Part shown: piece by piece, positions 1 to 64,000 of the stretch
Layout of the letters: every line of letters begins with the position of its first letter
Position numbering within the stretch: the stretch's first letter is position 1
Assembly (NCBI RefSeq): GCF_032884065.1
Contig: NC_088871.1
Span: forward strand, 21,278,755-21,342,754
Length of the DNA: 64,000 nt
Source of the DNA: Artemia franciscana
Taxonomy: Eukaryota; Arthropoda; Branchiopoda; Anostraca; Artemiidae
Direction: 5' to 3'
Notes under the pieces: generated by a model
Database searches by the model: none
What the model was told of the DNA's origin: nothing
The model's input: the letters and a program-made list of their open reading frames with translations, nothing else
Made by a program: the position numbers and the translations under genes

Positions 1-2174
1 TTCAGTGGAAAAAGAAGTAATAAAAAAGATTGAAGTAAAATTTATTTCGACCACAGAAAAAGAAAACTGGCAATACGCTTTTTGGAATTAAAGAAATGCT
101 GCATCTGGTCCCTCTGAGACTCCTGATTCAGGGATTGCCCCAATTTTACCTCGTTCAGGCTGGTCGCGAATATCCTATGGGGACTACTATCCGAACTTTA
201 GAGTTGCCCTTGCCACCCCGTGAACAGAGTGAATACCCTATAAAGTTCGTAAAGGCATAGAGGTAATTTGAATAAGTTAAAATTTGTTTTTAAATTTTTG
301 TTGTTTTTTAATTTCAATTATATTTTTCTAGTTCTGGCTTGTTAATCATCTTACTTTATGCCTTTGTCGGAATTCTCTGCTAAATTGTTCCCAAGTTGGA
401 ATGATTATATCTTTCGAACTGGAAAAACGAAAACTGAGCTTGCTTGAGTTTTTTTGACAATTATAACTGTATACTAAAAGTTATCAACATTATGACTAGT
501 GAAAGGCTATCGAGAGCTTTGTAATTTAGTCTTTTATTTTCCAGTTGGCTACTTAGGGAATTTTTGCCCTGAAGGAAACATACTATTTTGTGGGCTCGGT
601 TTTATGTTTTCAGTAAAGCACTAGTTCTTAATATTCTACAAATATCGGAACGAGTCAGTTTATTTGAATTAGTTTTGTAGATGTACCTTGCGGTGTTAGA
701 TGATTTGGCATGGACTGATCCAAAAGGACTTAAATTACAGACTATAATGTTAAGTTCAATTTTTTTACGGGTATTTCACATAATTGTTTTCTATAAGGGG
801 TCCTTTACAAAATTACCCAAATTAGCAACAACAGTTAAAAATGAATAAACATATTTCTATTAATATGTTAATAATTCATAGAAATAATAACCGTTTACCT
901 AAGCGTAAGACAATACTTTGGCATGTTAAATACTTGAACTGCCTTGACTAAAATCGGGCCTTCACTACCCAGATCGGCACTCATTTTGATCCGGATTAAG
1001 AATAGCAGCCTGCTAATTTAGGGGCATAAACTCATCTAAAGTCGAGAAAACACCCTTGCTAATAGTGGCAGACTTAGAAAACCAACATACAAATGCAAAG
1101 CATGGTAGTATATTTCTGTAAATAAGGTAGAGAAGCCAGGAATATTTACTAGCAAAAATTTTGGAGGCTTAAGAATTTGTTGTTTCGGTTTTTGCGGGAA
1201 TGGGGGAGGTTTGGAAGCAGTAAATCCAAATAAGTTTGTCCCCTATTTCCTCCCACCTATACTATTAACTTACGTTTTTGTAGCATAACGGTTGTAGCAA
1301 ACAATGATTCCACCAGTATCCAGTACACACAGAGATACTATTTTGCTATTTACGTTACTTTACTGAGTATCGATCTCCTGAGTACCGAAATTAACAATAG
1401 TTGTCCCATTTTGAGATAGTTCTATATTCCTTTGATGCCGTAATTAGCAAGCTGCTACCCCAACTTTATGATCTGGAGACATCCGACCTTGGGACCCAAA
1501 AATCGAAGTTAGTTTTATTGCACCTGTGCAATTGCAGCAGGCCAGGCGTTTTTCGCCTCGCCTGGCATCTGAAATTTAGATGTCTCGTGGAAACTTGTTT
1601 AACCGTAAACTCCCCAGATTCACGGTGGCTGAGCCCACAGAGTCAAACCCCTGGATGCCATCCCGACCCAAAGGATTGGCTTTACCTAGAGTCGAATACC
1701 TGTCCCAAACACTTCAATGTAATTGGACGAATAAGTTAAGCCCTTGTTTACTTGATAAACACTTGTTTAGACAATATTATATATTTGTTCTATTTAAAAT
1801 AAAAGTAATATTTGGTTCAATTCATTTATTTTTATCCAAAATTAAAATTTAAAGAACGCTTTACTAAAAAATTGTATTCTATAGTTAGGTTGCTAACCCT
1901 ATAGTTTTTGCAAAAAAAACGAAACGACTTAGTACTTACAAAAAAACTTATGTTTTTTTAACGAGTTAAAAATTAACTCGTTTTTTAATCGATAAGCACT
2001 TATTTAGACAATATTTTGTCATTTATTTTATTTTAAATTTTTGTCTTTATTTTGTCTAATCTACTTAGAATTAAAATTAAAACAGTACTTATTTAAAAAA
2101 TCGTATTCTACAGTTACCTAGTTACCAAGCTAAATTTCAGCAAGTGGAAAAAAAGACGACAAGTAGGTACTTAC
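1..2174. other. Non-coding, no recognised gene
   Basis: AT-rich sequence downstream of the last recognised exon of the adenylate-kinase-like gene. The gene's C-terminal exon or exons should lie here or left of the window, but I found no convincing match. A short open stretch at about 92-220 on the plus strand and a GC-richer patch near 1540-1720 have no recognisable homology. Confidence 0.5.
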
Positions 2175-2357
2175 AAAATGCAAGAGACCAATCTGATCAA
2201 AAAATTCTGCAACGTGCGTAACGTGACTCATAAAATATTCCAGATCTCTTCTTGCAGATTCTTTGTTTAAAAGTCCTTCATTTGCGCCATAGTTAATCTG
2301 CCTCTCTAAGGATCTCTTTTCCCAATTCAGTAAAATGACTCCATCAATCCGCTTCAG
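2175..2357 (-). CDS. Adenylate-kinase-like protein, most 3' exon seen (exon d)
   Basis: Internal exon of 61 whole codons between an acceptor (TTTCTTTAG before 2357) and a donor (GTAAGT after 2175). It begins LKRIDGVILLNWEKRSLERQ and ends in FFDQIGLLHF. This matches the part of adenylate kinases that follows the GFPR motif: a hydrophobic strand, the lid and the helix leading to the last strand. The preceding exon at 5803-5945 ends on a codon boundary, so the frames join. In active enzymes the lid carries conserved arginines and an acidic pair; here the equivalent stretch reads NEGLLNKESARRDLEYF and keeps only the ARRDLEYF arginines. The protein would be a soluble nucleotide-binding protein, perhaps a weak or inactive kinase. 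The end of the gene was not found. Confidence 0.7.
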
Positions 2358-5300
2358 CTAAAGAAACATAAATTAAACGTGGCATTGATTTCGAAGCACT
2401 TATGCGTCTTAATTCGAATTTATATTCAAAATTTGAATTCTGACAGACACTGTTTTTTTTTTTCTTGGAAACCTTCACTGTGTTTCTGATACATTTTCAC
2501 ATACTGGACTTAAGCAGCAAAATTTAATAAAACATGAACTTAAACATGAATCTGATATAATCTCTTATGCTGAATTTAAATATAAAAGCATGTTCTGTGG
2601 CTCACGGTATTTGCGTAAACGTTTTCACATTAATTTTTTTTTCTTTGTTAAATTTGGGTGTTTCAGATTTTCAAAATTTCCGGATTCTTTAGTATAAGCA
2701 TCAATTGTAATTTTGCATCCCAAGTTTAAAACGCGAATTAGTCGAACTTTCCTTGCACGCGTTATCCTACGAAAGATCTTTCTTTTTAGATTTTTATTTT
2801 TTTACAGAATTGCAGGTTTTCCACACAAAATTGGCTCCTAAAAGTGTAGGCAATTGAAAACTTGGGATTCAGTTGTTCATGCAGCTTAAAAATTTATATT
2901 CCAGTTATTTAATTAAAGTTTTGAGAAAAAAAATTTGAAACTTATTTCTCAACGTTATGAATCTTGCCGTTTGTTTGCATTTTGGAAAAAATACAGCGGA
3001 ATTGAATACTAAGGATGGTTTTCTAATTAAATTTTTTCTTATTGAAAAGTGTAATGGGATTTTTTTTAGAGCCAATTTGGGCACATTTACCTTTGATTCT
3101 TTTGAATTTTTTTACGTTCGAGAGGAGAAAAACTCCAAAAGTCATTCCAAAAATCATAGGCGCTGGGAAAAAAGAATTAAGGCGACATTTTGTAATTCTA
3201 CGTACAAAACTACACTTGAAAATTAACCTTAACCATTAAAATACTTTTTCCAAAATAACAAAAGAACTAAAACACTAAATTTTCCTAAAAAACAAACTTT
3301 AAAATTTATCACAGAAACACTACAAGTAGACTCAAAGATTGGATTATATTTTCGAATTCAGTATGTTTTCTCGTATGCGATGGTAGAATAACATATATTT
3401 TAGAATATGGGTAATAGCTCAATCCAGTTCAATAATTTATTCGAATTGTTAATTATAATATGTACTGATTACAGTAAGATAGTAATTGCTTTCATAGTTT
3501 ATGTACACTTCAGGTCTGTGAAGGCATCTATGTTTACACATTTTAAACAAAGGGTTTGGAGAAAGCTCCGAAGTCAATAAATAGCAGTAAATACTCACAA
3601 TAATTGTATTTATAACTTTTAAGCTGTACTTCAAATAAAGATTGAAGGGGTAAAAATTCTATTTTGGATGGTAAGTGAAATCCGAACAGTTTAATGGGGA
3701 AAAATAATCCTACTATAGAAAAATATTTTATATACTATCGTTTTTGATTTTTTCAATTAAGGGAATGAACTCTAGGCCATTCCCTCTCCCCAAAAGTTAC
3801 GCCCTTGACCGCAGCATTAGACTTGCATGATGAAACCATAATGAAGTAATTTGAGCTTCGGCTTTTTTACTCAAGGTTTGTAAGATTTTAACCATCTATC
3901 TCGCCTAAGCATGAAAAACAAAGTAGTCTATATCCTTTGGTCATATTGATGTCTAAGAATTTCGCAGCGTAATGTTCATGCCCAAGCTTAACTACAGTCA
4001 CATACATGGATAAAGAAGGCTATGATCCGTGCGCTTCGTTTATTTTATCGACACATTTGTGATAGCGAACTGCCTTAAAAATTTTGGACTGACTGATGCA
4101 GGAAAACCTCTGCGTCTCATACTTTTGTTGCAAAAACAAAGTGTTCATAGGCTAACCTGTTCCTTGCACACTGCTAGAAATAATACCTCCAAAAACTACT
4201 TCCTCTATTGAAAGAACTTCTATGCACCAAGCTCACTTCTAGAGTTTTCAGCATAGTTGAACTTTGACTTGATTTATGGCTGCCTCATGATGTGTGGCGT
4301 AGAGAGCATAGGAACTTTGGTCTTCCAGGTAGACGAATCTGCTGCTATGAGGGATGCCTTGACAGTATCAGTGTCGGCTATGTTCAGGAACATCTTAAAG
4401 CTGTCGTTCCATCTGTTCCGAAGTCCACCCCTCGGGCGTAACCAACCACAGGATGTGGGGTCGAAATCGTGCATGATTCTAGCAGGGCTGTCGTTGGCAC
4501 CCAAAAAAGACTCTCTAAGGTGACCTTCGTATTGCCACCTGGAATGCCACAGGTATTGCCACCTGTGGATTGATGTTGAATTATTTGGAGCAAAGTCTTT
4601 AGTTTACATTTACTTGTTCATATTTGAACGCAGGAACGTATGCAATGATGGGTCTTTGGGCCTATAGCTCCCACCAGAATCTCAAGATGATATACAAGGT
4701 GTGTACAAAATTTTACATTTTTGAATAATTCGAATTTTTATGGCGTTTCTTCGAATATGAACATACGAAAATATACACCTTATATTGTGCTAAGTTTTCT
4801 GGGAGATGGAGTCAGCTATTTTTCTCTGATCAGCTCAACTTTTAAACTTATATGTTTCATGCAGGTTGTGTTCCATAACCTTCAGCTACTCACAAGTAAT
4901 TTTGCTAATCTCTTACAAGGGCATAGGTAAATTACCTGCACTTCCATGTGTCGGCAAGACCATCAAGATTTATTTTGTGCTGTTGGGCTTGGTGATAATA
5001 AAGGGTAAATTAAAAATTAGAAATGCAAAAATAAATTATCTATGCTTAGACTAATATAAGACAGACATTATTTATATCTGTTATGTGAAGTATGTGTGTA
5101 TTATATTTGTGCATTGAAATAATCAACTTTCCCATTTTTCTTTCATATTCACCATCATGAGAATGCCTTTTTAGGCACGTAGGTTGCTTGCAAAATTCTC
5201 TAGCTCCCAGGTCAATCCTGGGTAGGAGAGAGTTGGCACGGGTCAAATCGATTGCGTAACTTTTATTGTTCCAAGATTTTTTAAACCCTTGACTCTTTTT

Positions 5301-5802
5301 CTAATTGCAGGCTTCTGGGACGGCTCCTCAGACGGTCAATGGTTGCTTAGAGTTAAAACTGAATCAGAATAATAGCTTCTGCATTTTTCGAAACCTAGCA
5401 ATTTGAAATACCTTCCCATTTTACAAAATGGAGGCCATGCTCAGCAGAAAGCGGCAAAATCGGTTCTGGCAATTTGTCTAAAATTTTTAGGACTTGGAAA
5501 GAAAAATTCACGTCAGTTGAGAAAAGCAAACTTCGATAATACAGTAGCGGATCCAGACTGTCTCTGCACCTTGAACCGGTTTTGGTGCAGTTTTCGTTTC
5601 TATTTACAGTATTTGTTGCAAGAAAAAATTATAAAGCACTGGAATATGTATTCCCATTATTTCTTTATAATAAGCACTCTACAATGTGTTAATTTTAAAT
5701 ACTTTATCAACAAGACTTCAGCAGAATTGAAAATATTTTGAACTGAATAATGATTTTTTCCAAGATATGTGTCAAAATGAAACATGAGTAAATTGTTGAT
5801 AC
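2358..5802 (-). other. Intron of the adenylate-kinase-like gene
   Basis: The 3.4 kb between exons 5803-5945 and 2175-2357. It contains a LINE-tail-like remnant at 4274-4504 and otherwise unremarkable AT-rich sequence. A pyrimidine tract plus AG near 5299 on the plus strand is followed by a short open frame, but nothing recognisable. Confidence 0.6.
4274..4504 (-). pseudogene. Non-LTR retrotransposon C-terminal remnant
   Basis: An open stretch on the minus strand reads PRGGLRNRWNDSFKMFL, then an acidic and basic region with a W near its end. The GRP-x-RW-x-D pattern followed about 30 residues later by a W is typical of the C-terminal tail after the reverse transcriptase of RTE- or Jockey-like LINEs. 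The fragment is only 76 codons, with no RT motifs nearby, so it is a dead remnant at most. The assignment rests on pattern resemblance alone. Confidence 0.3.
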
Positions 5803-5945
5803 CTTTTTCATATATTCGGAAACATCTCTCATGTTTCTTGGAAAACCTGTTAAAATATAAGCAGTTTTCTTCTTTGTCTCTCTTCCAAAGAGATGGGAAA
5901 TCGCTTGCACAAGTTTAAAAGTTGGAATTCCTTGGAAGTACCTCC
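5803..5945 (-). CDS. Adenylate-kinase-like protein, exon c (GFPR motif)
   Basis: A 143 bp exon with acceptor TTGTTTTGTAG before 5945 and donor GTATCA after 5803. It enters with two bases of a split codon, completing the G left by exon 8216-8329, and leaves on a codon boundary. The translation runs RYFQGIPTFKLVQAISHLFG, then a KKKTAYILTGFPRNMRDV segment and EYMKK. TAYILTGFPR corresponds to the conserved (F/I)-(L/V)-I-D-G-(F/Y)-P-R strand and loop of adenylate kinases, whose arginine contacts phosphate. The usual Asp before GFPR is Thr here. The stretch before it occupies the AMP-binding helices. Confidence 0.75.
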
Positions 5946-7619
5946 CTACAAAACAACAATAACAAAGAACATGCAATAAAGCCCCCTCGAGAAAAAACGA
6001 CTAAATAAAACTTTTATAACTAGTTGTCAGTGAATTAAGCTATATATGGACATTATGGGGGCAAAAATTTTACTAGACTCATTTAGGATGGGGGTGCAAT
6101 ATTTCAGGAATCCTAAGAAAAATTAATATTTCTTCAATTGCTTCTTTTTTGTTCCCAATTTTTGGGAGCTACTTTAGGAGATGGAGCGTGAATTTTTGGG
6201 AATTACCTTGCAAGAGGGAGCATGGAAGTACCTCCCTTCCACGGATACGCCCCTGAATGTTCATGGAGAAAATAAAGTTCATAAAAAAAAAATTCTCGAG
6301 CATTAGCCCCCCATTCCGTCTCTTAGTAAATTTTTGTAAGGTTGTCTTACCTCCCTGAAAAAGTGTGGGGGCTCCCTTAGCTTTGGCGTTGTACCACGGA
6401 ACCTCCAAAGGTTTCATTTCATAATCTTAGCCTAGCCTAACCTGCATTGTCCTGGTTTTCTTTTACCACTCAGCGGGTTATGTATATTTAAAAAATATGA
6501 ATTAGTAACTAAAGTTAAAAAACTATAAAAAAAAATCGGAAAAACTCAATACTATTCAGTAAAACATATTTTTTTTGCTCTGCTTAAAATACTAAAAATT
6601 AATAGCCTTTCTTCTTTTGAAAAAAAAAACATTGCATAATTCATAGGTAATGGTAAGATGTTTTCTTCATTTGCTTATAATGTGCCACGATTCCAAGTAC
6701 GTTTGATTTTTGGGGGCAATCGCTGTCGTAAAAAAAAAAAATCCAAAAAAAAAATTCACAAACAACATAGACATGAATGTTTTTGGTAACATATCACATT
6801 AGTCTTTTAGTTGCCAATCTCACCGAAAGTACTTATTAAATTTTGAAACGATTGTGATTGTTACAACGATAATCTTCAAAATAAGGAGTGTCAAATTGTT
6901 ACAAAACTCTTGTCTGCTATCGAAGACTAAATCTTGGTTCTAGAACCCAATTTGACTAAGTCCATTCAACATTCACTGAAGTACATTCCCCGTACTCAGG
7001 CACATAAACAAATGCATTGCAATTTAGCATTTACCAGTACAAAATGACCACCATTATTACGTGTAATCCTCCTGTATTTACAAGTGAAACTACCCCCTCC
7101 CCTGCCTGATAAATAAGAATATTTTTTTTCACCATAAATTGCTTTTACATAAATTTAGATTTTTATTGTTTCAGGCAAAAACTAAACATCAGTAAAATCA
7201 CATACGTAGAAAACTATTGGGATAGAAGATTGCAACCGCAGAAAACTGACCTCCAAAAAAAAAAAAAAAAAAAAAAAAAAAGGTTTTTCAAAAATTAAAA
7301 TCAAGTAGTTGCGGGCATCAAAGCCATAGTTTAATTGTAGAAAAAGCCAAGACATATAGTCCGAGTGAGTGAAAGGCAAATCTCGGACAAGCTCTTTTTA
7401 AGTTTTTATAAAAATGATGTCATTCCACTTGTTGATAGATTTGCCCATCCTTCCATACATCATTCCTTGGGCAGAACGAAGGTAGATAGTCATACAACTA
7501 TGGGATGAAATGTTGGACTAATTTTGGAAAGTCCAGAGACTGAAGCTTTCTATTGGTGCATAAGAACCACGATATATTCCAGACGAACAGCTTTAGACAA
7601 TATTTTTTTCTATTTTTAA

Positions 7620-7718
<99 letters not shown>

Positions 7719-8215
7719 AATCTCTGAGGTATCCTTGATCCCTTTAGTAATTTCAGGTTCACATTATCATTCCTAGGGAATATTGGGCATCCTGCCATGA
7801 GATACTAAAAAACTGCATATTCTTTTCTTAATTTTATCTACTCAAAATAGCCTCTGAAAGCTCATATATTACTATCAACCCTCATATATTGACTGGTTAA
7901 AATCCTTAGCTTGTGTTTTTCGATTAATACCAATTTACAGTTCAATATGCACCATAAGTTGTTTATATAAACATAGTTTCATACTAACCATAGTTTTTTG
8001 GTATTTCTTTTTGATATCAGAATACCAAGTACACTGCTTTTATTAGAAAGAAGAAGACGAAAACAAAACAAAAACAAATATCACTTGGAGTAATATTTAA
8101 GTAATATTAAGTAATATTACGTAAGTTATTAAGTGATATTATTAAGTAATACTATTAAGTAATATCAAGTAAGTTGATATGTAAGTAATATTTAGTAATA
8201 TTTTATATTTTATAC
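5946..8215 (-). other. Intron of the adenylate-kinase-like gene
   Basis: A 2.3 kb intron between exons 8216-8329 and 5803-5945. It holds a long A run at 7254-7280, a (TA)n tract at 7622-7714 and several GTAATATTAA-type AT repeats near 8090-8210. I see no further exon. Confidence 0.6.
7622..7714. repeat. (TA)n microsatellite
   Basis: Almost pure TA dinucleotide tract of about 95 bp inside an intron of the adenylate-kinase-like gene. No Helitron ends flank it, unlike the (TA)n tracts right of 22.9 kb. Confidence 0.95.
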
Positions 8216-8329
8216 CTTTATTGAAGCTGCTTTCATTTTTCAACTCTCCTTCTACGTCAATGTGGACAAGTCTCTGTATTTTATTGGCCAAAATATTGCA
8301 TAGTGATATTTTACCAGAACCAGGTCCAC
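8216..8329 (-). CDS. Adenylate-kinase-like protein, exon b (P-loop)
   Basis: A 114 bp exon with acceptor GTTCTAG before 8329 and donor GTATAA after 8216. It completes a glycine codon split by the intron and continues GPGSGKISLCNILANKIQ, then RLVHIDVEGELKNESSFNK. GGPGSGK is the Walker A loop of adenylate, UMP/CMP and related NMP kinases. Two departures stand out. GKGT, usual after the P-loop, is GKIS. The T-G-D/E-L-L-R signature that places AMP is VEGELKN, so the AMP-binding arginine is missing. Phases match exons 8988-9149 and 5803-5945, so the three read as one protein. The best guess is an AK5-like or other divergent adenylate kinase domain. Confidence 0.8.
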
Positions 8330-8534
8330 CTAGAACAAAAGAGCGAATTTTAATTATTTCCATTTTTTTGCTTACGAATCTCCGTAGCGTTGAGCATTAT
8401 TCTTGGTATATGAGAACCGATCAGCTAAAGCTCATCATTTCTTTCTTCCTTTCTGATACTAATCAGGCTATTGACCTTATAATTTTGAAAATAGTTTTAA
8501 AGCTCCAACAAATACCAAATGAAACCTTACCACA

Positions 8535-8705
8535 AGGCCGAATCCATGGGGAGGAGGAGGAGGGGAGGTTGTTGAACTCCACTGAAAATTTGTCTCCTAC
8601 TTTTAAAAACGTAAAAAAAGCACATGAACAAATTTTTTGACGCGTTTAAAGTCCCCCCCAGAAAAATATCCCCCCGGAGGAAAACACCTGGATGCACCCT
8701 TGTAT
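8535..8705 (+). repeat. Dispersed repeat copy, G-rich to C-rich (family R3)
   Basis: Begins with a GGGGAGGAGG-type run, passes a GTAAAAA..AACAAATTTTTTGACGCG core and ends with CCCCCC runs and GGATGCACCCTTG. The same layout, with ACAAATTTTTGACGCATTG in the core, recurs beside the duplicated ALAD exon at 36580-36800 and 51925-52140. A short non-autonomous element is likely; its ends are not resolved. Confidence 0.4.
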
Positions 8706-8987
8706 TACAGTCCTAAAAATTTTCTAAGACTTGGAATGGTAAGGGTAACTGTTAATCTGATTGATAAATGCTAAAAATTGGGTGCTGAACTATCCGATTT
8801 AGGTTATGTTCCAAGACAGCATTTTAGTTTGCATAGCCGTATTTCAAATATAAATATTTTTGTGAAGAATTCAGTCAAGAAAACTGACATCTCCGTGAAA
8901 ACGACCGTTTTTAATAAGAAAATAGACAACAAACAAAACTGGGCTTGTCAATAAAGTCTATGAAGTTAAAAAGCTGACAAAATTCAC

Positions 8988-9149
8988 CTAGAACAAAGAT
9001 AACGGGTCCTTTCGGTTCTTCAAAATCTGGAATCAAATCAAGAATACTAGAGCCGGAATCATTTGGTCGGGCGTCATCCATGGCTGAAACTAGAATCTGA
9101 CGTCGCTTTGGTGTTTTCAAGGGATCCTCTTCTTCAGTCTTTGAATCTC
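8988..9149 (-). CDS. Adenylate-kinase-like protein, exon a (leads into P-loop)
   Basis: A 162 bp exon with acceptor TTTACTTTACAG before 9149 and donor GTGAAT after 8988. It reads an acidic/basic linker (SKTEEEDPLKTPKRRQ), then DDARPNDSGSSILDLIPDF and EEPKGPVIFVL, the hydrophobic strand that enters the P-loop supplied by the next exon. A hydrophilic linker before an x-P-x-I-x-F-V-x-GGPGSGK strand resembles the approach to AK5-type kinase domains. An ATG in GCCATGG context lies at 9079-9081, but the frame stays open to the acceptor, so at least one upstream exon is likely; I could not identify it between here and the ALAD 3' end. Confidence 0.7.
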
Positions 9150-9959
9150 CTGTAAAGTAAACAAGAAAAGAGAAGTAGGAACTAAAAAATAATGAACAAC
9201 GACAATTTCCTGATACTTTTTGTATCCTCCCCCTTAATATCAGCTTTTGTGGAATTTCTTCAGCGTTTCCCGTAGTTTTTTTTCCAAGTCTAATTTTTTT
9301 CTCCAAACTATTCTGTCATTATTTCGTAAGTGGATCCGTCAAAATACGTTATATACAAGTAAAAAAAAAAATTGACTATGACAGAAAGCTGGTCTTTACC
9401 AAGGCTGGATAGTCACGGGAGAAGATATACAAGAACAGCATAGAAACAATACTTGCTTAATTTTACTCTACGGCCCACGACCTACAAAACTATTTTTAAT
9501 TAAAACTTTGTATTTAGTGATTAGTAAAATACTTTTAAAAAGTATCTAATTTACAAATATGTAATACTTGGTCTTAATGCATTTAAACAGCATTTCCAAA
9601 TACATGACTTAATATGTATTCTAAATTTAAATACTGAAATACGTATTTAAATGCCCAAATATATCGGTTGTAAAAATGTAAACGATAGCATAGCAGGAAA
9701 ATTTAGCGGAGCAACAACGTGGTAGCCTGTACTGTAATCATAGAAATATTATACAAACCATGAAAGATGAATATTGTGTTTCCTGTGTGGGGGTAAATCC
9801 CCTCACAGGAAATTCACCCACATGAAATTTACTCTCCCCCAAAAATGTCTGTTTACTTCCCAATAGCAAAAACTATATGTAAAAACTAGATAAATTTCTT
9901 AACTTACAAGTTTTTGCTCCACGGACTTGCAGAATCCTGTCATCTCCAGATGCATTATA

Positions 9960-10140
9960 CTTAACCTTTCAACTTTTGTGATCAAAATGGCTATCTCAAA
10001 ATTCTGATCGGATGGCTTTGGTAAAAAAGGACCATGGGAGGGAGGGGGATTCTAGTTGCCCTCCAATCGGTTTAGTCACAAAATGGGGAGCTAGAACTAT
10101 AATTTCCGTTCGAGCGAGCCCCCTCCTGATTTTATATGAC
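9960..10140 (+). repeat. Outlying copy of the 11.1-12.9 kb repeat unit
   Basis: Contains AAAATGGCTATCTCAAAATT, then CTGATCGGATG and a G-rich run leading to CTAGTTGCC. These are the same landmarks, in the same order, as the units tandemly arranged at 11150-12850. Confidence 0.6.
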
Positions 10141-10194
10141 TATTAGTTTGATACGATTATCCTTGCAAAAAGTTAATAAAACAGAACAAATAAA

Positions 10195-10440
10195 CACACA
10201 TCCGTAATATTTCTTCTGGAAAAACTTACAAAATTTCACATATTTTTACACAAATTTTCTCAGGCCCGTAGCTTTTGATGGTTACATAAAACTTGATGAA
10301 TTTTATATGTCTGGAGTCGGCATAAAAACCCAATTCAGTTGATATATCTATTATATAAAATTTCGTGGTTTACAGTTTCGGTTATTATTTGGCCAAGTTG
10401 CTCCTTACGTACACTTTGTTAACACAAACTATTTGATTAG
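10195..10440 (+). repeat. Dispersed repeat family R1, copy 1
   Basis: Landmarks in order are ACAAATTTTCTCAGG, CTTTTGATGG, AAACTTGATGAA, a TATCTATT..ATCAAAATTTCG-like core, GTTTCGGTTA and GCTCCTTACG. The same order occurs at 14540-14870 and inverted at 10656-11065, so copies 1 and 2 form a diverged inverted pair. Confidence 0.65.
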
Positions 10441-10655
10441 CTAACCGGGCTTGGAATCTACTCTCAGAAAGGACATTGGTGGCGGGTATGGACAATATTA
10501 TTATGAAAACTTTGTATAGGTATTTCTGAGACCCCTATTACAAGACTTCCACGACTTATGAGACTCAGTTTTTCCTTGAACTAAAGACTCCCTACTGAAA
10601 ACCTAGAAAGCCGTGACAGATGCAGCGACTGACGAAGCTTGTCTTGCATTGGCTA

Positions 10656-11065
10656 CTAAAACTTCATCTCGTGATCTCCAAAAAACTGGCTTGATTCTCG
10701 ATTCTGCACTTTTAAGGTAACTGTAAGTAAGGAGCGACCCAGCTCAGGAGTAATTGAAACATTGAAACTAAAAAAAAGGAATTTTGATACCAATAGATGC
10801 ATCAAAAGAATGGGATTTTTTATGCTGATTTTAAATATATAAGTTTCATTAAGTGTAGTCCTACCCATCAAAAGTTACGAACCTGAGAAAATTTGCCTTT
10901 CTTTTGAAAAAGGCTGAAATATCCCTACTAGTCATATAATCCTAATGAAACTCACACCATCAGATTCAGTGTATCAGAGAACCTTACTGTAGAGGTTTCA
11001 AGCTCCTATCTGCAAAAATGTGAAATTTTGTATTTTTGCCAGAAGAAAGATCACGGATGCGTGTT
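10656..11065 (-). repeat. Dispersed repeat family R1, copy 2 (inverted)
   Basis: Reverse-orientation copy with AAGGAGCGACC, ACCAATAGATGCATCAAAAG, CCATCAAAAGTTACG and CCTGAGAAAATTTGCC, followed by ATCAGATTCAGTGTATCAGA and the GAAATTTTGTATTTTTGCC end. It matches the longer copy at 14540-14870. Confidence 0.65.
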
Positions 11066-11149
11066 TATTTGTTGTTGTTGTTGTTTTTTTTTGTTTTGTT
11101 TTTTTAAGTGGTGATCGCATCAACCCAGTGGTCCTAGAATGTCGTGAGA

Positions 11150-12850
11150 GGTCCCATTCGAACGGAAATCAAAAGTTTTAGGGCCCTTTTTAGGTGACCC
11201 AAAAAATTGGCAACTAGCCCCCTCCCATGCTCCTTTTACCCCAAAAGTCACCAGATTTAAGTCACCCCTCCGAAGTTTATACAGCTATTCCTTCCATAAA
11301 ACCTTATATGCCCCCGGGATATAATTTACAACACTTGACCCCGGGTTCTGGGTGGTTGTGTGAACCCTAGAGTTTTCATTATATGGTTCTGGGTCTATTT
11401 TTGGCAAAATGAAAATCTCAAAGTTCTATTGGATGAATTTGGGGAAAATACGATTGAAATACGATTGATGGGAGAGGCGCGATTTGCCATCAGATTGCTT
11501 TTGAATCTCAAAAAGGGAACTAGAACTTTCAATTTCTAGTCATTCGAGTCTCCTCCGAAACTCACCTCTTCCATAATAATCTTATTCACCCCCGGGCATA
11601 AGTTACAACGTTTCGCCTGGGCTCGGGGTGGGGGTCTGTTGACCTCAAAGTTTAGTTGTCTGATCGTTGGACTATTTCAACCAAATTTTTTCTCAAAATT
11701 TTGATATAATTTGTTTGGGGAAAAGAGGGTTATGTGAGGTGAGGTAGATACCTTACTTTCACAATTGACTCTTAAAAAGCCAACTAACTTTCAATTTAAA
11801 ATCAAATGAGCCACCTCTGAAGTTTATACTACCACCCCTTCCATATGAAGTGCCTCTGGAAAAATAAAAATAAAATAGTAATAAAACATTTAGCCGTATG
11901 GCCTTTACTTAAATGACCCCGGTGCATAGCTTACATGATTTGCCCCCGGGCTCTGGGGCTTGTGTCAACCCCACCGTTTTTGCTATTTTATCTTTAAACT
12001 ATTTTGAATAAAATGGCCATCTCAAAATTCTGCTCGGATACATTTGTAGAAAAAAGGGACCTGGGGGGAGGGGCTAGTTGCCTTCCGATCACTTTTGAAT
12101 CTTAAAAAGGGCACTATAGCTTCCGATCTTCAATCAAATGAACCCCTTCCGAAGTTTATACGGTCATCCCTTCCATATGAAGTGACTCTGGGGAAAAAAC
12201 TAAAACATTGGACCTCTATGGTTTTAGGGTGTGTGGGGGGGAGGCTAGTTGTGGTCGGATTACTTTCGACTCTTAAAATGGGAACTAAAACTATAAGTTT
12301 TCTAATCATTTGATTCCCCTCCAAAGTTTATTACGAACGTCTCATCCATAACAACCTTATATGCCCCGGGCATAATACAAACCTTTCCCCCGGTTATGTT
12401 GACCCCGAAGTTTTGTCATCTGATCGTTGGACTATTTCAAGCAAAATGGCTATCTCAAAATATGATCGGATACATTTGGGGAGAAGATGGGGGAGGGGTG
12501 GTGTATGCCCGTCGATCACTTTCGATGAATCTTAAAAAGGTAGCAAGAACTTCAATTTCCAATCAAATGAGAAACCTCTGATGTTTATACGACCACCCCT
12601 TACATATTGCTTTATCTATCCCAGGGTAGTAATTTACAACACTACCCCCTGGCTCTGGGGGGTTGTATTAACACCTGAGTTTCTGATACTTGATCTTTAA
12701 AATATTTTGAACAAAATATCATAATTTTCTCATAATTCTCATAATTTTCTCATAATATTATCTCATAATTTTGATCGGATGCATTTGTGGACTAAGGGCC
12801 TGGGAGGGGGGGGGGCTAGCTAAATAAAATATAAATAATAATAAGAATAA
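11150..12850 (+). repeat. Array of diverged ~300-350 bp tandem repeats
   Basis: At least four imperfect units follow one another. Each has, in order, a GAAGTTTATAC..CCCCTTCCATA block, CCCCGGGCATAA..TTACAAC, a CCCCGGGCTCTGGGG-like block, GTTGACCCC, TGATCGTTGGACTATTTCAA, AAAATGGCTATCTCAAAAT, GATCGGATACATTTG, a G-rich run, CTAGTTGCC and CTTAAAAAGGGAACTAGAAC. Units differ by many substitutions and indels, so the array is old. Open frames across it are not conserved between units. Confidence 0.7.
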
Positions 12851-14129
12851 ACAATAATGAAACATTGGAGCCGTATGGCCTTTACTATTGGCAACGCTAT
12901 AGCTTGCCTCCGATTCCACCATCTGCAAGTGTCAAATGGGGCTAAAAATGGCACTTTTGGTGCCATTTCTCAATTGAAAAAGCTTGGCTTTATGATTTAT
13001 AGTCCAAAACCCTTCACTGGAGGTTTTTAATCACCCCTCCCGTATACTCCCCCTCCCAGCCTCCTTAGTAAGTAGCAAAAATCGTCTCTTCACCGGTACG
13101 GCAACATTAGCAGGGCTGACAGTCAAGCACACCATCGTAGAGAGATGTTTAATGCCTCATTTAAAAGCCACGCTTTAGTACTACTCGAAATGAAGAACAA
13201 ATAAATCATAATATGAACTTCTGAAGTCCGACTAAATCTCTATACAAAACAGATAATTTCAAGTTATGATACGAATTCTAAAGCTAGTCTATAATTCTAA
13301 TTTCATCAAGATGCATTTACTTCGGACAAAATAATCACAAAATGTCCTTTTCAGAACCAAAATGATAGCCAATCATTAGACTGATCTAAGTACGTAGAAG
13401 TGATACCAAATTAACAGAAAAAAATTAAGCAGCAATCGTAAAATGCTTTATTTTCATACTGTAAAAAGTGTCATTAATCGGTTTGCTTTTACTGTACCAA
13501 AACTCCAATATTATTTTGTGTTTTCAGTACAGCGCTAGTTTTCTGTAATCATACAAATATAGAAGAATATCGTCAGTTGGTTTATTTCCACTAGTTTTAT
13601 CAATATATGTTAGGTGGGCAGTGAAGCAATAATTTTTGTTGGTTTTAAATTTCAGCTTCGTTCTTTACTTCCTCCAGAATTTTTTTTTTAAATCAATAAG
13701 TAGTAAGAATGACAGTATTAACATATATTATTATTTTATACTTTACCACCGTTACTCTTTTCCCTCGCAATCAGATATTCGTTGCATCCCTCACAATCAT
13801 GGTGGCCACGGATGTCCAATTTTCCACCTCATGAAGTAGAACTGGAAACTACGTTTTCAACCTACGATTCGGCATGGATTTTGAATTGAGGATAAATGAA
13901 AAATAAAACCATACATGTAATAAAATATATCAAATGCGGATCATAAAAACTGAAAAGCTCCTTTATCATGTCATAGAATAACTACCAGAAAAAAGCTTTG
14001 GCAAAGACAAAATTATATTGCCATGAAGACGGTTTACAAATAGTCTTAAATTTCAGTAGACGAATTTGTTTTGAGAGATAATGTTATTCGTCAATTGTGT
14101 GTTATTATCAATTCTTACAGAAATCTTAA

Positions 14130-14520
14130 TTTCCGCAATTGTTGGGAAAACGATTTGAAATTAAATTAAAAAAGAAATATTTCAACTGAATGTAAGAAGC
14201 AACATTGAAACATAAAATGAACAGAAATTGTTCTGTATATGGGGGGGGGGTTCTACCCTCCTCAATACCTCGCTTCTTTACACTAAAGTTTGACTTTTTG
14301 TCCCAATTCATTAGGAATTAAATAAAAAAACAAGTTTTTTTAACTGAAAGTAAGGAGCGACATTAAAACTTAAAACAATCAGAAATTACTCAGTACATGA
14401 ACGGGACTGTCCCCTCCTCAAAACCTGCTCTTTACGCTAAAGTTTGACTCTTTTTCTCAGCTCTACTTTTTAAAACAGTAAAAAACTTTAGCGTAAAGAG
14501 CGGGGCATTGAGAAGGTGAT
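14130..14520. repeat. CTTTAGCG-type short repeats (family R2), adjoining copies
   Basis: Two adjoining copies share AATTAAATAAAAAAACAAG, ACTGAAAGTAAGGAGCGAC, a TGTCCCCTCCTCAA-like block and TACGCTAAAGTTTGAC. The second is followed by an inverted piece AAAAAACTTTAGCGTAAAGA, so the element can fold on itself. Further copies are at 15150-15330 and 22255-22430. Confidence 0.55.
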
Positions 14521-14539
14521 CTGTCTTGTGGCAAAAAAA

Positions 14540-14870
14540 TACAAAATTCCATATTTTTGTAGATAGAACCTTGGAACTTCTACTGTAGGGTTCTCTGATA
14601 CGCTGAATCTGACGGTGTGACTTTCGTTAAGATTTTATGATTTTTAAAGGGGGTTTCCCCTATTTTCTAAAATAAGGCAAATTTTCTCAGGCACTTAACT
14701 TTTGATGGATAAGACCAAACTTGATGAAACTTATATATTTAAAATCAGCATTAAAATGCAGTTCTTTTGATGTATCTATTGGTATCAAAATTCCGTTTTT
14801 TAGAGTTTCGGTTACAATTGAGCCTGGTCGCTCCTTACTACAGTTCGTTACCACGAGCTTTTTGAAAAGT
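14540..14870 (+). repeat. Dispersed repeat family R1, copy 3
   Basis: The longest plus-strand copy, carrying both the ATACGCTGAATCTGACGG part and the GATGTATCTATTGGTATCAA part. It ends near GGTCGCTCCTTACTACAG. Compare 10195-10440 and 10656-11065. Confidence 0.65.
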
Positions 14871-14915
14871 CATAAAGCACAAGGGCTTACTTACTTACTT
14901 GAACTTAAAGCATGT

Positions 14916-15134
14916 TCAAGCCGAATGGAGGATCATCCTGGCATCCAGCAGAAGAAGACCAGTTTTCTCTCGCATATCTCGATCAGTAGTGGCTGGCTCC
15001 ACGATATTAATCCAGTGACTGTCCCAGCGTCTGCCCTACTTGCGGAAGCAACCAATTGGCTCCAGGTCGGCTTTGACAGTGGCAAGCCAGGTTTTCTTCT
15101 GTCCTCCTACTCTCTTCTTCCAAGACGAAAGCGG
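14916..15134 (-). pseudogene. LINE ORF2 C-terminal fragment
   Basis: On the minus strand a 73-codon stretch reads GGQKKTWLATVKADLEPIGC, then an in-frame stop after FRK, then GRRWDSHWINI, DRDMREKTG and DARMILHSA. A GG-x-x-x-TW-x-x-x-V-x-x-D segment followed by WD-x-x-W and a D-R-x-x-W/R motif is typical of the sequence after the reverse transcriptase of arthropod LINEs. The internal stop and lack of any upstream RT show a dead 3' fragment. Confidence 0.5.
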
Positions 15135-15149
15135 TAGGCATTTGGGGCA

Positions 15150-15330
15150 ATTGGTCGTTTAATTAGAATAACAATTTTTTTTTAAAGTACTAAAAAACTT
15201 TAGCGCGTAGAGTGAAGTATTCAGGAGAGGCAGCCCACCTGATATACCGAATGTTTTCTGTCCGTTTTAAGACTTAATGTTGCTCCTTACTTTCAGTTGA
15301 AAAAACTTGCTTTTGATTTAATTAGTAAAA
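15150..15330. repeat. CTTTAGCG-type short repeat (family R2)
   Basis: Shares AAAAACTTTAGCG, a CAGCCCACCTGATATACCGAA block, GTTGCTCCTTACTTTCAGTT and a terminal CTTGCTTTTGATTTAATTA with the copies at 14130-14520 and 22255-22430. Confidence 0.55.
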
Positions 15331-15661
15331 GGATCCCCTTTCCCTATGTACCTTTGTTTCACTAGATTTTGTTATGTTTGTTGCATATATTTTTATGTCT
15401 TCGTTTTCCAGCGCTATTTGTTTAACAATAGTATTGTGTAACCATAACATTTTGTATATGACTTAATAGCTTTGTAACACAATTATTATTGTTATGAAAT
15501 TGTATTTTAACAAACAAATGACTTTGGGGAGGTCAACTTCGTCTACCCATATGACAAATATTCAAAATGTCTTACCTTTTGATACAGTGGTTCCCATTCT
15601 GATCACCATCCATTACTATATTAAACCTCATCTTCCTAAAACAGATTAGGCTGGAAAATAA

Positions 15662-15671
15662 TTTATTTATT
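15662..15671 (-). terminator. ALAD polyadenylation signal
   Basis: On the minus strand AATAAATAAA (two overlapping AATAAA hexamers) lies about 100 bp after the ALAD stop codon, where a cleavage signal is expected. No other AATAAA occurs between it and the stop. Confidence 0.6.
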
Positions 15672-15768
15672 TGCCACAGACCAAATTATGAATGAATACA
15701 GGAAATCACGAACTTATAAAATTATTAAAAGATGAATTCGAACTTGAATTCCAACCTTCATAAAACAT

Positions 15769-15836
15769 TCAAAGACTTCCATCATTTATCCATTCCAAGA
15801 TCACGGGAGTGAAATAACTTATGATTACGTCCGTTC
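15769..15836 (-). CDS. ALAD: Delta-aminolevulinic acid dehydratase, last exon
   Basis: A 68 bp terminal exon with acceptor CTGTTTTTCAG before 15836. It completes the glycine codon split after exon 19060-19159, reads TDVIISYFTPVILEWINDGSL and stops with TGA. The family's C-terminus is GAD-I-I-I-x-Y-(Y/F)-TP followed by an LL-x-WL-type helix, and the length to the stop fits. Phase and sequence both support the join. The enzyme condenses two 5-aminolevulinate molecules to porphobilinogen, the second step of haem synthesis, in the cytosol as a homo-octamer. Confidence 0.9.
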
Positions 15837-18800
15837 CTGAAAAACAGAGTAAATCATGAATCTCTCCATAGAAGGTCTACTTAAAATAAATTTCTCTGAA
15901 ATGTTTTACTTTTATACGTGGGATAAATAAAAATACCCTCCAACAAGAAATTTAAATCAGTGTGTCCAAATAGGAGCGTGGTAAATCAATCCACAACAAC
16001 GATGAATGCTAAATATTACGTTATAAAGAATTATCTTCAGTAAAGCATTAGTTTTTAGAATTCTAAAAATATTGGATAATTTCACGAGTCAGTTAGTTTG
16101 AGCTAATTTTCTGCATATATCTTGCGTAATCTGTAAAGAAATTTTTTGCTCGTTTTAAGTTTCAGCTTTACTCTTTAAGAAAAACTTTGTCTTAAAGATA
16201 AATTTTTGCTCGTTTCATATTTTTAAACACACGAATAAATCTTACAAAAAATATTTGGCTAACTCAGGCGATGAAAATAAAGAAGTCAACATGAGCTTTT
16301 GTTAAAATGGTGCATTAAATACAGATTCTACTGTCTACCTCCCTTAAGCTTTTCCACGAGATATATGCAATTTTATCACATAGGTAAAGATTCCAAGGGT
16401 TGAAATTGAAAATAAATTAATAACATTTTATCTTCATTAGGAATCTTTTTCAAAACGTGTTTTTTAGTTTTCACATACCAATGGGGCTGGGATGGGGATG
16501 ATACAATAGGGGACATTTTAAACCTCTGATTATGAGTTTTTGTCTACGAATACTAGAATGTTTCCCTTTTTTGGCTTCCCAGTCTTTCCACTCCAGAATG
16601 GCACCAATGGATGCCACTTTTCGTGCCACATGGTACTTTACGATGGACTTATTAAAAAGAAATTATAAAAGACATGTATATAATTGCAGTAGCTTCTGAA
16701 TGAGCCGTTAAACATCTATTTGTGATCTTGCAGTAGCTTGCTAGCCGTGGCAGATAAAAAAGAAATGAATATGGAGACGCATACTAACTATGCAAAAATG
16801 ATGATGTATGCTAGCCATCGAAAATTGGAGGACTAGAAGCCTTTTGTTTAGGGTTTTAAACCATAAGAAATCGATAGTATATCTTAGAAGTTGCGTTCTC
16901 CAGCATTTTGGCCCTCTTTGTGCTAAATTGATGTTTTCTCGTACAAAATGGCAGAGAACACCAGTTTTCTGTAGCAAGATCTCTTCGCTAGTTAGATAGG
17001 ACACTGAATATTGCTGTTCACGTTCAAATGATCAGCCTCCTGATATTTTAAGACCATTGGTTCTATACGATCACCCCTGGGACAAAAGGAGATACATCAG
17101 TGAAGCAGGAGGTCTAATTTAAGGCTGTCGACAATGGTGATTCCTTGGAGCAAATTTCGTGTCGCCACCCCTATCTTCGAAGGGTTTCAAGCTCTTTTCA
17201 AAAATCTACAAAAATCCTTTTTTGCAATTAACCTTTACAATTTAGCTAAACCTGTATAATAGTTACCATTCATGGTTCCCTTTTAAATAAGAAATGTTAC
17301 TTACTGTACTAGACAGCCTTTCCAAAATGCACTGAATTTTGGTTACTATGGGCTGTAGTCCAATCTTTACTAGGTTATAGCTGCTGCTACTACCACGATT
17401 GCTTTAGATTAAATCCCAGTTCCTAGACATATGCTGAAAATTGCTTGCCAAGAATAAACTATGACATTTTGAATCAGAACAAAAATAGCCTGCTCATACA
17501 ATTAAGATTTCAACTTCTCAAGCAAACATGTGAAATAAATATTGCAGTTTCCGGTCATGTTTAGGGTGGGCTTGCGAAAAGGGTAAAAAGTATTTTGTAT
17601 AATTACTCGACAATTTTCCAATTTTTGTGAGGAAAGGGTGTTTTAGATAAACACCAAAGAGCGTTAAATCTACACCCTATATGGCGTTCGTGGCTAAAGT
17701 CCTTCACAAGTGCTTCATTAACCATCAAATAGCTAAAAAAAATAGTGTATTCAATTTTATATCCTGTTTCACATTCAAGGGACTGACCTAACCTGTTAAG
17801 ACATTGCTGTAAAATTTCTACGTTAGGTGACCTTGCTCTGTATACGGAAATATGAATTGGAGAAGAAAAGGGATAAGATACCAAACTTAAAATGAATACA
17901 GGAATAACAGACTCAAATCTAATTCTGTAAAGGAGCGACCAATAAGGGAAACTATCTTTGATGGGGCATAATTACGCCAGAGACTTTTCAATAAGAGAAA
18001 GGGACATATTAATAAGAGACGGGGTATTTCAGTCTGTGGCCTACGTTGGATCCCCTGAGGTGTGACAAATACCTTTTTGGCTATTTTCATTTAAAGGATC
18101 AACTCCCCCCTAGATTTAAAAGTACAATTCCTTTCCATCTTCATTAAAAAATAGAACCCCCCCTTATATTTTCGTGATATGATGCCCCCTGGTTCAATTT
18201 TTCGCATTCAGAGTTCTCTTTTCTTACATTCTCTTTAGTTATAACTTGTAGCTACAATTGAGAAACAATCCAGGAAGTGACACCAAATATTTGGTATCTT
18301 TATTTGATGCTTGTAATATTTAAGCGTTTTTTTGTCACTATGTACAATAAAAAAGTTTCCGGTTTTTTACAGAAAAAATCATTTATTGAAAAATTGAATA
18401 GTGAAAAGAGAGCTTGGTCTTAGAAATTACTCAGAATAAATCCATTTCTCAAGAATTCTTGTGAGGTAGAATAACTTCATTTTGAAAGTGACAAATCTGC
18501 AGACTATGTATTTCGGAAGCTAATAGAAAAGGAATTTTACCCATCGACCGGGCGTGTTCAATTTAAGATGGGGAAAATAATTAATTTTGCAAATTATGTA
18601 TAGCATACTTTGAATTACTGCAGTCGAATAGCAATGGGACTTTTACGAGCTAATTTTTAATAGTAATAGCAACAAAGTTAACAATTTAGAGGTTTTCTAA
18701 AAGATATCATATCGCAAAAGACAATAAACATTCATACGTGCACATGAGGTGATAATAAGCTATTAAAGCAACTAAAATTTTCCTAAAATGAAATATGAAA

Positions 18801-19059
18801 AATTATCTCTTTCACAAACGTTGCAAATATTTTTCCCCAAATACTATAGTTTAGCTAAAAATTTAAAGTAGTTGATTTATGAAAATCAGGAGAGGTGCTT
18901 AAGTCAGACAGTCTGATTTAGACCAACAAGAGAAAGAAAATACTTAGCGAGAATAGAAGTTTTTACTTGAGAAAGCTTTTAAAATTTGAAAGCAAAAAAA
19001 TAACGTGTAAAAAGTAGGATCATATCTGGTTTTCAATTTAATTGCTAAAAATTAATTAC
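15837..19059 (-). other. ALAD intron (3.2 kb)
   Basis: Between the last two coding exons. AT-rich, no Helitron ends. Two neighbouring minus-strand open stretches at 17603-17884 and 17887-18090 look protein-like (for example HERHIGCRFNALWCLSKTP), but I recognise no family and see no splice or start support. Confidence 0.7.
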
Positions 19060-19159
19060 CTGCTCTTCTCATTGATACAAGAATCTCTGTGAGCATAGTT
19101 TTGAGCTCAAACGCTCCAGCTTTGGCTCCATGATAAATCATTGCGTATTCACCGGACAC
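19060..19159 (-). CDS. ALAD: Delta-aminolevulinic acid dehydratase, penultimate exon
   Basis: A 100 bp exon with acceptor CATTTTAG before 19159 and donor GTAATT after 19060. It reads VSGEYAMIYHGAKAGAFELK, then TMLTEILVSMRRAG with the last codon split. VSGE(Y/F)AM is the conserved strand that closes the active site of porphobilinogen synthase, and the K-x-x-x-x-E-x-L-x-S-x-RRAG helix follows it as in other animals. It joins exon 20703-20819 in phase 0 (FIYQ|VSGE) and the last exon in phase 1. Confidence 0.95.
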
Positions 19160-20702
19160 CTAAAATGTGAATAAGCAAAAAAGTTCGTAAAAATAAGCCG
19201 TGATGATGCACCAAAACAAATTCGCTACAAGGAGAAGTCAAAAGCATTCGTCTTCTTAACATTAAACCCTATATACCTTTTTGTGTAGTTTAATAAAGAT
19301 CTTTACGTTACTTACATAAACTTAGAAATAATAATTTTAATTATATAGTTAACACTTACAATTTTTTCTTTATTATTATAATCACTTTAATTATTTTCTT
19401 TTACCGTCTCAGCGCTACTAAGGCTTCTATTGCGTTGAGTGCCATTATCATCACTACCAAGATAAAAATCATGGTATCTAGACCTCTATATGAGTTTCAT
19501 CCAATCAGGGTAAGGATGGAATTTGAAAATGGGCATATTGCAAGCAAGAAACTATCCAATTGGCTGAAGATCGATGCTGAGTTAGAATCTTACAATTTTA
19601 AGACGGGATACATTTATACATTTTTGGTGCACCATTTCCTAAGTGTAGTGCATTGAAGAACTTCCCCAAATATCCGCAAGACACCCCCACTCACTCACCG
19701 GTTTCAAATTTTAACCAGGAGCAATATAGTCACCAAGACTCAAACAGCGAATGCAAACTAAATTTTTATTTTAAATAAGTTCAGGCAAAACTAGATGTCG
19801 TTCAGTTGTTTTCCAGAATACATTTTTAGATGAAGTACCCCTAGTAAGATATTTAAATTAAAGTCCAAACTATATAATTGACTATTTCTCAGGTTTTTGG
19901 ATTACTATTTCTCAGGTTTTTGAATTACTATTTCTCATGAATTACTATTTCTCAGGCACTACATAAATAGCATAAGTATACTTTCTTTTCGTAAATCCAG
20001 GTCCGTGAAATTTATTTCAATTTCAGTAGTAACAGTCCAAAATTATAAAATTATAAAATTATATAAATTATAATTTTTTTTCTTTTATCAATAAACACCA
20101 TAACTTTTTCAAATGTTAATGTCATATCTTAAAAATTTGTGTCCATACTTCTTATGAACATTCACCTTCTTTATAAAAATTGAAAAAAACCTAAAGTTTT
20201 GTGACTTTTATTTACTTACATTAAATAAAGATGAGCGATTCAGAAGCCAAATTGTTGAGACCGATTGAATAAATATTTTTAAAGGATGAAATTTAGACAT
20301 GAAATGTTATAAGTTACTCAACTTTTTCTCATAAAAATCACAAAAAGACAAGATTAGACTTAATCGAATCGCCGTTAATCATTCATATTTTTGCTAAATA
20401 GTTATTACCCCGTATCTGCTTTTTTCCTGCTACGATTTCAGTGAATTTATATAAATGTGACTTCAATATAGCATCACTTCAATTATTGCAGCAGACATCA
20501 ATGACCCAAAGCGATTTATTCCCCAAATCTCCATCTTGTACGTTTATATTCAGTGTAATGATCTGATTCCAGTCTTCTGAATCATTTTGAAAAAATCCAG
20601 CTACGAGGTTTTCGCTGCCCCCTGGTGATATGGAGAAATGATGACTCACTTTAGGTAAAAAGCATAAGTATTGAACTCATACAAGACAGACAAATTACGA
20701 AC
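19160..20702 (-). other. ALAD intron (1.5 kb)
   Basis: AT-rich intron with a short locally repeated TTACTATTTCTCAGG motif at 19880-19955. A 50-odd codon minus-strand open stretch near 20470-20640 is not needed for ALAD and has no recognised homology. Confidence 0.8.
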
Positions 20703-20819
20703 CTGGTAAATGAACATGGGATATTCGGGATATTTCGCTTTCAACTGACTCACGATGTCAAGATACGCTAGTCCTGGTTTAACCATAAGCATATCAGCTC
20801 CTTCTGCAACATCCCTAGC
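20703..20819 (-). CDS. ALAD: Delta-aminolevulinic acid dehydratase, exon with active-site lysine
   Basis: A 117 bp, 39-codon exon with acceptor TTATTACAG before 20819 and donor GTTCGT after 20703. The translation [20 protein letters not shown], then [14 protein letters not shown] and MFIYQ, matches the family core. The lysine of MVKPG is the Schiff-base lysine equivalent to human Lys252, and the tyrosine of IYQ precedes VSGE as expected. It follows directly on GLALRAV at the end of the exon at 51645-51877, both in phase 0, so that exon is its upstream neighbour across a Helitron-filled intron. Confidence 0.95.
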
Positions 20820-22905
20820 CTGTAATAAAATATAGGTTAGTTGTTGATCTTTCGTAGATACTGTCATAGGTGAACACACGTCCGACCCTGAGCACATTTC
20901 CAGAAGGAAGGGGTAAAATATTAGAAAAGTGCATTTTAAGGGCAAGGGCCACAGTTCCTAAATTACTTTCTTGAAGATGTGCTCCATCATGCTTCTTTTC
21001 TCTCTTCTGTTGTCTCTTTTTCAATCGCAACTTATCTGGTACAATATCATTTACGTTTTAATTTCTTTGATAATCAGCACTTTTGAACTAACTATTTCGA
21101 CATTTTTGAGTTTTTTTTTCATATTTCAAAATGATTTAATGATTAATTTTTTTTCATTTAAAAATGGAAAAATTAAAAAATCCAAATCTCCAAGTCCGGT
21201 TCTATGAACACAGTCAGTCTCATAGACATCCAGATCTATGAACTTATGATTTTGTTCATTTAGTATGTCAAATTAAATCCTTAATGCTAATAATATTACA
21301 AGAACCGTTTATAGGATAACATACTTTTTCTCCTAAATGGGTAAAAAAATCAGGTGCGATGATTGTACAAAACCATACAGCATTTTAGAACCTGTAGAAT
21401 ACTAAAACAATTTTGAAGGGGTCTTGCACTTACCGTCATCTGGTGTAAACGTAGAAACGTAACGCACTATGTGCGTTCCATCCCTATATACTATGCATCG
21501 GCACATTTCTTAGGTACCACTGACCCAATCGTGCCAGATTTGGCATGCACCACTAATTTAACAAGTTTTTTTGAAATTGTACAGACTCTTAGAGAAATCC
21601 TTTCTTTGCTTGAATAATCAAGTGTATAGTGTCAAAACATTGTCAAACAAGTCACGATGGTAAATTTTCTATGTGAACGGAAACATATCAAAACTGCTTT
21701 TCATTATTGAATTCATATAGGCTAATAAAACCGGCTTTTAATATTGCAAAAATGTTGAATATAAAATTTTGAAAACTAAAAAGGATTATTAGATGATAAA
21801 ACAAAATTTTATTTTAAAATAAAAAACACTATTTTTTAGAAAAAATTGTGCCGATGGCTGACAATAATCTTGTTTTCATTAATTCCCATAGACTATGTTG
21901 TTCCATCATTATCTATCTTCCTAATGACTCATTGTCATTGATCAATGACAAATGTTATTTGTCGTGGATAGTCATAGATGCACAAACAAATTACCTAAGA
22001 GAGCTTTTTTTATAGATTTGAAGGAATATTTGCTATTATCGGTTTGAAAAAAAAAATTATCATTAGAATCTACTTTAAAAAGTCATTAAACATTTTATTG
22101 GTAACAGCTGTGTCAATAATATGTATATATACGGTTTATGTGCCAATATATTGAACTAAAAACATTATCTCAAGTGTTCAACTTTTAAAACATATCAAGT
22201 TTCATGAACGAAGCTTTTACTATATTCGTTAACTTAAAAAAATAGTTTGACTACTCACAACTCTACTTTTTAAAACAATAAAAAACTTTAGCGTAAAGAG
22301 CGGAGCGTTGAGGGGGGACAGCCCCTTTCATATACGGAATAATTTTTTTTCGTTTTAGTGTCGCTCCTCACTTTCAGTTGAAAAGCTTGTTCTTTTTTAT
22401 TTAATTACATAAAGCTCAGTTTGATTTGCAACATTTTCTTGTTATTCTAATCCTCGGTCAGATATGTAGACCTTAAAAACTTTATTTGCCCTCTAATCGT
22501 TGACTAACAGTGTTAGCAAGTAATTTTTGTTACGATAGCTCAAACAGAATTTTTAGTGAACACATATTGCTTGCTACCAATTCACGGAAATGTAGTAATA
22601 AGCGGGAAAATTCTAAAACCACAAGCATAGAGAAAAACTTGAGAATTTCAAGTTTGTTTGTGGGGCCAAGCGAAACTCAAGGCAGGAAAAACACATATAT
22701 ACTAACCATATTAGCATATGTATCAGTTCTTAACATTATATCACTGTTATGAGCAGATACTAGTTATCCTGTTTTGTTGTGTTATCTAGTTTTGAATATT
22801 GCGCAAAAAATCTCCCTAAAATTTCTCAGGCAATGATTGGACTTGTCCGAGAAATTCTCTAATACACTTTCTCCGGACGGCAGTAGTATTGATCGCTGGT
22901 ACACA
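20820..22905 (-). other. 3' part of the giant ALAD intron, before the Helitron zone
   Basis: Ordinary AT-rich intron sequence with one R2 repeat at 22255-22430. The Helitron zone starts at 22906. Confidence 0.7.
22255..22430. repeat. CTTTAGCG-type short repeat (family R2)
   Basis: Shares CTCTACTTTTTAAAACA, AAAAAACTTTAGCGTAAAGA, a GGGACAGCCCC block and GTCGCTCCTCACTTTCAGTT with the copies at 14130-14520 and 15150-15330. Confidence 0.6.
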
Positions 22906-23159
<254 letters not shown>

Positions 23160-23160
<1 letters not shown>

Positions 23161-23251
23161 CCCCCCCGCGCGCGTAAGATGTTACGCGCCATATTAGTTA
23201 CGCGCCATTGTAGTTGTGTCCCTGTGTCCCATCTGTGAATATATATATATA
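23160..23251 (-). mobile_element. Truncated Helitron 3' region without its CTAG end
   Basis: Matches the GCGCGCGTAAG, ACGCGCCAT and TGTAGTTGTGTCCC part of the Helitron 3' region, but lacks the terminal hairpins and CTAG. Its (TA)n end is where the next Helitron (23252) is inserted. Confidence 0.65.
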
Positions 23252-23345
23252 CTAGCTGTTGGGGTGGCGCTTCGCGCCACCCCAACACCTAGTTGGTGGG
23301 GCGCTTCGCGCCCCCCCCAAGCCCCCCCGCGCGCGTAAGTCGTTA
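23252..23345 (-). promoter_or_regulatory. Helitron 3' terminus with double hairpin-CTAG
   Basis: Read on the minus strand. First comes a GGGGCGC / GCGCCCC stem with GAA loop, followed by CCAACTAGG. Then a 12-bp perfect stem TTGGGGTGGCGC / GCGCCACCCCAA, again with a GAA loop, is followed by CAG-CTAG-T. A terminal hairpin just before CTRR is the Helitron termination signal. Here the hairpin plus CTAG occurs twice. Further upstream GCGCGTAA-CGAC-TTACGCGC can form a third stem. Confidence 0.85.
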
Positions 23346-25370
23346 CGCGCCATAATAGTTACGCGCCATTGTAGTTGTGTCCCTATGTCCCACCTGTGAA
23401 TATAGATAGATATATATATATATGGTTTTAACTACGTAAAACTTGCGAATATACAACATTCTTTGCTGTCCCATTGTCTTTGCATATAAATAGATTGTCA
23501 GGTTTACCGACTCTTGAACATGCAACATATAATGGTCCATGGGAAAACAATCTGTATTCAGATCTATACCTCATGATTCTAATGATTGCCCTTGAGCTTT
23601 GTTGATGGTGATTGCTAATCGACCATTCCCTGTCCCGGTGTCCCGGTCGTCATTTACATCCCCCTGTTTCCTCCGGTGTCTTCGTTGTAGTTGTGTCCCT
23701 GTGTCCCGGTCGTCATTTATATTCCCTGTGTCCCGGTCGTCATTTGTATCCCGGTGTCCCGGTCTGTATATACATTCGTTTTTTAGTTTTGTTTTTCTCC
23801 TTTATTTTTTTCCTTTTTTTTTCTTTTTTAGCTTATTTAGATTTTTAGATTTTTTAGTTTTTTTATTAGTTTTTAGTTTTTTTTTCTTTTTAGTTTTTTT
23901 GTCCCGGTCGTCATTTATATCCCCCTGTTTCCCCCGGTGTCCCCGTTGTAGTTGTGTCCCTGTGTCCCGGTCGTCATTTATATTCCCTGTGTCCCGGTCG
24001 TCATTTGTATCCCGGTGTACCGGTCTGTATATACATTCGTTTTTTAGTTTTGTTTTTCTCCTTTATTTTTTTCCTTTTTTTTTCTTTTTTAGTTTATTTA
24101 GATTTTTAGATTTTTTAGTTTTTTTATTAGTTTTTAGTTTTTTTTTCTTTTTAGTTTTTTTGTAGTTTTTACCTTCTTTTTAGTTTTGTTAATTCTTTTT
24201 TTACTTATGTCCTGGTCGTCATTTATACTCCCTATGTCCCGGTGCTTTGTTGATTGCTAATCGAACATTCCTTTTGTCCTGGTCGCTTTCTCTTTGAGTG
24301 TCGTCATTTATTTTTTTCTTTTTTAGTTCTTTTAGTTTTTACCTTTTTTAGTTTTTTTTAGTTTTTTAGATGAAAATTTTTTTTAGTTTTTTCCTTTTTT
24401 TCTTTTTAGTTTTTATTGGTTTTTACCTTTATGCTAGCTTATTTTTCAGTTTTTTCCTTTTTTTTTAGTTTTTTTTTATTTTTTATTTTTTTTAGTGTTT
24501 TACCTTTTTTTAGTTTTTTTAGTTTTTTTAGTTTTTTAGCTTTTTTACTTTTTTTTTATTAGTTTTTAGTTTTTTTGTAGTTTTTGCCTTTTTTTAGTTT
24601 TTTCAGTTTTTTTTTTAGTTTTTTATTGGTTTTTACCTTTATTTTAGCTTATTTTTCAGTTTTTTCCTTTTTTTTAGTTTTTTTTAGTTTTTAGTTTTTT
24701 TAGTTTTTTACCTTTTTTTAGTTTTTTTAGTTTTTTTAGTTTTTTAGCTTTTTTATTTTTTTTATTAGTTTTTAGTTTTTTTTGTAGTTTTTGCCTTTTT
24801 TTTAGTTTTTTTAGTTTTTTAGCTTTTTTATTAGTTTTTAGTTTTTTTTGTAGTTTTTGCCTTTTTTTAGTTTGACAACTTATTTTTATATATATAGATA
24901 GTTTTTTTTTTTTACTTATGTCCTGGTCGTCATTTATACTCCCTGTGTCCCGGTGCTTTGTTGATTGCTAATCGAACATTCCTTTTGTCCTGGTCGCTTT
25001 CTCTTTGAGTGTCGTCATTTATTAGTTTTTTCCTTTTTTTCTTTTTAGTTTTTTATTGGTTTTTACCTTTATTTTAGCTTATTTTTCAGTTTTTTCCTTT
25101 TTTTTAGTTTTTTTTTATTTTTTATTTTTTTTAGTTTTTTACCTTTTTTTAGTTTTTTTAGTTTTTTTAGTTTTTTAGCTTTTTTACTTTTTTTATTAGT
25201 TTTTAGTTTTTTTTTGTAGTTTTTGCCTTTTTTTAGTTTTTTCAGTTTTTTTTTTAGTTTTTTATTGGTTTTTACCTTTATAGTTTTTTTAGTTTTTTAG
25301 CTTTTTTATTTTTTTTTTTAGTTTTTAGTTTTTTTTGTAGTTTTTGCCTTTTTTTAGTTTTTTCAGTTTT

Positions 25371-25456
25371 GACGTCACCTGATCCAGTTTTTTCAGGTGA
25401 CGTCACCTGACCCATCCACACATCCACAGACAGACAACTTATTTTTATATATATAT

Positions 25457-25459
<3 letters not shown>
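25371..25459 (-). promoter_or_regulatory. Helitron 5' terminus with CRE-type palindrome
   Basis: Holds TC plus (TA)n and AAAAATAAGTTGTCTGTCTG at the end, then CAGGTGACGTCACCTG (a 16-bp perfect palindrome with a full TGACGTCA site flanked by E-box halves) and a second GGTGACGTCA a little further in. The same block occurs in all H1-type elements. It may be the element's promoter; that role is inferred. Confidence 0.6.
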
Positions 25460-26132
<673 letters not shown>

Positions 26133-27104
26133 GTTTTTAACTACGTAAAACTTGCGAATATACAACATTCTTGGCTGTCCCATTGTCTATGCATATAAAT
26201 AGATTGTCAGGTTTACCGACTCTTGAACATGCAACATATAATTGTCCATGGGAAAAACAATCTGTATTCAGATCTCTACGTCATTATTCTAATGATTGCC
26301 CTTGAGCTTTGTTGATGGTGATTGCTAATCGAACATTCCCTGTGTCCCCGTCGTCATTTATATATCCCCCTGTGCCCACCGACGTCCCCGTTGTAGTTGT
26401 GTCCTTGTGTCCCGATCGTCATTTATATTCCCTGTGTCCCGGTCGTCATTTGTGTCCCGTTGTCCCAGTCTGTAATTTCTCTTTGAGTGTCGCGTTCGTC
26501 ATTTATATTCCCTGTGTCCAGGTCGTCATTTGTGTCCCGGTCGTCATTTGCTGTTGCCATTGTAGGTTCTTCAGTCATTTTACAATTAAACATTTTTCCG
26601 TCCACGATCTTCTTACAATTAAAAATTTGTCTTTGAAGGATTTCCTCAAATACCTTTAATGACGTCATCGTCATAACAAACATGACGACAACTAACTTCA
26701 TGACGACATGATGACATGACGTCACTCGACAGACACACAAACTACTTATTTATATATATATACTAGCTGTTGGGGTGGCGCTTCGCGCCACCCCAACACC
26801 TAGTTGGTGGGGCGCTTCGCCCCCCCCCCAAGCCCCCCCGCGCGCGTAAGTCGTTACGCGCCATATTAGTTACGCGCCATTGTAGTTGTGTCCCTGTGTC
26901 CCACCTGTGAATATAGATAGATTTATATATGTGTTTCAAACTACGTAAAAATTGCGAATATACAACATTCTTGGTTTTCCCATTGTCTGTGCATATACAA
27001 AGCCGTATGTACTAATAATGACGTCATATGCAAACACTCTTTTTACAAACAAACAAACATGCATACACACAACTCGTTTTTATATAGATAGATAGATAGA
27101 TAGA
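26133..27104 (-). mobile_element. Helitron family H2 copy (A), with nested M3
   Basis: Read on the minus strand, H2 starts at the TATC repeats (about 27104), is interrupted by M3 and resumes with TAAATAAGTAGTTTGTGTG and CGAGTGACGTCATG. A block of TGACG/CGTCA motifs, a short minisatellite and a helicase tail follow. Its own 3' hairpins are missing where the (TA)n tract begins. Confidence 0.6.
26763..27088 (-). mobile_element. Mini-Helitron M3 (326 bp)
   Basis: Complete small element. TC at 27088, TCTATATAAAAACGAGTTG, a TGACGTCAT site, a 60-bp degraded helicase tail, then the standard GC-rich 3' region and CTAG at 26766-26763. Flanks are A|TC and CTAG|T, inside the 5' TATA/TATC tract of H2. 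The copy-B equivalent is 42026-42355. Confidence 0.8.
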
Positions 27105-27115
27105 TACAATACAAA

Positions 27116-29096
27116 TTAACTGCGTAAAACTTGCGAATATACAACATTCTTCGCTGTCCAATTGTCGCTGCATATAAATAGATTGTCAGGTTTACCGACC
27201 CTCGAACATGCAACGTACAATTGTCCATGGGAAAAACAATCAGTATTAAGATCTATTCCACATGTTTCTAATGATTGAGCTTTGTTAATGGTGATTGCAA
27301 ATGCTAATCGAATTGGGAATTGCAATCTTTTAAATTGAAAAGGCAGATCCGTTGGAATCATGGGAATGCGAGGAATAAGAACAGCCTCACCCTCAAACGG
27401 CCCTGTCAAGATTGTGGCCTCTATTAGGTTTTCCATTGTTTTTTTTACGGCAAGTCGCGTGCCATTGCAAAGCTTTGGTGGGTTGATATTTCTTAAAAGT
27501 ATTATTGGTACGCCTATTTTTAGTTGTAGCACGTGTGGTGGAAGCCCTGAAAGATCTATGGAATTTAAAAATTCAGATGGATAATTAACCGCTTCATTTG
27601 GTTCCAAAACTGTGTCGACTGACTTGTAAAGGACTGCCTGGTCTCGAATCTTGGTCAAAACAATATTGTTGATTTCGTGGACGTCTATATTTTTGGGTGC
27701 GAGAATCACTCTTTCACTTAGCCATTTATTATTTTTATAATTTTTTAGAATTTTCGGAAATACTTATTCAATCAATTCATTTTTGGACGTCACTAAATTA
27801 CAGAAATCAGCAGGTAGTTGTATACGTCCTGAAATTGAGTCTACTGGGAGCTTTCCGTTTCCAATTGCCAGCAATTGATCTGAAAATATTTGACCAGAGT
27901 CATCGTTTTGCAATCGGACACGCATATTTGTAGTTAATTTTAATATTTTTACGTGTGCCCATAAATTAGAATTTTTCAGGCAAGCATTCATTTCGTCTGC
28001 AGGAGTTGATTTAGGTATTATGAGGAATGTTTGCCTGAAATCTCCCGCAAGCAATATTAATGTGCTGCCAAAGGGTTTCGACTTCCCTCTCAAATCTTTC
28101 AAGCATTAATCCAGAGCCTCGAGCGATTTTTGTGTGCCATTGTGCACTCATCCCAAATAATAAGTTTGCATTGCTGCAATACTTTACCCATCCCAGATGA
28201 TTTGGAAATATTGCACGTGGGAGTTTCTGTAGAATGCAAATTCAGAGGCAATTTCAAAGCGGAATGAGCAGTTCTTCCACCAGGCAGCAATGTTGCGGCT
28301 ATTCCGGACGACGCAATTGCCAACGCTATATCATTTTTTGATCGAATTGATGCCAGAATCAGTTTTATCACAAACGTTTTACCAGTACCTCCTGGCGCAT
28401 CCAAAAAGAAAATTTCTCCAACAATGTTATCGACACAATGCGTTATCGTATCATAAATGTCTTTTTATTCCGACATTAACTTGGAAATGTTATTTTGTAC
28501 ATACGACAATAGATCACTCGTACTGTAACTTTGTTCACGATCCAATTCTACACATGTCGAAACAGCAGCGATACGGTTAGGTGAAGGTATTCCCAAATCC
28601 TGAAGAAGTTTGTTTGCCATACGGACGCACAAATCTTCTATAATAACTAAAGTGTAGTTATAAATTTCTGATGTAAAATCAAAAGTCATATCTGACTTCT
28701 CTAACTGTTTTCGATGGAGTATATCTTCGGACATTTTTGACTTATATTTTTCCCATAACTCTGTAGGAGCTGATGGAGAGCAAGTGCACGAATTTGACTT
28801 GGGGTTGACGTTTCGCACGCTTCATTGATGCAGTTATCCCAGTGTTGGTCATTCTCCAATAAATTCAGAGCTTGACATGCACTACGGTAAGTGTCATGTA
28901 TAGTACCGTTTACAGTTCTCAAATACTCAAAGGATGTCGGACCGGGTACATTCACCAAAAGCAGGCGTAGAAAGAAGCATTCATGTTGATTGGGGTGAAC
29001 GGTGTAGAGTCTTCCTATCGTGGTATCTTTGAAGATGGTAGGTTGGCCGTAAACCCACTGGTTATCTACTTCGATGGTGGTACCGTTGACATTGTA
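27116..29096 (-). pseudogene. Helitron Pif1-like helicase pseudogene (copy A)
   Basis: Minus-strand segments read, in order: the YTVHPNQHECFFLRLLLVNV and GPTSFEYLRTVNG region typical of Helitron proteins before the helicase; Walker A DAPGGTGKTF; SSGIAATLLPGGRTAHS; Walker B IIWDECTMAHK; LLAGDFRQ; LTTNMRV; GLPPHVLQLKIGVPIILLRN; and the C-terminal FAITINKAQ and [16 protein letters not shown] motifs. Lesions: a small frameshifting deletion near 28800, stop codons at about 28465, a frameshift plus stop near 28100, and a stop at about 27765. AITINKAQ runs straight into SLE, so the GQ of the conserved QGQ(S/T) motif is lost through a 6-base deletion. The helicase would unwind DNA during rolling-circle transposition in the nucleus. 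All lesions are shared with copy B. Confidence 0.85.
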
Positions 29097-29406
29097 GGTT
29101 CTTCAGTCATTTTACAATTAGAAATTTCTCTTTCAACGGTCTTCTTACATTTAAAAATTTGTCTTTGAACGATATTCTTAAATACCTGTGTCCTGGTCGT
29201 CATTTATATTCCCTGTGTCCCGGTCGTCATTTGTGTCCCGGTATCCCAGTCTGTAATTTCTCTTTGAGTGTCCCGGTCGTTATTTATATTCCCTCTGTCC
29301 CGGTTGTCATTTGTGTCCCGGTCTGTAATTTCTCTTTGAGTGTTTTTTCTTTTTAGTATTTTTTAGTTTTTTACATTTTTTCTTTTTTCAGTTTTCTTTT
29401 TCTTCT

Positions 29407-29757
29407 TTATTTTTCAGCTTCACTATGAAATACATATCGCCGAACCTTTGTTTTTTGAACTAAAATCTGGTAGGCATTGATGACCTTATCCAAGTCAAAA
29501 TCCCAAACCCAATCATCATCGCTATCATTTTCAGTTTTGATATGTTTTGACTCTCGCTGTCCAGGTGGATCTTCATCTAACTGCGCGGTTTTGCGTTCTT
29601 TAGCCTCAAGCCTGTTTCCTTGCTGTTCTTTTGATTCCTCGGCACGCTTTCTTTTCTGACTTTCTCTATCAGCAGCAAGTTTTTTGGCATAGACTCTTTG
29701 AGCATCTTCATCGGCTTTTTCCATTGTAAGTTCATCAGTCATTTTAAACTTAAACAT
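29407..29757 (-). CDS. Helitron N-terminal ORF fragment (copy A)
   Basis: 116 codons starting MFKFKMTDELTMEKADEDAQ. A basic, K/R/E-rich helical stretch RVYAKKLAADRESQKRKRAE follows, then SKEQQGNRLEAKERK, an acidic patch (NDSDDDW) and a short tail. The KRKR cluster could be a nuclear-localisation signal. The same AQRVYAKKLAADRES motif recurs near 30000-30100 and in the inverted repeat at 62818-63156. It always follows a Helitron 5' end, so I take it as the start of the transposase, cut off before the Rep domain. The function of this part is not known to me. Confidence 0.45.
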   Translation of the reverse strand: MFKFKMTDELTMEKADEDAQRVYAKKLAADRESQKRKRAEESKEQQGNRLEAKERKTAQLDEDPPGQRESKHIKTENDSDDDWVWDFDLDKVINAYQILVQKTKVRRYVFHSEAEK

Positions 29758-29907
29758 TAATAGATTTCTACGTGAACATATATGTCTTAAATATCTTTAA
29801 TGAAGTCACCGTCATAGCAAAAATGACGACAACTAACTTCGTCAGTCGACACAGAAACATGACGTCACCTGATTCACAGACAAACAACTTATTTTTATAT
29901 ATATAGA

Positions 29908-30384
29908 TAGATATATTGTGATTCCTCGGCACGCTTTCTGTTCTTGCTTTCTCTATCAGCCGCAAGCCTGTTTTCTTGCTGTTCTTGTGATTCCTCGGCC
30001 GCTTTCTTTTCTTACTTTCTCTATCAGCCGCAAGTTTTTTGGCATAGACTCTTTGAGAAGCTTCCTCGTCTGTTGCCATTGTAGGTTCTTCAGTCATTTT
30101 ACAATTAAACATTTTTCCGTCCACGATCTTTTTACAATTAAAAATTTTCTTTGAGCAGCTTCCTCGGCTGTTGCCATTGTAGGTTCTTCAGTCAATTACA
30201 ATTAAACTTTTTCCTTCCACGATCTTCTAACAATTAAAAATTTGTCTTTGAACGATTTTCTTAAATACCTTTAATGACGTCATCGTCATAACAAACATGA
30301 CGACAACTAACTTCATGACGACATGACGTCACTCAACAGACAACTTATTTTTATATCTATATATATAAAATATAGAATAGATAT
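29908..30384 (-). mobile_element. Helitron 5' fragment with duplicated N-terminal ORF start
   Basis: A second, shorter copy of the N-terminal coding region (MTEEPTMAT..ASQRVYAKKLAADRES) and a further partial MTEEPTMATAEEA copy. A TGACGTCATCGTCATAAC block and an H-type 5' end with CAACAGACAACTTATTTTTA follow. Successive 5' modules are stacked in one orientation. Confidence 0.5.
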
Positions 30385-30915
30385 TATATCGCGGTCGTTA
30401 TTTGTGTCCCAGTGTCCCAGTCTGTAATTTCTCTTTGAGTGTCGCGGTCGTCATTTATATTCCCTGTGTCCCGGTTTATAGTTTTCTTTTTCTCCTTTAT
30501 TTTTCAGCTTTTTTCCTTTTTTAGTTTTTTTCTTTTTCAGTTTTTAGTTGTTTTTTTTATTTTTTTTTGTTAGTTTTAGTTGTTTTTTTCTTTTTAGTTT
30601 TTTTGTAGTTTTTACCTTTTTTTAGTTTTTAGTTTTTTACCTTTTTTTATTTTTTTTCAGTTTTTTAGCTTTTTCAATTATTTTAGTATTTTCTTTTTAG
30701 TTTTTTTTTTGTAGTTTTTACCTTTTTTAGTTTTGTTCTTCTTTTGTATTAATGCTAAGTCAAGGTTCGAACCCGGAACCTCTCGGACCTGGAACCTGGA
30801 ACATAACGCTTTACCAACTCAGCTACTTCGGCTTGAATACATTCGTTTCTGACTGGTATATGATGAAATAATTCAGACGTCATATAATGACGTCACTCGA
30901 CAGACAGACAGACAA
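30385..30915 (-). mobile_element. Helitron fragment with T-rich block and tRNA-like piece
   Basis: Minisatellite (GTCGTCATTTATATTCCC type), a T-rich CTTTTTTAG block, the tRNA-like segment, then GACGTCATATAATGACGTCA and CTCGACAGACAGACAGACAAG, where the Penelope-like sequence begins. Confidence 0.5.
30753..30832 (-). other. tRNA-derived sequence (copy A)
   Basis: On the minus strand TAGCTGAGTTGG fits the pol III A box exactly, and 40-odd bases later GGGTTCGAACC fits the B box closely. The acceptor ends (GCCGAAG and CTTGACT) do not pair, so this is not a working tRNA gene. More likely a tRNA pseudogene or SINE head carried in a Helitron. Confidence 0.5.
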
Positions 30916-31703
30916 GAATTTAATATTAGTAGAATAAGAAATAAAATATATTCTAATTTAAAAATAGTAACACTAGATCATTATTTTGTAATGCGAAGAT
31001 TAAACAAGCAATTGCTAATCTACAGAATGAATTTGTAATTGTGTCAGTGGATAAAGCTAATAATAATTTTGCCATAATTTGTCAGAAGCTGTATTGTGAT
31101 ATCTTAAAAAGGGAGTTATGCACAACTAATGTTTACGAAAAGGTAAATTTAGAGGATGAGAATTTAATTGACAAGACTGAAGAAATACTTTTAAAATTTT
31201 AATATTAAAATAAATGACAATGATAAAAAGTTCCCTTTCCTATATTGGACTGTAAAATTTCATAAGATCCCCCTAAACCACGGTTTATTGCTGGAGCAGC
31301 TAAATGTCCAACCCGCATTGCTGCTACTGACCTCTCTTTAATTTTAAAGGAAATTGAAAATAAACTTAAAACCTATTGTTCTGGTATTAAAGTTTTCGAA
31401 TTTTAATCTATATTGGAGTGTTAATAATTCACTGCAGGTGATAGAGTCTTTAACAATGGTTTCAGCTAAAAGAATTGAGTCTTTCGATTTTGCGACAATG
31501 TATACTAATTTATCACTTAATGTAGTGTTAGATAATTTAAAAACTGTTATCAAGAAATCTTTCCTCTTATCTAGTAAAAGGTTCTTAAAATAGACACTTA
31601 TAATAAAAAAAGCTATATGGACAAATTGCTTTAATACTACAGTTAACTTGAGATGTTACAGCTTGGATATGATTTTTGAGTTATTAGAATTTGTTTTATA
31701 CAA
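30916..31703 (+). pseudogene. Penelope-like reverse transcriptase, 5' part (copy A)
   Basis: Encodes FVIVSVDKANNNFAII, a YWTVKFHKIP segment and ESFDFATMYTNLSL (RT motif A with its catalytic Asp). It is broken by several frameshifts and ends where a Helitron is inserted after LEFVLYN. The same sequence with fewer breaks is at 46204-46998, described there. Confidence 0.65.
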
Positions 31704-34122
31704 TCTATATATATAAAAATAAGTTGTCTGTGGATCTGTGGATGGATCAGGTGACGTCACCTGAAAAAACTGGATCAGGTGACGTCAAAACTGAAAAAAC
31801 TAAAATAAGGCAAAAACTACAAAAAAACTAAAAACTAATAAAAAAAATAAAAAGCTAAAAAACTAAAAAAACTAAAAAAAGGCAAAAACTACAAAAAAAC
31901 TAAAAACTAATAAAAAAGCTAAAAACTAAAAAAACTAAAAAAAGGCAAAAACTACAAAAAAAACTAAAACTAATAAAAAAAATAAAAAAGCTAAAAACTA
32001 AAAAAACTAAAAAAACTAAAAAAAGGTAAAAACTAAAAAACTAAAACTAAAAAAACTAAAAAAAAAGGAAAAAACTGAAAAATAAGCTAAAATAAAGGTA
32101 AAAACCAATAAAAACTAAAAAAAAACTGAAAAAACTAAAAAAAAGCAAAAACTACAAAAAAAAACTAAAAACTAATAAAAAAAGTAAAAAACTAAAAACT
32201 AAAAAAACTAAAAAAACTAAAAAAAGGTAAAAAACTAAAAAAAAATAAAAAAAAACTAAAAAAAGGAAAAAAACTGAAAAATAAGCTAAAATAAAGGTAA
32301 AAACCAATAAAAAACTAAAAGAAAAAAAGGAAAAAACTAAAAAAAATTTTCATCTAAAAAACTAAAAAAAAACTAAAAAAGGTAAAAACTAAAAGAACTA
32401 AAAAAGAAAAAAATAAATGACGAAACTCAAAGAGAAAGCGACAGGACAAAAGGAATGTTCGATTAGCAATCAACAAAGCACCGGGACACAGGGAGTATAA
32501 ATGACGACCAGGACATAAGTAAAAAAAAAAAACTTTCTATATATATAAAAATAAGTTGTCTGTGGATCTGTGGATCATGGATCAGGTGACGTCACCTGAA
32601 AAACTGGATCAGGTGACGTCAAAACTGAAAAACTAAAAAAAGGCAAAAACTACAAAAAAAACTAAAAACTAATAAAAAAAATAAAAAAGCTAAAAAACTA
32701 AAAAAACTAAAAAAAGGCAAAAACTACAAAAAAAACTAAAAACTAATAAAAAAGCTAAAAAACTAAAAAACTAAAAAAAGGCAAAAACTACAAAAAAAAC
32801 TAAAAACTAATAAAAAAATAAAAAAGCTAAAAACTAAAAAACTAAAAAAACTAAAAAAAGGTAAAAAACTAAAAAAACTAAAAACTAAAAAAACTAAAAA
32901 AAAGGAAAAAACTGAAAAATAAGCTAAAATAAAGGTAAAAACCAATAAAAAACTAAAAAAAAACTGAAAAAACTAAAAAAAGGCAAAAACTACAAAAAAC
33001 TAAAAACTAATAAAAAAAGTAAAAAAGCTAAAAAACTAAAAAAACTAAAAAAACTAAAAAAAGGTAAAAAAACTAAAAAAATAAAAAATAAAAAAAAAAC
33101 TAAAAAAAGAAAAAACTGAAAAATAAGCTAACATAAAGGTAAAAACCAATAAAAAACTAAAAGAAAAAAAGGAAAAAACTAAAAAAAATTTTCATCTAAA
33201 AACTAAAAAAAACTAAAAAGGTAAAAACTAAAAGAACTAAAAAAGAAAAAAATAAATGACGACACTCAAGAGAAAGCGACCAGGACAAAAGGAATGTTCG
33301 ATTAGCAATCAACAAAGCACCGGGACACAGGGAGGATAAATGACGACCAGGACATAAGTAAAAAAAAAAATTAACAAAACTAAAAAGAAGGTAAAACTAC
33401 AAAAAAACTAAAAAGAAAAAAAAACTAAAAACTAATAAAAAAACTAAAAAATCTAAAAATCTAAATAAACTAAAAAGGAAAAAAATAAAGGAGAAAAACA
33501 AAACTAAAAAACGAATGTATATACAGACCGGTACACCGGGATACAAATGACGACCGGGACACAGGGAATATAAATGACGACCGGGACACAGGGACACAAC
33601 TACAACGGGGGCACCGGGGGAAACAGGGGGATATAAATGACGACCGGGACAAAAAAACTAAAAGAAAAAAAAACTAAAACTAATAAAAAAACTAAAAAAT
33701 CTAAAAATCTAATAAGCTAAAAAAGAAAAAAAAAGGAAAAAAATAAAGGAGAAAAACAAAACTAAAAAACGAATGTATATACAGACCGGGACACCGGGAT
33801 ACAAATGACGACCGGGACACAGGGAATATAAATGACGACCGGGACACAGGGACACAACTACAACGGGGACACCGGGGGAAACAGGGGGATGTAAATGACG
33901 ACCGGGACACCGGGACAGGGAATGGTCGATTAGCAATCACCATCAACAAAGCTCAAGGGCAATCATTAGAATCATGAGGTATAGATCTGAATACAGATTG
34001 TTTTCCCATGGACCATTATATGTTGCATGTTCAAGAGTCGGTAAACCTGACAATCTATTTATATGCAAAGACAATGGGACAGCAAAGAATGTTGTATATT
34101 CGCAAGTTTTACGTAGTTAAAA

Positions 34123-34160
<38 letters not shown>

Positions 34161-34315
34161 ATATTTCACAGGTGGGACATAGGGACACAACTACAATGGC
34201 GCGTAACTATTATGGCGCGTAACGACTTACGCGCGCGGGGGGGCTTGGGGGGGGGCGCGAAGCGCCCCCACCAACTAGGTGTTGGGGTGGCGCGAAGCGC
34301 CACCCCAACAGCTAG
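31704..34315 (+). mobile_element. Composite Helitron inserted in the RT gene (copy A)
   Basis: TC at 31704 after an A, an inner second 5' end near 32536 (TTTC instead of ATC, possibly a sequencing error), the A-rich and minisatellite blocks, the helicase tail, a short (TA)n and CTAG at 34312-34315 followed by T. It equals 46999-49644 in copy B. Confidence 0.8.
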
Positions 34316-34985
34316 TACTTATATAAGATTTGGTGGTGATTTGTACAAGCAAATTTTGGGAATTCCCATGGGGGGGGGGGGGAATGCTGGGCCCATTTAT
34401 AGCTGACTTGTTTTTAAGTCAACTAGAATATAAATATATGATGGAAGAGAATAATCCAAATAATTTAAAACATGTTTTGTCAAATAATAAAAGATATTTA
34501 GATGATATTTTGGTCTTAAATTGTAAGGATTTCATTGATATTTCTAAAAATATATATCCATCAGAGCTTACACTTGAACCTAGTCATGGCGCTGGTCATG
34601 AAGATCATTTCTTAGATTTAAATGTTAATATTTGTGATAATAATAAATTAAGTTTTAAAATGTATAATAAAACGGATGATTTTGATTTTGAAGTGATTTG
34701 TTTCCCATTCCTGAAAGTAATATACACTCAATATCACATATTCTGCGTTTTTCTCACAGTTACTTCGTTATGCAAGGATTGTAGTAATTATATTGATTTT
34801 AAAAATAGATGTAAAATCTTAAGCCAAAAATTGATATCAAGAGGTTTTTCTGCAAATAAATTAACTGGCAATTTAAAAATTTAGTTTTCATTATAACGAA
34901 ATTTAAATAAATATCAAAAGAATTATCTGGAAATACTTAAAGAAATTTTCAACCAATTTCGGAGGTTCGACAAATGATGATGCAG
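34316..34985 (+). pseudogene. Penelope-like reverse transcriptase, 3' part (copy A)
   Basis: Continues the split gene: YIRFGGDLYKQILGIPMG (motif B), FIADLF, RYLDDILVLN (motif C) and EDHFLDLNVN. It then goes out of frame after EVICFPF, where copy B stays open. A run of 13 G and an extra T disturb motif B. Confidence 0.65.
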
Positions 34986-35589
34986 CGCCATTTATTTGAA
35001 TGTGTTTCTAATAGAGCGGATTTTTAAAAAAAAAATAGCCACATGGTAAAGATGAATTCTATAATTGTTTAGTTCTTTTTTTTTGCTATGTGTTAATACT
35101 TGTGATTTGGTAAATTTTATCATATTTAGTTTACCTTTGTTGCTAAAAAGAGGGATATATTAACAGGATAAGCTTGTTTTGGTGTTACTTGGTTGTTTTA
35201 CATTTGCTGTTTTTTTTTTCATAGGCATGTATTTTTGGGGGTGATACATGACACGGGGATGCCATGGATATTCTGTGGTAGCCACAACACTTGGCTGGGT
35301 AGAAAATTTAAAGTGGCGAGACCCTATAGGCCAGTGTATTCTCCTGATGAGCCCTTGTGTTGGGTTGTTGCCTCTTTATTATTTTTTCTATTGTTTGGTA
35401 AATGACGACTTATACTTATTAACGACATGACTGCCTGTCCATGATTATTCTTGATGGTTGATTGTGTTTGGCTATGCTATTTGACCTATGTGATTATATG
35501 GATGAGTAGGGTTAAGGCCTCATTCAAGTGCTGGTCTATATTAATCACTAATTTAGGAAAACAGTCTTCTTTTTCTCCTTCTGTCTCTC

Positions 35590-35591
<2 letters not shown>

Positions 35592-35624
<33 letters not shown>

Positions 35625-35788
35625 TTTTTTTTTTTTTTTTTTATGTATCTTTCTATATTCACAGGTGGGACACAGGGACACAACTAAAATGGCGCGTAAC
35701 GACTTAAGCGCGCGGGGGAGCTTGGGGGGCGCGAAGCACCCCACCAACTAGGTGTTGGGGTGGCGCGAAGCGCCACCCCAACAGCTAG
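35592..35788 (+). mobile_element. Poly-T joined to a Helitron 3' end (copy A)
   Basis: About 50 T (one A), then TGTATCTTTCTATATTCACA and a shortened GC-rich 3' region with both hairpins and CTAG at 35785-35788, followed by T. No body, helicase tail or 5' end. Copy B equivalent: 50929-51126. Confidence 0.7.
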
Positions 35789-36305
35789 TTTATTATATTT
35801 ATTCCTTTCTTTTCTCGTGTACATGACTATATTTCCTAGTGTTAAGCATTGAGTCCTAGTATTAGGTAAATGTAATGTTTCATTTAAGCCTTTTCTGATG
35901 ATCACTGACGTAATTTTATGATATTTGTACCTTTTTCTGTATTCATGGCCATATTTTTGACCTTAAAATACACTTAGTTGTACTATGCTGGGGGGACAAC
36001 TATATATATACTCCCGTCCCCACTTGTTAGAACTGCATGTTAGAACCATGGCTGCAACATTGAAACAAAAGTCACTTCCAGTCATGGTAGTACCCAATCG
36101 CTCCGCCTATTGGAGTTACTGATTGACCAAAATCCAGTCCGTCTCGTTTTTGCTTCTTTTTACTAATATAGTCGTGGCTTAAAATAACTCGAGTCTCAAA
36201 GAACAAAGTCTTGCTCTGAAATATCGAACACTTGCAATATATAATATTCTAAATGAATTAATTAGAAAGGTTTAAACATCTTTATAACAATGAGAAATTA
36301 CTTAC

Positions 36306-36537
36306 CACAGCTCTCAAAGCAAGTCCTGAACTGCCACCTGGAAGTTGATAACACCTTCTATCTCCAAAGGTGGGCGCTGAATTTGCGGCATCTCTAAGGG
36401 TCCATAGAAGCTGGAAGCGAATTTTGCAGCATAAGACAATACAGATACTTTATTCCATAGCCATTTTCATCAAGGATTTTCTTAATTGCTGCAATGCGAC
36501 AATCCATCATGTCAGATGGAGCAATAATATGTGCCCC
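36306..36537 (-). pseudogene. ALAD: ALAD exon, copy A, with three indels
   Basis: Same exon as 51645-51877, with the same acceptor and donor. It has one extra C in a C run at the acceptor side, one A missing from an AAA run and one T missing from a TTT run, so the 233-bp exon becomes 232 bp and the frame is lost. All three differences are in homopolymers and the exon lies less than 1 kb from a contig end. This points to uncorrected long-read errors in a redundant contig end as much as to a real broken exon. Confidence 0.85.
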
Positions 36538-36579
36538 CTGAAATAGATGTACCTTCATCAAGTTAAGCTCGATATGTAA

Positions 36580-36800
36580 ATGTACAGAGAGGGCCGTGTC
36601 AGGGGAGGGTTTGTCGATTGAGCCCCCTATACCTCCTGCCTGAGATGTTTGCCCGGCTCGTAAAAACATAATAAAAAGGATATAAACAAATTTTTGACGC
36701 ATTGCTTAAAAGTTTTCTTTTTGTAAAGCATGGTCCCCCCTGAAAAAGATCATTTTGTAACACCCACCCCCCACCCCCAAAAAAAAAATCTTAGATATGA
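36580..36800. repeat. Dispersed repeat family R3 (copy A)
   Basis: GGGCCGTGTCAGGGGAGG, a GTAAAAACATAATAAAAA..ACAAATTTTTGACGC core and a C-rich end. Related to 8535-8705, equal to 51925-52140. Confidence 0.4.
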
Positions 36801-37101
36801 CCCTGTGCAGAGTTTTCAACTCTATGCAGCCAGCTTTTCAACGTTCTTGGATATTTTTTTTCCAGTGACAAAAAATGGTTCGATAAAATCCTGCAGATCA
36901 CTGAAATTACAGAATTGTGCTAATAAACACGATTATTTTGTGTTAATAAAACTTGTTGAAACACGGTATTTTAGAAGACCCCAAAAACCAGCATTTTAGA
37001 CGAGCTGGGTCTGAAGAAAGCGAAGCCAAGGTTGTCCAACTGCTCTGGCATATGGTCGAAAACTGACTTGTTAGGCAATACGTTTCGGCAACAGTGAAAG
37101 G

Positions 37102-37201
37102 NNNNNNNNNNNNNNNNNNNNNNNNNNNNNNNNNNNNNNNNNNNNNNNNNNNNNNNNNNNNNNNNNNNNNNNNNNNNNNNNNNNNNNNNNNNNNNNNNNN
37201 N
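37102..37201. other. Assembly gap (100 N)
   Basis: Exactly 100 N, the conventional filler for a gap of unknown size. Both flanks belong to the duplicated segment. Confidence 1.
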
Positions 37202-39253
<2,052 letters not shown>

Positions 39254-41240
39254 CTAGCTGTTGGGGTGGCGCTTCGCGCCACCCCAACACCTAGTTGGTG
39301 GGGGCGCTTCGCGCCCCCCCCCAAGCCCCCCCGCGCGCGTAAGTCGTTACGCGCCATAATAGTTACGCGCCATTGTAGTTGTGTCCCTATGTCCCACCTG
39401 TGAATATAGATAGATATATATATATGGTTTTAACTACGTAAAACTTGCGAATATACAACATTCTTTGCTGTCCCATTGTCTTTGCATATAAATAGATTGT
39501 CAGGTTTACCGACTCTTGAACATGCAACATATAATGGTCCATGGGAAAACAATCTGTATTCAGATCTATACCTCATGATTCTAATGATTGCCCTTGAGCT
39601 TTGTTGATGGTTATTGCTAATCGACCATTCCATGTCCCGGTGTCCCGGTCGTCATTTACATCCCCCTGTTTCCCCCGGTGTCCCCGTTGTAGTTGTGTCC
39701 CGGTCGTCATTTATATTCCCTGTGTCCCGGTCGTCATTTGTATCCCGGTGTCCCGGTCTGTATATACATTCGTTTTTTAGTTTTGTTTTTCTCCTTTATT
39801 TTTTTCCTTTTTTTTCTTTTTTAGCTTATTTAGATTTTTAGATTTTTTAGTTTTTTTATTAGTTTTTAGTTTTTTTTTTCTTTTTAGTTTTTTTTGTCCC
39901 GGTCGTCATTTATATCCCCCTGTTTCCCCCGGTGTCCCCGTTGTAGTTGTGTCCCTGTGTCCCGGTTTTTAGTTCTTTTAGTTTTTACCTTTTTTAGTTT
40001 TTTTTAGTTTTTTAGATGAAAATTTTTTTTAGTTTTTTCCTTTTTTTCTTTTTAGTTTTTTATTGGTTTTTACCTTTATGTTAGCTTATTTTTCAGTTTT
40101 TTCCTTTTTTTTAGTTTTTTTTTATTTTTTTTTTTTTTAGTTTTTTACCTTTTTTTAGTTTTTTTAGTTTTTTCAGTTTTTTTTAGTTTTTTAGCTTTTT
40201 TACTTTTTTTATTAGTTTTTAGTTTTTTTGTAGTTTTTGCCTTTTTTAGTTTTTTCAGTTTTTTTTTAGTTTTTTATTGGTTTTTACCTTTTTTTTAGCT
40301 TATTTTTCAGTTTTTTCCTTTTGTTTAGTTGTTTTTAGTTGTTTTTAGTTTTTTTAGTTTTTTACCTTTTTTTTAGTTTTTTTAGTTTTTTAGCTTTTTT
40401 ATTTTTTTTTTATTAGTTTTTAGTTTTTTTTGCAGTTTTTGCCTTTTTTTTAGTTTTTTTAGTTTTTTAGCCTTTTTATTAGTTTTTAGTTTTTTTTGTA
40501 GTTTTTGCCTTTTTTTAGTTTTTTTAGTTTTTTAGCTTTTTTATTTTTTTTATTAGTTTTTAGTTTTTTTTGTAGTTTTTGCCTTTTTTTTTTTTTTCTT
40601 TTTTGACGTCACCTGATCCAGTTTTTTCAGGTGACGTCACCTGATCCACGATCCACAGACAACTTATTTTTATATATATAGATAGTTTTTTTTTTTTACT
40701 TATGTCCTGGTCGTCATTTATACTCCCTGTGTCCCTGTGCTTTGTTGATTGCTAATCGAACATTCCTTTTGTCCTGGTCGCTTTCTCTTTGAGTGTTGTC
40801 ATTTATTAGTTTTTTCCTTTTTTTTTAGTTTTTTATTGGTTTTTACCTTTATTTTAGCTTATTTTTCAGTTTTTTCCTTTTTTTTAGTTTTTTTTTATTT
40901 TTTATTTTTTTTAGTTTTTTACCTTTTTTTAGTTTTTTTTTAGTTTTTTTAGTTTTTTAGCTTTTTTACTTTTTTATTAGTTTTTAGTTTTTTTTTGTAG
41001 TTTTTGCCTTTTTTTAGTTTTTTCAGTTTTTTTTTTAGTTTTTTATTGGTTTTTACCTTTATAGTTTTTTTAGTTTTTTAGCTTTTTTATTTTTTTTTAT
41101 TAGTTTTTAGTTTTTTTTGTAGTTTTTGCCTTTTTTTAGTTTTTTCAGTTTTGACGTCACCTGATCCAGTTTTTTCAGGTGACGTCACCTGACACATCCA
41201 TCCATCCATCCACAGACAACTTATTTTTTATATATATAGA
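39254..41240 (-). mobile_element. Composite Helitron C2
   Basis: CTAG at 39257-39254, helicase tail 39424-39630, minisatellite and T-rich blocks, inner 5' end TC at 40682 and outer 5' end TC at 41240. The inner and outer ends are joined by the same ACTA|TC junction as in C1 and the plus-strand composites. Confidence 0.8.
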
Positions 41241-42371
<1,131 letters not shown>

Positions 42372-42382
42372 TACAATACAAA

Positions 42383-44363
42383 TTAACTGCGTAAAACTTG
42401 CGAATATACAACATTCTTCGCTGTCCAATTGTCGCTGCATATAAATAGATTGTCAGGTTTACCGACCCTCGAACATGCAACGTACAATTGTCCATGGGAA
42501 AAACAATCAGTATTAAGATCTATTCCACATGTTTCTAATGATTGAGCTTTGTTAATGGTGATTGCAAATGCTAATCGAATTGGGAATTGCAATCTTTTAA
42601 ATTGAAAAGGCAGATCCGTTGGAATCATGGGAATGCGAGGAATAAGAACAGCCTCACCCTCAAACGGCCCTGTCAAGATTGTGGCCTCTATTAGGTTTTC
42701 CATTGTTTTTTTTACGGCAAGTCGCGTGCCATTGCAAAGCTTTGGTGGGTTGATATTTCTTAAAAGTATTATTGGTACGCCTATTTTTAGTTGTAGCACG
42801 TGTGGTGGAAGCCCTGAAAGATCTATGGAATTTAAAAATTCAGATGGATAATTAACCGCTTCATTTGGTTCCAAAACTGTGTCGACTGACTTGTAAAGGA
42901 CTGCCTGGTCTCGAATCTTGGTCAAAACAATATTGTTGATTTCGTGGACGTCTATATTTTTGGGTGCGAGAATCACTCTTTCACTTAGCCATTTATTATT
43001 TTTATAATTTTTTAGAATTTTCGGAAATACTTATTCAATCAATTCATTTTTGGACGTCACTAAATTACAGAAATCAGCAGGTAGTTGTATACGTCCTGAA
43101 ATTGAGTCTACTGGGAGCTTTCCGTTTCCAATTGCCAGCAATTGATCTGAAAATATTTGACCAGAGTCATCGTTTTGCAATCGGACACGCATATTTGTAG
43201 TTAATTTTAATATTTTTACGTGTGCCCATAAATTAGAATTTTTCAGGCAAGCATTCATTTCGTCTGCAGGAGTTGATTTAGGTATTATGAGGAATGTTTG
43301 CCTGAAATCTCCCGCAAGCAATATTAATGTGCTGCCAAAGGGTTTCGACTTCCCTCTCAAATCTTTCAAGCATTAATCCAGAGCCTCGAGCGATTTTTGT
43401 GTGCCATTGTGCACTCATCCCAAATAATAAGTTTGCATTGCTGCAATACTTTACCCATCCCAGATGATTTGGAAATATTGCACGTGGGAGTTTCTGTAGA
43501 ATGCAAATTCAGAGGCAATTTCAAAGCGGAATGAGCAGTTCTTCCACCAGGCAGCAATGTTGCGGCTATTCCGGACGACGCAATTGCCAACGCTATATCA
43601 TTTTTTGATCGAATTGATGCCAGAATCAGTTTTATCACAAACGTTTTACCAGTACCTCCTGGCGCATCCAAAAAGAAAATTTCTCCAACAATGTTATCGA
43701 CACAATGCGTTATCGTATCATAAATGTCTTTTTATTCCGACATTAACTTGGAAATGTTATTTTGTACATACGACAATAGATCACTCGTACTGTAACTTTG
43801 TTCACGATCCAATTCTACACATGTCGAAACAGCAGCGATACGGTTAGGTGAAGGTATTCCCAAATCCTGAAGAAGTTTGTTTGCCATACGGACGCACAAA
43901 TCTTCTATAATAACTAAAGTGTAGTTATAAATTTCTGATGTAAAATCAAAAGTCATATCTGACTTCTCTAACTGTTTTCGATGGAGTATATCTTCGGACA
44001 TTTTTGACTTATATTTTTCCCATAACTCTGTAGGAGCTGATGGAGAGCAAGTGCACGAATTTGACTTGGGGTTGACGTTTCGCACGCTTCATTGATGCAG
44101 TTATCCCAGTGTTGGTCATTCTCCAATAAATTCAGAGCTTGACATGCACTACGGTAAGTGTCATGTATAGTACCGTTTACAGTTCTCAAATACTCAAAGG
44201 ATGTCGGACCGGGTACATTCACCAAAAGCAGGCGTAGAAAGAAGCATTCATGTTGATTGGGGTGAACGGTGTAGAGTCTTCCTATCGTGGTATCTTTGAA
44301 GATGGTAGGTTGGCCGTAAACCCACTGGTTATCTACTTCGATGGTGGTACCGTTGACATTGTA
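42383..44363 (-). pseudogene. Helitron Pif1-like helicase pseudogene (copy B)
   Basis: The conceptual pieces are identical to copy A at 27116-29096, with the same frameshifts, stops and loss of GQ from the NKAQGQ(S/T) motif. The lesions predate whatever produced the two copies. See copy A for the motif order. Confidence 0.85.
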
Positions 44364-44673
44364 GGTTCTTCAGTCATTTTACAATTAGAAATTTCTCTTT
44401 CAACGGTCTTCTTACATTTAAAAATTTGTCTTTGAACGATATTCTTAAATACCTGTGTCCTGGTCGTCATTTATATTCCCTGTGTCCCGGTCGTCATTTG
44501 TGTCCCGGTATCCCAGTCTGTAATTTCTCTTTGAGTGTCCCGGTCGTTATTTATATTCCCTCTGTCCCGGTTGTCATTTGTGTCCCGGTCTGTAATTTCT
44601 CTTTGAGTGTTTTTTCTTTTTAGTATTTTTTAGTTTTTTACATTTTTTCTTTTTTCAGTTTTCTTTTTCTTCT

Positions 44674-45024
44674 TTATTTTTCAGCTTCACTATGAAATAC
44701 ATATCGCCGAACCTTTGTTTTTTGAACTAAAATCTGGTAGGCATTGATGACCTTATCCAAGTCAAAATCCCAAACCCAATCATCATCGCTATCATTTTCA
44801 GTTTTGATATGTTTTGACTCTCGCTGTCCAGGTGGATCTTCATCTAACTGCGCGGTTTTGCGTTCTTTAGCCTCAAGCCTGTTTCCTTGCTGTTCTTTTG
44901 ATTCCTCGGCACGCTTTCTTTTCTGACTTTCTCTATCAGCAGCAAGTTTTTTGGCATAGACTCTTTGAGCATCTTCATCGGCTTTTGCCATTGTAAGTTC
45001 ATCAGTCATTTTAAACTTAAACAT
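44674..45024 (-). CDS. Helitron N-terminal ORF fragment (copy B)
   Basis: Identical to 29407-29757 except one substitution (MAK for MEK near residue 13). It is basic and K/R/E-rich with a KRKR cluster and an acidic NDSDDDW patch. It lies just inside the Helitron 5' end at 45174. Confidence 0.45.
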   Translation of the reverse strand: MFKFKMTDELTMAKADEDAQRVYAKKLAADRESQKRKRAEESKEQQGNRLEAKERKTAQLDEDPPGQRESKHIKTENDSDDDWVWDFDLDKVINAYQILVQKTKVRRYVFHSEAEK

Positions 45025-45174
45025 TAATAGATTTCTACGTGAACATATATGTCTTAAATATCTTTAATGAAGTCACCGTCATAGCAAAAATGACGACAAC
45101 TAACTTCGTCAGTCGACACAGAAACATGACGTCACCTGATCCACAGACAGACAACTTATTTTTATATATATAGA

Positions 45175-46203
45175 TAGATATATTGTGATTCCTCGGCACG
45201 CTTTCTGTTCTTGCTTTCTCTATCAGCCGCAAGCCTGTTTTCTTGCTGTTCTTGTGATTCCTCGGCCGCTTTCTTTTCTTACTTTCTCTATCAGCCGCAA
45301 GTTTTTTGGCATAGACTCTTTGAGAAGCTTCCTCGTCTGTTGCCATTGTAGGTTCTTCAGTCATTTTACAATTAAACATTTTTCCGTCCACGATCTTTTT
45401 ACAATTAAAAATTTTTCTTTTGAGCAGCTTCCTCGGCTGTTGCCATTGTAGGTTCTTCAGTCAATTTACAATTAAACTTTTTTCCTTCCACGATCTTCTT
45501 ACAATTAAAAATTTGTCTTTGAACGATTTTCTTAAATACCTTTAATGACGTCATCGTCATAACAAACATGACGACAACTAACTTCATGACGACATGATGA
45601 CATGACGTCACTCAACAGACCAACAGACAACTTATTTTTATATCTATATATATAAAATATAGAATAGATATTATATCGCGGTCGTTATTTGTGTCCCAGT
45701 GACTCAGTCTGTAATTTCTCTTTGAGTGTCGCGGTCGTCATTTATATTCCCTGTGTCCCGGTTTATAGTTTTCTTTTTCTCCTTTATTTTTCAGCTTTTT
45801 TCCTTTTTTTAGTTTTTTTCTTTTTCAGTTTTTAGTTGTTTTTTTTATTTTTTTTTGTTAGTTTTTAGTTGTTTTTTTCTTTTTAGTTTTTTTGTAGTTT
45901 TTACCTTTTTTTTAGTTTTTAGTTTTTTACCTTTTTTTATTTTTTTTCAGTTTTTTAGCTTTTTCAATATTTTAGTATTTTCTTTTTAGTTTTTTTTTGT
46001 AGTTTTTACCTTTTTTAGTTTTGTTCTTCTTTTGTATTAATGCTAAAGTCAAGGTTCGAACCCGGAACCTCTCGGACCTGGAACCTGGAACATAACGCTT
46101 TACCAACTCAGCTACTTCGGCTTGAATACATTCGTTTCTGAACTGGTATATGATGAAATAATTCAGACGTCATATAATGACGTCACTCGACAGACAGACA
46201 GAC
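45175..46203 (-). mobile_element. Stacked Helitron 5' fragments (copy B)
   Basis: Equals 29908-30915: partial N-terminal ORF copies, the TGACGTCATCG block, minisatellite, T-rich block, tRNA-like piece at 46041-46121 and a GACGTCACTCGACAGACAG end. Confidence 0.5.
46041..46121 (-). other. tRNA-derived sequence (copy B)
   Basis: Same as 30753-30832 with one extra A: A box TAGCTGAGTTGG, B box GGGTTCGAACC, unpaired acceptor ends. Confidence 0.5.
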
Positions 46204-46998
46204 AAGAATTTAATTATTAGTAGAATAAGAAATAAAATATATTCTAATTTAAAAAATAGTAACACTAGATCATTATTTTGTAATGCGAAGATTAAACAAG
46301 CAATTGCTAATCTACAGAATGAATTTGTAATTGTGTCAGTGGATAAAGCTAATAATAATTTTGCCATAATTTGTCAGAAGCTGTATTGTGATATCTTAAA
46401 AAGGGAGTTATGCACAACTAATGTTTATGAAAAGGTAAATTTAGAGGATGAGAATTTAATTGACAAGACTGAAGAAATACTTTTTAAAAATTTTAATATT
46501 AAAATAAATGACAATGATAAAAAGTTCCCTTTCCTATATTGGACTGTAAAATTTCATAAGATCCCCCTAAACCACGGTTTATTGCTGGAGCAGCTAAATG
46601 TCCAACCCGCATTGCTGCTACTGACCTCTCTTTAATTTTAAAGGAAATTGAAAATAAACTTAAAACCTATTGTTCTGGTATTAAAGTTTTCGAATTTTAA
46701 TCTATATTGGAGTGTTAATAATTCACTGCAGGTGATAGAGTCTTTAACAATGGTTTCAGCTAAAAGAATTGAGTCTTTCGATTTTGTGACAATGTATACT
46801 AATTTATCACTTAATGTAGTGTTAGATAATTTAAAAACTGTTATCAAGAAATCTTTCCTCTTATCTAGTAAAAGGTTCTTAAAAATAGACACTTATAATA
46901 AAAAAAGCTATATGGACAAATTGCTTTAATACTACAGTTAACTTGAGATGTTACAGCTTGGATATGATTTTTGAGTTATTAGAATTTGTTTTATACAA
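46204..46998 (+). pseudogene. Penelope-like reverse transcriptase, 5' part (copy B)
   Basis: Reads KNLIISRIRNKIYSNLKN, then NEFVIVSVDKANNNFAIICQ, a KLYCDILKREL segment, FLYWTVKFHKIP, RFIAGAAKCPTRIAATDLS after a frameshift, YWSVNNSLQVIESL and ESFDFVTMYTNLSL (motif A). The DKA-x-NN and K-x-HK-x-P segments followed by R-x-I-x-(G/S) resemble Penelope-like element RTs; the family assignment is tentative. At least three frameshifts (near 46570, 46690 and 46920) kill it. No start methionine is evident, so the 5' end is missing. The gene is cut by a Helitron at 46998|46999. Confidence 0.65.
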
Positions 46999-49457
46999 TC
47001 TATATATATAAAAATAAGTTGTCTGTGGATGTGTGGATGGATCAGGTGACGTCACCTGAAAAAACTGGATCAGGTGACGTCAAAACTGAAAAAACTAAAA
47101 TAAGGCAAAAACTACAAAAAAAACTAAAAACTAATAAAAAAAATAAAAAAGCTAAAAAACTAAAAAAACTAAAAAAAGGCAAAAACTACAAAAAAAACTA
47201 AAAACTAATAAAAAAGCTAAAAAACTAAAAAAACTAAAAAAAGGCAAAAACTACAAAAAAAACTAAAAACTAATAAAAAAAATAAAAAAGCTAAAAAACT
47301 AAAAAAACTAAAAAAACTAAAAAAAGGTAAAAAACTAAAAAAACTAAAAACTAAAAAAAACTAAAAAAAAAGGAAAAAACTGAAAAATAAGCTAAAATAA
47401 AGGTAAAAACCAATAAAAAACTAAAAAAAAACTGAAAAAACTAAAAAAAAGGCAAAAACTACAAAAAAAAACTAAAAACTAATAAAAAAAGTAAAAAAAC
47501 TAAAAAACTAAAAAAACTAAAAAAACTAAAAAAAGGTAAAAAACTAAAAAAAAATAAAAAAAAACTAAAAAAAAGGAAAAAACTGAAAAATAAGCTAAAA
47601 TAAAGGTAAAAACCAATAAAAAACTAAAAAGAAAAAAAGGAAAAAACTAAAAAAAATTTTCATCTAAAAAACTAAAAAAAAACTAAAAAAGGTAAAAACT
47701 AAAAGAACTAAAAAAGAAAAAAATAAATGACGAAACTCAAAGAGAAAGCGACCAGGACAAAAGGAATGTTCGATTAGCAATCAACAAAGCACCGGGACAC
47801 AGGGAGTATAAATGACGACCAGGACATAAGTAAAAAAAAAAAACTATCTATATATATAAAAATAAGTTGTCTGTGGATCTGTGGATCGTGGATCAGGTGA
47901 CGTCACCTGAAAAAACTGGATCAGGTGACGTCAAAACTGAAAAAACTAAAAAAAGGCAAAAACTACAAAAAAAACTAAAAACTAATAAAAAAAATAAAAA
48001 AGCTAAAAAACTAAAAAAACTAAAAAAAGGCAAAAACTACAAAAAAAACTAAAAACTAATAAAAAAGCTAAAAAACTAAAAAAACTAAAAAAAAGGCAAA
48101 AACTACAAAAAAAAACTAAAAACTAATAAAAAAAATAAAAAAGCTAAAAAACTAAAAAAACTAAAAAAACTAAAAAAAGGTAAAAAACTAAAAAAACTAA
48201 AAACTAAAAAAAACTAAAAAAAAGGAAAAAACTGAAAAATAAGCTAAAATAAAGGTAAAAACCAATAAAAAACTAAAAAAAAAACTGAAAAAACTAAAAA
48301 AAGGCAAAAACTACAAAAAAACTAAAAACTAATAAAAAAAAGTAAAAAAGCTAAAAAACTAAAAAAACTAAAAAAACTAAAAAAAGGTAAAAAACTAAAA
48401 AAAATAAAAAATAAAAAAAAAACTAAAAAAAAAGGAAAAAACTGAAAAATAAGCTAACATAAAGGTAAAAACCAATAAAAAACTAAAAAGAAAAAAAGGA
48501 AAAAACTAAAAAAAATTTTCATCTAAAAAACTAAAAAAAACTAAAAAAGGTAAAAACTAAAAGAACTAAAAAAGAAAAAAATAAATGACGACACTCAAAG
48601 AGAAAGCGACCAGGACAAAAGGAATGTTCGATTAGCAATCAACAAAGCACCGGGACACAGGGAGGATAAATGACGACCAGGACATAAGTAAAAAAAAAAA
48701 TTAACAAAACTAAAAAGAAGGTAAAAACTACAAAAAAACTAAAAAGAAAAAAAAACTAAAAACTAATAAAAAAACTAAAAAATCTAAAAATCTAAATAAA
48801 CTAAAAAGGAAAAAAATAAAGGAGAAAAACAAAACTAAAAAACGAATGTATATACAGACCGGTACACCGGGATACAAATGACGACCGGGACACAGGGAAT
48901 ATAAATGACGACCGGGACACAGGGACACAACTACAACGGGGGCACCGGGGGAAACAGGGGGATATAAATGACGACCGGGACAAAAAAACTAAAAAGAAAA
49001 AAAAACTAAAAACTAATAAAAAAACTAAAAAATCTAAAAATCTAAATAAGCTAAAAAAGAAAAAAAAAGGAAAAAAAATAAAGGAGAAAAACAAAACTAA
49101 AAAACGAATGTATATACAGACCGGGACACCGGGATACAAATGACGACCGGGACACAGGGAATATAAATGACGACCGGGACACAGGGACACAACTACAACG
49201 GGGACACCGGGGGAAACAGGGGGATGTAAATGACGACCGGGACACCGGGACAGGGAATGGTCGATTAGCAATCACCATCAACAAAGCTCAAGGGCAATCA
49301 TTAGAATCATGAGGTATAGATCTGAATACAGATTGTTTTCCCATGGACCATTATATGTTGCATGTTCAAGAGTCGGTAAACCTGACAATCTATTTATATG
49401 CAAAGACAATGGGACAGCAAAGAATGTTGTATATTCGCAAGTTTTACGTAGTTAAAA

Positions 49458-49491
<34 letters not shown>

Positions 49492-49644
49492 ATATTCACA
49501 GGTGGGACATAGGGACACAACTACAATGGCGCGTAACTATTATGGCGCGTAACGACTTACGCGCGCGGGGGGGCTTGGGGGGGGCGCGAAGCGCCCCCAC
49601 CAACTAGGTGTTGGGGTGGCGCGAAGCGCCACCCCAACAGCTAG
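46999..49644 (+). mobile_element. Composite Helitron inserted in the RT gene (copy B)
   Basis: TC at 46999-47000 after A. CRE palindrome. A-rich CTAAAAA block. TGACGACCAGGACATAAG. Second 5' end TC at 47847-47848 after ACTA. Second A-rich block, minisatellites, helicase tail (about 49255-49456), (TA)n, GC-rich 3' region, then CTAG at 49641-49644 before T. Removing exactly this segment joins TTATACAA to TACTTATATAAG and continues the RT frame (LEFVLYN|TYIRFGGD). This fixes both ends to the base and shows that the two-headed composite was the transposed unit. Confidence 0.9.
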
Positions 49645-50310
49645 TACTTATATAAGATTTGGTGGTGATTTGTACAAGCAAATTTTGGGAATTCCCATGG
49701 GGGGGGGGGGAATGCGGGCCCATTTATAGCTGACTTGTTTTTAAGTCAACTAGAATATAAATATATGATGGAAGAGAATAATCCAAATAATTTAAAACAT
49801 GTTTTGTCAAATAATAAAAGATATTTAGATGATATTTTGGTCTTAAATTGTAAGGATTTCATTGATATTTCTAAAAATATATATCCATCAGAGCTTACAC
49901 TTGAACCTAGTCATGGCGCTGGTCATGAAGATCATTTCTTAGATTTAAATGTTAATATTTGTGATAATAATAAATTAAGTTTTAAAATGTATAATAAAAC
50001 GGATGATTTTGATTTTGAAGTGATTTGTTTCCCATTCCCTGAAAGTAATATACACTCAAATATCACATATTCTGCGTTTTTCTCACAGTTACTTCGTTAT
50101 GCAAGGATTTGTAGTAATTATATTGATTTTAAAAATAGATGTAAAATCTTAAGCCAAAAATTGATATCAAGAGGTTTTTCTGCAAATAAATTAACTTGGC
50201 AATTTAAAAAATTTAGTTTTCATTATAACGAAATTTTAAATAAATATCAAAAGAATTATCTGGAAATACTTAAAGAAATTTTCAACCAATTTCGGAGGTT
50301 CGACAAATGA
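49645..50310 (+). pseudogene. Penelope-like reverse transcriptase, 3' part (copy B)
   Basis: Continues the split gene: YIRFGGDLYKQILGIPMG (motif B), FIADLFLSQLEYKYM, RYLDDILVLN (motif C with catalytic DD), AGHEDHFLDLNVN, FDFEVICFPFPESNI, QLLRYARICSNY and a basic tail ending FNQFRRFDK. From 49735 it is open to a TGA at 50310. A 12-G run in motif B puts the two sides out of frame and replaces the residue usually found after MG by extra glycines. No GIY-YIG endonuclease is visible downstream. Confidence 0.65.
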
Positions 50311-50926
50311 TGATGCAGCGCCATTTATTTTGAATTGTGTTTCTAATAGAGCGGATTTTTTAAAAAAAAATAGCCACATGGTAAAGATGAATTCTATAAT
50401 TGTTTAGTTCTTTTTTTTTTGCTATGTGTTAATACTTGTGATTTGGTAAATTTTATCATATTTAGTTTACCTTTGTTGCTAAAAAGAGGGATATATTAAC
50501 AGGATAAGCTTGTTTTGGTGTTACTTGGTTGTTTTACATTTGCTGTTTTTTTTTTCATAGGCATGTATTTTTGGGGTGATACATGACACGGGGGATGCCA
50601 TGGATATTCTGTGGTAGCCACAACACTTGGCTGGGTAGAAAATTTAAAGTGGCGAGACCCTATAGGCCAGTGTATTCTCCTGATGAGCCCTTGTGTTGGG
50701 TTGTTGCCTCTTTATTATTTTTTCTATTGTTTGGTAAATGACGACTTATACTTATTAACGACATGACTGCCTGTCCATGGATTATTCTTGATGGTTGATT
50801 GTGTTTGGCTATGCTATTTGACCTATGTGATTGTATGGATGAGTAGGGTTAAGGCCTCATTCAAGTGCTGGTCTATATTAATCACTAATTTAGGAAAACA
50901 GTCTTCTTTTTCTCCTTCTGTCTCTC

Positions 50927-50928
<2 letters not shown>
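50311..50928 (+). other. Probable 3' region of the Penelope-like element
   Basis: Follows the RT stop without a visible boundary. Contains runs of T and a GC-richer part near 50570-50720. No recognised coding sequence; kept identical in copy A (34986-35591) apart from small indels. Confidence 0.35.
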
Positions 50929-50983
<55 letters not shown>

Positions 50984-51126
50984 ATCTTTCTATATTCACA
51001 GGTGGGACACAGGGACACAACTAAAATGGCGCGTAACGACTTAAGCGCGCGGGGGAGCTTGGGGGGCGCGAAGCACCCCCACCAACTAGGTGTTGGGGTG
51101 GCGCGAAGCGCCACCCCAACAGCTAG
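50929..51126 (+). mobile_element. Poly-T joined to a Helitron 3' end (copy B)
   Basis: 51 consecutive T, then TGTATCTTTCTATATTCACA, and the shortened 3' region with both GAA-loop hairpins and CTAG at 51123-51126 before T. Everything upstream that other Helitrons carry, including the (TA)n tract, is missing. Confidence 0.7.
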
Positions 51127-51644
51127 TTTATTATATTTATACCTTTTTTTTCTCGTGTACATGACTATATTTCCTAGTGTTAAGCATTGAGTCCTAGTAT
51201 TAGGTAAATGTAATGTTTCATTTAAGCCTTTTCTGATGATCACTGATGTAATTTTATGATATTTGTACCTTTTTCTGTATTCATGGCCATATTTTTGACC
51301 TTAAAATACACTTAGTTGTACTATGCTGGGGGACAACTATATATATACTCCCGTCCCCACTTTAATGATCTGCATGTTAGAACCATGGCTGCAACATTTG
51401 AAACAAAAGTCACTTCCAGTCATGGTAGTAACCAATCGCTCCCGCCTATTGGAGTTACTGATTGACCAAGATCCAGTCCGTCTCGTTTTTGCTTCTTTTT
51501 ACTAATATAGTCGTGGCTTAAAATAACTCGAGTCTCAAAGAACAAAGTCTTGCTCTGAAATATCGAACACTTGCAATATATAATATTCTAAATGAATTAA
51601 TTAGAAAGGTTTAAACATCTTTATAACAATGAGAAATTACTTAC

Positions 51645-51877
51645 CACAGCTCTCAAAGCAAGTCCTGAACTGCCACCTGGAAGTTGATAACACCTTCTAT
51701 CTCCAAAGGTGGGCGCTGAATTTGCGGCATCTCTAAAGGGTCCATAGAAGCTGGAAGCGAATTTTGCAGCATAAGACAATACAGATACTTTATTTCCATA
51801 GCCATTTTCATCAAGGATTTTCTTAATTGCTGCAATACGACAATCCATCATGTCAGATGGAGCAATAATATGTGCCC
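51645..51877 (-). CDS. ALAD: Delta-aminolevulinic acid dehydratase, exon with first Schiff-base lysine
   Basis: A 233 bp exon with acceptor GATGTAC..ATTTCAG before 51877 and donor GTAAGT after 51645. After two bases of a split glycine codon it reads [68 protein letters not shown] and SSGLALRAV. The lysine in AAKFAS corresponds to the substrate-binding Lys199 of the human enzyme; [13 protein letters not shown] and GDRRCYQ are family signatures. It ends on a codon boundary and continues in exon 20703-20819. The zinc-binding cysteine region and N-terminus are encoded upstream, beyond 64 kb or in sequence I could not recognise. Confidence 0.95.
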
Positions 51878-51924
51878 CTGAAATAGATGTACCTTCATCA
51901 AGTTAAGCTCGATATGTAAATGTA

Positions 51925-52140
51925 CAGAGAAGGCCGTGTCCAGGGGGAGGGTTTGACGATTGAGCCCCTATACCTCCTGCCTGAGATGTTTGCCCGGCTC
52001 GTAAAAACATAATAAAAATGGATATAAACAAATTTTTGACGCATTGCTTAAAAGTTTTCTTTTTGTAAAGCATGGTCCCCCCTGAAAAAGATCATTTTGT
52101 AACACCCCCCCCAAAAAAAAAAATCTTAGATATGACCCTG
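51925..52140. repeat. Dispersed repeat family R3 (copy B)
   Basis: Same as 36580-36800; lies in the ALAD intron just upstream of the exon. Confidence 0.4.
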
Positions 52141-52431
52141 TGCAGAGTTTTCAACTCTATGCAGCCAGCTTCTCAACGTTCTTGGATAATTTTTTCAGTG
52201 ACAAAAAAATGGTTCGATAAAATCCTGCAGATCACTGAAATTACAGAATTGTGCTAATAAACACGATTATTTTGTGTTAATAAAACTTGTTGAAACACGG
52301 TCTTTTAGAAGACCCCAAAACCAGCATTTTAGACGAGCTGGGTCTGAAGAAAGCGAAGCCAAGGTTGTCCAACTGCTCTGGCATATGGTCGAAAACTGAC
52401 TTGTTAGGCAATACGTTTCGGCAACAGTGAA

Positions 52432-53067
52432 GGGGTGCACACAATTAGTCGCCTACGACTACATAAAAATGCCTCATGCTGTTATAGACTAGTCTAGTCA
52501 AAATCAAGAAAATTTCTAATAGGTTAAAGAACTGTTAATATGCATCTCAGGCAACACGTATGGCCAATCCTGCAGACAAAATTATAGACTAATTCATTGA
52601 TTAATGGATGATTCTGCGACAACTATAGTTTTGAACCTTGGGACACTTTGTTTACTGCACTATATGATTCTTTCATGACCAGATTGCCGCTAATTCCTCA
52701 ATATCTATCAAGAATCGACAGTTGTGAGCCTTCATTAAGACTCTTTGTTTTTTCATCTCATGAATTCTTTTTAACATATAATGGAATTGAATAGCTCTTT
52801 CATATTCTCATGTTTCATATTAGATAGCGTCATCATTTTTTAATACAAGTCGATCAGTTTACGCTTCAAAGACTTTGAAGTCATAAATAAATTGATAAAT
52901 TAATCATAAATATATACTAGCCACTTTTATTATGTGCCGTCGTACCGAACAGAAAAGGGTATATCCCCATGGCTTCTCAAGATCAGAACACATAATTTGC
53001 ACTTAACTGAAAAAAAAAACAAAAACAAATGGCCGTGGATTGTTAGTTTAACATAAATATACTAATA
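52432..53067 (-). other. Unique ALAD intron sequence
   Basis: AT-rich with no repeat landmarks. This is the first single-copy sequence beyond the duplicated segment; it shows where copy B outruns copy A. No exon seen. Confidence 0.6.
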
Positions 53068-54288
<1,221 letters not shown>

Positions 54289-54438
54289 CTAGCTGTTGGG
54301 GTGGCGCTTCGCGCCACCCCAACACCTAGTTGGTGGGGGCGCTTCGCGCCCCCCACCCCCAAGCCCCCCCGCGCGCGTAAGTCGTTACGCGCCATATTAG
54401 TTACGCGCCATTGTAGTTGTGTCCCTATGTCCCACCTG

Positions 54439-54504
<66 letters not shown>
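54289..54504 (-). mobile_element. Helitron E2, 3' end only
   Basis: CTAG at 54292-54289, GC-rich 3' region and (TA)n. E3 is inserted within this (TA)n at 54504|54505. Confidence 0.75.
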
Positions 54505-54505
<1 letters not shown>

Positions 54506-56061
54506 TAGCTGTTGGGGTGGCGCTTCGCGCCACCCCAACACCTAGTTGGTGGGGGCGCTTCGCGCCCCCCCCCAAGCCCCCCCGCGCGCGTAAGTCGTTA
54601 CGCGCCATAATAGTTACGCGCCATTGTAGTTGTGTCCCTATGTCCCACCTGTGAATATAGATATATATATATATATGGTTTTAACTACGTAAAACTTGCG
54701 AATATACAACATTCTTTGCTGTCCCATTGTCTTTGCATATAAATAGATTGTCAGGTTATCCCCCTGTTTCCCCCGGTGTCCCCGTTGTAGTTGTGTCCCT
54801 GTGTCCCGGTCGTCATTTATATTCCCTGTGTCCCGGGTCCCGGTCATCATTTGTATCCCGGTGTCCCGGTCTGTATATACATTCGTTTTTTAGTTTTGTT
54901 TTTCTCCTTTATTTTTTTCCTTTTTTTTTCTTTTTTAGCTTATTTAGATTTTTAGATTTTTTAGTTTTTTTTATTAGTTTTTAGTTTTTATTTCTTTTTA
55001 GTTTTTTTGTCCCGGTCGTCATTTATATCCCCCTGTTTCCCCCGGTGTCCCCGTTGTAGTTGTGTCCCTGTGTCCCGGTCGTTATTTATATTCCCTGTGT
55101 CCCGGTCGTCATTTGTATCCCGGTGTACCGGTCTGTATATACATTCGTTTTTTAGTTTCGTTTTTCTCCTTTATTTTTTTCCTTTTTTTTTCTTTTTTAG
55201 TTTATTTAGATTTTTAGATTTTTTAGTTTTTTTATTTGTTTTTAGTTTTTTTTTCTTTTTAGTTTTTTTTTGTAGTTTTTACCTTCTTTTTAGTTTTGTT
55301 AATTTTTTTTTTTTACTTGTGTCCTGGTCGTCATTTATACTCCCTGTGTCCCGGTGCTTTGTTGATTGCTAATCGAACATTCCTTTTGTCCTGGTCGCTT
55401 TCTCTTTGAGTGTCGTCATTTATTTTTTTCTTTTTTAGTTCTTTTAGTTTTTACCTTTTTTAGTTTTTTTTTAGTTTTTAGTTTTTTTAGTTTTTTACCT
55501 TTTTTTAGTTTTTTTAGTTTTTTAGCTTTTTTATTTTTTTTATTAGTTTTTAGTTTTTTTGTAGTTTTTGCCTTTTTTTTTAGTTTTTTGTCCTGGTCGC
55601 TTTCTCTTTGAGTGTCGTCATTTATTAGTTTTTTCCTTTTTTTTTTAGTTTTTTATTGGTTTTTACCTTTATTTTAGCTTATTTTTCAGTTTTTTCCTTT
55701 TTTTTAGTTTTTTTTTATTTTTTATTTTTTTTAGTTTTTTACATTTTTTTAGTTTTTTTAGTTTTTTTAGTTTTTTAGCTTTTTTACTTTTTTTATTAGT
55801 TTTTAGTTTTTTTTTGTAGTTTTTGCCTTTTTTTAGTTTTTTCAGTTTTTTTTTTAGTTTTTTATTGGTTTTTACCTTTATAGTTTTTTTAGTTTTTTAG
55901 CTTTTTTATTTTTTTTATTAGTTTTTAGTTTTTTTTGTAGTTTTTGCCTTTTTTTAGTTTTTTCAGTTTTGACGTCATCTAATCCAGTTTTTTCAGGTGA
56001 CGTCACCTGACACATCCATCCACACATCCACAGACAGACAACTTATTTTTATATATATAGA
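54505..56061 (-). mobile_element. Helitron E3 (1.56 kb)
   Basis: CTAG at 54508-54505, TC at 56061. Truncated helicase tail joined to CCCCCTGTTTCCCCC, two minisatellite blocks, two T-rich blocks, TGACGTCA palindromes. Nearly identical to E4 and to E0. Confidence 0.85.
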
Positions 56062-56075
56062 TATATATATATATA

Positions 56076-57629
56076 CTAGCTGTTGGGGTGGCGCTTCGCG
56101 CCACCCCAACACCTAGTTGGTGGGGGCGCTTCGCGCCCCCCCCAAGCCCCCCCGCGCGCGTAAGTCGTTACGCGCCATAATAGTTACGCGCCATTGTAGT
56201 TGTGTCCCTATGTCCCACCTGTGAATATAGATATATATATATATATGGTTTTAACTACGTAAAACTTGCGAATATACAACATTCTTTGCTGTCCCATTGT
56301 CTTTGCATATAAATAGATTGTCAGGTTATCCCCCTGTTTCCCCCGGTGTCCCCGTTGTAGTTGTGTCCCTGTGTCCCGGTCGTCATTTATATTCCCTGTG
56401 TCCCGGGTCCCGGTCATCATTTGTATCCCGGTGTCCCGGTCTGTATATACATTCGTTTTTTAGTTTTGTTTTTCTCCTTTATTTTTTTCCTTTTTTTTTC
56501 TTTTTTAGCTTATTTAGATTTTTAGATTTTTTAGTTTTTTTTATTAGTTTTTAGTTTTTATTTCTTTTTAGTTTTTTTGTCCCGGTCGTCATTTATATCC
56601 CCCTGTTTCCCCCGGTGTCCCCGTTGTAGTTGTGTCCCTGTGTCCCGGTCGTTATTTATATTCCCTGTGTCCCGGTCGTCATTTGTATCCCGGTGTACCG
56701 GTCTGTATATACATTCGTTTTTTAGTTTTGTTTTTCTCCTTTATTTTTTTCCTTTTTTTTTCTTTTTTAGTTTATTTAGATTTTTAGATTTTTTAGTTTT
56801 TTTATTAGTTTTTAGTTTTTTTTTCTTTTTAGTTTTTTTGTAGTTTTTACCTTCTTTTTAGTTTTGTTAATTTTTTTTTTTTTACTTGTGTCCTGGTCGT
56901 CATTTATACTCCCTGTGTCCCGGTGCTTTGTTGATTGCTAATCGAACATTCCTTTTGTCCTGGTCGCTTTCTCTTTGAGTGTCGTCATTTATTTTTTTCT
57001 TTTTTAGTTCTTTTAGTTTTTACCTTTTTTAGTTTTTTTTTAGTTTTTAGTTTTTTTAGTTTTTTACCTTTTTTTAGTTTTTTTAGTTTTTTAGCTTTTT
57101 TTTTTTTTATTAGTTTTTAGTTTTTTTGTAGTTTTTGCCTTTTTTTTAGTTTTTGACCTGGTCGCTTTCTCTTTGAGTGTCGTCATTTATTAGTTTTTTC
57201 CTTTTTTTTTTAGTTTTTTATTGGTTTTTACCTTTATTCTAGCTTATTTTTCAGTTTTTTCCTTTTTTTAGTTTTTTTTTATTTTTTATTTTTTTTAGTT
57301 TTTTACATTTTTTTAGTTTTTTTAGTTTTTTTAGTTTTTTAGCTTTTTTACTTTTCTTATTAGTTTTTAGTTTTTTTTTGTAGTTTTTGCCTTTTTTTAG
57401 TTTTTTCAGTTTTTTTTTTTAGTTTTTTATTGGTTTTTACCTTTATAGTTTTTTTAGTTTTTTAGCTTTTTTATTTTTTTTATTAGTTTTTAGTTTTTTT
57501 TGTAGTTTTTGCCTTTTTTTAGTTTTTTCAGTTTTGACGTCACCTAATCCAGTTTTTTCAGGTGACGTCACCTGACACATCCATCCACACATCCACAGAC
57601 AGACAGACAACTTATTTTTATATATATAG

Positions 57630-57630
<1 letters not shown>
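56076..57630 (-). mobile_element. Helitron E4 (1.56 kb), tandem with E3
   Basis: CTAG at 56079-56076, TC at 57630. Separated from E3 by only 14 bp of TA, same orientation, differing by a few bases. Tandem insertion into TA, or duplication. Confidence 0.85.
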
Positions 57631-57675
<45 letters not shown>

Positions 57676-57841
57676 TAGCTGTTGGGGTGGCGCTTCGCGT
57701 CACCCCAACACCTAGTTGGTGGGGGCGCTTCGCGCCCCCCCAAGCCCCCCCCCCCGCGCGCGTAAGTCGTTACGCGCCATATTAGTTACGCGCCATTGTA
57801 GTTGTGTCCCTATGTCCCACCTGTGAATATAGATAGATATA

Positions 57842-59876
57842 TCTATATATATAAAAATAAGTTGTCTGTCTGTGGATGTGTGGATGGATGTGTGGATGGA
57901 TGTGTCAGGTGACGTCACCTGAAAAAACTGGATCAGGTGACGTCAAAACTGAAAAAACTAAAAAAAGGCAAAAAACTACAAAAGAAACTAAAAACTAATA
58001 AAAAAAATAAAAAAGCTAAAAAACTAAAAAAACTATAAAGGTAAAAACCAATAAAAAACTAAAAAAAAACTGAAAAAACTAAAAAAAGGCAAAAACTACA
58101 AAAAAAAAACTAAAAACTAATAAAAAAAGTAAAAAAGCTAAAAAACTAAAAAAACTAAAAAAACTAAAAAAACTAAAAAAAGGTAAAAAACTAAAAAAAA
58201 TAAAAAATAAAAAAAAACTAAAAAAAAGGAAAAAACTGAAAAATAAGCTAAAATAAAGGTAAAAACCAATAAAAAACTAAAAAAAAAAGGAAAAAACTAA
58301 TAAATGACGACACTCAAAGAGAAAGCGACCAGGACAAAAGGTATGTTCGATTAGCAATCAACAAAGCACCGGGACACAGGGAGTATAAATGACGACCAGG
58401 ACATAAGTAAAAAAAAAAAACTATCTATATATATAAAAATAAGTTGTCTGTGGATCTGTGGATCGTGGATCAGGTGACGTCACCTGAAAAAACTGGATCA
58501 GGTGACGTCAAAACTGAAAAAACTAAAAAAAGGCAAAAACTACAAAAAAAAACTAAAAACTAATAAAAAAAATAAAAAAGCTAAAAAACTAAAAAAACTA
58601 AAAAAAGGCAAAAACTACAAAAAAAAAACTAAAAACTAATAAAAAAGCTAAAAAACTAAAAAAACTAAAAAAAAAGGCAAAAACTACAAAAAAACTAAAA
58701 ACTAATAAAAAAAATAAAAAGCTAAAAAACTAAAAAAACTAAAAAAACTAAAAAAAGGTAAAAAACTAAAAAAACTAAAAAAGGTAAAAACTAAAAGAAC
58801 TAAAAAAGAAAAAAATAAATGACGACACTCAAAGAGAAAGCGACCAGGACAAAAGGAATGTTCGATTAGCAATCAACAAAGCACCGGGACACAGGGAGTA
58901 TAAATGACGACCAGGACACAAGTAAAAAAAAAAATTAACAAAACTAAAAAGAAGGTAAAAACTACAAAAAAACTAAAAAGAAAAAAAAACTAAAAACTAA
59001 TAAAAAAACTAAAAAATCTAAAAATCTAAATAAACTAAAAAAGAAAAAAAAAGGAAAAAAATAAAGGAGAAAAACAAAACTAAAAAACGAATGTATATAC
59101 AGACTGGTACACCGGGATACAAATGACGACCGGGACACAGGGAATATAAATGACGACCGGGACACAGGGACACAACTACAACGGGGACACCGGGGGAAAC
59201 AGGGGGATATAAATGACGACCGGGACAAAAAAACTAAAAAGAAAAAAAAACTAAAAACTAATAAAAAAACTAAAAAATCTAAAAATCTAAATAAGCTAAA
59301 AAAGAAAAAAAAAGGAAAAAAATAAAGGAGAAAAAATAAACTAAAAAACGAATGTATATACAGACCGGGACACCGGGATACAAATGACGACCGGGACACA
59401 GGGAATATAAATGACGACCGGGACACAGGGACACAACTACAACGGGGACACCGGGGGAAACAGGGGGATGTAAATGACGACCGGGACACCGGGACAGGGA
59501 ATGGTCGATTAGCAATCACCATCAACAAAGCTCAAGGGCAATCATTAGAATCATGAGGTATAGATCTGAATACAGATTGTTTTCCCATGGACCATTATAT
59601 GTTGCATGTTCAAGAGTCGGTAAACCTGACAATCTATTTATATGCAAAGACAATGGGACAGCAAAGAATGTTGTATATTCGCAAGTTTTACGTAGTTAAA
59701 ACCATATATATATATCTATCTATATTCACAGGTGGGACATAGGGACACAACTACAATGGCGCGTAACTATTATGGCGCGTAACGACTTACGCGCGCGGGG
59801 GGGCTTGGGGGGGGGGCGCGAAGCGCCCCCACCAACTAGGTGTTGGGGTGGCGCGAAGCGCCACCCCAACAGCTAG
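57842..59876 (+). mobile_element. Composite Helitron P3, nested in E5 in opposite orientation
   Basis: TC at 57842-57843 after A, inner 5' end TC at 58424-58425 after ACTA, minisatellites, helicase tail (59500-59700), short (TA)n, CTAG at 59873-59876 before T. Excising it restores E5's (TA) tract. Confidence 0.85.
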
Positions 59877-60939
59877 TTATATATATGTTTTTAACTACGT
59901 AAAACTTGCGAATATACAACATTCTTTGCTGTCCCATTGTCTGTGCATATAAATAGATTGTCAGGTTTACCGACTCTTGAACATGCAACATATAATGGTC
60001 CATGGGAAAACAATCCGTATTCAGATCTATACCTCATGATTCTAAAGATTGCCCTTGAGCTTTGTTGATGGTGATTGCTAATCGACCATTCCCTGTCCCG
60101 GTGTCCCGGTCGTCATTTATATCCCCCTGTGCCCCCCGGCGTCCCCGTTGTAGTTGTGTCCCTGTGTCCCGGTCGTCATTTATATTTTTTACTTATGTCC
60201 TGGTCATTATGGCTTATGTATGGTCATTTATATTCCCTGTGTCCCGGTCGTCATTTGTATCCCGGTGTCCCGGTCTGTATATACATTCGTTTTTTAGTTT
60301 TGTTTTTCTCCTTTATTTTTTTCCTTTTTTATTCTGTTTCTTTTTTAGTTTATTTAGATTTTTAGATTTTTTAGTTTTTTTATTACTTTTTATTTTTTTT
60401 TTCTTTTTAGTTTTTTTGTAGTTTTTACCTTCTTATTAGTTTTTTTAGTTTTCTTTTTTACTTATGTCCTGGTCGTCATTTATACTCCCTGTGTCCCGGT
60501 GCTTTGTTGATTGCTAATCGAACATTCCTTTTGTCCCGGTCGCTTTCTCTTTGAGTGTCGTCATTTATTTTTTTCTTTTTTAGTTCTTACCTTTTTTAGT
60601 TTTTTTTAGTTTTTTAGATGAAAATTTTTTTTTAGTTTTTTTCCTTTTTTCTTTTTTGTTTTTTATTGGTTTTTACGTTTTTTTTAGCTTTTTTAGTTTT
60701 TTTTCGTTTTTTCTTTTTACATTTTTTTTAGTTTTTATCTTTTTTATTTTTTTTTATTTTTATTCTTAATTTTATTAGTTTTCTTTTTCTCTTCTATTTT
60801 TCAGTTTTTTCCTTTCTTTTAGTTTTTTTTTTAGTTTTTAGTTTTTTTAGTTTTTTACCTTTTTTTAGTTTTTTTATTTTTTTTTAGTTTTTTAGCCTTT
60901 TTATTTTTTTTTATTAGTTTTTAGTTTTTTAACTTTTTT

Positions 60940-61017
60940 AGCCTAACCAGGATTTGAGCCTGGGACCTTCATTCTCCGTTCTGACACCCTCTCTCACCGA
61001 GTGACTACTCCAGCATG
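60940..61017 (-). other. tRNA-derived sequence in E5
   Basis: Minus strand: a TAGTCACTCGGTGAGAG A-box-like part, a long variable region as in Leu/Ser-type tRNAs, and a complete T-arm with CCAGG / CCTGG stem and seven-base loop CTCAAAT. No matching acceptor stem. Probably a tRNA pseudogene carried by the element. Confidence 0.5.
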
Positions 61018-61194
61018 TTCATTTTGGTGTTTTAAATGGTATATTATTAACCAAATTAATGTGTTTTACAATATACTAAGCATCGTCATAACAAAAATGA
61101 CGACAACTAATTTCATGACGTCAGCCGACACAGAAACATGACCTCACCTGATCCACAGATCCACAGACAGACAACTTATTTTTATATATATAGA

Positions 61195-61450
61195 TAGATA
61201 GATAGATTTTTGAATCTACCAGTTTTTTATTCTTTAAGAAATTCAATCTCTTTTAATACTGTTGTATTTTCAAAGATATTTGATTATTCAAGCAAGCCGT
61301 AATAGGCAGACAACTTATTTTTATATATATAGATAGATAGATTTTTGAAGCTACCAGTTTTTTATTCTTTAAGAAATTCAATCTCTTTTAATACTGTTGT
61401 CTTTTCAAAGATATTTGATTATTCAAGCAAGCCGTAACAGACAGACAACT
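61195..61450 (-). repeat. Two tandem 135-bp units, each ending in a Helitron 5' terminus
   Basis: The unit runs GATTTTTGAA(T/G)CTACCAG to GCAAGCCGTAA, then CAGACAACTTATTTTTA and TATATAGATAGATA. It repeats at a 135-bp offset (61205 and 61340) with few differences. On the minus strand each copy begins with a Helitron-type 5' end. The interior has no Helitron blocks. Confidence 0.75.
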
Positions 61451-61598
<148 letters not shown>

Positions 61599-62603
61599 TT
61601 TAACTACGTAAAACTTGCGAATATACAACATTCTTTGCTGTCCCATTGTCTGTGCATATAAATAGATTGTCAGGTTTACCGACTCTTGAACATGCAACAT
61701 ATAATGGTCAATGGGAAAACAATCCGTATTCAGATCTATACCTCATGATTCTAATGATTGCCCTTGAGCTTTGTTGATGGTGATTGCTAATCGACCATTC
61801 CCTGAGTCGCCATCGTCATTTATATATCCCCCTGTGCACCCCGGCGTCCCCTTTGTAGTTATGTCCCTGTGTCCCGGTCGTCATTTATATTCCCTGTGTC
61901 CCGGTCGTCATTTGTGTCCCGGTGTCCCAGTCTCTGATTTCTCTTTGAGTGTCCCGGGCGTCATTTATATTCCTTGTGTCCCGGTCGTCATTTATATCCC
62001 CCGGTGCCCCCGGCGTCCCCGTTGTAGGTGTGTCATTTATATTCCCTGTGTCCCGGTCGTCATCCCGGTATACATTCGTTTTTGAATTGGTATATGATGA
62101 AATAAATTTTTAATTCTTTCCCTTTTTTTCCTTTTAGTTTTTTTTTATTGGTTTTGACCTTTTTTTAGGTTTTTTAGTTTTTTCTTTTTTCTTTTTAGTT
62201 TTTTTTGAAGTTTTTATCTTTTTAGTTTTTTTATTTTTATTTATATTTTTTTAGTTTTCTTTTTCCCCTTTATTTTTCAGTTTTTTTCCTTTTTTTAGTT
62301 TTTTTTCTTTTTAGTTCTTTTAGTTTTTACCTTTTTTAGTTTTTTTTAGTTTTTTAGATGAAATTTTTTTTAGTTTTATTCCTTTTTTCTTTTCAGTTTT
62401 TTATTGGTTTTTACCTTTTTTTTTTTAGCTTTTTTAGTTTTTTTTCGTTTTTTCTTTTTACTTTTTTTTTTAGTTTTTATCTTTTTTATTTTTTTTTATT
62501 TTTATTCTTAATTTTTTTTTATTAGTTTTTAGTTTTTTTTGTAGTTTTTGCCTTTTTTAGTTTTTTCAGTTTTTTTTTTAGTTTTTAGATTTTTACCTTT
62601 TTT

Positions 62604-62682
62604 AGCCTAACCAGGATTTGAACCTGGGACCTTCATTCTCCGTTCTGACACCCTCTCTCACCGAGTGACTACTCCAGCATGT
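62604..62682 (-). other. tRNA-derived sequence in E6
   Basis: Nearly identical to 60940-61017, with a canonical T-arm (CCAGG, loop TTCAAAT, CCTGG). Flanks are also alike, so it is a fixed part of this Helitron subfamily. Confidence 0.5.
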
Positions 62683-62817
62683 TCATTTTGGTGTTTTAAA
62701 TGGTATATTATTAACCAAATTAATGTGTTTTACAATATACTAAGCATCGTCATAACAAAAATGACGACAACTAATTTCATGACGTCAGTCAACACAGAAA
62801 TTAAGTTCTGAAATTAA

Positions 62818-63156
62818 GTCATGAAATTAGTTGCCGTCATTTTTGCTTTGACGGTGACGTCATTCAAGTTATATAAGACATATGTTCACGTAGAAATCTA
62901 TTAATGTTTAAGTTTACAATGACTGATGAAGATGCTCAAAGAGTCTATGCCAAAAAACTTGCTGCTGATAGAGAAAGTCAGAAAAGAAAGCGTGCCGAGG
63001 AACTATCAGCAGCAAGTTTTTTGGCATAGACTCTTTGAGCATCTTCATCAGTCATTGTAAACTTAAACATTAATAGAGTTCTACGTGAACATATGTCTTA
63101 TATAACTTGAATGACGTCACCGTCAAAGAAAAAATGACGACAACAAATTTCATGAC
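62818..63156. repeat. 154-bp inverted repeat with 31-bp spacer
   Basis: Left arm 62818-62971, right arm 63003-63156, few mismatches, spacer 62972-63002. Each arm carries TGACGTCA/CGTCA sites, TTATATAAG, and the start of the N-terminal ORF (MTDEDAQRVYAKKLAAD). The spacer encodes the next part (ESQKRKRAEE) on the plus strand. Confidence 0.85.
62869..62921 (+). promoter_or_regulatory. Putative promoter of the Helitron N-terminal ORF
   Basis: TTATATAAG (62869-62877) lies 42 bp before the ATG at 62919, downstream of TGACGTCA. A mirror-image copy is in the other arm of the inverted repeat. A similar leader occurs before the N-terminal ORFs near 29757 and 45024. Promoter function is inferred. Confidence 0.4.
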
Positions 63157-63279
63157 GTCAGCCGACACAGAAACATGACGTCACCTGACAACTAATTTCA
63201 TGACGTTAGCCGACACAGAAACATGACGTCACCTGATCCACAGATCCACAGACAGACAACTTATTTATATATATATAGA

Positions 63280-63442
63280 TATAGATAGATAGATGTGCCG
63301 GTGTCCCGGTCGTCATTTGTGTCCCGATGTCCCTGTTTTAATTTCGTCAGTTGAAAACATGACGTCAGTCGACACACAAACATGACGTCACCCGACAGAC
63401 AGACCCACACACACACAGACAACTTATTTTTATATATATAGT
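63280..63442 (-). mobile_element. Helitron 5' fragment
   Basis: Short minisatellite, GACGTCAGTCGACAC and GACGTCACCCGACAGAC blocks, CA repeat and a 5' end whose terminal GA is altered (TATATAGTAGA). Confidence 0.5.
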
Positions 63443-64000
63443 AGATTGTTCCGAGTTTGCATCCGTCACGATGTCTAAGATTGAAAAGGATAAAGTTCAA
63501 CTGGATGCAAAGGCAATTTATGTTTTTAACGACGTAAAACTTGTGAATATACAACATTCTTCGCTGCCCCATTGTCTGTGCATATAAATAGATTGTCAGG
63601 TTTACCGACTCTTGAACATGCAACGTATAATTGTCCATGGGAAAAACAATCCATATTCAGATCTATACCTCATGATTCTAATGATTGCCCTTGAGCTTTG
63701 TTGATGGTGATTGCTAATCGAACATTGCCTGTGTTTCCGTCGTCATTTATATATCCCCCCTGTGCCCCCGGCGTCAATAAATTTTTAATTTTTTCCCTTT
63801 TTTTCTTTTTAGTTTTTTTTATTGGTTTTTACCTTTTTTAGGTTTTTTAGTTTTTTTCTTTTTTCTTTTTAGTTTTTTTTTGAAGTTTTTATCTTTTTAG
63901 TTTTTTTATTTTTATTTTTTTAGTTTTCTTTTTTCCTTTTTTTTAAGTTTTTTTCCTTTTCTTAGTTTTTTTCTTTTTTAGTTCTTTTATTTTTTACCTT
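63443..64000 (-). mobile_element. Helitron E7, cut by the window edge
   Basis: Helicase tail 63528-63725, minisatellite and T-rich block running off the window. At its left a 70-bp unique piece (GTTCCGAGTTTGCATCCGTC, then an open MSKIEKDKVQLDAKAIYVF on the plus strand) occupies the place of the (TA)n tract. Possibly a captured host fragment. Confidence 0.5.

Follow-up and report, generated by a model that had tools for sequence, protein, structure and literature searches.

A Helitron with two 5' ends and one 3' end in Artemia franciscana, very probably mobile as a single unit

Helitrons with several 5' termini have been described in a fungus and in maize. For the FoHeli elements of Fusarium oxysporum, a nick at the leftmost 5' end and a stop at the first 3' end have been proposed (PMC5148889). 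Among maize helA elements, 17.6% possess multiple 5' termini, and a nested-Helitron origin was proposed (PMC3288121). For bats, Helitrons in tandem are also on record. The composite described below was found in a window of 64,000 nucleotides of the Artemia franciscana genome (contig NC_088871.1, positions 21,278,755 to 21,342,754) and is a good example of the kind already known from maize and a fungus.

Architecture and host site of the composite

The composite (copy A) and its host repeat comprised the following features:

46999 to 49644, forward: copy A, the composite Helitron with two heads, starting in TC, ending in CTAG, flanked by A|T and with 1,822 matches to its empty site
46999 to 47846, forward: outer 5' module (head and A-rich repeats), terminating in ...GTAAAAAAAAAAAACTA
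47847 to 49644, forward: inner module, from the second full 5' head to the shared 3' end
47817 to 47866, forward: inner junction J1, the 50-mer used for genome-wide counting
48675 to 48721, forward: uninterrupted counterpart of the junction site, polyA|TTAACAAAAC, within the inner module
49460 to 49489, forward: TA microsatellite in the tail of copy A
49603 to 49645, forward: 3' terminal hairpin including CTAG (fold of 49590 to 49650, -38.2 kcal/mol)
46500 to 46998, forward: host repeat, upstream part (reverse-transcriptase-like, decayed)
49645 to 50310, forward: host repeat, downstream part

The two 5' ends and single 3' CTAG proposed by the initial annotation were recovered as exact terminus matches. 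The 29-base 5' terminus TCTATATATATAAAAATAAGTTGTCTGTG occurred with zero mismatches at both 46999 and 47847, and the CTAG end was at 49644, giving copy A two 5' ends for one 3' end. Besides the 5' TC and 3' CTAG, a GC-rich hairpin was present near the 3' end, and the flanking bases were A before 46999 and T after 49644. Compared with the initial ~855 bp of the 1,798-bp inner module, the outer module (848 bp) displayed 96.9 to 98.3% identity, depending on the alignment.

When the flanks were joined without copy A, one frame resulted (ELLEFVLY|NTYIRFGGDLYKQILGIPMG), as had been claimed; this continuity was local, stops and frameshifts being encountered outside a short stretch. The empty host site (38 bases, at most 3 mismatches) was found 920 times in forward and 902 times in reverse orientation in the 1.27 Gb genome (0 matches for the reversed pattern used as control; the 100 places listed were exact). 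With the local frame rejoined and 1,822 empty sites available, copy A is therefore inserted precisely between A and T of a high-copy repeat, with no duplication of the target, and its outer 5' end and shared 3' end are its true ends. By motif alone (e.g. GIPMG), the host repeat itself resembles a Penelope-like reverse transcriptase; at 49669 to 50310 Pfam gave 0 families and the structure library matched no solved structure. An ORF at 46162 to 46635 displayed a weak Pfam match to Imm64, below cutoff (22 versus 25 bits) and probably meaningless.

The left host junction of copy A was recorded at 12 places and the right one at 13 (at most 3 mismatches, controls 0). They formed nine pairs, including copy A and its duplicate A' (see below), around elements of 1,726 to 5,836 bp, with three left and four right junctions left over. 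Either this A|T (46998|49645) was repeatedly hit, or an occupied repeat was copied while the A-rich filling altered in length. In the latter case copy A may be a passenger of its host repeat.

The longest ORF overlapping copy A reached 156 aa, and because of this small coding content the element is probably non-autonomous. By its motif, 49234 to 49452 (forward) looks like what is left of a Helitron helicase C-terminus; Pfam returned 0 families for this ORF, to which the scan within copy A was confined. PIF1 helicase domains were carried by family elements at 26763 to 29911 and, in duplicate, 42026 to 45178, and no Rep domain was found in the 13 ORFs scanned, a part of those in the window.

Copies, flanks and probable movement as one unit

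J1 was common to seven composite copies in 264 kb of contig C9, five in the window and two (E and F) in the 100 kb to its right; it was absent from the 100 kb to the left. In the 100 kb covered on contigs C1 and C5, it was not found within 2 substitutions; on C5, one relative of copy A had a single head and contained the uninterrupted site. The copies other than A, together with single-headed relatives, were (window coordinates throughout):

31704 to 34315, forward: copy A', the counterpart of copy A in a segmental duplication, sharing its host flank
57842 to 59876, forward: copy B, lying antisense within the tail TA tract of another Helitron
39254 to 41240, reverse: copy C, standing in a TA tract, its 3' end abutting the 5' end of single-headed S3 (39253-37967)
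23252 to 25459, reverse: copy D, lying in sense orientation within the tail TA tract of a Helitron; its inner head has a deletion
97833-95904: copy E, preceded by non-Helitron sequence and a TA tract
95903-93692: copy F, touching E and lacking TC
56076 to 57630, reverse: single-headed relative S1
54505-56061: single-headed relative S2
37967-39253: single-headed relative S3

The inner junction ACTA|TC was announced for four other copies. It was repeated at 58424 (copy B), 40682 (copy C) and 24898 (copy D), whereas copy A' reads ACTT|TC at 32536. Copy A' provides no evidence for mobility, since it has the same flank and lies in a segmental duplication (26453 to 37098 versus 41716 to 52431, 98.6% identity over 10.7 kb); its use as an independent case was rejected. 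This duplication also holds PIF1-bearing Helitrons and the host repeat, and an assembly gap (37102 to 37201) occurs at its edge. Scans for ends and junctions that retained best approximate matches can skip weaker ones, so the resulting lists are lower bounds.

After masking of low-complexity sequence, which restricts the comparison to sequence other than TA tracts, flanks of 1.5 kb on each side were compared by BLAST in 15 pairs among A, A', B, C, D and E. Long matches occurred only on both sides of A/A' and upstream of C/D, the longest elsewhere being 180 bp. The same inner junction thus sits in unrelated flanks, those of A, B, E and C/D being different. Copies C and D share their upstream host sequence owing to the same segmental duplication. 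Their interpretation as one duplicated insertion was rejected from the layout, as an argument and not a proof, since beyond copy C and S3 there is another head (37537), cut by the gap at 37102 to 37201, whose TA tract is D-like (97.8%).

On these differing flanks, the composite very probably transposes as a unit from the outer 5' TC to the shared 3' CTAG hairpin, as first suggested; the single outer flank common to all junction copies that would have spoken for duplication was not observed. When starting at the outer 5' end, the transposase would then pass the inner one. Genome-wide, the J1 50-mer was recovered 787 times forward and 786 times reverse (1,573 matches at most 3 mismatches away, control 0/0), which answers the search initially recommended, as a count of junctions and not of insertions. 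That segmental duplication rather than transposition spread the junction is true of A/A' and of the upstream sequence common to C and D; yet the differing surroundings of A, B, E and C/D, the 1,573 junctions and the precise empty site make it highly improbable as a general explanation. We infer that most J1 junctions represent separate insertions.

Among the 100 J1 matches listed, all exact, 76 were on C1 and 24 on C2. The following C1 tallies assume that the exact places listed there are complete. An exact uninterrupted site was found 605 to 864 bp downstream on the same strand for 16 of the 76 exact junctions (0.09 expected; the distance is 858 bp in copy A and ~515 bp in copy B). Conversely, 43 of the 59 exact uninterrupted sites had no exact junction in the 3 kb upstream. 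A base change near the junction of copy A was considered as a private mark of this copy and rejected, as 731 and 745 exact copies were counted; on C1, 27 of its 79 copies were followed ~98 bp downstream by the exact junction and 3 of 79 by the exact uninterrupted site.

TA tracts in the tails of other copies appeared as Helitron landing places, and copies B and D sit in such tracts. It resembles a landing pad that the Helitron family brings along, this TA tract of the tail. Region 53068 to 63443 (reverse) forms a Russian-doll array in which S1, S2 and a multi-headed Helitron with antisense copy B seem to lie inside a tail TA tract; the tail of the array's outer Helitron occurs in two parts (61933-61560 and 54477-54287), with Helitron-like TAGGGAATATAAATG beyond its 3' end. 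Stretches which we take to be tRNA-like (e.g. GGTTCAAATCC boxes) were seen in Helitron copies at 62690-62600, 61020-60940 and 30840-30750 (reverse). ARAGORN recorded no tRNA genes in the window.

The inner junction and the possible birth of the composite

The composite breakpoint reads polyA-CTA|TC, and its closest uninterrupted relatives polyA-CTA|ACAAAAC. The latter form, in relatives devoid of a second head, was found in 1,353 exact copies, and element 99173-101170 displays two such sites. The broader polyA|TTAACAAAAC pattern gave 2,997 and 3,139 matches on the two strands (6,136, at most 3 mismatches), a count that takes in the inner modules of composites as well as CTAAC variants. Given CTA|TC in the composites as compared with CTA|ACAAAAC in the relatives, the simplest breakpoint would be CTA|A and not A|T. 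With X as the inserted element and Y as its recipient, an A|T breakpoint would be possible only if X had begun with TCTATCTA and its first T had turned into A. Element 68761-67097 does possess a 5' end of the type TCTATCTATATA; its bases 5 to 63 are identical to bases 1 to 59 of the inner head, with divergence thereafter. An X starting with TCTATCTATATA at polyA|TT, which is an A|T site, followed by a T-to-A change, was nevertheless dropped, the CTA relatives of Y explaining the junction more simply.

In the composite as we read it, the 5' module of Y directly precedes X, an entire element of its own family, the pair moving as one. Our preferred birth is that X landed once inside Y, that copying would then have begun at the outer 5' end and stopped at the first 3' end encountered, and that the composite subsequently multiplied while its A-rich interior expanded and contracted. 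One founding event fits, because the outer modules of six copies are alike (97.2 to 99.6% identical), as are the inner ones (97.2 to 99.4%), where alignable and with gaps ignored (up to 340 outer and 800 inner gap columns). The extra module ranged from 558 to 848 bp. Two different source elements also fit, because copies B and C each pair an outer head of one type with an inner head of another. Head type says little in copy A, where the two heads hardly differ, and in D, E and F, where part of the inner head has been deleted. Insertion of one Helitron into another is directly seen for B and D, in the TA tracts of other tails. Of the nested route as originally put forward, the mobile composite stood, while the A|T site is doubtful, the closest relatives pointing to CTA|A. 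At the loci read, no 3' remainder of Y followed the 3' end of X for this junction, so that the nested precursor was not encountered. In the second readable multi-head case (29907/45174), the next base of the outer element was G, not T. Nested birth is still compatible with such breakpoints, because maize Helitrons are not always inserted at A|T (PMC2267711). We regard it as a tentative reading, quite possible and somewhat short of probable.

An alternative dispenses with an A|T inside Y. A 3'-truncated Y ending in ...ACTA would have inserted between a host A and the T of the 5' end of X, after which the tandem would have moved together. No 3' end of the ACTA type is known, which counts against this, and the abutting pairs seen here end in a complete CTAG. 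Elements abutting at heads do exist, namely C against S3 (39254/39253) and E against F (95904/95903, F being without TC), and CTAG|TC neighbours also occur in maize (PMC2267711). Helraiser is reported to have yielded some 3'-truncated insertions from vectors whose 3' hairpin, or entire 3' end, was missing (PMC4778049). On balance, such stacking at the head seems rather unlikely.

We also consider it unlikely that the head was doubled in a circular intermediate, the copied strand stopping at poly-A and copying restarting at the 5' TC of the same element. The junction does join an internal base to an exact 5' end, the two readable breakpoints lack A|T, and in copy A the outer and inner modules show 98.3% identity over 843 bp. 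Yet copies B and C combine an outer and an inner head of different types, for which a restart on the same element would require later exchange. This speaks for nesting or stacking over restart.

Further heads and comparison with described Helitrons

Other multi-head arrangements were observed near 30356 (outer head) with 29907 (inner), duplicated at 45643/45174; at 63443/63284; at 61461/61333/61194 (reverse, the last two spaced 139 bp); and on C5 at 25066/24641. A repeated non-Helitron stretch of ~110 bp occurs between heads 61461, 61333 and 61194. On C1, a pair of exact J1 junctions in like orientation, separated by 1,046 bp, constitutes a candidate for three heads. Three heads deduced from spacing alone at C1:12511972, C1:4309874 and C2:10124921 were dropped, because headless internal repeats in element 99173-101170 give similar spacing. 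A rough tally of heads per tail gave 14 one-head, 8 two-head and 1 five-head cases on C9, 4 one-head cases on C1, and 5 one-head and 1 two-head cases on C5. It is rough since the near-palindromic 3' hairpin produces opposite-strand tail echoes, on one of which the five-head case ends, and copy C was scored as one-head owing to one extra A in its outer head.

The idea that Helitrons grow by adding 5' modules is thus suggested by the four other multi-head cases and one double junction, which is as yet thin support. Growth might also be stepwise and independent of nesting, truncated stacking or 5' restart making ladders that move as units, a proposal that we regard as doubtful. If it were true, the C1 junctions 1,046 bp apart would represent a three-module rung, and an extra head could possibly raise copy number. 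More broadly, these elements amount to a natural experiment, on a large scale, in the choice of start by a rolling-circle transposase. The 1,573 junctions and the thousands of uninterrupted sites make the frequencies of outer and inner starts measurable in one genome, and could also show if extra heads help an element to spread.

The model of nested birth is itself already in print for Fusarium (PMC5148889). Like the composite, FoHeli elements display several 5' termini for one 3' terminus, and their copies occur at different locations with borders dropping sharply (PMC5148889). They differ by repeats typically below 200 bp and by Helitron2-like ends, as opposed to modules of 558 to 848 bp, TC/CTAG ends and more than 1,500 junctions here. 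In maize, the worked case helitron_mc2 concerns extra 3' termini, with a CTAG said to be damaged (PMC3288121), in contrast to the extra 5' ends of the present element. Head-to-tail maize Helitrons resemble C|S3 and E|F in that one element stands directly against the end of another; the adjacent maize pair kept both 3' ends (PMC2267711), whereas the composite lacks the 3' end proper to Y.
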